NCBI GenBank assembly: GCA_029959085.1
Contig: JARWIR010000010.1
Coordinates: forward strand, 36,076,731 to 36,140,730
DNA length: 64,000 nucleotides
Reading direction: 5' to 3'
DNA from: Nemophila menziesii
Lineage: Eukaryota > Streptophyta > Magnoliopsida > Boraginales > Hydrophyllaceae
A program made the translations under genes and the position numbers. Under the pieces are notes generated by a model. The model was not told the DNA's origin, did no database searches, and saw only the letters and a list, made by a program, of their open reading frames with translations. Positions 1-64,000 of this stretch are shown piece after piece. The stretch's first letter is position 1. Each line of letters opens with the position of its first letter.

Positions 1-1374
1 ATTAATTTGAGGGTAAGACTTTCCATTCAATATTGGATGGTCCAATATTTACATTACAGCCATTGATTATTAAAACAAAACACATGTCAGTAGATTAATA
101 AGTTAGTTACTTTTGTAAGTTTAAAACATGGGGTATGTGTATGAATATAATTGGTGTCCGATCATCTAATATTGGATGGAAGAATTTTCCGTAATTTGAA
201 TATACGAGTACATCATAGTTTAAAATTTTTCAACTTTAATCTTCCTTATAGAGCAAATTTGCTTTTTGTCCTAGAACTATTGGTCATTCTCCGGGATGGT
301 CCTCAAACTTCATTTTTTTCCCTGGTTAGTCCTCAAACTTCAATTTTGACCATTAAGTGCCACGTGGCAAAGATGTTCGAGGACCAAATAGGTTCAAGGG
401 GTATAATTTAGGGACTAATTTGGGGAATTTCAAAACTTTGAGAACTATTCGGGTAACTGTAACAAAATTACCTCTTGCCACATTAATTTCTAAGATTCTT
501 AACCAAAATGTAAAAGAAGCTATGAATTTTCTTGCACTTGGGGACATAGGTCTATTTTATAGACACGACAAAACATCGCTGTTACTATCAACCCTCTATC
601 ATGGTTGTTATAAACCAACACATTAAGTAGTAAAAGTCTGAATCAATTGAGTATTCCACCTTCCTGATTTAATTTATGTTATGTTTTATTGGATGTTTGA
701 CAGAGTAATATATACACACTTCACGTTAGCCCTCAGCTAGATTGACTGGTATAATTCATAACCAGTATGTCATTAGCTGAATCTCCATATTAAAATCGAT
801 TTGATCTTCAAGCGCTTCGTTTACCATACGCCAATAGCTAGCTCTGGCATTTTAAAGACCGAAGGTCATAACTCATAACTCGGTAGTATTACAGACTTGC
901 TATGTAAGAAATGCAGTTTTTTAATATTATGCAGGAATGGGGGTCTAGCTGTATCTCTTACGTACACGTATTCGAATGAGATATTCATTAACAACAGTGT
1001 TATCGATCAATTAAACAGTCTTAGGCAATGAAAAATAGTGATTCATACATCCTTGGTTAAGATTAGTAATATAATACACATACGCCAATTAACATTCGAC
1101 TTGGAGAAGTCGTCAGCTTCCTTAGTTTTTGCTGGATAGGACTTGAAGACATGTGGGTCAACATTTAGCTTGTGCATTATATATAGTGACCCAAAAAAGT
1201 GTCGCACTTAATTAATATCTCTCAGACTATAAAATCAGTAGGGTTAATCGATCTACCCTGAGAATAATTTTAAATATCCTATTAAGGGATTAGTAAGTCT
1301 TTCTATAGAGGTTATGCCTTTGACATCATATGTATGGAAAAGAAAAAGAGATTGTCAATTAGAAAATATAAACT
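1..1374. other. Intergenic, AT-rich, no gene seen
   Basis: No convincing coding exon is visible on either strand. The stretch around 280-420 holds the repeated phrase GGTCCTCAAACTTC and a GC-richer CCACGTGGCA. That is typical of old transposon ends or intergenic repeats, but no matching partner end was found. Confidence 0.5.
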
Positions 1375-1484
1375 ATGTAGTCGCCTGCTTGGATATATTC
1401 TGTATTTTAATTTACCTACTAATAATACTGTTTTATAAGATACTATATTTTTTCCACTAAAACTAAATGATTTTAAGATGAACC

Positions 1485-1721
1485 TCAGAAAATACATATA
1501 TCAAGATATTTCTGAGAAGGGAACCTAATTTTTTTGCAGAATGATTCGAATCGGGGCTTAGTCAAATCCACAATTTTATCAATTGAGCTCAACAAAACCT
1601 TCTTCGTATCTACTTCTTTCAAACCCTTCTCAGAACACAAGCAACGATCTGAGCACTGTTTCTCTGATGTAATCTCCTTTATCTCTACTTGAGGAGAATC
1701 TTGTCCATCGTGTATCTCCAA
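1485..1721 (-). other. Possible exon of a divergent gene, unrecognised
   Basis: An open frame of 78 codons begins MEIHDGQDSPQVEIKEI and is rich in Lys, Glu and Cys. It lies just upstream of RRP41L exon 1 on the opposite strand. The same region is recognisable near 35160-35400, where stops and shifts break it. I do not recognise the protein. It may be the first exon of a head-to-head neighbour or simply conserved 5' flanking sequence carried by the duplication. Confidence 0.25.
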
Positions 1722-2082
1722 ATTTTTGCTAGAGGAGCAAGAAAATAATTAAAATGTGTGCAGTAGATTCCAAGGGTAATGAAATATGTACATACCTGAA
1801 AATTATTTAAAACAATGGCAGGAAAAGTTGGAGCCGCTCCGGCGACATACTCACCAGTGCAGACCTGCATGTATACTCTTTCTCCTTCTCTCTCTTTTTC
1901 CTTTATTCTTATATTTCATATTAATTAATAATCACAATTTTAGTTGAACAATTGTTGATTCAAGTTAAATTAAATTACCTAGATATATTATTTTCTGTAC
2001 AGTAAGTGTTTGATAAGTGTTCTGTTAGATTATAAAACACTTTCTTCCATTTAATACCAAGCTTCTTTTAATTGGTTATTAC

Positions 2083-2300
2083 TGATAGAAATGATAGAAA
2101 AGATAGATAGAGAAAAATATTTTTGTATTTAATTTTCTGTGTCCAATTACATGAAGGTTGTACTACATATCTATAAAGATAATAGCTTGGTTACTACTCT
2201 ACCATTCTAACAACTTTTGTCTTATTATGAGTTGGTTATAATCGTGTGCTTTGCATTGTATTTATCTTCATGTGCACCTCTTGTGTTATGTATCTCATCA
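2083..2300 (-). repeat. 3' LTR of the Ty1-copia element
   Basis: It begins TGATAG and ends TCATCA, so it shows TG...CA ends. It includes a 9-bp outer duplication absent from the other LTR. The TSD ATTAC lies immediately outside. Confidence 0.9.
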
Positions 2301-5300
2301 TCCCCCCTCCAGCTGAATGCTCGTAAGAGAGGAAGCTTGCAAATAAGAGAGTTAAAATAGAAGCAGATAAACCTTTGGTAAATATATATGCTAGTTGAAG
2401 TGAAGAGAATACATGAGAAATAAATAGCTTCTTGGCTTTAACTTGTTCTCTTACAAAGTGAAAATCAACATCGATGTGACGTGTTCTTGTATGAAAAACC
2501 GGATTAGAAGCTAAAGCAATAGCAGAAATATTATCACAATAGAGAGTAGGTGTAACAATTGAGATAAATAAGCTCTGAAGCAGAAAAGATAACCACTTGA
2601 GCTCAGCTGAAACATACGCCATAGCTCGATATTCTGCTTCAGTAGATGATCGAGAAACAGTTGTTTGTTTCTTTGATCCCCAAGAAATTAAGTTTGAGCC
2701 TAAGAAAATGCAGTAGCCAGTGATTGAGCGTCTATCTTGTGAATTACTTGCCCAATCAGAATCAGAGTATGCGGAGAGAATTGAAGAAGATGGTGTAAAA
2801 GTCAAGGAGTAATTTCTAGTACCTTTAATATATCTTAAGAGCTTCTTCATACTCTCAAAGTCTGCATTAGAAGGCTTATGCATAGCTTGACATAGTTGAT
2901 TAACAGCAAATGATATGTCAGGCCGAGTTATGGTTAAGTATTGTAGACACCCAATAATACTTCGAAAAAGAAAAGGATCTTCAAATAGATCAAGTCCTTT
3001 CGATGATACAATTGTATACTTGTTAAGAGTAGGTAATGGTGAACTTTTACATTCACTCATACCAGCCTTCTGCAGAATAGTAGCTGCATAATTTTCTTGA
3101 GAAACAATTAGATTAGGTGATGATGATATAACCTCTAAACCAAGAAAATAAGAAAGAAGTCCAAGATCCTTCATAGAGATTCTCTGTTTTAAAGCTACAA
3201 TAACAGACTGAACACCATCAAAATCACCACCTGTAACTATTATATCATCAATATAAACTAAAATGATAGTTAATTGATCTTTATTTTTACGAACAAAAAT
3301 AGATGAATCAGCAGGTGAAACAACAAAACCATGTGAATCAAGAAATAAAGTAAGTAGTTGATTCCAAGCTCTAGGTGCTTGCTTAAGACCATAAAGTGAT
3401 CTCTTTAATTTGCAAACATAATTAGGAAATGTAGAGTCAATAAAACCCATAGGTTGATCCATATAAACATCTTCTTCCAAAACACCATGTAAAAATGCAT
3501 TAGATACGTCCAATTGATGAATTTTCCAAGTATTTGAAGTAGCAAGTGACAAAATTAATCGAATTGTTTGGTGTTTCACCACAGGGCTAAAGGTTTCATT
3601 GTAATCTATACCATGTTCCTGCAAAATACCACGTGCTACTAAACGAGCTTTGTAACGAGAGATAGAACCATCAGCTTTACGTTTAATTTTGTAAACCCAT
3701 TTACAAGATATAAAGTTTCTACCAAGAGGTTTTGGTACTAAAACCCAAGTATTTTGTTTCTGCAGAGCATCAAATTCATTTAACATAGCTTGTTGCCAAT
3801 GCTGAGACTTAGCAGCTTCTTTATAAGTGGTAGGTTCAATAGATAAAGAAGATAGAATAGTAGATTGACACTTATATGATGGTCTAAGAGAACCAGTTTG
3901 ACGACGTGTAACCATATGATGAGTAGATGAAGATTGTAAAGGAGGTAGTGATGTAGAGGTATTAGTAGTAGGTAAATTAACATTAGGCTCATTGATAGAA
4001 GATGAAGAATGAAGTATTGGATTAAAAGGCTGACTTAAAGCATGAGGATTGATAGAATTATTAAAAAGATCAGTATAATTTGTGTAAGAAGACTCAATAG
4101 TAGAGACACTAGAAAGAGTACTATCTTGAAAAGGAAAAATTGATTCATTGAATACCACATGGCGTAATACAAACATCTTTTTAGACTCTAAGGCATAACA
4201 TTTATAGCCTTTACTATGTGACCAATACCCAAGAAATACACAAGGTTCTGAGAGAGGAGACAATTTATTTGGACTATAAGGACGCAACCACGGATAACAT
4301 AAGCATCCAAAAATACGGAGATGTAAATAAGAAGGTGGTTTACTAAAAAGAATTTGATAAGGAGAAGAATTACTAAGTATAGGAGTAGGTAATAGATTAA
4401 TAAGATAGACAGCTGTAGCAAGAGCTTCAAGCCAAAATTTAGAAGATAAAAAACTATGTGATAGAAGAGCTCGAGTAGTTTCAATGAGATGACGATGTTT
4501 GCGTTCAGCAACACCATTTTGTTCAGGTGTGTGTGGGCAAGAAGTTTCATGAATAACACCATGTGATTGAAGAAATGAGGCAAATGAGTTATTTATGTAT
4601 TCTCCACCATTGTCAGAACGTAATTTCTTAATTTTGAGATTGAATTGTGTGTGAATTAGAGTATAAAAGTTTTGAAATGTTTCACAAACAAAAGATTTAT
4701 GTGTAAGCGGATAAATCCAAGTAAACCTACTATACTCATCAATAAACACCACATAGTATTTATAAGAAGAAAAAGAACTGATTGGTGATGGTCCCCATAC
4801 ATCACTATGAACTAAATCAAAAGGAGCAGTAGACATAGAATTTGATAATGTAAAAGGTAATTTATGACTCTTAGAAACAACACAAGCATTACACTCATTT
4901 TGAGACAAAGAAATCCTATTATGTAAAGTAACAGAAAGAGAATCTGCAGCTTTAGATGAAGGATGACCAAGTCTGAGATGCCATTTATTTGCAGCAGAGG
5001 AAACAAACTTTGAAGAAAGACATTGAAATGAAGAAGATGGAGACTTAGGTGACTTGACACTTGAAGTGAAGGAGAATGAGTAGAGACCATCCTTACAAGG
5101 GCCCTGAAACAACAACTTATGTGATGTAGAAGAATATATAGACACAGAATTACTATGGAAGACAATATAACAATGATTATCTTTTGTAAACTTAGAAATA
5201 GACAAGAGATTTGAAGCAATTGAAGGAACATGTAAAACAGATTGTAGAGTAAAAGTAAAAGATGGAGTAAGAAGCTTACTAGTCCCAACATTAGCTATGT

Positions 5301-6450
5301 CAAGGTTTTGACCATTACCAACTGAAACAACACCATTTCCATTGTAAGAAGAGTGATTATGAAGTAAATTTAAGTCAGGAGTAACATGACTATTTGCTCC
5401 GGAATGCAAATACCATAATTCCGGATCATAATGATTAGGAGATGACTGAGAATTAGCCATTAAAACAGTTTTATTCTGAGCACGAGGTGAAGGAAAATTA
5501 ACAAAATCTGCTCTCTTCCAACAATCAATAGCAGAGTGTCCATACCTTAAACATATTTGACAAGTAGGGACAGTCGAGTTAGAAGAGCTTACACCATTAT
5601 TATGTGAAGATTGAGTGAATTCAGCAGATGAATTGTTATTAAAACCACCACGTGACCTTCCACGAGCTGCATAACCTCTACCACGAGAGGAATAACCACG
5701 CCCTCGAGAAGAAAAAGCATTAGATGAAGAAAAATTATTTGAAGATTGAGATGGAGAAAACAGAGCTGTATGAGAAGCTACAGGCTCATGAGATTCAACC
5801 ATCTGCATATGTAATTCTTCAGATACAAGAAGGCTACCAAGTGAATGGAAACTAAGTGTAGATGTTTGAGCATTAGAAATACGAATACTCGACTTAAATT
5901 GGTTATATTCACTAGGTAATCCCTTCAATGTATACATTATAATATCCTCTAGCGCAAGAGAGGATGAAGCAGTTTCTAATCCATCACAAACTTCCTGAAT
6001 CTCAGTAAGATAAGCAGACATACTACGATCTCCTTTCTTAACATTACATAGTTTCATTTTGAGTTGGTGTATATGAGTTCTACATTGAGAAACAAAGATC
6101 TTTTCGAGTTTATTCCACACATCAAAAGCATGAGGGAGTTTAACAACTTGAGCTAATATGGATGGTATCATAGATGAATGTAATGATACCTTAAGTTGTT
6201 AATCTTCTATTAACCAAGTGGGAAACAGAGGATCAGACACAGCTGGTTTTGCACGAGAGCCATTGATATGACTGAGGTAGCCATGAGCTTCCAAAACAGC
6301 CTCGAGTTGTGACCTCCATAAGACATAATTTGCAGAATCGAGCTTGATTTGAACAAGAGAACTCCAATTCTGTCGTAAAAGTAAAAGTCCAGGTGGAATC
6401 GACGTGCTTGACGTGATAGATGGCGATAAGGAAGATGAAGTTGACGCCAT
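2236..6450 (-). pseudogene. Ty1-copia gag-pol, one stop and altered protease
   Basis: One frame of about 1404 codons runs from the ATG at 6450, broken only by a TAA at 6199-6201 after codon 83. In order it shows gag (UBN2 type), a CCHC knuckle (CQICLRYGHSAIDC), the protease region, an integrase HHCC finger (LRLGHPS, then CNAC), an integrase core with DNGGEY and ERKHRHLIE, reverse transcriptase with YIDDIIV, and RNase H with STEAEYRA and DNISAIALA. The protease signature reads LHSGA: the catalytic Asp expected before Ser-Gly is His (codon at 5404-5406). The frame runs past the polypurine tract into the LTR. With identical LTRs, this copy was probably mobilised by proteins from a relative, or was mutated after insertion. 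Confidence 0.9.
2301..2312 (-). other. Polypurine tract of the Ty1-copia element
   Basis: Read on the minus strand this is GGAGGGGGGA abutting the LTR. That is the expected plus-strand primer site for reverse transcription. Confidence 0.8.
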
Positions 6451-6580
6451 TTAGAGAGAAGAAATAAAAAGGGAAGCGATAAACAGGATCGATTATACTT
6501 CGGAGTTATAAAATTGAAGAAGAAAGGCAGCCATTAATGGGGAAATTTTGCAGAAAGGACGAAAAACTCCTTTGACAAAT

Positions 6581-6589
6581 CTGATACCA
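6581..6589 (-). other. Primer-binding site of the Ty1-copia element
   Basis: On the minus strand TGGTATCAG directly follows the 5' LTR, matching the 3' end of initiator tRNA-Met as in most plant copia elements. Confidence 0.85.
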
Positions 6590-6798
6590 TGATAGAAAAG
6601 ATAGATAGAGAAAAATATTTTTGTATTTAATTTTCTGTGTCCAATTACATGAAGGTTGTACTACATATCTATAAAGATAATAGCTTGGTTACTACTCTAC
6701 CATTCTAACAACTTTTGTCTTATTATGAGTTGGTTATAATCGTGTGCTTTGCATTGTATTTATCTTCATGTGCACCTCTTGTGTTATGTATCTCATCA
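6590..6798 (-). repeat. 5' LTR of the Ty1-copia element
   Basis: It is 209 bp, identical by eye to 2092-2300. It ends against the TSD ATTAC, which is followed at once by the AG that serves as the exon 2 acceptor of RRP41L. Confidence 0.9.
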
Positions 6799-7559
6799 AT
6801 TACAGTTATGAGAACAGGTGCTGTAAATTCAGCTTCAGGATCAGCTTATGCAGAGTTTGGAAATACTAAGGTTATTGTCTCCGTGTAAGTACATTCTTTT
6901 CATATTCCTCTACTAAAAGTTTTAAAAATTATTCTAAAATAGATAAAATACTCAGATTTGGTCCTAGAGAAAGCAAAAAAGCAATGTCATATAGTGATAT
7001 AGGGAGATTAAATTGCAATATAAGTTACACTACTTTCGCTACTCCTATACGTGGACAGGTATGTAATTTAAAAAACTAAACATTCTTTTTATTTTCAAGT
7101 GTTTAATTTTACGTATTATTAGGGTTTAGAAAATAAAGAAATTTCATCAATGCTTCATAAGGCATTAGAAGGTTCAATAATACTTGAATCGTTCCCTAAA
7201 ACTACTATTGATGTATTTGCTTTGGTGCTTGAATCAAGTAGAAGTAAGTTTCTTTTTTTGAATTTTATGTTTGACTTTTTGTGTGTTGACTTTTTAGCTG
7301 TGATTTAATGTTAGGTGACCTTCCGGTGATTATATCGTGTGCTAGTTTAGCATTAGCTGATGCAGGGATTTTGTTGTATGATTTAATTGCTGCAGTTTCA
7401 GTGGTATGTTTTTCTTTAAATTACAAAGATGGTCCTTTATGTTTCGGATTTTGTTACTATTTGGTCCCTTATGTTTCAAAGTGGTATCCTTGACATCACT
7501 TCTAGAATCCAACTACTAAATTTTATGTCATTAGGCTTGGATTTATATTATTTGTATGA

Positions 7560-8490
7560 CATTTTATTTTTCAGTTTTTCTATAATAAAGTATAGGTTAT
7601 TTTGTATTAATATAGGGGCTTAAAGTGTGACTAATATAAAAAAAATTAATAACAAGGCCTATTGTGCAATTTTTGCTTAAGATAGTGACCTATATTGCAA
7701 CTTTTGCATAATATAGGGACATATAGTGTAATTTGTACATAATATACATGTAGAGTAATTTTTGCATAATATATCTGATCTGAGTGTAAATTTGACATAA
7801 TATAGGGGTTTAATGTAATTTATTTAAAAAAAGTTATAACAAGGCCTACAGTACAATTTTTGCAGAATATCAGGACCTATATTGCAACTTTTGCATAATA
7901 TTGGGACTTATTATGTCATTTGTACATAATATAGGGTCTTATAATGTAACTGATTCAAAAATAGTATAACAAGGCCTACCGAGCAATTTTTGCATAAGAT
8001 AGGGGTCTATATTGCAACTATTGCATAATACAGGGACTGTAGTGCAATTCTTGCATAATATATGGACCTATAGTGTACTTTTTACATAATATAAGGACCT
8101 ATACTGTAATTACATAATATAAGGACCTATAGTGTAATTTTACATAATATAGGGACCTGTAGTGTAATTTTTGCATAATATATATGATCTATAGTATAAT
8201 TTTGACATACATAGTTACTTATAATGTACCTGATTGAAAATAGTAATAACAAGGCCTACACTGCAATTTTCGCATAATATAGGGACCTATATTGCAATCC
8301 CTGCATAATATAGGGACCTATAGTGTAATTTTTGCATACTATATGGACCTACATTGTAATTTCTACATAATATAGTGACTTATAATGTAATTAATTAAAA
8401 AAAAAAGTAATAACAAGGCATATATTTTGCATAATAACGAGTGCTATATTGCAACTTTTGCATAATATAGGGACCTATAGTGTAATTAAC
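7560..8490 (+). repeat. Intron 5 minisatellite, copy 1
   Basis: Degenerate tandem units of roughly 30-40 bp carry TTTGCATAATATAGGGACC followed by TATAGTGTAATTT. They fill most of the intron between the exons ending at 7403 and starting at 8640. The same array occupies intron 5 of the second gene copy (about 37060-37990), so it predates the duplication. It is the reason these introns exceed 1.2 kb. Confidence 0.85.
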
Positions 8491-9085
8491 TCAAAAATAT
8501 AAAATCCCCTTTACCCCCCAAACAAAATATCGGACTCTGCCCCTACTACTTGATTCCTTAAGTATATTGTAATTTATGCATAATTTAGGAACTAATATTT
8601 TTGTTCTGTAATTTAATAATTTTTTTTTTTTGTAATTAGTCATGTCTTGGAAAAAACCTTGTAATTGATCCAATATCTGAAGAAGAAAATAATCAAGATG
8701 GAGGATTAATGATCACTTCAATGCCTTCACGTAATGAAGTTACTCAGTTGACCGTTACAGGAGAATGGTCAACTCCTAAAATTCATGAGGTTATTTTTGT
8801 CTTTTTCTTTTGTTTGTTTTATTACATGTTTGGTTGTATAAAAACTAATTTATGTGTTGTTTAATTCAGGCAATGGAGCTTTGTCTTGATGCTTGTTCTA
8901 AGCTTGGGAAGATTATGAGGGCGTGTTTGAAAGATACTGTTTCAACATTACAAGAGTAACAATCATTAGTGTGATTTTAGATTTGTGTTGGAAAATATTT
9001 TTTTATCCTAATTTGTTGTTTAAATTGTTTATGTCCTTCAAAAATTTTGAGATATTTCACTTGATCCCCTTCAAACTTAAAAAAA

Positions 9086-9388
9086 TAATAATTTAAAAGT
9101 CTAAGTTTTTTAATTAAGGTCTTGATTTTATGACATGTAGTGCAATTATTGAAGGGTTGCCCCCTCACTCTCTCCCTAACAAAAATTCTTGACTTTGTTG
9201 TTGAGCATAAGTTTTCAAGTCTCTATACATAAAAGAGGGTTATTTATAAAGGGGATTTTGAATATGGATAAATGAGTATTCAAAAGTTTGAAAAGTACAA
9301 CGCCGTACCCAATTTTAAAATGTGGTCCAAGTGTTTACTATTTGTAGTTTGTTTTTATTTTAAGTGTTTTCGTAAATTGTCTAAATGT
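9086..9388. other. Short intergenic gap
   Basis: This is AT-rich sequence between the end of the duplicated RRP41L segment and the LINE target-site duplication. I see no gene. Confidence 0.5.
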
Positions 9389-9480
9389 TTTGATGTTAAA
9401 TGTCTTTTTTTTTTCATACATAAGAGGCTAAATTAGCCGATAAAACAATGGATTACATTCATAACAATAGTTCTACTAGA

Positions 9481-12400
9481 CTAAACTAGGACTATTCTAG
9501 CAGTTGCGTAACCACTTCTATCTCTCGTAATCAAATTCCAAAGATATTCAGGTGGGTCTTTAAACGTCACCGGTTGACTAGACATTCTAGCGCCTTCCTT
9601 TGCTAGCTTATCAGCACAAAGGTTTTCTTCACGAAAAACATGTTTGAGAACGAAATTCGGAATTTTTTTTAGCAATGCGCAACATTCCTCAATAACTGAA
9701 ACATAACGACTTCCTAAGTTCCCACCGCCCTTCACTAGCACGTGGAACTTCCCCAAGTCTCTCTCAAAGTGAGTAGAGCTCCCACCGCCCTTCACTAGCG
9801 CGTGGAGCTCCTCCGAATCTGTTTCAATTACCAAATCAGTAAAGCCATTATTACATGCCCATCTCAGGCCAAAACGGAGAGCAAAAAGCTCGGAAATAAA
9901 AGGTGATACAAACAAACAAGCACCCAAGAACCCTGATATACAAGTTCCATACTTATCTCTTATAATACCACCAATTCCAGCTAGTTTTTTCTCATTAAAA
10001 AAGCTTCCGTCAATGTTTAGTTTGAATCCCGTAGAAGGCTTCACCCAATTTACTAAAACATTGCTAGCCAACTTGGTCAATCCACCATCAAAAGACTTAC
10101 CCCATGCCGAAACAAAATTCCTTGCCAAATGGAAGATTTCGCTTTTTAATTCCGACCCATGAGGTATAGTAGTTTCTTCATTGAATACAATCGCATTTCT
10201 TTTAGTCCAGATAATCCATAACGCGGCTATGTAAATATACGGCCATTCTAGCCCATTAATTCTTGCTTTGGATTGAAGATGACCTTCAACCCACGCTTTA
10301 ACATGATTCGATGATCTTGGCGCCAAGACTGCAGCTGCAGAATTGCTACATTGCTGCTGCCGAGCGGTAAAAACAGCAGCTGTGGTGATGTTTGCTGCAG
10401 AATCAGCTCTTCCGTGGAGCTGTTGCTGTTCCCTCGCGAGTGCAGTGGGTCTTCTTGGCAAGCTGTCCCTGCTGCGAATCCAGCAACTGTTGAAATGTTC
10501 CAGTTCCTCCCTGTCACGCTGCAGCAGTCCCTTCGTTCCAGCAGCTTCACCAGCGCCAGCCTCCTGTTCCAAGCAAGCCACAATGCTCCTGGTTCCAGGT
10601 TCTCCAGCCTCGCCAGGGACAATTCCAGCAGCTCTATCAAGCTCCGATGTACCTGAAAAAAGTCCAAGTGAGTCCCAAACCAACATAGGAACTTTGCATT
10701 TCAAGAAGACATGAATTAAATCTTCCCTCTCAGCACCACATAACGCGCAAGCTCCCGATTCCACAATGTTACGTTTATAGAAACTCCCCATTGTCGCAAT
10801 CCGGTCTAAAACAACTCTCCACAAAAATATCCGTATTTTTTGAGAGCATTTTAGCCTCCATACCAATTCCCATTTAAAGGAATCATCTCCTTCATCTCCC
10901 AACAAACACATGAAAGCCGATTTCACGGAGAACATCCCGAATTGTCCCATTTCCATCTTATTTTTGTCCCTTCTTCGTCACTTTGATCAATAAACCCTTC
11001 GCGAAAAGTTTCAACACCCGCTAGAATAGTTTTGCAAGCGTTTGACTCATTCCCATTTTGGATTCGGTTCAATAGGCCATTTTTAAAATATTTGTTTCTG
11101 AAAACATTAACCCATGCTACAGATTGATCGTCTTGGAGGACCTTCCACCCCAACTTAGCTAAAAGGGCTAAGTTATACTTCTCGGAACTTCTTATCCCAA
11201 GACCCCCATTATTCTTAGCCTTACATACTTGATTCCACGCCACCCAATGCACCTTCCTTTCCGAACTTGATGAACCCCAAATAAAGTCTCTGATCACTCT
11301 ATCTATATCATTGCATATATATTTCGGAAGTTTCAACACTTGCATTTGATACACCGGCATCGCGTTTAACACCGATTGAGCTAGTGTGATCCGACCAGCG
11401 AGTGATAATGTCTTTGTTTTCCACGTAGCTAATCTGTTCCTCATTTTCTCAACTATGCCTTTATAGAACCCCTTTGGTAGTCTACCCAAAAGAATAGGTA
11501 CACCAAGGTAGGTACCAAACGAACTACTGTGACAAAACCCACTAGCCAAGGCCAACTCTTTTTGGACAAGAATAGGAACATTTGAGGAGAAATATATTAA
11601 TGATTTCTCGGCACTAATTGTTTGTCCAGCTTCTTTACAGAAAATATCCATCACCTCCTGTATGACCTGGACCTGCAAAAAAGAGGCTTCACCAAACAAA
11701 ATTAGATCATCCGCGAAAAATAATTGAGATAACTTAGGACCTTGACGCCCAATCTGGACCTCCTTCCATTTTCCGGCAACACAATAATTCTGAATTAGCA
11801 AGGATAAACGCTCCATGCAAAGAACAAAGATATATGGCGAAAGCGGGTCCCCCTGACGAATTCCACGATATGGAGTAAAAGGGGCTAAAGGTTCTCCATT
11901 CCAAAGAACTCGCATTTCATTTTCTTTCAAACTTGACATTATAAGTTTTATCCAATTTTCCGGAAAACCAAAGAGCCTAATAGTTTCCTCAATGAATTCC
12001 CATCTAATCCTATCATAAGCTTTGGCAAGATCAATTTTGACAGCCATGATTCCACTCCTTCCTTGAAGGTGCCTCATCTTATGATCCACTTCCCGTACAA
12101 GCACTACATTATCCACCGTTGATCTACCTGGCAAAAAACTACTTTAGCAAGGGCCAATAATGTTAGATAAAATAGGCCTTAGTCTATTGACCATTGCCTT
12201 CATAATAAATTTAACCGGACAATTAATGAGACTAATAGGACGGAGTAAGCGTACCCGATTCGGGTCTGGTACTTTCGGAATAAGGTGTATTAGTGTACCG
12301 TTCAGACCCGAAGGAAGGTGACCCATATCAATAGCATCTCTAACCATTTTACAAATTGAGGGACCCACTGAGCCCCAGCACTTTTGATAGAAGGCTGCAG

Positions 12401-13819
12401 ACATACCATCCGGACCAGGGGCTTTGGTCGGATTGGATTGGAAAACCACCATACGAATTTCCTCGTCAGAAAACTGTTGCGCAAGCTCTCGTGTAATCTC
12501 TCTTTCTAGCGGACCAACTAGCGGTAAAATGCCCCCCTCCATTTGGTCTTCCGGTTCTGCGTATAGAGATTCATAGTACGAGCGAACCAACTGTTTCAGC
12601 CCCTCCTCATCTTCTACCCAATCATCTTGATCATTCATCAATCTAGTACAATTCGCCTTTTTTTTCCGTATAGTCGCTGCCAGTTGATTGAACCGAGTGT
12701 TCCTATCCCCGGATTCAATCCACTTGTCCTTTGATTTCTGAAAATATACCATTTCCTCCTGTGCTAGTACACTCTCATACTCTCGTGTTAATTGAAGTCC
12801 CATGAGTCTAAGAGAAGAATTATAGGAGCATTGAAGTGATTTCTGAATTCCTCTAATTCGTGCAATGAGTTCTCTTTTCTTACGGTTAAGGTCCCCGAAA
12901 ACTTCCATTTTCCACTGATTTATGTGATTCTGAATAGCAATTATTCCTTCCCCTAGACCCATGTTATTACCTTCCCAATTCTCGTTTACAAAGTCAAGAA
13001 AACCATTGTGGAGACACCAAGCTGCTTCAAATCTCAAACGGCGAGGAATTTCTTTTGGTTTCTGATTCGGACAAACTTGAATTAAGATCGGCATGTGGTC
13101 TGAATGGACCCTTGCCAGATGTATAACACGCGTATTCGGAAAAAGAATCTCCACTCTACGTTACCATAGGCTCTATCGAGTCGTTCCATAATTTTTTGTC
13201 CCGAATTCCAAGAATCGCTCCAAGTGTAGCGCGGACCCTCAAAACCTAGATCAATCAAGCCACAACTTTGCCTCCACTCTTCAAACTTTTCCATTCTTCT
13301 TGATACCCTTGTTACTCCGCCTTTCTTATCTATCTCCAAACCCACTTGATTAAAGTCCCCAGCAACTAACCATGGCGATTGTATGTTATGAAAAGCGAAA
13401 TGAAGAGCCTCCCATAATAATTCTCTCTGTTTGTAATCTGGGCTTGCGTACACGGCAGAAAAAACCCACGAAGTACATCCTTCTTGACTAACCTCTACAT
13501 TAATAACCTGTCTACCCGCTGATAATACCTTCACATTAATATTTGAATCGTTCCATAATAACCAAATGCCACCCCTGTAACATTCGGAGTCTACTCTAAC
13601 TGAATTATCCCTTTGTAATGAGTTGATGACTTTATTTGCATTTACACCACTAATTCGCGGCTCAACAATCACAGAAAGCCAGACATTATTTTGTACCATC
13701 ATTTCCCAAAGAACTTGTCTAAACCTTGGTTTCGCGGCACCATAACAGTTCCAAACTAAAATATTAATGGGAAGTTTCGAATTTTCCCATGTATTACCTG
13801 AAACATTTGCACAATTCAT
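9481..13819 (-). pseudogene. LINE ORF2, endonuclease/reverse transcriptase/RNase H, broken
   Basis: ORF2 probably starts at the Met at 13819 (MNCANVSGNT). Domains in order are an apurinic-type endonuclease (LVWNCYGAA, VAGDFNQVG, then SDHMPIL), reverse transcriptase (DGMSAAFYQKCW, LINCPVKFIMKA, RQGDPLSPYIF, FADDLILF), an RVT zinc-binding domain (FLWRVVLDRI, CALCGAEREDLIHVFLKC) and RNase H (LNIDGSFFN, ETDSEELHALV, ENLCADKLA). Frameshifts lie near 13150 and 10940, and a TAA at 12144-12146 replaces a sense codon just before SSFLPGRSTVDN. A GC-rich stretch (10320-10655) adds about 110 residues between the zinc and RNase H domains. A 60-bp duplication in RNase H repeats the residues LVKGGG (9720-9840). 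Confidence 0.9.
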
Positions 13820-13859
13820 AAAAACTAAAATTAAATGGAAAGAGGTACCTAGCGGCGCA

Positions 13860-15952
13860 TTAGGCACGAGCTTCGAAGTCCATCTCCTCGCCCTCAACTT
13901 GATCCACCTGTTCCCTTTCTTGCGCCACTGTTGGGGCTGTTTCAGGAACCTGGCTCGGCAGCCATGGCTGTTCGGTCCCACCATCAGTAGCCTCGGCGTC
14001 CCATAATGGATCCAGGGGCATGGGAGGAGGATTATTTGTTGTAGAAACGCCCATTGGGCTTGGCGGATCATGGTGGCCCAAAACCCCTCCAGGCGAGAGC
14101 CTGTGTTGAGGTGTAGGGGGGCCATCATCAAATGTTAAGAAGTTTGTTTTAATTGCACTTTGGTCCCTGTCATTACTAACATCATTTACCACCAAAACCT
14201 CAACTAGGTCCTCCATATTAGCACCAATTCCAGCCCCAACCGAGAGACTCCTCTCAATTCCCAAATTAGACTTCTTTCCATTACTTACCTTGCTTGAATT
14301 CCCACCTGAACTAGCCTGTTTCGCGCTTTTTTTGTCTGATTTTTTGCTCACTAAATTTGCCCCAATGTTTTCTTCTATTTGATTAAAATTAATTACCTCT
14401 ACTTCATCCACCAAAGACCTCCTTTGTTCAAAATTTGGAGAAGTAATTACTCCATGCCCTTTCGATATTCCTTTTTTATTACCCGAGATAGCCCATGTAA
14501 CTCCTTTACCCTTATTAGAATTTGATTTCGTACCTGAAGATTGCCCCTTACTAAGTGTACTATTCGCATTAAATCGTATATCATTGGGAAATTCTTCAAC
14601 CCTTAGAGCTTCAAATTTATTTCCAAGATTATTACTACGTAGAGGCTTAGCTGAAATCTTTCCATTATTCCTAACACCTCCTTTATTCCTTCGATTCACG
14701 GTCATCCATTCCCCGTACTTTTCCTTAACAATTGGCACTTCAATTACATCTTCCACCATAGGATCTTTCCCTTTCGTGTTACTACTTTCTTCCTCCATCC
14801 TAGTAATTTTATTCGGAGAGCAATTTTCCCTTTTGTGTCTGAATTTTCCGCAATCGAAGCAGATTAAATGTAAGCCCTCATATTCTACCTTGCATATATC
14901 TGCCCCGATTCTCACTTCCGGTTCAAGAGGTTTTTTTAAATCCAATTCCACCGCTAGTCTTGCAAAGTTACCTCTAAGTCTACCTTTTGTCATTGGGTCA
15001 ATTTTTATAGTTCGACCAAGCTTATCACCTATTTTCCTTAAGATTCGCGCGGTATAATTTTGCATACCTAGATTCGAGATCCTTACCCATGCCATAGTCG
15101 TTGTTATTGAGTTTGAAGCAGCATTAAATTACGGAGTCCATTCCCTAACAATTAGATAATGGTCCAGAATCATCCAGGGACCGCCGGATAACGCAAAATC
15201 AAAATCATCTCTCTTATCGAATTTCGCCATGTAATAGCCATGTCCCACATCCACAAGTTCAAAATGCCCTTTTGGCGACCAAATCTGTTTTAATTTAGAG
15301 AGCAAATACGTAAAACCCATTTCTCTACCTAGGAGCCTAATCACAGCCTCCACAATCTAACCCCTTCCTAAATCTCTTCACGTGTTCTAATGACTGTAGG
15401 AATCGAATCCGATGCTAGACTCTCATCATCATCTTCTATTAAATCCTCTATTTCATAAAATTCTTCCTCCCCCATTACATGTCTATTCTTAGTTTCCTCT
15501 TTATCTTCAATAATTGGAATGACTAGATTGTTACCCGTTAATGTACCCTTCCAACCACTGAGATTTGGCCTATTAAACGGAGTAGAAATGTTACCTTTTG
15601 AGACCCCATTTGTAGAAGAAATGAATGGAGCTCCTGTGATCAATTCAGGGCTCGATCCGTGACTAACAGTAATATGCTTTTGTTGTTCGGCAGTAGCTTC
15701 CACTGGAGCTTGAAGCGCATGATTCTTTATTACATCATTTGGTGATGCTCGTTGCCTCTTTCCACCCCTATTATCAGTGTTTGCAGCGCTCAATTCTGGG
15801 AAGTCCTCCATCACATGATCCTCATGGTGATTCTCAGTGTCATTGGAGGAGGTTAAGAGAGGTGTTGTTTCTGTGGTGTTCTTTGTTTCATCCGGAGGAA
15901 GCTCCGGCGGAAGGTTGGTGCCGACCTGGAGAGGCGGCGGTGGCGCAGCCAT
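13860..15952 (-). pseudogene. LINE ORF1, RNA-binding protein, broken
   Basis: ORF1 starts with MAAPPPPLQVGTNLPPEL at 15952 and ends EGEEMDFEARA at 13860. A DUF4283-like block around 15130-15350 reads RLLGREMGFTYLLSKLK and later MILDHYLIVREWTP. A CCHC knuckle (CFDCGKFRHKRENC) lies near 14820-14870. A frameshift near 15365 and an in-frame TAA at 15129-15131 interrupt it. The middle third is low-complexity (Asn, Ser, Lys and Gly). ORF1 proteins of this class coat the element RNA. Confidence 0.85.
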
Positions 15953-16204
15953 AAGAGCCGTTAGCGTTTTAGTTTTCCTGTATTTGTGGAGCGTATGAAG
16001 ACTTTTTCAAAACTTCTAAATGATTCTTAAAATGTTCTGTTTGATGTTAAATGTCTTCGTCGACTGGTTTTTCTCTAATTTAAGGGGTAATTGCATATCA
16101 AGATAATGAAGAAAAAAACAATAAAAGTATAAAATTATGCATGAAATTGTAAAATTCTATTCCTTCCATTATAAAAATAATGTCTACTTAGAAACATAAT
16201 TATT

Positions 16205-17110
16205 ACATCCACCATTACTAAAATACTTTTAATAAAAGAGTTAGTCGCCGATAGATATCTAATAAAAATATTTAATTATTAAATTAAGTCTTCAATTATT
16301 TATTTAATAAAAAAATATCTAATGGAATAATTATTTATAGAAAACATCTCATTTATATTTTCTTATATACCATTACTACCTTTATTATTAAATATATTAT
16401 TTTATTTTTAATACAATATTTATTTTTAAATATTAAACAAATAATAGGGTACTTCCACCACCACCACAACTACAGCCACCACAACCATCACCACCACCTA
16501 CTATTAATTACATCATACATGCGTGTCTGTGATTTTTTTTTTTAAATCGTCATAACTAATTCTACAAAAATCAGAAAAATAAAAAATTTGCATTTTTGGA
16601 TAAAGCAAATTAATATTTCTGTCTATGATGTTTTTTTGTTTTTTTTTTAATTTTTTTATCGTAGACACGGATTTTCATGTTTAGAACATGAAATTCACTG
16701 TTTAAAACATGAAATTCTCTGTTTGAAATAGTGATTTTTTCGCAGACACAAATTTTCATGCTCAAAACATGAAATTCCTTGTCTGCGAAAAAAATTCCAA
16801 AAAAAATCATAGACGTAAATATTGATTTGATTTATCCAAATAATAAATTTTATTTTTTTGATTTTTTTAGAATTAGTTATGACAATTTGAAAAAAATTCA
16901 CGGACGCGCGCGTGTGTTTAATAGTTTTTGTTTTGTTTTTTCTCTAATTTTTTTCTTTTTTTAATTACTATTTATAGGGGTACTTTGTTTGAGGCATTTT
17001 TTTATAAAGAGTCTTATTCTAGGTACCTTTTTATTAATAATTTTTTTAATAGGCATTTTTGGATAATTGACTCTTAATAAAATGTCTTGGTATTTTAAAT
17101 ATTCATTGGA
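16205..17110. mobile_element. Foldback/MITE-like repeat, copy A
   Basis: The two halves are inverted copies. The left half around 16520-16640 (cgtcataactaattct, later gtctatgatttttt) is mirrored at 16800-16915 (aaaaaatcatagacg, later agaattagttatgac). A less similar outer inverted pair lies at 16215-16330 and 17000-17090. The centre holds short tandem phrases of the type catgaaattcactgtttaaaa, and an ACC-rich tract sits at 16445-16500. Related copies are at 39860-40614 plus 51419-51590, and a partial one at 53700-54008. No coding capacity is seen, and the superfamily is undetermined. Confidence 0.65.
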
Positions 17111-18019
17111 ATTATAAATTTAAATATTTTAATATGAATAATAGTGGAAAAGGTAAGATAATGTGGACAATATTTTTGGGACATTATTATTAGTAAGTGA
17201 ACATTATTTTTGGGACAGATGGAGTATACAACACCGTCCCTCTTTCCCTCTCCTTTTTACTTCTTCTTCTCCGACGCACCTGCAACATCTACATGCATAT
17301 AATATAAATACACATATACACATGCATATAATATAAACAAGCACGCGCAAGCCCTCCCCCCTCCTCCCATGCACGCACACGTGATGTTGGAGATGTTTGC
17401 TAGCAGTAAATTTAAGGTGAATATCGAATTAATAAGTTGATTATAATGTAGACAAGCGATAATAAATTTATTTTAAACAGAAAAATTATTTGCCAGAAAG
17501 ATAAATAGAGAGAACAAAGTCCCGTGAAGTTGGCATGGTCGTCCACTCTATCAATGACCCGACATAGTCTGGCCGAGGTAACATATCTTGTATATTTCAT
17601 CACTTGATTTATTTTTCATCGTTTATAGTATCGTGGATACTGTCTTACACAATGCCATGCAGACTCTGCAAACTGTTGCCCCAAAGACAAGGGCAAATGA
17701 CGTTGTTGCTACACTCCCAGCTCAAAGAAGTGACCCAGATAGAAGACTATTACAACCAAAACTGTGTGGTTGAGTAAGAAAGGAGTTTGGATTTATGAGC
17801 GCTTCCGCGAGTGCTATGTAAGTTTGAATATACTTTCAATAAATAATATTATTGACTAACGTTAATATCAAATTTTTGTAACATAATGCCTTGAGGGGAA
17901 GGTTCCATGCGCAGAAGGGTCTCAGGCAGATACATCAGGGTCTTATGCCACATCATCTGTGTCATGACACAGAAGATCAAATCTAAACATTGATCGAGGT
18001 GGCAAAGGACCATATGGGA
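17111..18019. other. Non-coding stretch, possible old transposon DNA
   Basis: Between the foldback repeat and the LINE tail I see no recognisable gene. Around 17640-17770 and 17890-18010 the composition is less AT-rich and short coding-like phrases occur, but frames are broken. It may belong with 19311-19740 to one decayed element interrupted by the LINE tail. Confidence 0.35.
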
Positions 18020-19310
18020 CCTGCGTAAAAGGGTGGAAACCTGGGAGTTGGACCAATTTAGCATCTCCTTCTGCAAAAATGGTACTTACATTGTTAAGGA
18101 AATCTATCATAAATTAAAAGAAGAGGAAACTCAAGAAGAAATTACTAAGAATATAAATTTACCAACAAACTCTATTAATAGGGGCAAAGAACTTTGGAAC
18201 CTAATTTGGAAAATGGAAACTCCACCAAAATTTAGAAACTTTATGTGGAGAGCTATCAGAAATTTACTCTCGACTGAAGAAAATTTATTCAACAAAAATT
18301 GTAGTGATACAAACATATGCAAAATATGTAACACTAACACTGAAACAGTAGAACATATGCTATTTAGATGCCCTTGGGCAACAAGTGTATGGTTTGCTAG
18401 TCCTCTTAATATAAAAACTGACAATGATTCTATATCTACAGTAGATCAATAGATTTTAAATTATATACAAGAAATATTGCTAAAGAATTTAATGAAAAAG
18501 ATAGAGTCCTAGAACTAATTTGTAAAATTGCTTGGAAAATATGGAAAGATAGAAATAAATTCATTTATAATAATAAAAAATGTGAACCCTTAATCACAAT
18601 CAAAAAATCCTTTGACATATGGAAAGAATACTATAAAATTTCAAACCCTAATGAGATTAACTTTATAGATAAGATCAATGGTAATAATGATAATCTATAA
18701 GATTTAAACACAACAATTAGTAAAAACCCCATTACTAATAATAATATAAAATTTAAAGATAAATAGAAAGAACCACCTCCAAATAAATTTAAAATAAACT
18801 GCGATGCTGCATACTCTAATAAAGGATCAGCCATTGCATGTTTAATAAGAAATTCTAATGGTGAATTTATAGCTAGTAAAAGCTGGAAAATCGAGACAGA
18901 TTCAGTGTTAGAAGCAGAGACCACGGGGATCCTTAAAGCTACTGAGATGGCTTTAGATTATCCTTTTGGAAGCGTTATTATAGAGAACGACGCCGAGACG
19001 ATCATGAAGCCCCTTTCTTCAAGACAACTTATCTCTAGTCATTCTATTAGAAACCTTATTTGTAATATCTATTTTTTGCGGAACTTTCGAGTCCTTATTT
19101 TACTCCTATTTCTAGAAGTTGTAATACTGCAGTTGACCGGGTTGCCAAACAAGATCTTTTAAGCACGCTGTTTGGTAACTGGGATGTTTCTATTCCCCCC
19201 CCCCCCCCAGTCAACTTCTATCATTTGTTTAGATAGTGAACCTATAGGGGTAGGTTAACTTGTAACCGTCCTTCTTTATATCTATATATTATGCTTTGAA
19301 CAAAAAAAAG
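18020..19310 (+). mobile_element. LINE fragment, 5'-truncated (zinc and RNase H domains)
   Basis: Plus-strand reading gives an RVT zinc-binding domain at about 18100-18400 (FMWRAIRNLLSTEENLF, then CKICNTNTETVEHMLFRCPWA). Next comes a linker with stops at 18450 and 18700, then an RNase H domain at 18780-19100 (FKINCDAAYSNKGSAI, VLEAETTGILKATEMAL, IENDAETIMK). It ends in an A run near 19303-19310. It differs from the LINE at 9407 in sequence and strand. A 14-base C run at about 19196-19209 lies near its end. No clear TSD was found. Confidence 0.8.
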
Positions 19311-19740
19311 TCCAGTCGCTCCTAGCAGATACAGGGCCAAGACCCGGACATGTTCCAGCCTTCCAGGCGCCGAGATGGATGCTCAATACTATCCCAAAAT
19401 CACTCGAGCACCTTAATGAATAAAACCACCAAATAGCCCAAGCACCAAAGAGCGATTCAGACTCCACTGGCAGTTTTCCAGCCACACCAATTCCTCCAGA
19501 CTTTACTCCACAAGTTTTCTTGCAGATCCTTGAGCAACTCAATTAGCTAGACGTGATGGTTCAGATATTGAGGATTGAGCTCTTCCCTATCATTCCACTG
19601 CATCTGAATACTAAAGACAACCGAGTCATCCAGTTATAACAAAACCATCTACGACCCGATCGCTCAGAGATGAGGATGATGATGATAAGACCCAACCCCC
19701 CGATCGATCTACTTATTGATTTAATCCCCGATCTATTTAT
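19311..19740. other. Non-coding stretch after the LINE tail
   Basis: Moderately GC-rich sequence with broken frames only. It may continue the interrupted DNA seen before 18020. No motif is recognised. Confidence 0.3.
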
Positions 19741-19919
19741 AGTAACTCGAGTCTATTTATTTCTGTTCTTGAATGACTATTTATTTTAGTTTAATTGCAT
19801 AATTTATTTTGATCATTTGTAATTTATTTTGATTATATAGTTTGTTTGTAATCCAACAATTTATCTCGTTTTATAATCTATATGTATCTTGATTTCAATT
19901 TTTTATTTTTCTGTAAAAA

Positions 19920-20270
19920 TATTTTACCAACTGCGGTATGTCGCTAACGGCGTAAATAAAATAGCGACCACCCAAGTGGTCGATAAAGGTTTATCCTTTA
20001 CCGGCTACCGAATTATTATTACATGTAATCTTTATCGACTATCTTAGCGATCGGTATAGTGTAACATTACTGACCACATTATTATGGTCAGTAGAGAATG
20101 CAATACATCGTGGTCGGTAATAGGACCTCTCTATCTACCAAACACTAGTGACCAAACTTTACTGACCAAGGTCAGTCGTTAGAGTTAAAAGCATCCCTTT
20201 ACCTACCAATGAAGTCACCTTTAGCAACCACAATAACGATCACAAAAGGTGAATACTATAGAACTAAAAG
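19920..20270. repeat. CACTA-like subterminal repeat region
   Basis: Short motifs of the type GCGACCA, TGGTCG and ACTGACCA recur in both orientations (for example GCGACCACC facing GTGGTCG, then repeated tgaccaca, ggtcagta and tggtcggta). Clusters like this are usual near the ends of plant CACTA elements, where transposase binds. I did not find CACTA termini or a transposase, so the assignment is tentative. Confidence 0.4.
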
Positions 20271-23200
20271 GTCCTTAAATCGTGATATTAGACACAAACA
20301 CTAGTCTGCTAAGCTATTCGGAAGTGAGGATTATATATAGTTCTTGATGTTACCTAACCAACATGGTCAGACCTTGAGGGGAGGTCAAGGAAACAACCGT
20401 TTGGGAACCCCAAAATCTAATATTTTAGTGCCTCTAAATATACCTTTATATATATTTATATATATGCTAAAAGTATCATATCTAGATATAGAAAGTTAGA
20501 GTTAGGGTATCAAAAAATTTTAAACATAAAAAAAATATGATATACATAGTAGTAACTTGGGGGCTGGAATCAACAATTAACTAATAATTTTATAGTCTAC
20601 TTTGATTTTGTTAAAAAAATTATTGAGTTGTCCAAGTTACAAGAAGTCTATTAAAATTAATATATACCATTACTTATAGGATAAAATCAAATTTCGATCA
20701 CATCTTTAAAAAGTGTAAATTTTTGTTCATAAGTTTTCAATCATTCATTTTTAAAATTATTTCACTTTATTATTTGTGACAACTCGTATGCTTGCGAATA
20801 GTCTTCGCCGAGTGTTGATTATTAATCAAACTTCGGGGAACACCTCAGGAAATGAAACGTCAGTAATCAAGATGCAATGTTTCAAGTACTTAAGACCAAT
20901 GGCATTATGACTAACCTTGGTAATAAAAGCACCACACATGTGTGTGTTATAAAAGAAAAGAAAAAAATGTATGATACTTTATCAATTTCCACTAAGTCGT
21001 ATCATAAGTAAGATGTGGAACATTCTCAAGGCAGATAACCACTCTCGAGGTAATCTACAATAGACACCTTAATAAATATAGCCATAAGAAAAATCTTTGA
21101 GAAACCTCTAATCCAAGGCTAATTAACAATTGTCAATCACGTAATCACAAGGCTAATTAACACCAACTTATATTAATAGAAATCATATTTCTCTTCTACA
21201 ACTTATCTTCTGTATTATTAATTCCTTATCACGATATCAATCACCACTTAAACACATTCGTTCACTATAATCCACACATTTTGTTTGATCATTTCTATTT
21301 TATATCCGTTTTATCAGTTATAATTTGAAAACCTCATTATACCCCTTATTCTATTTTAAAGGGAAAACTGATCAAGTGCTTGACACATGGTACTTAACGT
21401 CGATTTTTTACGGGGGTATTAGCACTAGCACAATTTTAAAATGTTGGGGACTTCTAGAAATCTCCTCGTATATTTTACAAGTACGACACAAAAACATTTC
21501 GCTAAATAAAAATAATTATATAAAAAATTATAAGGAATTAGATAAAATAAGAATATGTTGGAATAAATATAATATAATTTCTAATAAAACAATAAAGAAT
21601 ATGATGGACAAAAATTGTTTTAGAAAGGTACTTAAGTTCCTATTTTAATAAAATCATATGGAAGCTAAGTCGTACTTGGACTCTTACTAACAAACATACA
21701 CAGACTGAAAATTAGCCCAAGGTAATGACCCGTGTTCCCATTTCTATTTAAAGATTTTGGATGTAAAGTTTGTAATTTCCAATACGGGCATTAACTTTAT
21801 TAGGCTAGATGGCTATATATGTTTATAATATAAAGCCCAACATCTAATTAGTAGTTAGAAACCCAACTAAATAGGGAAAAAACCACCAAAAAGCCCCCCT
21901 TCCCTATTAACTACAGAGAGAACCCCATAAGCAGAAACAAATCCCTATTATGTTTTAAAAACCCATCCTTACCCTACCCACTCGTCTCTCTCCTCTCCCT
22001 CACACTCACCCTCTCTCTTCTATCTGAATAACAAAACCACCGCCCTCTTGGATCTCCACCATCTGGTCTCACCTACCCCCCCCCCCCCACCATCTTCATC
22101 CCCATCATCTCCACCACCATAAAATGAAACCGCCATCTCCAGCACCTATAAAAAACACGGGTCTCAACTTCTCGTCGAATCTCTCCTAGAGAAGAAGACC
22201 GTCGTTCGTGGTCCAGGATCCTCCACCAACAACTCGACAACTCCACCACCATGCTCCCATGCTGCCGCCAATAATGGACCACCAGCAAAGCCCAAGAACC
22301 CACCTTTACTCGGATCCAGAACCCACCACCATCTGAAACCCTACACTGCCACCATCACCACCATCTTCACCACCATTACCACTCCGATCTCACCTTCCTC
22401 CAGAATAACACCACCATCTTCATCACCATCGCCTTCCCACCAACAACCATTCCCACCATCAATCTGATCTAACCTTCCCACTAAAAAACCTTACCACCAA
22501 CAAAACGCCTCGCCCATCACCACCATCTTCATCACCATCACCTCAATCGTCATCACCATCACCACCCTGCTCACACCGTCGTCTGTAACCCCACCATCAC
22601 CATCGCAACCCTAGCCTCTCCCATGCTTACCATCTCTTCACCATCATCATTCCCGATCTCACCTTCAATCAGAGATGAGCTCACCTTTTCCGCTAATCAA
22701 ACCCAATAACAGAGGCCATTCACCGATATATGAGTACTCCATCAACAAACTGCCGCCTCCCTATGTGACCATTCTCCACCATTCAATTCTATCATTCGAA
22801 ACTCTGGCCCGCGTGAAGGCATAGGGCCATGGGTACATCCCATCGAGGTCAAATTGAAGCATAGGTCCATCCCCACCGTTGAAGACCCGCCTCTCCTCCA
22901 CCATGGGTACAACCCGAAATCCAAGCAGATCCGTACCGTGGGTACAGTCCGTGAAGCCCACCAAATTTTATTCATCTGCAATTTGTTTTTTAAATCTGTT
23001 TTGTGTTCCAATTCAGAGTGATGATTTTGTAAGGATTTGTTGTTGTTTTTTAATCCTATATTGCGAGTGTGAAGAGATTTTCAATTGTTTTTGTTCCAAT
23101 TCCAATTCATTCGTTTTTTAGTATGTTTTGATGCTTGTTAATTGTTTTTGTTCTTGTTCTTGACGGGGACAACCAAAAAACATGAAAAAGGGTTGTTATT

Positions 23201-23642
23201 GGGCAATGGGTACACCCCCATTTTGTGTAGAGACTTGGTTTGTGCCATGGGTACAACCCATTGAAAAAAAATGTTGGTTATGGTGTAATTAGGTCTGGAC
23301 CCATGCAGATTAATTTACGAAAATGGGTGATATTGTTCTCGTGAGTCCGTACCCACCGACAAAAAGGAAAAGATGTTTTTTAGACCAAATAGAGGTAAAA
23401 AAGTCAAGAACAAAATCAGAAAATTAAAAATAATCCTTGTAAAACAGGTTTCTTAAGTTAGGCTTTACTTTATATAGTTGGCAAAATATTAACCTCACCT
23501 CAATATGTTTTATCCTCTTTCCAATATTGGGCCTAGAATTTATATGTTTGTTGGGCTTAGATTGAAAACCGAATAAAACTCAAGTTATGGTAAGTCAACC
23601 AAAAAAGAAAAATCAAAATTAAGTCGCACAAAACAACTTTAT
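20271..23642. other. Intergenic, no gene supported
   Basis: The first 1.6 kb is AT-rich without coding signal. From about 22000 to 22700 the plus strand is dominated by ACC, ATC and CCA triplets with a C run at 22078-22088, low-complexity sequence rather than protein. From about 22800 to 23350 short phrases such as CATGGGTACA recur. It may be leader or UTR-like transposon DNA. The last 200 bp before 23643 is the native upstream flank of the resistance gene. Confidence 0.45.
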
Positions 23643-23850
23643 TCAAGTAACAAGATTACGTTCAGACTGCCATACTTGCTGGCCATTCGATAATATAATG
23701 TTTTTCGTAGAATTATCTTTGTATATATGTTTTAAGGCTAACAATCATTTCTCTCACAAAGCAAAAACTCATTTTCCTTTTCATTTCTTTCTTACAATCC
23801 TTGCAAAAACTCAAGATGGCTGTTGAATTTTTGATTGGTGTTGTTGCCAC
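23643..23850 (+). repeat. Left copy of a 208-bp duplication (resistance-gene promoter and start)
   Basis: This segment is repeated at 28659-28866 with two substitutions. It holds the proximal promoter, 5' leader, ATG (23816-23818) and first 35 coding nucleotides of the resistance gene, ending abruptly at the copia LTR. It keeps the original distal upstream flank that the intact gene has lost. A transcript started here would run into the copia element. Confidence 0.9.
23816..23850 (+). pseudogene. Resistance-gene start, truncated by copia insertion
   Basis: The frame reads M-A-V-E-F-L-I-G-V-V-A and then meets the LTR at 23851. This is the original 5' end of the gene; the sequence that followed it is now found only after the right-hand duplicate. 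Confidence 0.85.
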
Positions 23851-24242
23851 TGTTGGAAGGTAATTGAAAATAATTACAGAGGGGAGATTTAGATATGAGA
23901 AGTACTGGACAGGAGATTTTACTACTATAAAATCCTTTGTGTTTTTTTCTTACACTTTTTCTTGCTAATGAACTATAATGCTACTACTATTTATACTAGT
24001 AGAATACTAAAGACACTATATAGATACTAAGAATACAGACATAAACTTTTGACCTTTAAGCTACTTAGAAGTTCAACGTTCTATCTTGATTCATTGAGCA
24101 GGTAGGCCAACGATCTGTCTTGATTCATTGTGCTGCTTTGTTTCATTCACCAGATGACTTTCCACCTACTCTTAAATACAATGCATAATATTGATACGCG
24201 TATTCTATATCCATTGAATTTTATCAAGTTTAATTATCAACA
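23851..24242 (-). repeat. 3' LTR of copia element 2, complete
   Basis: It is 392 bp with perfect TGTTG and CAACA terminal pentamers, directly followed (24243-24255) by the polypurine tract that reads AAGGGGGAG on the minus strand. Confidence 0.85.
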
Positions 24243-27200
24243 CTCCCCCTTAAACTTGATGCTCGCATTCCAAGACGACTCTTCAACTTCTCGAACACGT
24301 CTTTTCTTAAAGGCTTTGTGAAAATGTCTGCTACTTGATCCTCGGTCTTCACATATTTGACTTGAACCTCCTTCTTTGCAATACATTCCCTGATGAAGTG
24401 AAAACGAGTATCGATGTGCTTACTTCTATCGTGAAATACAGGATTCTTTGCTAAGGCAATTGCTGACTTGTTATCAACATGAATATCTGTTGATTCAACT
24501 TCATTAAATCCCAACTCCTTAAGAAGATTTCTTAGCCAAAGTGCATGACACACACTAGATGTTGCAGCCACGTATTCAGCCTCACATGTTGACAATGTGA
24601 CAATTGGCTGCTTCTTTGAAATCCAGGTGAAAGCTGATTCACCAAAGTAGAAAACAAAACCTGTTGTACTCTTGCGATCATCAATGTCTCCTGCCCAATC
24701 ACTATCGCTATATCCTACCAACTTTAAGTTTTCAGAAGTAGGATATAAAATTCCATGATCTATAGTACCTTTAATATATCGGAGAATCCTCTTTGCTACT
24801 TTGAAATGATAGATGGTCGGGTTCTCCATGAAGCGACTAACAAGACCAACAACATACAGAATATCTGGTCTAGTGCAGGTTAAGTACCTTAGGCTTCCAA
24901 TCAAGCTTTTAAATAAGGTCGGATCGACCAGTTCTCCACCAATATCCTTAGATAACTTCTCACCTACATCGATCGGGGTGCTAATGGACTCGCAATTCTC
25001 CATTTTAAATTTCTTTAGAACTTCTCTGGCATAACTTTCTTGACAGATGAAAGTTCCCTCACTACTTTGTTGCACCTCGATCCCAAGATAATAAGACCTC
25101 AAACCGATGTCTGTCATCTCAAACTCCTCAGTCATTTCTTTCTTAAATGAGGCAATCATTTCATCGTTGTTTCCTAAAAATATTAAATCATCAACATAGA
25201 GACAAACTATTAAGATATCGCCTTTTTCATTTGTCTTGACATAGAGAGCATGCTCGTGTGGGCATTTGTTGAACCCCTTCTTCTGGAAATGTTGATCTAT
25301 GCGACTATTCCAAGCCCTAGGGGCTTGCTTCAACCCATATAAAGCCTTCTTCAATTTTAACACCTTATTTCCATGCCCTTTAACAACATAACCTTCTAGT
25401 TGCTCTATATACACCTACTCTTCAAGGTTTCCATTCAAGAATGCTGATTTAACATCCATCTGGTAAATCTTCCATTTCTTTTGTGCTGCCAAGGAAATAA
25501 GAAATCTGATTGTCTCCAATCGAGCAACAGGGGCAAACACTTCGTCATAATCAATCCCCGCTCTTTGTTTGTAACCCTTTACCACGAGCCTTGCTTTGTA
25601 CCTTTCGATTTCTCCTTTTGCAGTTTTCTTGATTTTGTAAACCCATTTCACACCGATGGGTTTGTGCCCCGGAGGCAAAGTAGTCAGCTCCCAAGTTTTA
25701 TTTTTTTCTATAGCAGAAATCTCTGTATTCATGGCGTCTCTCCAATTTTCACTTCTACTTGCTTCCTCAAAACTTACAGGTTCAGTATCCGCAAATAAAC
25801 AAAATAGATTTGGGTTCTGATTGAGATCATATATCTCTTGCAATGATCTTGTCTTTTGGGGGCGTTCACTTCCAGAACTTTCGCCTTCTGATGAGGATGC
25901 ACCTGGTGAAGATTGAGTAATAGGCTCCTCTTGATCATGCTCTTCATCATCACTACTTTCCTCGTTCGGTAAGAAAATAAATTTTTCATTTTCTTGTGAA
26001 CTCCATTCCCACGAACTTCTTTCATCAAACACAACGTCTCGACTAGTTCTCCTTGTCTTCTCAATAGGATTATACAATTTATAACCCTTCGATGCATGAT
26101 CATACCCAACAAAGATAAACTTTTGACTTTTATCTTCCAGCTTCTTCCGCTGCTGATCTGGTACATGCATGTGTGCAATGCTTCCAAAGACTCTCAAATG
26201 TGATATGCTCGGCTTGTATCCACTCCAAACCTCCTGGGGGGTTTTTATCTTCGATGCTTTTTGTCGGACAACGATTCGAGAGATACACAGCACAATCAAC
26301 AGCCTCAGCCCAAAATTCTTTTGGCAGATTTTTACTCTTCAGCATTGATCGAACCATATTCATAATAGATCGATTCTTTCTTTCCACAACTCCATTTTGT
26401 TGTGGTGAATAAGCAACGGTGAGAGGTCTACGAATACCATTCTTCTCGCAAAACTCCCCTAATTCATTTGATGTCAACTCTCCTCCTCTATCAGATCTCA
26501 TCGCCTTGATATGATAATCACTTTGTTTCTCCACAAGTGCTTTGAACTTCTGGAAAGCAGAGAATACCTCAGATTTATTCTTCAAAAAATAAACCCAGGT
26601 CTTCCGACTATAGTCATCAATGAATAGAAGAAAATATCTATTCTTTCCAAATGAGGCAGGATCGATCGGTCCACATACATCAGCATGAATTAACTCCAAT
26701 GGTTGTTTTGCCCTTGACATAGATTCCTTAGGAAAAACTCTCCGATGTTGTTTCCCAACAAGACATCCTTCACATAGTTGATCCGGTTGATCGATTTGAG
26801 GTAATCCTTTTACCATATACTTAGACGACATCGCTTTTAATCCATCAAAGTTGAGATGTCCGAGCCTCAAATGCCACAACCAGGATGAATTTTCATAACA
26901 TGACTTTAAACACTTTGCTTCATTGTGGTGGATGTTCATTATAAACATCCGATTACTAGTCATTGGTACTTTTGCAATTAAGGCCCCGTCACCACTTTTC
27001 AAATATAGACTCTTGTCTTCTAACTGCATAGTGTGGCCTTTCTCCAGTAACTGACCCATACTCAAGATATTTGCCTTCATTCCTGGAACAAAATAAACAT
27101 CAGAAATAAACTGATGTTCACCATTCTTTAATCTGATCATAATTTTTCCTCTGCCTTTGACTGGAGTTTTTGACATATCACCAAAAGTTATATTACCACT

Positions 27201-28260
27201 TACAGATTCATCCATCTCAACGAACATGCTTTTATTTCCACACATATGATTACTTGCACCTGTATCGAGGTACCATTCAGATTTGTTCTCTTCTATCGAC
27301 GCCTTGTACGCCAATAAAAGTGTCTCATCTTCTTTTTTCTCTTCTGCAAGATGAGATTTTTCCTTTCCTTCTTGAGGTCCATCATAACACTCATATGAAT
27401 AGTGTCCAAATCTATGACAATTGTAGCACTCTATAGATTTCTTGTCTTGTTGTTTATAGAAGCCTCCTCTTCCTCGTCCTCTAGTTGATTTAGACTCAAC
27501 TTTTGCATCATTGTCATACCATGTGGCTTGACTATCACGGCCTCGACCGCGTCCTCTTCCTCGACCACGCCAGCCTTGATTACTTGCATTACCATCATTT
27601 TTAATATTCACTTTTGCTTGCAAAGCTTGGTCGATTGGCTCTTTTGTCCTTCTTTTTATCTTTTCTTCATGGACTTGCAATTTTCCTGTTAACTCATCAA
27701 CAGTCAAGGTTTCCACATCATTGGACTCCTCGATGGCTACAACAACGTGATCAAACTTTTGATCAATCGACCGAAGAATCTTCTCAACCACACGATTTTC
27801 TGGTAAATCTTCTCCATTCATTTGAAGTTGATTTACCACTGCGTGAATTCTTGATACATAATCAAATATTGATTCTGTATCTATCCTTTTTTAAAGATTC
27901 GAACTCACCTCGAAGACTTTGGAGACGAACCTTCTTCACCCTATCAATTCTTTTGAACGTATTATGGAGAATTTCCCAGGCCCTATAAGAGGTAGTGGCT
28001 TGTGCTATCTTCTCAAAGATGGAATCATCAACACTCAGTTGAATGAGAGAAAGAGCCTTTTGATCTTTCACTCGAGCATCTTTGGCAGCCTTCTTTTGGG
28101 CTTGGCTAAGAGCAGCCAAACCCTCTGGTTCTACATATTCTTCTTCAATGGCATCCCACGCATCTTGTCCACCAAGGTATGCCTTCATTTGAATGCTCCA
28201 CCTCTCGTAATTACTCTTCGTGAGTTTTGGAAATGGCATGCCTCCACTAATTGTTGTCAT
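24230..28260 (-). pseudogene. Copia element 2 gag-pol, decayed
   Basis: The product starts MTTISGGMPFPKLTKSNYE at 28260. Visible domains are gag, a CCHC knuckle (CYNCHRFGHYSYEC), a protease with intact WYLDTGASNH, an integrase finger (LRLGHLN, CEGCLVGKQHR) and core (HADVCGP, QNGVVERKNR), reverse transcriptase with YVDDLIF, and RNase H with CEAEYVAA and DNKSAIALA. Three lesions break it: a shift at a TATCTATC tandem repeat (27878-27885), a shift at an A/C homopolymer (about 26235-26246), and a TAG at 25415-25417 in the reverse transcriptase domain. It is not closely similar to the first copia element. Confidence 0.9.
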
Positions 28261-28269
28261 ATCTACCTT

Positions 28270-28281
28270 GCTCTGATACCA
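28270..28281 (-). other. Primer-binding site of copia element 2
   Basis: The minus strand reads TGGTATCAGAGC, a 12-nt match to the expected initiator tRNA-Met complement, three bases inside the LTR. Confidence 0.85.
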
Positions 28282-28284
28282 GTT

Positions 28285-28664
28285 TGTTGGAAGGTAATTG
28301 AAAATAATTATAGAGGGGAGATTTAGATATGAAGAAGTACTGGACAGGAGATTTTACTACTTTAAAATCCTTTGTCTTTTTTTCTTACACTTTTTCTTGC
28401 TAATGAACTATAATGCTACTACTATTTATACTAGTAGAATACTAAAGACACTATATAGATACTTAGAATACAGACATAAACTTTTGACCTTTAAGCTACT
28501 TAGAAGTTCAACGTTCTATCTTGATTCATTGAGCAGGTAGGCCAACGATCTGTCTTGATTCATTGTGCTGCTTTGTTTCATTCACCAGATGACTTTCCAC
28601 CTACTCTTAAATACAATGCATAATATTGATACGCGTATTCTATATCCATTGAATTTTATCAAGT
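28285..28664 (-). repeat. 5' LTR of copia element 2, outer end missing
   Basis: It matches the left LTR up to TCAAGT and then continues as resistance-gene promoter DNA. The final 13 bp present in the other LTR (ttaattatcaaca) are absent. The LTR now forms the immediate upstream neighbour of the resistance-gene promoter. Confidence 0.9.
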
Positions 28665-28866
28665 AACAAGATTACGTTCACACTGCCATACTTGCTGGCC
28701 ATTCAATAATATAATGTTTTTCGTAGAATTATCTTTGTATATATGTTTTAAGGCTAACAATCATTTCTCTCACAAAGCAAAAACTCATTTTCCTTTTCAT
28801 TTCTTTCTTACAATCCTTGCAAAAACTCAAGATGGCTGTTGAATTTTTGATTGGTGTTGTTGCCAC
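28659..28866 (+). repeat. Right copy of the 208-bp duplication
   Basis: It differs from 23643-23850 at two positions (G/C and G/A near 23664 and 23689 in the left copy). It continues without a break into the complete resistance gene. It supplies about 170 bp of native upstream sequence before the ATG at 28832. Confidence 0.9.
28737..28746 (+). promoter_or_regulatory. Possible TATA box of the resistance gene
   Basis: TGTATATATG lies about 90 bp before the ATG at 28832, a plausible TATA position for a short 5' leader. The same sequence is in the left duplicate. No experimental start site is known. Confidence 0.4.
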
Positions 28867-31800
28867 AAATCTCTTCAATCAGTCACTTTCTATTGCGACC
28901 AAAGAAATCAGTCTTTTTTCCAGTTGCGAAGAATCTCTTGCAAAACTCAAGGCTGGAGAAGTTAAAATCATTCAAGATCTCCTTTCTGATGTTCACAATA
29001 AGGATATCAACTCGATAGCTGTGCAAAGTTGGTTTGAAGAACTCAAAGCTGTATTGTTTGATGCTGAGAACATCTTGGAAGAATACAACTACAAACTTCT
29101 TCACCATAATATCCCACGAGACATCAAGGTACACAACATCTTTTCTCGGGTAAGAAACATTCCTTTCAACCTTAAGATTGCTCATAAAGTTAAGGCTATC
29201 AATTCTGAATTAAAACGTGTGAGTGAACAAGGAGGGAAATATGGGTTGATTAATGTTCTAAATTCAAGTTCAGAAATTAAAATGGATCGAGGGACTAGTC
29301 CTGCTGTCCAAGAGTCAGATATAGTCGGAAGAGATGATGATGTGGCAAAAGTAGTAGACATGCTTTTAAGTGCAAACAATGAAGAGAATATTGCACTAAC
29401 GGCCATAGTTGGGATGGGTGGGCAAGGGAAAACGACCCTTGCTCAATTAGTCTACAAACATGATAAAGTGGTGAATCATTTTGATGAAAAAGTATGGGTG
29501 TGTATTTCTGATGATTTCAAAATCGAGAGGATCTTAGGTGATATGGTGCAGTCTTTAACCAAACAAAATCCTAATTTGACATCTAGGGAATCATTAATCA
29601 GAAAACTTCAAGAGACTCTAAAGGGAAAAAGATATCTTGTTGTTTTTGATGATGTATGGAATGAGGATCAACAAAAATGGGAGCTACTGAAAACTGATTT
29701 GCTAGAAATAAGTGGATCTAAAGGAACCAAAATCCTGGTAACAACACGTAGCAAAAACGTTGTTTCAATCATGCGTGCATCTCAAACTCATGATTTAAAC
29801 AAGTTGTCAGATGAGGACAGTTGGTGTTTATTTAAGAAAAGAGCATTTGCAGAGGGTGGAGTGGTGGAGACTCCAGATTTCGTGGCTATAGGAAAAATGA
29901 TGGCAAACAAATGCTGTGGTGTGCCACTGGCGATTAAGGTATTGGGAGGTTTGCTCTACTCTAGAAAAGATATAAGTGATTGGTTGAGTATAGAAAAAAG
30001 TGATATATGGGGATCAACTGAAAATCAACCAGGAGGAGGAGTAATGTCGTGCATAAAGTTGAGTTACGATCATTTGGATTCATTACCTTTGAAACAATGT
30101 TTTGCGTATTGTTCAATATTTCCAAAGGATAAGAAATTGGAAAGAGAAAGACTTATACAACAATGGATGGCACACGGGTTTCTTAATCCTCCTAAGGGTA
30201 GTGCTTTACAAATGGAGGACTTGGGAAGCACCTACTTTGACATTCTGCTGTGGAATTCTTTGTTGCAAGAGCCTAGTTATGACGGAGATAATAGGACTTG
30301 GTGTTATAAGATGCACGATATTGTTCATGACTTCGCGTTGCAAGTATCGAAATATTATTGTTTCACAATGGAGAAAAGTTGTAATGCCAATGATATCGAC
30401 AAAGCTATGGACGAAGCTGTACACGTATCAGTAATAGATACAGATATACCCAAAGGAATATCTTCAAAGATTAGAACACTACGTTTGAGTTTACCCTGGG
30501 GAGTCAAGCCCTACAACATAAATGTGCTGTCAAAATTTGGGTATCTCCGAAGTTTAATATTGAGCAACGAGGAAGTTAAAGAATTGCCCATATCAATAGG
30601 GAAGCTGAAACTTTTAAGAAATCTGGACATGAAAGGTTCTCGTATTACAGCACTACCTGATTCTTATGTTAAGCTTTACAATTTACAAACCTTGAGACTT
30701 CCTGTGTGGTTCGAGCAAGAAATTTTAAATGTAGCTACTTTGGTTAACTTGAGACATATTTATATGTTTTGGACCAGCTGCATTGTTGTTGGAATAAAAC
30801 AATTGGTTCATCTCCAAACTTTGACTCACTTTATTGTGAGTAATGAAAAGGGTTGTAATATTGATGAGTTAGAGAACCAGAATAACTTAAGAGGTAGTCT
30901 CTGTATTAAAGGGCTTGATAAGGTGATGAATGAGGAGGAAGCACGAAAGACAAATATAGCTAAAAAAGTCAAGATCCACCATTTAGAACTTTGTTGGACT
31001 TATTCTGTAAGAGAGGCCGTAAATCAGGAGGGTGTTCTTGAAGGTCTTATACCTCACTCATTTTTGAAAACCTTAAAAATTGAAGGTTTTAAGGGTTTGA
31101 GATTTTCATCTTGGATGACAACAAATAGCAGGCTGCTAATTAATTTGATGGAAATCGAATTAAATGATTGTGAATTAGTGGAGCAACTCCCATCTATTGG
31201 ACACCTTCCTCATCTCCTGAAGGGAAGACTATATGGATTGAAGAACGTGAAGCGTATCGGAGCAGAATTCTACGGCTGCACTGGCGATCTTAACCTTACA
31301 AGTTGTGCATTTCCTGCACTTGAAGAGTTTAGTATGGATTCTATGAGTAGTTTAGAAGAATGGTTAGGAGTAGAACAACTATCACCTTCTCTTCAATCAT
31401 TTCCTCATTTGAGGAGGTTGGAAGTTATTAGTTGTGAAAAGCTGTTTGATCTACCATTTCTTACAGGCCTCACATCTCTTGCAGAGTTATCAATTAAAAG
31501 AAATAAGCAGTTGACTAAAATTCCATCGCTTCAGGGCCTCACTTCTCTTACAAAGTTATCAATGAAAGGAAATGAGAAGATGACTAAAATTGTATCACTT
31601 GAAGACCTTTCCTCTTTTGCAGAGTTATCAATTGAAGGAAATAAACAGTTGACTGAAATTCCATCGCTTCAAGGCCTCACTTCTCTTACAAAGTTATCAA
31701 TTGAAAGGAATGAGAAGATGACTAAAATTGTATCACTTGAAGGCCTCTCCTCTCTTGCAGAGTTATCAATTGAAGGAAATAAGCAGTTGACTGAAATTCC

Positions 31801-32866
31801 ATCGCTTCAAGGCATCACTTCTCTTACAAAGTTATCAATTGAAAGGAATGAGAAGTTGACTAAAATTGTATCACTTGAAGGCCTCTCATCTGTTGCAGAG
31901 TTATCAATTGAAGGAAATGAGCAGTTGACTGAAATTCCATCACTTCAAGGACTCACCTCTCTTACGGAGTTATCAATTGGAGGAAACCAGAAGTTGAATA
32001 AAATTGTATCACTTGAAGGCCACTCCTCTCTTACAAAGTTATCAATTACAAAAATTGACATACCATCGCTTCAAGTTCTCTCATCTCTTACGGAGTTATC
32101 AATTGTAGGAAATGAGAAGTTGACTGCAATTGTATCCCTTGAAGGCCTCTCGTCTCTTATGAAGTTAACAGTCAAAGGAAACAAGAGCTTGACTGAATTT
32201 CCATCATTTCATGGTCTTACTTCTCTCAAGGAGTTATCAATTGAAGGAAATGAGACATTGACTACAATTGTATCACTTCAAGGCCTCACTTCTCTTAAGA
32301 AGTTTTCAATTAAAGAAAACAAGCGGTTGACTGAATTACCTATAGGAATTCAATCGTGCATGTCACTTGAGACTGTGAAATGTTTAGGTAATAAATCTAT
32401 TCAACGGATAGATGGTCTTGAGCGTCTGCCCAACCTAAGAGAATTGAGTATTGGTCGTTTCTCAGAGGAGATGAATTTTTTCCCTTGGCCTCACAAGAAC
32501 AATGAAGACAAACATCTTTATTTCGGCTCTTTGATGGAGCTTGATCTAAGAGGGTGGCCAAAACTCACGTCTCTGCCTGAGCAACTTCAGTATCTCCCTT
32601 CATTGACATCCTTGGAAATCAATTCATTTGATGGATTGGAGGCTCTACCAGAGTGGCTGGGTAACATCCAGTCACTTTCCTCTCTAAATATTTGGAAAAA
32701 TGGGAATCTAAAGTATATGCCATCCGCGAAAGAAATGCAGCACCTCACCAATCTCCAACTATTGAGCATATTGTACTGTCCTTGTTTGAATGAGAGATGC
32801 ACCAGAGGGAGCGGCCCAGAGTGGCACAAGATTTCCCATATTCAACACATCAAGGTAATAGATTAG
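28832..32866 (+). CDS. CC-NB-ARC-LRR disease-resistance protein (NLR)
   Basis: A single uninterrupted frame of 1344 residues starts at the ATG at 28832 (context AAGATGG); the in-frame TTG upstream is not needed. The N-terminal 150 residues look like an Rx-type coiled coil. NB-ARC follows with P-loop GMGGQGKTT (194-202), kinase-2 LVVFDDVW (about 269-276), RNBS-B ILVTTRS (about 303), GLPL-type CGVPLAIKVLGG (about 362), RNBS-D CFAYCSIFPKD, and MHD in YKMHDIVHDFA (494-496). All key motifs are present, so ATP-dependent switching is plausible. LRRs fill residues 560-1340, including a recently amplified block at 876-1170. CNL proteins of this kind detect pathogen effectors inside the cell. The gene has only about 170 bp of native promoter, bordered by a copia LTR. 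I see no lesion; function and ligand are unknown. Confidence 0.95.
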   Translation: MAVEFLIGVVATNLFNQSLSIATKEISLFSSCEESLAKLKAGEVKIIQDLLSDVHNKDINSIAVQSWFEELKAVLFDAENILEEYNYKLLHHNIPRDIKVHNIFSRVRNIPFNLKIAHKVKAINSELKRVSEQGGKYGLINVLNSSSEIKMDRGTSPAVQESDIVGRDDDVAKVVDMLLSANNEENIALTAIVGMGGQGKTTLAQLVYKHDKVVNHFDEKVWVCISDDFKIERILGDMVQSLTKQNPNLTSRESLIRKLQETLKGKRYLVVFDDVWNEDQQKWELLKTDLLEISGSKGTKILVTTRSKNVVSIMRASQTHDLNKLSDEDSWCLFKKRAFAEGGVVETPDFVAIGKMMANKCCGVPLAIKVLGGLLYSRKDISDWLSIEKSDIWGSTENQPGGGVMSCIKLSYDHLDSLPLKQCFAYCSIFPKDKKLERERLIQQWMAHGFLNPPKGSALQMEDLGSTYFDILLWNSLLQEPSYDGDNRTWCYKMHDIVHDFALQVSKYYCFTMEKSCNANDIDKAMDEAVHVSVIDTDIPKGISSKIRTLRLSLPWGVKPYNINVLSKFGYLRSLILSNEEVKELPISIGKLKLLRNLDMKGSRITALPDSYVKLYNLQTLRLPVWFEQEILNVATLVNLRHIYMFWTSCIVVGIKQLVHLQTLTHFIVSNEKGCNIDELENQNNLRGSLCIKGLDKVMNEEEARKTNIAKKVKIHHLELCWTYSVREAVNQEGVLEGLIPHSFLKTLKIEGFKGLRFSSWMTTNSRLLINLMEIELNDCELVEQLPSIGHLPHLLKGRLYGLKNVKRIGAEFYGCTGDLNLTSCAFPALEEFSMDSMSSLEEWLGVEQLSPSLQSFPHLRRLEVISCEKLFDLPFLTGLTSLAELSIKRNKQLTKIPSLQGLTSLTKLSMKGNEKMTKIVSLEDLSSFAELSIEGNKQLTEIPSLQGLTSLTKLSIERNEKMTKIVSLEGLSSLAELSIEGNKQLTEIPSLQGITSLTKLSIERNEKLTKIVSLEGLSSVAELSIEGNEQLTEIPSLQGLTSLTELSIGGNQKLNKIVSLEGHSSLTKLSITKIDIPSLQVLSSLTELSIVGNEKLTAIVSLEGLSSLMKLTVKGNKSLTEFPSFHGLTSLKELSIEGNETLTTIVSLQGLTSLKKFSIKENKRLTELPIGIQSCMSLETVKCLGNKSIQRIDGLERLPNLRELSIGRFSEEMNFFPWPHKNNEDKHLYFGSLMELDLRGWPKLTSLPEQLQYLPSLTSLEINSFDGLEALPEWLGNIQSLSSLNIWKNGNLKYMPSAKEMQHLTNLQLLSILYCPCLNERCTRGSGPEWHKISHIQHIKVID
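31465..32330 (+). repeat. 138-bp tandem repeat coding paired LRRs
   Basis: The phrase GCAGAGTTATCAATT recurs at 31481, 31619, 31757 and 31895, exactly 138 bp apart, and the pattern continues in more diverged form to about 32330. Each unit codes for two 23-residue LRRs, one with KIPSLQGLTSL and one with KIVSLEGLSSL. One unit near 32033-32080 has lost several codons. Near-identity of the middle units points to recent in-frame expansion. Confidence 0.92.
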
Positions 32867-35059
32867 ATCTCAAGTATTCATGTTGATGACTTTCTGTTTT
32901 TAATTTATTTGTATCCTCTCACTATTTCATAATATATTTATTCCCCCTTTGATTCATGAGATTAAAAAAATCCATTTTAAAAGTAGTCTTAATCTTTTCC
33001 CCAGATGGATTTATATTTGATATAAGGTTCAATGTTCGCTGCAGCTATGATCTAATGGGTAGAGGTAATGTTTTTTTATCATTTGATTCAATACGCTGAA
33101 ACTAAGATAACAAATATATTGTTTAACAAGAATGCTTCACTGCCTCCCATTATTTAGAAGGTGATATCCACTGATTGTTCCTATCATCGAGATGAATTAA
33201 AGGAGATATTGACGTGCTACTCAAATTTGTAAGTTTAACTCTAATATATACACATACACATGTATAGTTATATATGCTTATGAATTGATAGAGTAAGGTT
33301 TTTTTATACGAACTTTTATACATGTGGGAGTAGAGCTGTGAAAGTGCAAGTAAGGAGATATATGCTTACAAATTAATAGAGTATGGCTATACATTTTTGC
33401 GTTTCTGCTATGATTTTTATAATCTTCACCTGTATACATATGAAAGAGGCCTGAGAATGAACAAATTAGAAGCTGGGCAGAAGTTGTGTAGGTTGTTTGA
33501 ATAACTGGCATTAGATATAATATTGGAAATACTTTGTAGTTATTCCTTGGGTAAATTGCACCTCTTATCCCTTTTTATGCTAATTATCCATATATACACG
33601 CGCTTTCATGAATATAGCGAATGTACCCATGTGACGTTGAGGTGCCTTGGTATATGCAGGTCAATTAGGCATGATATACTAATTTATACTGTTTATAGAA
33701 TTTAGTAAGTTGATCATGTTTCTGTATGTGATCTCTACTATTATGGTTCATTATCAAGATAATCTCTTCTGACCAAAATTTTAATAAGATAGTTATCTTC
33801 ATTTTGCAACTTTTTGGTCCCTATTTTTTTCCGGTCTTAGCACAATAGTCCTTTTGCATATTTATGTCAAATTCTAACGTTTTAATCAATCCCTTGATAT
33901 TCCCATGTTCAGATTCATTTAGAGCTGCCATGGTTCCTAGAAAGTTCAGTAAAATTGTACATGTTCAAATTGACGTGATTGAAATATTAGAGACAACATG
34001 ATCAGTTAGTGTAAAGATAAGGGACTATCTTGGTAAATAACCACTTATATAATTTTGGCTTATTTTAAAAAGGAGATATTATATCAAGAACAGTTTTTGG
34101 ATTGGTGTTGTTACAAGAATTAGTTTAGCTTACTGTCTTGATCGAGATTCTGTTTTCTCATAATTATAGTTTAGCTTATTGAAGTGCAATAGTGCAGCCA
34201 TTTTCCGAGAATCTGGACTAGCTTTTCATTACCCATTTATGGTAACTCTATAAGTATGAAATGTTTTAGTCAGAGTATAGGTTCAAACTGTTTAAGCTAA
34301 AACAGTTTGTTTATTAATATTTATCTCCTCCAATATAAACCCGAGTACTTTTATTTTGTAGCAACCATTACTCACCTGATTCTGATTTTCTGCTAACTAT
34401 GAGATAAAGAACCGTTTTCTTGGTTGAAGGTGGTTTTCGAGGTTGCAGCATATTCTCCTCATGCATACCTTAAGCAAGTTCAATTGGTCGGGGAATAAAT
34501 GGATTGATTTTCTCATGCTTTCCTATGGTACCTATTTATAGACTCTTTATAATACAAAAGAAACTCAGTTTTGTTTTGTTTCTAATATTCCGTTGAATAA
34601 ATTTGGTTCAGAAAATGTGTTGACTAAACATGTTCAGTAATGTTTACAAGCAGGCGCAAAGGATATAGAAGTGCTAGCTATTAATGCTAAAACACCATGT
34701 TTTCAGCTGCTAAACTTCCTGAAGCAGGGAAGAAGATTGATTATTGAATTCCAACTAGGGAGTAAACAAGGAATAATATACTCAGATCAGAAGAGTAGAG
34801 AAGCTACAAGACTTGATTTTGATTAATTTGTTCTTTGTAGTACCTTTTACTTTGTTAAACCCAAATGATTTGAGTATAACTTCACTCTTCTATCTAAAGG
34901 GACGATGAATATTCAATAAAAATACATCACAGTTAATACTTTTCAACTTTAATCTTCCAATATTTTTCTTCTTTAATCTTCTTGTGGAGTACCTCTCTTT
35001 ATTATACTTGACAAAAAATAAAGGATTTTCATATTCAGTATATTCTGTATTGTGTATTC
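32867..35059. other. Intergenic, downstream of the NLR gene
   Basis: AT-rich sequence probably including the NLR 3' UTR in the first few hundred bases. No coding exon, RNA gene or clear transposon end is visible. Confidence 0.5.
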
Positions 35060-37059
35060 TCTTTAGCTATTCTGTTCGAAGATATTCTGTAATTTACCTA
35101 CTAATAAAATCCTGATTTTTTCTTGTAATACTAAATGATTTTGAGATGAACCTCAAAAATACATATATAAACCTATTTCCGGGAATGGAACCTAAATTTT
35201 ATCACAAAATGATTCAAATCAGGGCTCAGTCAAATCCACTATGTTAACGTCATTTGTGCTTAACAAAACCTTCTTCATATCTACTTCTTTCAAATCCTTG
35301 TCGGAACACAAACAACAATCTGAGCACTGTTTTGTTTCTCTGATGTAATCTCCTTTATCTTAACTTGAGGAGAATCTTGTCCATCGTGTATCTCCAATTT
35401 TTTTCTAAAGGATCTTTTAATAATAAGAAAGAAAACTAATTAAAATGTGTGTAGTAGATTTCAAGGGGAATGAAATTTATACATATCTGAAAATTATTCA
35501 ATGCCATGTTTTGTGTCTGGATATTAGCTTTATCTGTAAATTTAAAGATTCATTAAGCCTTTATAGTAGGAATAAAGTTGCACTATAGGTCCTTATACAG
35601 TGACAGAGCCACATGTAAGGCAGTTAGCAATAAAGGAAATTGACTATGTAGGAAAAAAAATCAAATAACTACCACTCTGTCTTTCACTTGACTCCCAATT
35701 TTTAAAATTTATCTAAATATACTTCAATTTAATTTATTGGTATGAATATTTTTTTGTAATAATAAAATATAGATTGTTTTATATCATATAAGGACTTATA
35801 GTGTAATTAATTTATTACTCTATGGTCTCTATATTACACAAAATTGCACTACAGTTCCCTAAATTATGCAAAATTACACAAATAGGTCCTACATTATATA
35901 ATATTGTATGTATGGCATGAAGTTTATCTTTAAGAGCCTTAGTTTAATGCATACACACGTTTATGAGCACAAGTAGTGTATGTTTTTATTTTTCTCTTAT
36001 TACAGTCCTATTAGTTAGTTGTATACAATACTTTCGATTAGAAAAAAAAAAGTTATATACAATATTAATGTTAAATAAAGTTTAAGTAGAAATTTTATTT
36101 TTTGTACACCAAGTTTTGATATGTGTTCCGAGACATTAAGGGATATCTTTATAGGCTAAAGATTGTTTTGTTTGTGAAAATTGATCTAATTTCACTTTAA
36201 AATACAATATTTGATCTCTTTCAATGGAACTATTAAATTATAAGGCACTTTCTTTTGATTTGTTCTTGCAGCTATGAGGACAGGTGCTGTAAATTCAGCT
36301 CCAGGATCAGCTTATGCAGATTTTCGAAATACCAAGGTTATTGTCTACGTGTAAATACATTCGTTTCATATTCTTCTAATAAAAGTTGTGAAAATTAATC
36401 TAAAATAGAGAAAATACTCATTTATTTTATAGATTTGGTCTTAGAGAAAGCAAAAAAGCAATGGCATATAGTGATATAGGGAGATTAAATTGCAATATAA
36501 GTTACACTACTTTCGCTACTCCTATACGTGGACAGGTATGCAATTAAAAAATTAATCATTCTTTTTATTTTTCAAGCTTTTAATTTTACTTATTATTAGG
36601 TTTAGAAAATAAAGAAGTTTCTTCAATGCTTCATAAGGCATTAGAAGGTTCAATAATACTCGATTTATTCCCTAAAACAACTGTTGATTTTTTTGCTTTG
36701 GTGCTTGAATCTAGTGGAAGTATGTTTCCTTTTTGAATTTTATGTTTGACTTTTTGTGTGTTGACTTTTTAGCTGTGATTTATTGTTAGGTGACCTTCCC
36801 GTGATTATATCGTGTGCTAGTTTAGCATTAGCTGATGCAGGGATTTTGTTGTATGATTTAAATGCTGCAGTTTCAGTGGTATGTTTTTCTTTAAATTACA
36901 AAGATGGTCCTTGTGTTTCGGATTTTGTGACTATTTGGTCCCTTATGTTTCAAAGTGATGTCTTTTCAGAATCCTAACTTCTAAATTTTATGTGATTAGG
37001 CTTGGATTTATATGATTTATATGAAATATTATATTTTTCAGTTTTTCTATAAGAAAGTA

Positions 37060-37990
37060 TAGGTTATTTGTATTAATATAGGACTTAGAGTGTGACTAAT
37101 ATAAAAACAATTAATAACAAGGCCTATTGTGCAATTTTTGCTTAAGATAGTGACCTATATTGCAACTTTTGCATAATATAGGGACTTAATTTGTATATAA
37201 TATAGGGACATGTAGAGTAATTTTTTGCATAATATATGTGATTTGTAGTGTAAATTTGACATAATATAGGGACTGATAATGTAATTTATTCAAAAAAAAG
37301 TTATAACAAAGCTTACAGTGCAATTTTTGCAGAATATCAGGACCTATATTGCAATTTTTGCATAATATTAGAACTTCTAGTGTAATTTTTACATAATATA
37401 GGGTCTTATAGTGTAAATGATTTTTAAAATAGTATAACAAAGCCTACCGTGCAACTTTTGCATAAGATAGGGGTCTATATTGCAACTTTTACATAATCTA
37501 GGGACTTCTAGTCTAATTTTTACACAATATAGGACCTGTAGTGTAATTCTTGCATAATATATGGACCTATAGTGTAATTTTTACATAATATAGAGACCTA
37601 TACTGTAATTGCATAATATAAGGACTTATAGTATAATTTTTACATAATATAGGGACCTAGGGACCTGTAGTGTAATTTTTGCATAATATATAAGATCTAT
37701 ACTGTAACTTTGATATAACATAGTTACTTATAATGTTACTGATTGAAAAAAGTAATAACAAGACCTACAGTGCAGTTTTTCCATAAAATAAGGAACTATA
37801 TTGCAACCCCTGCATAATATAGGGACCTATAGTGTATTTTTGCATAATATATGGATCTACATTGTAATATTTACATAATATAGTGACTTGTAATGTAATT
37901 AATTCAAAAAAAATTAACAAGGCATATAATGCAATTTTTGCATAATAACGAGACCCATATTGCAACTTTTCCATTAAATATAAGGGACCT
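37060..37990 (+). repeat. Intron 5 minisatellite, copy 2
   Basis: This is the same degenerate TATAGGGACCTATAGTGTAAT units as at 7560-8490, in the same intron. Unit numbers and order differ between the copies, so the array has kept changing since the gene duplicated. Confidence 0.85.
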
Positions 37991-38316
37991 ATAGTGTAAT
38001 TAACTCAAAACATATAAATTCCTCTTTGCCCCCAAACAAAATATCCGACTCTTCCCCTACTAATTGATTTATATTGTAATTTTTATATAATTTAGGAACT
38101 TAAATTTTTTTTCTGTAAATTTTTTTTTTTTTTTTTGTGATTAGTCATGTTTTGGAAAAAACCTTGTGATAAATCCAATATTTGAAGAAGAAAATAAACA
38201 AGATGGGGGATTAATGATCACTTCCATGCCTTCACATAATGAAGTTACTCAGTTGACCATTACAGGAGAATGGTCAACCCCTCAAATTCATGAGGTTATT
38301 TTTGTTTTTTTCTTTT

Positions 38317-39565
38317 TTACTTTTTTCGCTAAACAAACAATTTTTTTATAAATAGCTTCACAAACGGTATCATTACAAACTTTTAGCTAGCTTCAAACAG
38401 AAACTACAAAAACAGATAGAAATACATAACTAACTATCGATTCTATTACTTGAAAAACATTAACCAATTTTCACTCCTTTGCTATCTTGTCCCTGCTATT
38501 GTTGATCTTAAACCTCCTGTAGTTATTTGATTTTATATATAGCAGACTTTGTACGCCATGCATTATTTCTTCCTCAGTTCTAGCATGACCATTATGCACC
38601 ATCACGTTTCTATTAATCCACACATTATACACAAACGCTGTAAGCCATCCACCATCTATAAAGTTCAAAAATTTATCTTGTGCTTTATCAAGTAAAAACT
38701 CAATCAGCTCCTCCCAAATTCTACAATCAGGCCACTTTACACCACTTTTTTCAACACACTGACACCCAACAAAAAGATGTTCCCTGTCTTCAACTGCATT
38801 GTGACATATAACACACTCGCTATCAATGTTTATACCCCACTCACTCATTCTGCATTTTGTGGGTAACCTATTAAGACAGGCCAACCATGTGATAAAACTA
38901 CACTTAGGTACATTTGTTTTATACCACACCAATCTAGTCCATTCCAAAATGGTGCCTTGACCCCTAATCTCCTGCATTGTTTTCTTAAAAGACAATTCAT
39001 TCTTGCAGCTAGTTGACCATCTTATTTTATCCAACCCCCGACTAGGCTTAGGTATTATCTCAGCCAACCCACTAAGCACACTAGGGAAGTGCCATCTCCC
39101 TCTATTATAACAGCTATCCACTGTCTTTTTCACCCACAAAGTATTAAACTCCGTTTCCCTGTTCAAGACCTCTTTTACATTTTTACCCTTTACCCATCTG
39201 TCCTAATACAAGTAAGTTTTTGATCCATTCCTAACCTTATGAGTGATAAAATTAAAGGCCACCTCCCTCAAATTCAATATTTTTTACCAAATCCAAGCCA
39301 TATCCTGCTTTACACTCATTCCTTATATACAACTATCCTTCATAACATTCATATGAGCCCAACTACTCAACAAATTTCCATCTCTATTATATATTCTCCA
39401 AAAAAGACTGAGCATACTTACCTTATTCAGAACCACTATATTAGGTACATTTAAACCCCCTTCTGCTTTTCGAACACACACTTTTTCCCAGGCTACCTTT
39501 GCTCCCCTTGACCCCTCCAAGTTACCTTTCCATAAAAAGCTAATATGAGTGTTATGAATGTTACC
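38317..39565 (-). mobile_element. 5'-truncated LINE in RRP41L copy 2 intron 6
   Basis: It is absent from the same intron of copy 1. A 16-bp TSD (TTTGTCTTTTTCTTTT at 39566-39581, one mismatch at 38301-38316) brackets it. The minus strand codes for the tail of reverse transcriptase (39323-39520, VAWEKVCVRKAEGGLNVPN) and an RVT zinc-binding domain (38471-39166, with CVICHNAVEDREHLFVGC). Confidence 0.88.
38471..39520 (-). pseudogene. LINE ORF2 remnant (RT tail and zinc-binding domain)
   Basis: Two frames joined by a break between 39166 and 39323 show the LINE ORF2 order: the C-terminal end of the RT domain, then zf-RVT with WLACLNRLPTKCRM and CVICHNAVEDREHLF. No RNase H domain follows. It is only a retroelement tail. 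Confidence 0.85.
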
Positions 39566-39859
39566 TTTGTCTTTTTCTTTTGTTTGTTTTATTACATGCT
39601 TGATTGTATAAAAACTAATTTATGTGTTGTTTAATTCAGGCAATGGAGCTTTGTCTTGATGCTTGTGCTAAGCTTGGGAAGATTATGAGGGCTTGTTTGA
39701 AAGATAATGTTTCTCCATTACAAGAGTAACAATTATTAGTGTGATTTTGGATTTGTGTTGGAAAATGTTTTTTACCCTAATTTGTTGTTTAAATAGTTTA
39801 TGTCCTTCAAGAAATTTGAGATATTTCACTAATTCTCCCTCAAACTTTAAAAAATAATT

Positions 39860-40614
39860 AGAAGTATTTGCTAAAAAAAACCTAATAAAAATATCTTATT
39901 GTTAAATTAAGCTTTCAATAATTTATTTTATAAAAAAAATGGCTAATAAGATAATTATTTATAGAAAATATCTCTCTTATATTTTTCATATCTTTACTAC
40001 CTTTACTATTAAATATATTATTTTATTTTTAATACAATATTAATTTTTAAATATTCAACAAACAATAGAATACTTCCACCACCACCACCACCACCACCAC
40101 CACCACCACCACCATGTATTTAACCACCACTACAACTACCACACCACCACTACAGCAACCACAACCACAACCACCGCCACCTCCACCACCATAACCACCA
40201 CCTCCACCACCACAACAACCACCACCACCGCCTACTACTAATTCCATCATACACGCGCGCGTTTGTGATTTTTTTTCAAATCGTCATAACTAATTCTTAA
40301 AATATCAGAAAAATAAAAAATTTGCATTTTTTGATAAAACAAATTAATAATTATGTCTATGATTTTTTTTTTTCGCAGACACGAAATTCACTGTTTGAAA
40401 ACTAGTGATTTTTTTTCGCAAACATGAAATTCATTTTTCAAAACATGAAACTCATTTTCCAAAACACGAAATTCACTGTTCAAAAGATGAAATTTTGTGT
40501 CTACGAAAAAAATCCAGAAAAAATCATAGATGTAAATATTAATTTGTTTTATCTTAATATGTTACTTTTTAATTTTTCTGATTTTTTAAAAATTAGTTAT
40601 GACGATTAAAAAAA
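39860..40614. mobile_element. Foldback repeat copy B, left and central part
   Basis: It matches copy A (16205-16900) in order: AT-rich outer arm, ACC tract, cgtcataactaattct arm, gaaattcactgtt centre and the inverted inner arm ending aaaaattagttatgac. It is then cut by the 10.8-kb Mutator-like element. Its right end resumes at 51419 with aaaaatcac and GGCGCGCGCGTGTG and runs to about 51590. Confidence 0.75.
40073..40235. repeat. CCA trinucleotide tract
   Basis: Near-perfect CCA repeats at 40076-40113, then mixed CCA/ACA triplets. It belongs to the foldback element; copies A and C carry shorter versions at the same place. Open frames here are a composition effect. Confidence 0.85.
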
Positions 40615-41098
40615 GGATCAATGCCCTAAAAAATCATATTAATATTATAATTGTCTCAAAGAATCATCATTTTACTTAGTATACTTAGATTACCTATATA
40701 CCCTTACATTTCAATTAAAAAAACATAACATACTATTTAAAATTAAAAAATACACAATTCACTTCTCTCACCCACTAATACACGCACACACACAAAAATA
40801 AACTGAAGAACGCTACTGCAATCGATCGAAGACGAAAAGCAGATTTGAGTTTCAATTCTTGAGTTGAATTTGGGATTGATGGGATTAGTATCAAAGCCCA
40901 AATTGAATTGATACTGTCCTCCAATTCTTTAAGCCCAAATTGAAGCCTCGCTCCGCCATCGATCTGCCCAATTGCTCATCAACAGCCCGTAACTTTATTC
41001 AGTGGCTTTACTTCAATTGATTACGGCGGGATATGGCGGAGGTGATGGGATAAAAGCTTTTCATGTTATAAGATCAAATATATGTGTGTTGTGTATAG

Positions 41099-41446
41099 AA
41101 AATGGTTAATGGTGCGACAGTGAATTATTGGACGTGTGTGAGTTTCTCTAGATCGAATATCAAACGAGTAGCATTTGCCAGGGACCTTGTTAATATGTGT
41201 ACCATCAAAGGGATTGTAAGTTTGTTGTTTTTTATGTTTGTGTTATATTAGATAGTGATGGTGTTTGTTACCTTCAGGCTTTTGGTCCACCCTTGCTTCC
41301 TATTACTAAAGAGAATCCAAATTATATTGAGAAGATACTTACTGATATTCATAACAAATCAGTTGCCAAACTTAGAACTATTGGGGATGGAAAACAGAAG
41401 CTTCAGCTTTTGATAATTATACTTCCTGAGATTCATGGTTATCATG
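41099..41446 (+). pseudogene. Captured ARGONAUTE fragment (L2/MID region)
   Basis: Two exons with good splice sites: 41099-41215 and 41278-41446. The first reads KMVNGATVNYWTCVSFS and ends DLVNMCTIKGI, as in AGO1/5/10-clade proteins just before MID. The second starts AFGPPLLPITKENPNYIEKI and ends KLQLLIIILPEIHGYHG, matching the MID start where AGO proteins read LQLLIVILPD followed by a Gly-Tyr-Gly-type turn. The frame is open through both. The PAZ, 5'-phosphate pocket and PIWI parts are absent. ARGONAUTE proteins load small RNAs, so a transposon carrying this fragment is notable. Confidence 0.8.
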
Positions 41447-41965
41447 GTTAGTTCCTCCTCCTCCTACAATTACACTATGATGGGATGAAGCAAGTCTTCA
41501 GTTAGTAATGAATTTGACCTGGATAAGTGGATATTATGATGCCCTGTGTCTGTTAGAGTTGTTTATCTCATGTTGTTACGCTATTTATGATTCACGTGTT
41601 GTGTAGATTAAACTGTGTATATATTACCAAGTAATTAAGAAGACATAAGTTTGCTTGAAGTTTGAAAGCTAATAGTGAAATGGCTTGAGAATACATCAAG
41701 ATTAATACACTAATGGGATGAATCCCATTATACTTTTCTCAGGTTAGTGATCATTCAATTAGAGTCAACTTAGATGTAATAATCACTACTGATGGGACTA
41801 ATCGATCCTTTTGGACATTCTGTTGTTCAAGCGTACCTTTTGGGGGCAAAGGTATATTCTCTACTATGTAAATATATAAATAATGTCTTTGTATTGAGAT
41901 TATATTCTGTAAATTTCTGATGATATGTCTTATCGATTGTTTAGGTAGGATTTCACTTAATTAAG

Positions 41966-42040
41966 TGCAGATCCATCGATTTGTATGCATCAACTACAAC
42001 CACACGATCAGTTTCTCATACTTGCATCTGATGGTCTTAG
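41966..42040 (+). pseudogene. Captured PP2C phosphatase fragment, upstream piece
   Basis: The frame reads ADPSICMHQLQPHDQFLILA followed by SDGL, a PP2C core signature (clade D type, around the conserved ASDGLW). An acceptor AG precedes it at 41964-41965. It stops just before the expected Trp. The C-terminal exon of a protein of the same type follows at 42952, with E2F/DEL exons lodged between. Confidence 0.75.
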
Positions 42041-42223
42041 GTATGCAAAAAACTACTCTTGTTCCAATATCTACAGCAACAAAAGTCTCTAGCCCTTCTC
42101 ACTCAAAATTTTCTTAAGCTTTTTCTCTGTAGTAATGTAAGTAAAGAAAGAAAATTCAATCTTTTATATATAATAATTACCATTTTATTACCATCCGATT
42201 TTGCTTCACTTTTGTTTTTTAAG

Positions 42224-42781
42224 ATGGATATGATATCTCTTGAAGAGGCTGCTAAGATATTTCTCAAGAATGGTGCAGATCCACAAATGAACAGAAGTAA
42301 TTAACTAATACTCATAGTTTCTACACCTCAAATGGCTTTGATTAACTAACACTTGTGTTACTTCTTAACTACAGCTAAAGTGAGAAGGCTATACGATATT
42401 GCTAATGTCTTATCTTCGATGAAATTTATCGAGAAGGTGATTGATTGATTAATTGATTATTCTGCTTTATATGCATTTTAAGAAGATAATTAAAAATGAA
42501 GTTTGTGTTGTATTATACGCAGACTCATCACCCTGTAACAAGAAAACCTGCATTTAGATGGTTAGGATTGAGAGAAAAATCAAAAAAATGAAACTACAAA
42601 TCCTTTAACTAATTTCAATGTGCCTAAGAAAAGAGCATTTGGAACAGAGCTTACTAATACTTCACTCAAAAGGAGCAAGATTGATCGAGGTCTAGAAGGT
42701 TCTTTGGAGCAATTTATAAGGACGAAAGTACAAGCACAAACACAAGTGAAATGTGAGAATTCTGAAGAGTATATAGATTAA
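42224..42781 (+). pseudogene. Captured E2F/DEL-type transcription factor fragment
   Basis: Three exons with matching phases: 42224-42296 (SLEEAAKIFLKNGADPQMNR), 42375-42436 (TKVRRLYDIANVLSSMKFIE) and 42533-42781 (THHPVTRKPAFRWLGLREK). These match the second DNA-binding domain of atypical E2F (DEL/E2Fd-f) proteins, repressors of endocycle and cell-wall genes. A shift at an A run near 42580 moves the frame; the following frame continues with KKRAFGTELTNTSLKRSK, also E2F/DEL-like. The first DNA-binding domain is absent. Confidence 0.82.
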
Positions 42782-42951
42782 TGTGGTGTAATAAAATGCA
42801 AAAAATAGGAATGTGTCTTTGGGAGCATCTGACCAATCAGAAGGTAGTAGATATTGTACAAAATAGCCCCCACAATGTTAGATTTATAATAATCGTATCT
42901 TTGGGTTTATAATATTTATTTGTTTGATTAAAATTTAAATGATATTAACAG

Positions 42952-43204
42952 GAAGTGCAAGGAAGTTAGTGAAAACAGCATTACTTGAAGCAGCAAAGAA
43001 AAGAGAAATGAGATATTCAGATTTGAAGAAAATAGAAAGAGGTGTAAGAATACATTTTCATGATGACATCACTGTGATAGTTGTGTTTATAGATTCTAAT
43101 CTTGTGAGTAGAGCCACTTCATTAAAGGTCCCACTATATCTATTAAAGGAGGGGGAATAAATTTACCTTCTAAAACTTTGGCTCCTGATCTTGGTACCAC
43201 TTGA
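42952..43204 (+). pseudogene. Captured PP2C phosphatase C-terminal exon
   Basis: The exon follows an acceptor at 42950-42951 and reads [20 protein letters not shown] and later [20 protein letters not shown], the C-terminal metal-binding block of clade D PP2C. A one-base shift near 43125 makes one frame stop at 43160; the other continues with [18 protein letters not shown] to a TGA at 43202. The missing central part separates it from the fragment at 41966. Confidence 0.85.
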
Positions 43205-43300
43205 GAGAAGCTTTTATATGTTCCTTGTTCTTTGTTCATTCCACTTTGTGTTGTATACTCTACTGTAAATCTTTCTTTGAACTTCACACGTGTGAGAGAA

Positions 43301-43376
<76 letters not shown>

Positions 43377-43870
43377 AAGAAGGTTCAGCGCTAATTTATT
43401 CATTGATGTATAATGTAACATTTTAACTTGGAGAAGAACAAATACTCTTTTGTTTTGTTTTGTTTTGTTTAGCTTCTAGTATATGGTTAATTACTTTAGT
43501 AAAAATCATGGAATTGGGTATAAAAATAAGAATTCCAATATATTTATAGTATTCATTTTCCTTTACTTTTCTTTTCTTGTGTTGTACTTGTACTAACTGA
43601 TCGACTTGGCTTAAGATCTATCTTCAACAATAACTTGGTTTTAGGTTTTATAGATAATGTATGGTGAATTGGTGATGATGAGAATTTAATAATGTGTTTC
43701 ATAGAGTAAGTTATAACCGTGCAATTTAGCATTTATACAATTTAATGATGAAAATGGGCCATCGAACAAATGAGACACGAAATGTATGCTTCCCTCTTCT
43801 TACATGCTTTTTCATGATTAAATTAAATTAAATTAAATTATCTGTTTGGTATCCTATCTATAGCTAATTA
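43205..43870. repeat. AG microsatellite (43303-43374) and AT-rich spacer
   Basis: About 36 uninterrupted AG units lie at 43303-43374, followed by TTTTG repeats and AT-rich DNA up to a PIF/Harbinger insertion. The Arg-Glu open frame over the AG run is an artefact. Confidence 0.8.
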
Positions 43871-44857
43871 GGGTCCGATTGGTACGCGATAATGATTTTA
43901 GGAATGGAATACCTCATTCTATTCCTATACTTGGTAGCAGTTAAATTATACGGGATTCTTATTACCATTGGAAATTTAATCCCATAAACATGGTAATACG
44001 CATTCCATCCTTACCCCATGGTATTAGTCTATTCCTGATACATTAGGAATGAATTTTTATTTTTAATGGACTAATCTACCCTTAACTTATAATCCTATAA
44101 CACATACACATTTACTTTCAACATAAAAAAATTAAAAATTAATTGAAAACTAAGACAATGTAAAAAACAGAAAACCTTCAATATTTGCAGCAGCTGTTAG
44201 ATGATGAAGAGCTGGGGCAGAAGCATATATTTTTCTACGTATAACCCGATTATTTGTTCCACCTCCCCTTACTACATTTTTCCCATCTCTAGCCTAACAT
44301 TGCAAATGATTGAAGTGGGTACATTTTCCCCACCTCCCCTTACTACGTATAACCCAAAGTGTTGCAGATGATTGAAGTATTACATTAGCACCCCTTCCAC
44401 CATTTCTACCTGCATTATTTGCATTCATTTAAAAAATTGTATAATTGTCCGTCTTAGAAGGCATTCGATTAATGGTCTAGTAATATAACCAATTCAATCA
44501 TTATTTGCATTCACTTAAAAAAATTGTATGGTGTATTTTCTTTTATCATTCTTTTTTTTGGATTAATTCTTCATTCTTAAATATAACGTAAGTTAATTTT
44601 GTTATTCATGAACATGTATATTTTATTTATTAAATAAGGATAATTTTGTAATTATGTATAAAATATTTCCTATCCTTTTATGTCATATTGTCTTATCAAG
44701 TATGGTATTGAAATCATTTAATGTATTTGTACCTCTATATTTATGATATACCAAGCATGGTGTAATAATTAACGTAGTCATTTTAATACCACATCAATTG
44801 TATTCCTTATTATATTCCATTCCTATCGAAAACTATTACCGCGTACCAATCAGACCC
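43871..44857. mobile_element. PIF/Harbinger-type non-autonomous element
   Basis: The ends are inverted copies: GGGTCCGATTGGTACGCG on the left and GGGTCTGATTGGTACGCG reading in from the right, with similarity continuing to GGAATGGAATA. The TSD is TTA (43868-43870 and 44858-44860), the TWA target of this superfamily. The 987-bp interior is AT-rich and non-coding. It is nested in the Pack-MULE, so it inserted later or was carried within. Confidence 0.85.
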
Positions 44858-44973
44858 TTATGTTATTATAATTCTACTATGCAACTTAGGACTAGCTGTG
44901 ATATTTTCTTTACTTTTTATAGCTGTAACTTTCAGTTTTCTACAAAGTCCTCATCTCTGAAGTGTAAATATAG

Positions 44974-45110
44974 GCTACAAGACACGCAGAAATGGAAGCA
45001 ATAGAGATATTTTACTTGAACAATGGAACAAAAAATGTTCATATTCATTAGAAATTGCTGAAAAATTCTCGGAATGTACTCTTTATGTAACATGTGAGCC
45101 GTGTATAATG
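44974..45110 (+). pseudogene. Captured TAD2-type tRNA adenosine deaminase fragment
   Basis: After an acceptor (atatag) the frame reads [10 protein letters not shown], containing the catalytic HAE of the deaminase fold. A one-base shift follows, then DILLEQW and [19 protein letters not shown], containing PC of the zinc-binding PCxxC. The second Cys of that motif is lost at the 3' breakpoint. TAD2/ADAT2 enzymes make inosine at the tRNA wobble position. Only this catalytic-core piece is present. Confidence 0.78.
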
Positions 45111-45815
45111 GAGTTCATGGAAGAATGAGTTGTTATGCGATGGTCCGTACCTGCTTATAGAAGTCCTATTTCATCCCCAAAACACGGTGAATTGACTATT
45201 TTTAATTATTTGTTTAACCAAGAGGTATAATGTACCAAAGGCTTAAAGAGAAACACATTATTTACATACTTTACATAATAACACGAAATGAAGACTTTTG
45301 TCACAAATATCTGTGAATGGTATAATACTTTGTTTTTTTCCATCTTTTTGCTTGGTTGCTTCGTTTTTCTTTTGTTTGCTTGTAAGCTTAATTTGTATAT
45401 AGTTTCCATTTTAGTGAGAATTTTAATTTTTTTTGTTCCAAACAGTGAGAACTTTAATTACAGTATTGTGTATGTATACTTTCTCATCAAAATTACTCTA
45501 ATGCCTATTAGTATTTATTTAAATATATACATTGATTAAAAGTTGATGTCGCTAGAGTCTAGACACGTCTTAATAAAATTGCACAAATAAAACCATCTGT
45601 GTCACGAAATAGCTTGCTAATACCCGCTTTTAATAAAAAATAAGGAAAATACAAACTAAGGTCTCATTTTTAAATAACTTATTTTTTGAAGAAAAATACT
45701 TCCATTCCATATTAGATGGTAGTATTAATTATATTTTTATATATATATATCTCATATTTTAGTTATATAAAAGTTAATTTTAGGTAACTACCTAGTTAAT
45801 CTAACTAGGTTTAGC
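45111..45815. other. AT-rich spacer in the Pack-MULE
   Basis: No coding fragment is recognised between the TAD2 piece and the minisatellite. Confidence 0.4.
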
Positions 45816-46899
45816 AGTGCGATGGAGTCCCATCAGCGCGATTGAGTCCCATCAGTGCGATTGATTCCCATCAGCGCGATGAGTCCCATCAGCGGGATAG
45901 AGTCCCATCAGCGCGATAGAGTCCCATCAGAGCGATTGAGTCCCATCAACGCGATACAGTCCCATCAGCGCGATTGAGTCCCATCAGCGCAATAGAGACC
46001 CATCAGCGCGATTGAGTCCCATCAGCGCGATTGATTCCCATCAGCGCGATGGAGTCCCATCAACGCGATTGATTCCCATCAGCGCGATTGAGTCCCATCA
46101 GCACGATTGAGTCCCATCAGCGCCATAAAGTCCCATCAGCGCGATTGATTCCCATCAGCGCGATTGATTCCCATCAGTGCGATGAGTCCCATCAGCGCGA
46201 TAGAGTCCCATCAGCGCGATTGAGTCCCATCAGAGCGATTGAGTCCCATCAATGCGATACAGTCCCATCAGCGCGATTGAGTCCCATCAACGCGATAGAG
46301 TCCCATCAGCGCGATTGATTCCCATCAGCGCGATGGAGTCCCATCAACGCGATTGATTCCCATCAGCGCGATTGAGTCCCATCAGCACGATTGAGTCCCA
46401 TCAGCGCGATAAAGTCCCATCAGCGCGATTGAGTCCCATCAGGGCGATTGAGTCCCATCAGAGCGATTGAGTCCCATCAGAGCGATTGAGTCCCATCAAT
46501 GCGATACAGTCCCATCAGCGCGATTGAGTCCCATCAGCGCGATAGAGTCCCATCAGCGTGATTGATTCCCATCAGCGCGATGGAGTCCCATCAACGCGAT
46601 TGATTCCCATCAACGCGATTGAGTCCCATCAGCGCGATAAAGTCCCATCAGCGCGATTGAGTCCCATCAGGGCGATTGAGTCCCATCAGCGTGATTGATT
46701 CCCATCAGTGCGATGAGTCCCATCAGCGCGATAGAGTCCCATCAGCGCGATAGAGTCCCATCAGCGCGATAGAGTCCCATCAGCGCGATTGAGTCCATCA
46801 GAGCGATTGAGTCCCATCAACGTGATACAGTCCCATCAGCGCGATTGAGTCCCATCAGCGCGATTGAGTCCCATCAGCGCGATTGATTCCCATCAGCGC
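45816..46899 (+). repeat. GC-richer minisatellite, forward array
   Basis: Nearly 60 units of 17-20 bp follow the form AGTCCCATCAGCGCGATTG, with variants in the spacer (ATAG, ATGG, ATACAG) and in the core (AACGCG, GAGCG, GTGCG). Blocks of units recur in the same order (compare about 45860-46080 with 46160-46380), indicating higher-order duplication. Open reading frames across it are artefacts of the period. Confidence 0.95.
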
Positions 46900-47125
46900 G
46901 ATGGGACTCTATCGCGCTGATGGGACTCTACGTGCTGATGGGACTCATCGCACTGATGGGAATCAATCGCGCTGATGGGACTCAATCGCGCTGATGGGAC
47001 TCCATCGCGCTGATGGGAATCAATCGCGCTGATGGGACTCTATCGCGCTGATGGGACTCAATCGTGCTGATGGGACTCAATCGCGCTGATGGGAATCAAT
47101 CGCGTTGATGGGGATCAATCGCATT
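46900..47125 (-). repeat. Same minisatellite, inverted array
   Basis: About 12 units of the reverse complement (CGCTGATGGGACTCAATCG). The switch point is the near-palindrome TCCCATCAGCGCGATGGGA at 46888-46905. Together with the forward array it can pair into a stem of up to about 225 bp, or slide along the array. Confidence 0.93.
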
Positions 47126-47396
47126 AAGATGCAAATAACTTATACACAATCAACAATTATAAAGAATTGTTCCATAAAAAACTTAAGCATCCCACATATT
47201 TACCAAAACAAATCATCAAATAGTAACTACACTAAGTCACTAAGGAGAGCAAAATTAATCAATATTTAGTCATTTCAATAAATTGGCAAGTTAATTAAAG
47301 ACTAATGATTCCAGATAATGAGTTATGAGCTCTCAACTATAAGAATGCTCCTTTGTTCGCATAAATCAAAGACTAATATCTTCATAACTGATTGTT

Positions 47397-47512
47397 CGCA
47401 TTAATCCCGTCACCGCGACGAATCCCGTCACCCCGACAAATCCCGTCACCCCGACGAATCCCGTCACCCCGACGAATCCCATCACCCCGATATTGATCCC
47501 GTCACCCGGCCA
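47397..47512 (+). repeat. Second minisatellite, CCCGTCACCCCGACGAAT
   Basis: About six 18-bp units of AATCCCGTCACCCCGACG. The motif resembles a diverged form of the main minisatellite (CCCATCA versus CCCGTCA). Two further related units sit at about 50238-50275 beside the cyclin fragment. Confidence 0.88.
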
Positions 47513-48353
47513 TTTCTAGTGTATTGATGTTTCTCTACAGAACCTGAATAACACTGTTGGCATTTGAATTCTTTTAGTAGTATAGTATACCAATGATCAG
47601 TTTTCATTACGCAATTGAAATGTTACATTAATTTATATACCTTTTTTTAAATTGCATTCAACTAGTTGTATTACTTGTGGACATACAAATGTAGATACAA
47701 GCACAACACTGAGAAAACTTGGTAGACTGAAATTGCGTTATAAATCAAATCCCATATACTCACTTTTCTCATTTCCATATTATTCTCACTCATACATTAT
47801 TCACCAATACTACAAATATCATCATGAAAAAGGAAAAACTTTCAACTTATCATGTAACGAGATATTACATGTATATATTAAGAAATCTAATGGAAGAAAG
47901 AAAAAGTTTTATATGGAGATGAGATATCTTGACATCTTCAAAAGTAATTGTATCTCTCGAGTGAAGCATAAGTAGCATTTCAGTAAAAGTACTCTGGAAA
48001 TGAGCAAAAATGTTGAATTAGATAAAGACCATAAAATACGGCAAGTAGAAAATAATAAGAGAGATAAATTATACTAACTCACCAAAGCAATAGAGTCTCA
48101 GATTGGACAAAAGTTAGATTCACTTCGTGTTGATAAGAATATTTTGGAGCGAGGTGAAAAAGTATGTCAGAAGCTCCTTTATTTTTCTTCAATTCATTTG
48201 AATTCATCTTTTGGATACTTCATCCATACAACTTAAACCTACCCCTGGCTAACACCCAAAATTCAACATAAAAATTAAAATTTCAGCTTTTCTGCCATTT
48301 TTAAACTAATAATTAATTTAATGATCAACTATGCAAATATTAAAACAATGCAT
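47513..48353. other. Pack-MULE interior, possible coding scraps
   Basis: Phrases such as SCITCGHTNVDTSTTLRKLG (about 47665-47730) and KAIESQIGQKLDSLRVDKNI (about 48082-48150, with a donor-like GTATGT near 48162) look coding but match no family I can name. Confidence 0.3.
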
Positions 48354-48475
48354 ACATCATCTAAGTCTTTAACGTGTACAACAATGACCGTTATATCATT
48401 AGTTTTGTACCATAGTTTGTATGATTCTCCAAATATTGCAGAGCATGCATCTCGAGGATCCAAATAACTATTCAC
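48354..48475 (-). pseudogene. Second captured PP2C fragment, different subtype
   Basis: The minus strand reads [20 protein letters not shown] and then [13 protein letters not shown]. This is the C-terminal part of the PP2C type found in plant phosphatase-kinase/cNMP-domain proteins, where DPRDAC and ESYRLW precede TDDIT. A few residues between ESYKLW and NDIT are missing. It is on the opposite strand to, and of a different subtype from, the PP2C pieces at 41966 and 42952. Confidence 0.65.
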
Positions 48476-50309
48476 CTACACACATACCATCCATATTTAT
48501 AAAGAGACAGTGCCAGATATCACTAGTAAAAAAAAAGTGAATTTTTTATTAGAAGTTTCTTAGCCTGATGTGATGAGTCAGAATCACGAGAGCTCAAGAA
48601 TACCCAATTAATATGCATATTTAACAAGTGAATCTTGCAAACCAAGCTTGAGGAAAAATTAATCCCACCACCGGGTCAATGGGATATAAATCCCATTTGA
48701 CTCGATTGTTTCATTTTTCTTATGTTGTAACATAACATATGTACTTATCTTTCGAGCTGCAAATGCAAGAAGCATGTGTCACAAAATTTTAACAAATGAA
48801 CAATATATTATACTTTACTCAAATCAATAACATGATAGAGCATGAAACTGAAAGATATAACCCACAAATATGAAAGAGATTATACCTCGATGCAGAAGAA
48901 ACTTCATTATACTTACTCAATGTTTGTAACATGAGATAAATACTAGAAAAGAGTAATCTCAAGATGCTTTCTTCTGCTAAATTGACACTCACGAGTATAT
49001 CTAAAGATCTATTCACCAATAAAATAGTAAACCTTATATCAATAAACTAAACCACTTACCTATGCATAATATTATATGTACACACAACTTAGTAAATAAA
49101 ATTGCATTACAGTCCCCAAATACATAACAGAATCTTACTTCTCTATCTCCTCAAATTCCATATAGTGCAATGCCCATTGTAAGCGACAAATATGAGAGAA
49201 TTTAAGGTCCTACCCTAAAAAATATAAGACAAATAAAATTTAATCTATCAGTGGGCCCACCATATTTTAGAGAAAAATAAGAGTACAGAGATATTTACCG
49301 TTCACCAAGCATAATATATCTTCTTCTTCAAGGCCTTCAAAAACAAGAACTCTATCCAAAACCTATATATGTGTTACAAACTCACCAGTTAATGAGCTAT
49401 ATGCATTAAGACAAACAAGAAAAGCATTAAAAACCTTGAAATCTGTCCATTTAATTCCTGGGCCCACATCTTCTTTTAAGTCAAGCTTAATTGAGCAAAC
49501 CCATTGTAGTCTCGAGTGACCAATCTAGCTACAACTGTAAATGTGTTACTCCATTTACTTTTACAATCTTCATCGGAGCTTACTGGTGCTAAAGCAAACC
49601 CTATCAAATACTAAATAGAAACTTACTGTAGCGGAACTCACATCTTTTGGCTTGTATTCTTCAAGTTGTGATGGGATTAGTCCCATTAGTAGTGATTATT
49701 ACATCTGAACTAACCCTAAGTGAAAAATCACTAATATAAGAGAAGTATAATGGGATTATCCCATTAGTATATTAATCTTGATGCATTCTCAAGCCATCCA
49801 CTGTTAGCCTTCCAACTTATCCTTTACCGTTAGATGAGATAAGCCATCCTTTACCGTTAGATGCGGTTTGGAAACAGGTTCATATTTTTAGTGGGATCAA
49901 AATCAGGGTCAAGAGATTCATTTAATCACCAGGTCAAAATTAGTTTGTTAGCTTCTGAATCCTTCGCATTATAGCTGCTTTAGAATTGTACACCAATACT
50001 AAGTTAACAAGACACTATGAAAAAAACATTTAAATCAAGTTTTGATTGAAAACTAAGCGAACAAGACATTTCATCACAGCTATTTCCTCAAACTAATAAG
50101 CTATAAAATCGATCCTACAGTTAATTTGAAGTAATATTAATAGGAAATAGAACGCAACAAGATCATAATTACTTCAGTTAGGAGACGATTCTTTGGAAGC
50201 AGCTTAGCAACTTCAGATGGGAGAACAAAAATCCAGTCACCTCGAAGAATCCCGTCAACTCAACGAATCCCGTCAAGGCTTAATTACTACTCTGTTTCTC
50301 AGCACAAAT
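48476..50309. other. Pack-MULE interior with unidentified minus-strand exons
   Basis: Minus-strand phrases with splice-like borders occur at about 49440-49500 (LKEDVGPGIKWTDFK) and 49305-49375 (VLDRVLVFEGLEEEDILCLV), perhaps adjacent exons of one gene. Another open stretch lies at 48870-49020. I do not recognise them. The segment 49664-49825 is an inverted copy of 41665-41810. Confidence 0.35.
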
Positions 50310-50972
50310 GTAACAAACCTTTCCGTTAAGTTCAGCTACAATCCCATCACCTGCTTCGAATATCTGGGCTTTTGGTTTCTTAGTTAAACCACTCGCAGCC
50401 TATTTATATACAACATTTATAGATTAGAAAGGGGTAAATTACAAAACTATCCTTTATCATGATTGTGTTTTTTAGATAGATCAAGATTTACCTTGCTTCT
50501 AGCAGTTAGAGTAGCAGTAAGTGTTGGGCCTTGCTTTTTGGCTGAAACTCTTTTTGCGATTGGCTTCTCCTTCTTGATTTCTTCTACTGTCACCTTCTTG
50601 GTCTCGGGTTCGGGCTTCTTTGGTGCGACGGTGGGCTTTAGTCTTATTGCAGCTTTCTTCTTCAAAGGTTGAGGTTTCCTTACTTTACCCGCTCCATCAG
50701 CATCCACGTTAACGTTAACTCCTAAACGTATCTGAAAATCAAGAAAAAATTAATAAAAATTCAATATAAATTAGCAAAGTTGAATTAATTTTAAAGAAAC
50801 TAACATTGTTATCTGCTGCTACTTGTGCATTAGCAAGCAATTGTGCACAAAAACTTTTTGTGACAGGCCTTGAAACTTGAGGTAATGGCTTCCCGTCGAT
50901 TCCACGAACAGTTACCAAATTTCCGATGTCACCAAGTGCTCGACGATTTCTTAAGTTCACCTCTCCGATCAC
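50310..50972 (-). pseudogene. Captured B-type cyclin N-terminal fragment
   Basis: Three exons in minus order: about 50972-50805 (RNRRALGDIGNLVTVRGIDG, then RPVTKSFCAQLLANAQ), 50731-50492 (KPQPLKKKAAIRLKP and a Lys-rich linker) and 50399 to about 50310 (AASGLTKKPKAQI). RRALGDIGN is the cyclin B destruction box of CYCB1. The introns have GT-AG borders. The cyclin-box folds that bind CDK are absent; after about 50310 the frame leaves the cyclin pattern. If expressed it would be a degron-bearing stub. The real start codon is not clear. Confidence 0.85.
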
Positions 50973-51418
50973 TTACTACTTCGTTCTTCACACTCCACCA
51001 CCTCCATCCGCCTCCACCGTCCACCACCACTTGCCCAACCACTACCTCTTCCATCGCAGCTGCGTTATACATATACACCAAATCAGACAAATTTTCAGTT
51101 CTCGGATCAAACCGGCGCCACTTCAAATGCAAGGGATCGTTTGAGAAGGAAAACTTAGAAGGTGAGAGCATCTAAAGAAGATTTGAATCAGACAATCGAA
51201 GAGGAGAAGTGGATTTTAACAAAAAAATAAAGAAAATGAATTGTTTTAATAATTAGGGTATATATATTAAGTAATTTCTAGTATAAAAATTAGAAAAGGG
51301 TAGTTTAGTCAAATAGACTATTAAATAATTAAGTTCATGATTTTATTGGGCAGATTTTTTTGTCTTGATTTAATTGGGCATAAAAAATTATTAGTTTGAT
51401 TTTTTAGGTCATTTTACC

Positions 51419-51590
51419 ATAAAAAAAAAATCACAGGCGCGCGCGTGTGTTTATTAGTTCCTGTTTTTTTTTCTTTTAATTTTTAATAACCATTATGTTT
51501 TGTTAAGATTCTAATTTCTTTCTATTTTAATTACTATTTCTAGGGGTATTTTCCGTTGGGCTGTTTTTTTAAAGAGTCTTATAAAAACAC
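51419..51590. mobile_element. Foldback repeat copy B, right part
   Basis: It continues the foldback element interrupted at 40614, with the GGCGCGCGCGTGTGTTTA block and the ttaattactatttctagggg arm also seen in copy A at 16905-17000. Its right edge abuts MuDR transposase coding DNA. Confidence 0.7.
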
Positions 51591-52593
51591 ATCCCCTTAT
51601 TTTCAGGAAAGTGGCATCCAAAAATAACATCCCACGACATGATAAAAAAACAGCTATGGATCCACCAAACGCTAAAAAAACTATGGAAAACACGAGAAAT
51701 AGGGTCACACTCAACTGAAAAGACAGTCTCCGGGTCAAGCGCTTTAAGCTTCTGAAAATAAATCTGTAAACGATTTAAAGATGAATCAATATCGCCAAAT
51801 AAAATGGTCCTTCGCCTTGTTGATCGTAGCCCAAGAAACGTCAAAACCATAACACTCCTTTAAAATAAACTGAATTTGTCTTGGCCTAAGATATGGATTC
51901 GCATGAAACTCGACTGAAAGAACATGATATAAAATGATAGAGTCCAAACTATCATGAGATAACTTCTTGTAAGCGTGCCCACATGTATGAATCGACCTAT
52001 AAGTCCTCACATACCAATAACCGTTAGATTTTTCAGGAGAGACATAAACATACCATTTGCAACCCTTACTAATCTTATAAAGGCATTGTGCACTTATACG
52101 ATTCTTATTGTTATGAATATAGTCATACTCAAAGCCTTCAACAACAACTTGTTTACAAAGAACTATGCGGAATTGTTCAGCACCGTCAAAAAAAAGCTGC
52201 CCGGAAGACTGTAAACCATATTTCCATGAATTATTTCTTAAATCTTTTGCTTCGTGTGTAAAAAAATATTGGAGTGTGGGACGGTAGGGAAGGGTCAGGA
52301 ACAGATTCTATAGGGACATGTTGACTGGCTTGTACACACATTCGGGCTGAATCCGTAGCAGGGATAGTAAAGGGTAACCTCGCTCGTTTATCCAAAACAC
52401 ATATATCCATCTTCTGGTAATTTCTACGCTCCAAAATCCACTTAATTGTGGAGAAATCAGTGTTATTCTCTAGTCCGGAATCTTTGTAATCACCTATAGT
52501 ATAAGATAAACTAAGAAAACCGTCGAATGAACCCCATCTGCTTAGTGTGAAATTCTTTATCGAATTGAAATCGGTTAGCTCAATGAACGACAA
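51590..52593 (-). pseudogene. MuDR-type transposase, truncated
   Basis: Minus-strand frames (52593-52231, then 52220-51590 with shifts) match the N-terminal half of MULE transposases. A MuDR-type region has ISKGCKWYVYVS and RTYRSIHTCGHAYK, followed by LRPRQIQFILKECYGFDVSW. The sequence ends just as the DDE catalytic domain begins (FGCHFPENKG), where the foldback repeat starts. It therefore lacks the catalytic triad and the SWIM finger. It is distinct in sequence from the transposase at 56399. Confidence 0.75.
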
Positions 52594-53699
52594 AAGACTT
52601 ACTCAGTACCAGCCTTGAACACAATTAGAACATCGCAATCCATCTACCCTGGCAAGTGAAGAACTGTGATAGTAAACTGAATAGGAAAACAAATGTTCCT
52701 GAGTACTCAGAAACATTGTTCATATGTTATTGAGTACTCAACTAAACAAGTAACACTTGAGTACATCTTAGCATAACACATATGGCAGAAAACAAATTAT
52801 TAAAACACACATACCCAAAACACATACAATATTGAGTACTGAGGTATCCTGAGTACTTAGGAAAAATAATGAATTACAGAGTATGGAAAACATACAACCA
52901 TGTAAACACATGTACTGAGCATATACGAGCACTACGACACTCTTAATTTATAAAACAAAAACTTAAAATAATAGCATATACGAGCAAAATATACTGAGCA
53001 TGTATAAAAAACAGAAGATTATTGAGTATTCTAAGCATAAAACGTTGAAAAACATCAAAACCCTAGAACAACACGTAGGTGTTACCATGCATGGCCCGCA
53101 ACAGTTAAACCACGAAGAACAAAAACAATAAAATACGATAAAGAACAACTAAAAAACTAAAAATGGAGGAAAAAAACCATTCAAGCCATGTTAATTAAAA
53201 AATAGTAACATATTCATACAAACCTAGCTAAAATTAGAAAAATAAATGCAGAATCAAAGCTATGAACAAAAACTTACATCGTTATTGTTTGGTATGTTAG
53301 AGAATGCATCGAGATATGGTGGAGAGATGAAGATAACATGGTGGAGAGATATATTGTCACGGTGGAGAGAGAAACAAAGTAGAGAGAGAAGTAGCCTCTT
53401 CTCGTGGGAGTGGGTGTATGCACTGATAGGGTTTAAGAGAAAATAACTATATATAGTGTCTTAAAAAATTTGAGCGTAGAATAGTAAATGGTTATTTAGG
53501 CCTATAGTGTGAATTCTTGTTTATGGCTTTAGTAATAAGAGGATATTAGTGGAGTCTTGTTGGATACTAGGGGTGTGTGTTCAAGACCATTTGGATAATA
53601 AACTCAAAAAATATATATACTTTAGGATTTTTAAAAGAGTCATAATTAAAATAATCCACTGAAAAACGTATTTGTTAAAAACAACCCTCAATAAGATTA
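52594..53699. other. AT-rich DNA with repeated GAGTACT motifs
   Basis: The palindrome-like GAGTACT and its variants (tgagtactcag, tattgagtactca, cctgagtactta) recur at about 52695-53025, upstream of the truncated transposase. Such clusters can be subterminal binding sites of its element. No end was found and no gene is supported. Confidence 0.4.
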
Positions 53700-54008
53700 T
53701 TTATTAAAAATATCCTTGGATTAAATTCCACTGTATAATTTTTTAAGAGGATTTCTTTAAAAAAATGCTTAATAAAAGTACATAATTGTTAAAAGTAGCT
53801 TCTAAAAATTTATTTTATAAAAAATGCATACTCAAATAGTTATTTATATAAAATATCCCTTTTATCTTTTTATACTAATACTACCCTTATTATTAAATAT
53901 ATAATTTTAATTTTAATTCTAATATAATATTTATTTTTTAATATTAACCAAATAATGTGGCAATTCTGCCACTATTACCATCACCAACACCATCACCATC
54001 ACCACCAG
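53700..54008. mobile_element. Foldback repeat copy C, left arm only
   Basis: It matches the left arm and ACC/ATC tract of copies A and B (tattattaaatatataatttta, then accatcaccatcaccacc). It is interrupted by a hAT element, after which only the triplet tract resumes (54848-54875). Confidence 0.6.
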
Positions 54009-54847
54009 CAGAGGCGGATCCTTAGTGGGACCAAGGGGGGGCTCAAGCCCCCCCTGAACTCGTAAATTTTATGATACGTAAATGTAATTTTGTCTCGAAA
54101 AATAATTAGTTTCTTCTGAACGTTTATGTATAACATGCATGTTATAAGAAACACTTAGGTTATTGTGGCTTAGTTGTTTAGTATCTTTACATAGTAGTGA
54201 TTAGAAAGGTGGTCACGTGTTCGAATCATAGCATTTGTTTTATCTTTTTTCCAAATATACAAGTAATAGAAAATCATTTCGAAACTAAATTTAAACATGA
54301 TTTGATTCGAAAATAAGTTCAATATAAAATAATAATAAGATTTCAACTTTATTCTTATAAAAAATTCTTATTTTTTAAAATACTAGATTAAAGTTATAAA
54401 TTTGTTAATTTTCATAAAATCGATTTATTAAATATTACATTTTTTGTATACGAATACGTGTCTCTATTTTGAATTTGAGGGTAATAATACTTAGTAATTT
54501 ATTATTTACATTACTTCAATGTTTAATTTTTGTTAGATAATTTATTCATCATATTTATGAATTAGAATATTAATATAATATATAGTATATTAATATAATA
54601 CTAATGATACTATATAAATTAAGTGTCATGGTGTTGATTTGTATATTTTTTGGATAAATTCGAACTTCTAAGTTCATCAACTAAAGAGACGAGAAACATG
54701 ATAGTGTTAAATTCTCATATTTGCATTTTTACACGGGTAATTATATATTTATGTATCATATTTTTACCTTAAAAATTTCAAAAAATTAATTCCGAACTCC
54801 TATATATTTCAAGCCCCCCCTCAATTTAGTGTCTGGATCCGCCCCTG
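54009..54847. mobile_element. hAT-type non-autonomous element
   Basis: The terminal inverted repeats are CAGAGGCGGATCC and, reading in from the right, CAGGGGCGGATCCAG, followed on both sides by a C/G-rich ctcaagccccccct block. The flanks accaccag and accaccac form an 8-bp TSD with one mismatch, as for hAT. The 839-bp interior is AT-rich without a transposase. An internal stretch at 54166-54228 resembles tRNA promoter boxes (TGGCTTAGTTGT and TGTTCGAATCA). Confidence 0.85.
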
Positions 54848-55673
54848 ACCACCACCACCACCACAACGACCACTACCCGATTGGTAAACTAATTATATGA
54901 GAGTCCTTTAAATAGATGTTGAACCTTCGAAAATTCCATAAGAAATAATTAGTTGCGAGAAAAATTACATTCCAACATCTATATGACCTAGAAACATAAA
55001 TCGTGTTTATGTTGTTATCATGCCAAATATATAGAAACTTTTTATGAATACTTACGGTACGAGGAAGGCCAAGGATGGAAAAAACAGCTAAAGAAGTGGT
55101 TTTAAGAAGTATTGTAGAAAGACCCAAAATACTCTGCTTCGTAGCAATTTTCTTGAAATCAACCGCTACCCCATTTTTTCGCAACACTTACCTTTGCAGA
55201 AACAAGGCTCGGGACAGACTCACGAGGATTATTAATGATACTAGAATATCTAGCTGGATTTATCACTTTCATAACTTGTAAAGACAAATAAGAAAACCCA
55301 TTTTTAGATCATCCTAAAGCAAATAACAAAGGGTTGAATAAAGCAGCAAGCATTACTTCACCTTTCGCAATTATCAGAGACTGTACAAGTAAAGTTGAAC
55401 CAGTAATATTATATGATTAGAAGAAAAGGAGTTATATATAAGTGCTTATGATTTCAATAATTCCAAGGATAGTAAGAGTAATTTGTTGCGCTTCTTGACA
55501 AAAGTGCTCATCATTAGAACCACACCATCTAAACCAACCACCTCCTCCTCCTGAACCTCCACTTTCTCCACCAGACTCCTCTCCTTTTTTTATCTCCTTT
55601 ATCTAATTTCTCAAATTCAACTTTTTTCCACCGAGGGAACTTTCTAAGTCTTTACTATAGCAAATTAGGGAAA

Positions 55674-55940
55674 GGGTAAAGCCCACGTCTGGCCCTCTAT
55701 CTATACCCAAAGTGCACGGGCCGCCCCTGATCTTCAAAATTACCCTTTTACGCCCCGTGTCTTCACCTTTTGTGACACCGTTAGCCCTTTTTCTATTTTT
55801 CTGTCAGTTGACCGTTAGTCAACGCCACATGGCGCCACGTCAGTGACACATCATCGCCAACTCAGTATGCCGTCACCTATACCTGTGATGTGTAATCCAA
55901 CGTGGCGGGGGGTTATCTTTGTCTTTTTACCCAAAATCTA
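55674..55940 (+). repeat. Left terminal inverted repeat of the MULE
   Basis: It is GC-rich compared with its surroundings and contains GTGCACGGGCCGCCCC, TTTTACGCCCCGT and GTTGACCGTTAGTCAACGCC. It is likely to hold the promoter and transposase-binding sites for the rightward transcript. Confidence 0.92.
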
Positions 55941-56398
55941 TCCATTCACCTACCCAACTAAGTACCCCGTAACACCCCTTTCTCACTATAACATAACAAA
56001 AATAAGATCAAATCGCACATAGTAGTGCGAGTTCTTGGTGTTCTTCATCAAGTTTGACAGAAAATATACAAAGCCATTCCAATCAAGAAGGAATCTCTAA
56101 CTCTCGTTACCACCCACCTACGTACAAACACCTCGTAAGAAACCATCTTCATTTCTCAACTCGCCGTTAAACACTTGAAGAAACGAATCAAATTCTCGCC
56201 GTATCCTCTCGAATCCAAGAAAAATTTGAGTAGCAACTTCATACACGGCTTTTCCATTCAATTCTGATGGCGTATTTAAGTGAAATCATGAGTGATTCAT
56301 GTACTATTCTTCTTCTAGACTCATTTAATTTGGGATTTCTGGGTATTTTAGGGTTTCATTCTACAGTGATTGGGATTATTTTGTAATAGTAGCTTCGA

Positions 56399-59300
56399 TT
56401 GTTAATCGCAGATTCGGAGAAAGGTGAAGGCGATAATGTTAATTCCGGTGTTGATGATAGCGGTTCAGATTTTTCGTTTCATGATAGCGATAATAACCTC
56501 GATGACGATGAAGATGGCATTCTGTTCCAAAACAACGTTGATATCGGGGTTGAGTTTGTTGGTGTCGGGTCTTCTCTGTCGGTTAAATTAAATGGGTTAG
56601 AGCTCCCTTGTCCTAAAGAACTACCTGTTATAGAAGATGACGACTTCAACAAGGGTTCGTGTAAAGAGTTAGAGAATTTGAGAAGTTTAGAAGGATCAAC
56701 GGATGAGAAGGATTGTTCTGGAGTTCGAAGAAGGAGAAGTCAACGTTTTAATGTAGTGGTTGACAAGAATGAGCCTAAATTGAAGATTGGTATGATTTTT
56801 GCAAACGGAGTTGAGTTTAAGGAAGCAGTGAAACCAATTGCTATTTGTGAAGTAAGGAATGTTTGGTTCCCCTGTAATGAACCAGGAAGAGTTAGAGCTA
56901 AGTGTAGAGGGTTGAATTGTGATTGGTTTGTGTATGCGACTAAATGCTTGGATGGTAGCTTTCAAATTAGGACACTTAATCTCATACATAACTGTGGGTG
57001 TGCATTAAACAGTAAGCACGTAAATTCTACCATTCTATCGACGATGTGTGCTCATCAATTGAAGTTAAACTCATCTTTGCGAGCAATTGACTTACAAGAA
57101 CAAGTATTACATGATCTTCATTTAAATATTAGTAGGAGGCAAGCATATAGGACAATCAAGAAGGGTAAGGCGTTAGATGAATTGCAATTTTTGGACCAAT
57201 ATAGTTTGCTCAACAACTCTTTTGCTGAGTTGTTAAGGACTAATCCGGGTTCAACAGTCTTTTTAAAAACTGAGGAAGATGAATTAACTGGGGAACACAG
57301 GTTTTTAAGATTCTATTGTTGTTTGGAACCTCTGAAAAGAGGGTTTAAGGCTGGTTGTAGAAAGGTGGTTGGGTTGGATGGATGCCATTTTAAAGGACCT
57401 CATCCAAGTGTTATATTAACTGCGGTTGGTATGGATGCTAATAATTGCATCTATCCGGTGTGTTATTCTGTGGTTGAAACTGAAAATTTGGACACTTGGA
57501 GATGGTTTGTTGGTTTGTTAGTAGATGATCTTGGAATTGATGATCCTGAGATGTGGGTGTTTGTTACTGATAAACAAAAGGTATAGTTAATATATACTGT
57601 ATATATGTTTTTTATTTTGAAATTTGTTACTGCCTAATAGTAAAATGTGGTTATTTTTTTGCAGGGTTCAGGAATTGCTTTGGAGGAATTACTACCAGAT
57701 GTTGAACACATGCATCGTGTTAGACACCTCCATCAAAACTTCAAGAAAAAACATGGGTCCTTTGCATTGAAAGATAAGATGTGGGAAGCTGCTCGGGCTA
57801 CGTATGTTGAGCGTTTTACAAGTGTCATGGAGGTGATTAGAGCAATGGATGAGGCAGCATATGAATGGTTAGCAAAAGAACCGCCAAGGTATTGGACTCG
57901 ATCCTATTTTAGGACAAATACGCATTGCGATGCTTTATTAAATAATATGTGTGAATCATGGAATAAACAACTTTTAGACGCTAGGGAGTCTTCAATTTTA
58001 GTTTGTTTAGAACGTATAAGAGTTTATTTTGTTGAGAGAGTAGAAAAAAGAAGAAAGTGGATAGGTAGATGGCAGGGAGTGATTTGTCCTAAGATTAGGA
58101 AAATTATTAATTTAAAAAAGAAGTGGTCCTCCAAGTGGATTCCATTACAATGTGGAGGTAGTACTTTCCAGGTAAAGGGCTCAAATGGGGCTCAATTTGT
58201 TGTTGATTTAAATACTTTTAATTGTGCATGTCGAGGGTGGGACTTGTCGGGAATCCCATGTGTACACGTGATTTCCGCATTAGCATCCTCGGGTCTTGAG
58301 GCAGAAGACTACACTTCTGATTATTTTAAAACGTCTACATTTAAAAAGGCATACGAGCCTTATATTGGACCTATAAATGGACCTGAACGGTGGTCTCAGA
58401 TTAATGGCCCTACAGTAATTTCTCCAAAGGGTGTCAAACTAGCTGGGAGACTGAAAAAGAAGCGAGATGGAGCCGTTGGGGAAGATGTTGAAGAGAGGAT
58501 GAAGAAAACACGATCAAAAGACAAAGGTAAAGAAGATGTACGAGTGGATGTTCAAAAGGCTGGTAGACATGGGTTGAAGGGTAAATGTAGTGCTTGTAAG
58601 CAACTTGGACACAACATAAGAAGTTGTTCAAGAAAAAGTCAAGGTCAAAGTGCAGCTGAAAGTGTAGTGAATGACCCAGTGGAAGGTAATAGCGTGGATG
58701 AAAAAACTACTGAAACTCCAAAGATGGTCTCAGTGGAGTCTCAAGGTCAAAGCAGCTCTATGGTCAAGGTTGACAAACGAAGAACGAGTAGACTTAAGAA
58801 AACACCAAAAGTGACTGAAAATAATGTTTATGTCAACGCGACTAATAGTGATGTAAACATAAATGTGGTCAACAGTGATGTTAATGTGGATGCATTAAGA
58901 AGTGATCTTCAACTAACGGGATTTAAGAGTACAGTTGACGTTGACATTGACGCGAGTGAAGTTCACCTTAACGTCAATGATAGCAACATTGTAGGGACTA
59001 CCCAAGTGGTTAGCCCTTCTGGTAGGAGAACCAAATCAAGAGCCAATAGGGGACCATCACCTTCCAAAACGGATGGTGAAGATACATCTAAGGGCGACGA
59101 GTCTAATGGAGATTCAAAAATGTTTACTGAGATGAGTCAAACATCTAAGGTAAGATTAGTCTTTTATTTTTGTTTTACCTTATATAAATCATTAACTTGT
59201 TTTTTTAATCTTATTGTAAAAGGATACCCCTGGAAATGAGGAGCAAGTGGTCGTGATGACTCAGGGTAGCACTAACGATCCACTTGGTTGGATGGGCCCA

Positions 59301-60118
59301 CAAAAGAAGCGGGAAAGAGTTAAAGGACCTTCAAAAAAAGAAAATGTATGTAATTTAAAATGACTTTGATATTATGTAATTGAATTATCTTTTAAACTTG
59401 TGTATTATTCCATGTAGTTTACACCCAATAAAAACCTTGCGTGGAGGTTAACAAATTCAGTGTCCCTAATGTGAAGGACGGTTTTCTACCCACTGGTGTC
59501 AAGAATCTTGGACAGCCTAGTGTAAGAATAATTTATTTACAATTTCTTTATTTTTAGCCAAGTATAATCATAATAAATTTTGTTTTGTAGGATAAATCTA
59601 AGAGACCACCTTTTAGGCCAGGTGGAATTGGGTTACATACAAGGGCTCCTACTCCCATTAGCAAACCTAGTTCAATCACAATTGGAACAAAGAAACTTGA
59701 AGGTAATCCGTTTTTGTATAAGGGAAAGCAGAATGTGAGTTTGGAGAGTCTTCAAGCTAAAGGTAAAGGAAAGTCTAAAGGTATGACTCCTACATTTGAC
59801 GTTGCTGGAGTGAACGAGGCATTCAAGGATTTCGATAAAAATATGGCTGATTTCATGAAGAACCTTTTCAATCGAGGTTCAAGTTCGAAACAAAATGCAA
59901 AGATTGACAACAAAGTCGCGTTGACCAAAAAAGATAATCCAGTGTTTGAGGAAGAGAAGCAAAATGCAGAAGTGAATAAGAAGGCAACCGATAAAAAGGA
60001 AGAGAACGTAAGCACAAGTACAAAAGATAAGAGGGAAAAAACGATGAAGAAGCAACTCGGAGTCAACAAGAAGGGTAAGACGGTCAAATATGTTAAAGTG
60101 AAGAAGGAAAAGATGTGA
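56399..60118 (+). CDS. MULE transposase (mudrA-like)
   Basis: Five exons: 56399-57579, 57665-59149, 59223-59345, about 59418-59521 and 59591-60118 (TGA). A MuDR-type N-terminal domain (IGMIFANGVEFKEAV, CRGLNCDWFVYA) precedes a DDE core with GLDGCHFKG (about 57377) and FVTDKQKG split by intron 1. A SWIM zinc finger (CACRGWDLSGIPCVHV, about 58228-58275) and a CCHC knuckle (CSACKQLGHNIRSC, about 58590) follow, then a long Lys/Asp-rich tail. The start is uncertain: no ATG opens the main exon, and an ATG at 56266 may lie in an upstream exon. In exon 4 the frame slips by one base near an A run (59429-59434), after all catalytic parts, so an active but tail-truncated enzyme is possible. Confidence 0.85.
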
Positions 60119-60383
60119 AAGACTTCTTAAAATTTTTAATCTATTATTTGGTGTTTGTTTGTCAGAACTTTGTACTCTTTTAACTTTTATTCACGTGGTT
60201 GTGTTTGTGGTGTAAGAATACTTTAACTTTTGTTCACGTGAGGTTCTTGGTTTTTGTAAGAATGCTTATTATGTTGTTGCTTTCTGCTAGTATTTAACTG
60301 TACTTGTAGTATTCAGATTTAGTTTAACTCATTACATAACTCACTTACAAAAAAAGATACAAATCAAACATAGTTGGCCAAAA
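60119..60383. other. Spacer between MULE ORFs
   Basis: AT-rich 3' UTR-like sequence of the transposase gene, with no ORF. Confidence 0.5.
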
Positions 60384-60746
60384 ATGTCGGACTACAATTC
60401 TAGTGGGAGTGACCAGTGGGAAACCAGGTCACCATTATTCCCTGACTTCACCCCAAGTGACTTGAACATCAAGCCATCGCCGTTAATGGAGGTCTCGCCG
60501 GAGAACTACTCGGATACGGAGGTATGCAAATGCGGAACGCCCGCATTGATTGTTACGATTAACTTAGGTGGGAATAGAAGTTTTCGTTCACTACGTTGTC
60601 ACTTTGAAGATTTTCGATTTCAAGATTTGCCTGAAAAGGAATGCGATTTCTTCATTTGGCTTCCTGGACCGGATGAACTTCCAATTCCTTCGACAAGCAA
60701 AGATGTCCTTAGCTCGCAAGATCATGCAAAGAAAAGGCGTAAGTGA
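60384..60746 (+). CDS. MULE accessory ORF, GRF-like zinc finger (120 aa)
   Basis: A single open frame from the ATG at 60384 (MSDYNSSGSDQWETRSP). The middle holds CKCGTPALIVT, then RCHFEDFRFQDLPEKECDFF followed by IW. That fits the GRF zinc-finger layout of CxCG, a central Cys and CxFFxW, although the NPGRxFYxC centre is altered to NRSFRSLRC. The protein ends in a basic HAKKRRK that could be a nuclear signal. Same strand as the transposase and 266 bp downstream. Function is unknown; GRF fingers in other proteins bind single-stranded nucleic acid. Confidence 0.6.
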   Translation: MSDYNSSGSDQWETRSPLFPDFTPSDLNIKPSPLMEVSPENYSDTEVCKCGTPALIVTINLGGNRSFRSLRCHFEDFRFQDLPEKECDFFIWLPGPDELPIPSTSKDVLSSQDHAKKRRK

Positions 60747-61501
60747 AGAAGATTCACACTACACTAGACTTTGGTGGTATTTAGTTAACCTATTAAATTT
60801 CAATGTACTAAATTAAGTTGTCTTAGTTTGTAATAATTGAGATGTTTTATTTGTATGAGACCCGATTAAGCTTAAGGTAGGATGTTTCCTATTTAAATAT
60901 ATTTCGCTCTTCTAAATCTTATTCTACTTTATTCAGTTGTTATTATTTCTATTTCTTTTGGATTTTCTGTAAATCAGTTAATTCTATTAAGTGCAATTGA
61001 CATACTAAATTTCAAAATATAATAAAAATATAAAATTCTAGTTGTTTTTAATATTTGTTTCTAATTAGTAGCTTATTATTCCTTTTCTAATTGGATTTTC
61101 TAATTAAGTGCAAGTTTTTTATTATTCGTTTCTAATTAAATTTCACGTAATATAATTCCTTTTTTTATTCATTCCTACTTAAATTTGACATTTAAATTTA
61201 AATGGTAACTTTCAGTAATTAAAAGAATTAAATCTCAGAAAAACAAATTAAGAAACCCATAAATAGAGTCCAGAATTCACTTAAAATTCATAATAAAGTC
61301 CAGTTTAAACAGTCCAAAAGGCGTCCAACACTACACCAACATACAACCAAATCACGATCCAAAACCAAATAAAAGTCCAACACTTCATCAGAATTACACT
61401 TAACAAAATACTTGATTAAAAAAGTCATTAAAACGATAAATAGATTAAAAATAAACTAACACAGCAAAAAAAAAAAAAACAAAAACCAGCACCAGCATCG
61501 A
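60747..61501. other. AT-rich centre of the MULE
   Basis: The region between the rightward and leftward genes contains no ORF of note. It is where convergent transcripts would terminate. Confidence 0.5.
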
Positions 61502-61813
61502 TCAATCACTCGACATCTCGTCTTCATCCTCAAACTTGAAATACTTAGGCGAACAAATCCGAACAGGAGACTGTCTTGACACCCTCCTCCTCTTGGGCGA
61601 CTGAGTATACTCGCCTTCAGAACTAGATTCAACCAGAATCAACTCCTTGCCATATGGGAGTGGAACGATCTTCGTCTTTACCTTCTCACGTACACAGATT
61701 GGTGCAAGTCTGACGCTCCAAGGATTTCCTAGGTCCTGGCCCGTGTACTTGATCCTGTAAGTCTTGGGTGCGGGTCGGGTCTTTGGTGGGGCAGATTGAG
61801 ACACAGAAGTCAT
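61502..61813 (-). CDS. MULE accessory ORF, unknown basic protein
   Basis: An open frame from the ATG at 61813 (MTSVSQSAPPKTRPAPK) gives 103 residues with an acidic C-terminus (FKFEDEDEMSSD) and a basic patch (SPKRRRVSRQSP) resembling a nuclear localisation signal. A possible first exon lies upstream at 62013-61962 (MKDQNSGEPSSKEKGK) with a good donor GTAAGT, though a matching acceptor was only guessed. It leads leftward, opposite to the transposase. I do not recognise a family. Confidence 0.5.
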   Translation of the reverse strand: MTSVSQSAPPKTRPAPKTYRIKYTGQDLGNPWSVRLAPICVREKVKTKIVPLPYGKELILVESSSEGEYTQSPKRRRVSRQSPVRICSPKYFKFEDEDEMSSD

Positions 61814-62611
61814 CGTTACGAAATAAAGTTTCAAAAAACGGGTTAAGTGATAAGCGTGATATATTATACGTAAATAAGAAGAATCAAAATCATAAAGAGT
61901 TAAATGAATAATTATTGCTTAATATACTAGTTTTTTATTAAAGAAAAAAATCAGGACTTACGCATTTTTCCCTTCTCCTTCGACGATGGTTCTCCAGAAT
62001 TTTGATCCTTCATCTTAGTTCTAAGTAACTTATACAATTTTCGCTTAAGTTTTTGGGTTTAGGATAACCGATAGCAGTTATCTGTATATATAGAGGGGGT
62101 TACTTGGTGTAATAATTAAAGTTTTTTAGTCCCCGAGATAACCCCTTGGGGTTCCATAGACTAGCCTTCGGTTTCCCATGCATAAACGTTTCGTATTCCA
62201 CAGGAAAAAAAATAAAAAATAATTAGTACGCGGTATACTAATGTGGGCCACAAAAGGATTAAGTAACCAAAGTTCAGGGGCCCAGCGGACTTAAAAAACA
62301 AATAAGGGCCACAACATACAAAAGAGTAAACTTAATGGGACCATGGGGTTTAAACATAAATACATCAGGTGCCACATAATCACCATCCCGGATACAAATC
62401 AACTCAGGGATATTCAACAACATTCAAACAACTCAGATTCAGAAAAGAGAAATACATTCAAACAACTCAGATTCAGAAAAGAGAAATACATTCAAACAAC
62501 AAACCATTAAAACCCAGAACACCAAACCACTCCTAAAATCCCATAAAACATTCGAGAAACAACAAACCCTAAAAAAATAGATAAAAATATACCAGGTCCT
62601 CTGGTTTTTAC

Positions 62612-63020
62612 CTTCATTACATTTCACAGCTTCAAATTCTTCCTCTTTCTTTGACAACGACCGGAGCAACCCGGAAATCACCACCTGACTTCTATCACAG
62701 ATGGGAGGATCATACTAGCTGAAGAACGAGCATTTTCTCTCCACTGATTGATACTTTGAGCATCCAAGGAAACTCCTTCCCGGATTCGTGTCTGTCCATG
62801 AAGTGCAAATCTTCACACGTATCCCGCAATAACATACCCAATCTTCCTTACCTGGGTCATTCATCGGAGGAGTTGGGCCGTTGGTGTTTCTCGAACCCCA
62901 CATCGATGGAGAAGAAGCATTGGTTACTCTGGAACCGGCCATCGGAGGAGACGAGCCATTGGTATTTCTAGGACGAGCCATCGGAGGAGACGAACCACTG
63001 GTGTTTCTAGATCCAACCAT
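62612..63020 (-). pseudogene. MULE accessory gene with GRF zinc finger, amber stop
   Basis: From the ATG at 63020 the frame reads MVGSRNTSGSSPPMARPRN with degenerate NTNGSSPPM repeats, then a clear GRF finger: VCYCGIRVKICTS, TNPGRSFLGC and KCSFFS. The next codon is TAG (62715-62717) where the family has Trp. The frame then continues with YDPPICDRSQVVISGLLRSL to a donor at 62611. The open frame also extends upstream into the right TIR (to 63251). Expression inward from the right TIR would make it convergent with the transposase, the layout of mudrB in maize MuDR, though the protein is unrelated to what I recall of MURB. Confidence 0.7.
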
Positions 63021-63154
63021 CGGAGAAGAGATTGAAGGGAGAAGAAGGGAGGATGAAGGGAGACGAACGAACGCGGAGGAGATGAAGGAGGATGAACGCG
63101 GGGAGGGTAAGGTAAATTGATTTGGGGTAATTGATGTTAGGGTTAGTAAATGTG

Positions 63155-63431
63155 TAGATTTTGGGTAAAAAGACAAAGATAACCCCCGCCACGTTGGATT
63201 ACACATCTCAGGTATAGGTGATGTCATGCTGAGTTGGCGCTTCGTTCGCACTGATGTGGCACTGACGTGGCGGCATGTGGCGTTGACTAACGGTCAACTA
63301 ATAGAAAAATGAAAAAAGGGCTAACGGTGTCACAAAAGGTGAAGATACGGGGCGTAAAAGGGTAAGTTTGAAGATCGGGGGCGGCCCGTGCACTTTAGGT
63401 ATAGTTAGAGGGCTACGGGTGGTCTTTACCC
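63155..63431 (-). repeat. Right terminal inverted repeat of the MULE
   Basis: The reverse complement starts GGGTAAAGACCACCCGTAGC and aligns along its length with 55674-55940, apart from scattered substitutions and a short insertion near 63240. The presumed promoter for the leftward GRF gene lies here. Confidence 0.92.
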
Positions 63432-63440
63432 TTAGGAAAA

Positions 63441-63677
63441 ATCAAGATGGTTTACTATAGCTAGATATTAATTATTGCTCATACACCAACAAAAATGAAT
63501 AATTACTAACACATTATGAGAAAATTAAACAAATTAAAAAATACATCAAGAAAAGATATGGAATTGAAGTGTTATAAAACTTTCTCACTAACCAAAAACA
63601 TAAAAATTAAGTATTTGATACTTAATAATATATGGTAGGGTACATGTTTGTCGTTATGAGAGAAGAGGCGAGAAAAC
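63441..63677. other. Intron remnant of the split host gene
   Basis: AT-rich sequence between the MULE target-site duplication and the donor of exon 1 (GT at 63677-63676 on the minus strand). Confidence 0.45.
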
Positions 63678-64000
63678 CTGCCTTTACACTTGAGACCAGA
63701 AGTACATCTGTTGGTGCCGAGTGAAGAGTGAGTAGATGCAGTGAATTGACTCCGAGTTGAGTTGGGTTGAGTCGATGACGAAATGAGATGTTGTGATGAG
63801 GCTTCTGTTGGAGATCTCAAGCTCAAAACGCGTGCCGTTGGTGTTTGGGTTTTAGCCTTGAGTCTGACGAATGAAGTAGACGAGCATCGATCTGACAATT
63901 ATTGGTTGGAGGCCATGATGCGGGGATCTGGTTGTGCGATGATGGTTGTGGCGGTTTATGGCAGCGGATTGGAGTTTGTAGTTAGGGTTGGTGATTTCAT

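Follow-up and report, generated by a model that had tools for sequence, protein, structure and literature searches.

The 10.8-kb element at positions 40615-51418 of the window (the whole stretch of 64,000 nucleotides of Nemophila menziesii DNA that was analysed) is mobile. It is one of many copies of a family whose inverted ends are short and imperfect and whose target duplications measure 9 bp. Judged by its alignments, this copy combines, as a mosaic, modules of three or more sister lineages, with 95–99% identity. We propose that it is probably a non-autonomous composite Pack-MULE, travelling as a passenger of an anti-silencing system of the VANC/KIU type. The features on which this view is based are listed in Table 1.

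Table 1. Features of the element and its target site (window coordinates; a dot marks features given without strand)
Feature	Position	Strand	Remarks
Paralogous empty target site	16460-16952	+	unoccupied relative of the target foldback
Foldback target repeat, left part	40251-40614	.	resumes past the element at about 51428-51448
Left target duplication	40606-40614	.	TTAAAAAAA
Left end	starts 40615		GGATCAATGCCCTAAAAAAT
Left terminal module	40615-41096	+	95–98% identity: L009, L010, L011, L013, L014, L015; lower: L017, L018, L020, others
Dispersed GATGGGA/ATGGGAT site	40878-40886	+	outside arrays
Further dispersed GATGGGA/ATGGGAT sites	41044, 41479, 41713, 41791, 48679, 49670, 49750, 50341		among others
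ARGONAUTE fragment	41092-41481	+	two exons, intron kept
Internal inverted repeat, arm 1	41658-41803	.	146 bp, 86%; holds GATGGGA/ATGGGAT sites
PP2C fragment, first part	41961-42040	+	Pfam PP2C profile 188-212
E2F/DEL fragment	42216-42590	+	inside PP2C fragment; borders approximate
PP2C fragment, second part	42817-43107	+	Pfam profile 212-248; borders approximate; same gene as first part
Nested Harbinger-like (presumed) MITE	43867-44861	.	49-bp inverted ends (82%), TTA either side
Possible TAD2 (tRNA adenosine deaminase) fragment	44961-45125	+	weak
19-bp minisatellite	45815-46902	+	57.5 copies, CAGCGCGATTGAGTCCCAT
19-bp minisatellite, inverted	46896-47122	-	12.1 copies, head to head with 45815-46902
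Right-arm module	47123-49822	+	98% to L009 and L010
18-bp array	47403-47490	+	4.9 copies, AATCCCGTCACCCCGACG
Internal inverted repeat, arm 2	49675-49818	.	partner of 41658-41803
Shared module	49826-50232	+	whole or partial in L012/L031, L032/L043, L030/L042, L033, L034; 98–99%
Short 18-bp array	50226-50276	+	2.9 copies; at border to cyclin module
Cyclin B fragment	50353-50972	-	N-terminal exons with introns
Right terminal module	51139-51418	-	40 scored matches
Right end	starts 51418, read on other strand		GGTAAAATGACCTAAAAAAT
Right target duplication	51419-51427	.	ATAAAAAAA; one base differs from left copy

The inverted similarity between the two ends of the window copy (25 bp, score 35, compared with a median of 23, a 95th percentile of 30 and a maximum of 50 for 300 random window pairs) is suggestive and, taken alone, not decisive as proof of termini; the termini are settled because copies elsewhere carry the same ends, in agreement with an earlier sequence-only reading of this DNA. 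The 9-bp target duplication with one mismatch described in that reading is present as well, placed in an A-run; the frequency of at most one mismatch between random 9-mer pairs of the window is 0.00026, a figure that ignores the A-run. Rejoining of the flanks, minus the element and eight of the nine bases of the right duplication, yields a 386-bp palindrome (77%) spanning the junction, and the foldback said to be interrupted by the element is thus continuous after its excision. The rejoined flank aligns without a break (76%) to a paralogous, unoccupied site in the same window.

Both ends recur in the genome, with 40 scored matches each, own match included, out of 264 candidates for the first 200 bp of the left end and 592 for a right-end query of 280 bp. 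Both ends could be placed in 14 copies, spanning 4.7–10.8 kb and carrying ends of the GGGTCAATGCCC / GGGAAAATGACCC type (L020 without the last 30 bp of its right end). With a tolerance of 2 bp in the placing of borders, perfect direct repeats of at least 9 bp were found in 11 of these 14 copies, next to the single mismatch of the window copy and two bounded copies, L017 and L020, with none; L018 was left out of the bounded copies, as its degenerate right-end match (74%) was not accepted in end placement. The 9-bp duplications, the G-rich ends and the copies at other sites bear out the assignment to a MULE-type element carrying gene fragments. No MULE transposase was found within the element: in tblastn the transposase of L026, a MULE-bearing locus, matches the window solely at 51595-52473 and 56786-58543, and a scan of the element segments revealed no transposase domain. 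The two MULE transposases of the window were rejected: both lie outside the element and are without TGATGGGA.

All 14 copies with both ends placed contain a core array based on TCCC(A/G)TCA(G/C)CGCGA, the sequence common to the 19-bp and 18-bp arrays. The word TGATGGGA also occurs outside the arrays: 32.6 kb of element DNA, cleared of arrays and redundancy, holds 25 sites against 1.17 expected. It ranks first in enrichment (14,173 distinct 8-mers; words seen at least six times were taken into the ranking), ATACATAC and AGAGAGAG repeats being enriched too, and is absent from 52 kb of window sequence beyond the element. In the window element GATGGGA and ATGGGAT together were found 20 times outside arrays (100 shuffles gave a mean of 1.78 and at most 7). 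Six loci (L011, L014, L015, L021, L023 and L025) carry chiefly the 18-bp variant TCCCGTCA, with just 8–9 exact copies of TGATGGGA, which may therefore not be one single target.

An accessory protein is encoded by two loci that bear one of the family's ends, namely L049 (left end) and L036 (right end, 91% over 201 bp; accessory ORF at 97%), neither of which was observed with both ends or with a target duplication. This protein is homologous to that of L026 (28% identity over 218 aa, E 1e-22), which belongs to a second, transposase-bearing MULE family with another word, AACATGGAA. The 9.3-kb MULE of L026 was rejected as the autonomous partner, as it is a different element that has inserted in a family copy; its ends (GAGG..., flanked by TTAAAAAA) and its motif are not those of the family. 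One genome holds two MULE families with mutually exclusive words: the L026 insert has 57 copies of AACATGGAA and 0 of TGATGGGA, and L051+L049 has 50 of TGATGGGA in 10.6 kb and 0 of AACATGGAA. Only 2 of these 50 TGATGGGA sites lie within six ORFs covering 34% of the sequence (p 3e-7), and 5 of the 57 AACATGGAA sites within four ORFs covering 40% of the insert (p 1e-7); both p-values are too small, because copies share ancestry and sites sit in arrays and are not independent. Single copies of AACATGGAA were found in L013, L017 and L020 and none in the window element; L049 has short arrays alone, with no long array, and the MULE that the window itself holds at 56-59 kb has no strongly repeated word.

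In L026 and L049 the accessory ORFs gave no Pfam match above cut-off and no DUF1985, and a Pfam search of the accessory genes found no Ulp1-like domain. A second ORF, present twice in L049/L051 (51% identical), has as the best of 8 PDB matches the Ulp1-type protease SENP8, albeit with weak similarity (E 0.032). The VANC/KIU label is therefore based on the order and position of genes, the pattern of the motif and this one weak match. None of 445 candidates in a public protein set matched the L026 accessory protein at E 0.001, and the L049 accessory ORF has no match in the 64-kb window. None of the fetched loci with the family's ends yielded a transposase, the sequence of L049+L051 (10.6 kb) ending before one appears, and at E 1e-4 the L026 transposase matches the window (the same as locus L029) and no other fetched locus.

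We propose that a putative accessory factor of the VANC/KIU type would bind its own family's word and lift silencing, the TGATGGGA arrays being the possible landing site of such a transposon-encoded protein. The window element, being without the accessory gene, would then be de-silenced and moved in trans by its relatives while the word is kept. The broader notion, that gene-capturing elements lacking the accessory gene have co-opted a TGATGGGA-addressed anti-silencing system, so that address-keeping mosaics in general are de-silenced and moved in trans, is tentative and falls somewhat short of probable.

The arrays and scattered words might instead be sites for a transposase or host factor, or a minisatellite spread by slippage and copied along with the modules, with no anti-silencing involved; we consider this possible but rather unlikely. 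Slippage expands minisatellites without function, the sites in sister copies are shared by descent, and no domain is recognised in the accessory ORFs, as this explanation would have it. However, slippage alone does not predict the enrichment beyond arrays, across different modules and subfamilies, nor the avoidance of ORFs by TGATGGGA in L051+L049, nor the same layout in a second MULE family, with a different word beside a homologous accessory gene.

With regard to cargo of the proposed passenger, the matches firmly point to ARGONAUTE, PP2C, E2F/DEL and cyclin B as source genes, and weakly to TAD2 (Pfam E 0.0049, below cut-off; PDB E 0.19). The sequence-only reading had counted at least five unrelated genes, which is reduced to four firm and one weak, and had seen two PP2C genes, of which one is left: the profile stretches of the two PP2C pieces adjoin, identifying them as adjacent parts of one protein, opened by the E2F/DEL piece. 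The second PP2C piece by itself is below the Pfam cut-off, and the best match of the E2F/DEL piece is the second DNA-binding domain of E2F8. Introns are retained in the ARGONAUTE and cyclin B fragments, as had been stated. For ARGONAUTE, the nearest genomic locus found (C2:39719998-39720352, intron kept) shows 81% DNA and 60–77% protein identity; the identity of the cyclin B fragment is firm through L047, a real cyclin B gene (78–86% over matched stretches) and a candidate donor, albeit not a proven one. Two C131 loci, which look like decayed copies, and C309 and C1:24540400, relatives at 67–68% with no clear gene, were rejected as cyclin donors. No sign was seen that the mix of cell-cycle and silencing genes has been selected: the ARGONAUTE piece occurs in 11 element loci, window copy included, and a TOD1/MUCI70 piece is present in a different subfamily.

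Features beyond the sequence-only reading are the minisatellites, the dispersed motif, the 146-bp inverted repeat and the nested MITE; we take the MITE to be Harbinger-like from its TTA sites and ends. A reading of positions 50283-50352 as a possible CESA-like scrap is tentative, the stretch being too short.

Different parts of the window copy have different closest relatives. Its left part is closest to L009/L010 (98–99%), and the stretch 42085-43762 is common to L011/L014/L015 (95–99%) and missing from L009/L010. The right-arm module was found among the fetched loci in L009 and L010 only, where part of it is repeated, inverted, across the array; a Pfam search with eight segments of it gave nothing above cut-off. 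The cyclin block has sisters in L042, L033 and L034, with which, and with L012, the right end is shared (95–98%). The ARGONAUTE fragment is 91–99% identical in seven of the eight other copies aligned over most of its length (85% in L018), and the cyclin B fragment 96.5–98% in L030/L042, L033 and L034, being mostly deleted from L012 and L043. Since the ARGONAUTE-PP2C-DEL, right-arm and cyclin blocks all recur in sister loci, mostly at 95–99%, the copy appears to have been built mainly by element-element recombination or template switching. Its host gene fragments are old captures: sister copies of the ARGONAUTE piece are closer than the genomic locus at 81%. Modules would have been swapped between copies, followed by transposition, comparable to the FoSTeST model.

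That the window copy itself gathered its pieces serially from host genes is improbable, and for the ARGONAUTE, PP2C/DEL and cyclin blocks largely refuted by these comparisons: the blocks are mostly 91–99% identical to sister loci, and the genomic genes found are more distant. The earlier claim that repeated capture assembled the set would hold at most for a remote history. Serial capture does draw support from the region 43763-45800, the only part of the element missing from every fetched locus (43763-43866 and 44864-45800, the latter with the TAD2-like piece), and at least one gain may therefore be private to the lineage of the window copy.

It is highly improbable that the arrays serve as a capture tool, by which elements recombine with genes or one another at TGATGGGA. 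The ARGONAUTE and cyclin homologies each have one border no more than about 20 bp from a site, and 10 of 127 non-array breakpoints lie at most 10 bp from one (3.8 expected, p 0.005), but in six of these ten the breakpoint is an edge of the internal inverted repeat, to which several copies contribute, and no significant excess was seen within 20, 30 or 50 bp. Moreover, 18 of 145 breakpoints fall at arrays where 20 are expected (8 representative elements), and the ARGONAUTE and cyclin relatives L037 and L044-L047 are without TGATGGGA. The motif or arrays as hot spots of capture or recombination are thus not supported by breakpoint counts. Rolling-circle capture by a Helitron is scarcely credible: Helitrons likewise collect several gene pieces with introns, but they make no target duplication, whereas the copies here show 9-bp duplications and keep inverted, G-rich termini at either end.

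A passenger of an anti-silencing system would bear on a long-standing question about Pack-MULEs, namely how long, gene-bearing non-autonomous elements escape shutdown by small RNAs, whose production they would be expected to trigger. Were every mosaic to retain the family's address word while captured genes turn over, selection would see the address and not the cargo. Element length and content would be free to vary, host scraps, one of them from the silencing gene ARGONAUTE, would ride in silencing-exempt DNA, and VANC/KIU-type systems would extend to gene-shuffling passengers, a link not apparent in any paper among the literature matches listed.

In the parts of the sources compared, Pack-MULEs are described as non-autonomous, with 9-bp target duplications, host gene fragments from more than one source locus and many copies (PMC8903248, PMC13317346), all of which applies here, with introns in the fragments. 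Unlike them, the present family has short degenerate inverted ends rather than long TIRs, copies of 4.7–10.8 kb, a motif minisatellite in all bounded copies, and modules swapped between sister copies. With MULEs with multiple TIRs it shares rearranged composites that amplify after rearrangement, but no tandem TIRs were seen and the repeats are internal motif arrays (PMC3310237). For the Ssk-FB4 Pack-TIRs, which are likewise multicopy and partly repetitive, template switching under the FoSTeST model has been proposed to form chimeras that later transpose (PMC8277862); the present case differs in its plant host, its several gene fragments, its exchange of whole modules and its breakpoints, which are not enriched at arrays.

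VANC proteins are reported to bind short, tandemly arrayed motifs within non-coding DNA of the VANDAL family to which they belong (PMC5735166, PMC10398659), and some VANC genes have a Ulp1 domain, known as KIU (PMC13317346). The 18/19-bp array motif was not met in the portions of the VANDAL/KIU literature compared (PMC5735166, PMC10398659, PMC6446971, PMC13317346). Unlike VANDAL VANC genes (DUF1985, DUF287), the accessory ORFs here have no detected DUF1985, and the motif, here a predicted binding site, also lies on gene-capturing elements without the accessory gene. In common with these non-TIR MULEs, as far as the same four sources describe them, the family has degenerate ends with 9-bp duplications, accessory ORFs in related loci with a possible Ulp1-like part, and a tandem-array motif that avoids coding sequence and differs per family.

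The window element (40615 to 51418, 10.8 kb) is a multicopy transposon. The ends reported for it from the sequence alone are present and recur at other loci in the genome (1.52 Gb in 361 contigs, with the window at C2:36076731-36140730): a search with the left 200 bp gave 40 scored matches of 264 candidates, and one with the right 280 bp 40 of 592, the element's own match being included in both. Copies were sampled at the left ends: a 10-kb stretch was taken at each of the 20 best matches apart from the window element's own, and a further three of some 8 kb came from weaker matches. With the window element, 14 copies of 4.7 to 10.8 kb had both ends placed; these read GGGTCAATGCCC... and GGGAAAATGACCC..., with single-base differences between copies. 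A perfect target site duplication (TSD) of at least 9 bp bounds 11 of these 14 copies if a border shift of up to 2 bp is permitted; the window element has the reported 9-bp TSD with one mismatch, and no TSD was found in L017 and L020, the last 30 bp of the L020 right end being unmatched. The right end was not placed by script within 10 kb in eight of the 20 stretches (L016, L018, L019, L022, L024, L026, L027, L028); in L018 a right-end match exists but is degenerate (74%), and L016, L024 and L026 are interrupted by LINE-type or MULE insertions. A 9-bp TSD and G-rich ends are pointers to the MULE superfamily. It is nearly certain from its structure that the window element is a real composite Pack-MULE, a known kind of element, while its explanation taken as a whole appears somewhat more probable than not.

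The palindromic foldback repeat described in the flanks is also present. When the flanks are joined without the element and without 8/9 bases of the right TSD, a 386-bp palindrome (77%) spans the junction. The joined flanks align in a single unbroken piece (76%) with window 16460-16952, which is a paralogous empty target site of the kind that the sequence-only reading had proposed to look for. The C148 copy (L030/L042, C148:12141514) and, with its right flank, the L013 copy adjoin another copy of this foldback repeat, so placed that a target preference is possible.

The best protein matches of the ARGONAUTE fragment are ARGONAUTE 1, 5 and 10. A genomic relative with the intron kept lies on the same contig, 3.6 Mb off (C2:39719998-39720352; 81% DNA and 60–77% protein identity), and the piece was found in 11 element loci, window element counted (34 of 34 candidates scored). 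The two PP2C pieces, earlier taken for two phosphatases, correspond to neighbouring stretches of the PP2C profile (188-212 and 212-248), and the peptide obtained by joining them has a match to a single phosphatase, PDB 2pnq, that covers query 1-39 and crosses the join, at 26, without a break. Between the two sits an E2F/DEL piece (second DNA-binding domain of E2F8, E 4.2e-8), so that they represent a single PP2C gene cut by the DEL fragment. The TAD2 assignment is weak, with a basis of about 20 residues.

Features of the window and of related loci (window coordinates unless a locus is named)
Feature	Position	Strand	Remarks
ARGONAUTE fragment	41092-41481		match to ARGONAUTE 1, E 4.8e-15
Cyclin B fragment	50353-50972	minus	matches N-terminal exons of a real cyclin B gene in L047, introns kept
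In-frame stretch past cyclin homology	50283-50352	minus	short (GDGIVAELNGKVCYICAEK); possibly a remnant of some other gene
TOD1/MUCI70 glycosyltransferase fragment	L021:5033-5428	plus	in sister subfamily; Pfam E 1.9e-32
LINE-type reverse transcriptase ORF	L024:3689-7783 (locus turned)		in family copy, beside 18-bp array; by eye from ORFs
LINE-type reverse transcriptase ORF	L016:459-3393 (locus turned)		in family copy, in left end; by eye from ORFs
Foldback, ACATGAAATTC-type repeats	40379-40474; 16686-16777		contain a word that looks similar to AACATGGAATTCCATGTT, word of the L026 MULE
31-bp tandem repeats (ACCTATAGTG...AATTTTTGCATAATAT)	7841-8487; 37317-38001; L012 element coordinates 3324-3461		of one similar type at all three places
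Decayed transposase	51595-52473	minus	starts about 180 bp past right end of window element; relative of the L026 MULE transposase (30–51% identity in pieces, E 1.7e-32)
Second MULE transposase	56393-59239	plus	DBD_Tnp_Mut, weak MULE, SWIM; two ORFs
NBS-LRR-type ORF	28727-32866	plus	long, open; 69-bp tandem repeats in LRR part (by eye)

Module swapping is one unusual feature of the window element. Its left part (40615-42084) is nearest to L009/L010 (98–99%). The following module, 42085-43762, is missing from these two and was found in L011, L014, L015, L017 and L020 (91–99%), with parts also in L016 and L019; 47123-49822 is shared with L009/L010 only among the fetched loci (98%), and 49823-51418 wholly or partly with five loci (L012/L031, L032/L043, L030/L042, L033, L034; 95–99%), most of the cyclin part being missing in L012 and L043. 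No fetched locus matched 43763-43866 or 44864-45800 at 60% coverage. Besides the window element, a 721-bp cyclin query (40 of 42 candidates scored) matched six places at 94–98% and one at 89% over its full length, and four places over 62–83% of the query at 87–98% identity, family membership being checked for some of these matches only. Identity among the copies is higher than between them and those genomic genes that were found, which indicates that the window copy is a recombinant and that most captures are old.

An inverted repeat flanks the array in L009 (1,680 bp, 99.9% identical) and in L010 (1,343 bp, 99.6%); the window element has the right arm alone, and its array is itself inverted head-to-head near 46900. 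Both arrangements could have arisen by fold-back template switching through the array. Of 145 module breakpoints in a representative set of eight elements, 18 lie at arrays where 20 would be expected, so there is no enrichment. Within 10 bp of single words their excess is marginal (10 of 127 against 3.8 expected, p 0.005), six of the ten being borders of an internal inverted repeat, and no significant excess was seen at 20–50 bp.

A core array is present in all 14 bounded copies, with 19-bp units (GAGTCCCATCAGCGCGATT) in the window element, L009, L010, L012, L013, L017, L020 and L048, and 18-bp units (AATCCCGTCACCGCGAAA) in L011, L014, L015, L021, L023 and L025; compared by eye, the units have TCCC(A/G)TCA(G/C)CGCGA in common. 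The word TGATGGGA also occurs outside the arrays, 25 times against 1.17 expected from the remaining window and flanks, counted over 32.6 kb of element sequence after masking of inter-copy repeats. Among 14,173 distinct 8-mers it has the strongest enrichment, the ranking being limited to those seen at least six times; ATACATAC, AGAGAGAG and similar repeats are enriched more weakly, and TGATGGGA is absent from the 52 kb of the window outside 40–52 kb. GATGGGA and ATGGGAT together occur 20 times outside arrays in the window element; 100 dinucleotide shuffles average 1.78 and reach 7 at most, and the shuffle maximum is also exceeded in the other five elements tested. The word sites are partly common by descent, so that p-values overstate their independence.

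At L026 a family copy is split by another MULE of 9,292 bp (L026:405-9697), with short imperfect ends, the transposase domains DBD_Tnp_Mut, MULE and SWIM spread over two ORFs, and two further ORFs, one accessory and one coiled-coil-like. Its palindromic word AACATGGAATTCCATGTT stands in 21-bp arrays; AACATGGAA occurs 57 times and TGATGGGA not at all. The adjoining loci L051 and L049, in contrast, have 50 TGATGGGA in 10.6 kb and no AACATGGAA. L049 has a left end of this family, matched at 79% over 147 bp, words singly and in short arrays rather than in one long array, and an accessory ORF homologous to the one in L026, with 28% identity over 218 aa (E 1e-22). A different ORF is present there in two copies (51% identical), with a weak best PDB match to SENP8, an Ulp1-type protease (E 0.032). 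In L036 a right end of this family, matched at 91% over 201 bp, goes together with the L049 accessory ORF at 97%. Six ORFs take up 34% of the L051 and L049 sequence and contain 2 of its 50 words; in the L026 insert, four ORFs with 40% of the sequence contain 5 of the 57. L013, L017 and L020 have one AACATGGAA apiece. No transposase was found in the L049/L051 stretch, no DUF1985 match in Pfam for the accessory ORFs, and the public protein set gave no relative of the accessory protein from L026. In the window element the word is present and the accessory gene is not: the L049 accessory ORF has no match anywhere in the window. The MULE at 56–59 kb of the window has no strongly repeated word, so that the pattern is not followed by every MULE here.

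The most unusual feature, more so than the module swapping, is that elements bearing host gene pieces carry the family word while lacking the gene of its likely reader. From analogy, an anti-silencing role in trans is plausible for word-bearing elements, though slightly less probable than not. In two papers, VANC proteins of Arabidopsis VANDAL elements are associated with a family-specific word in non-coding arrays (PMC5735166, PMC10398659), and in a review, VANC genes with an Ulp1 domain are termed KIU and described as strongly conserved in eudicots (PMC13317346). The described Arabidopsis VANDAL/VANC layout resembles that of the L026 and L049 loci, in which an accessory gene is accompanied by a family-specific word in non-coding arrays.
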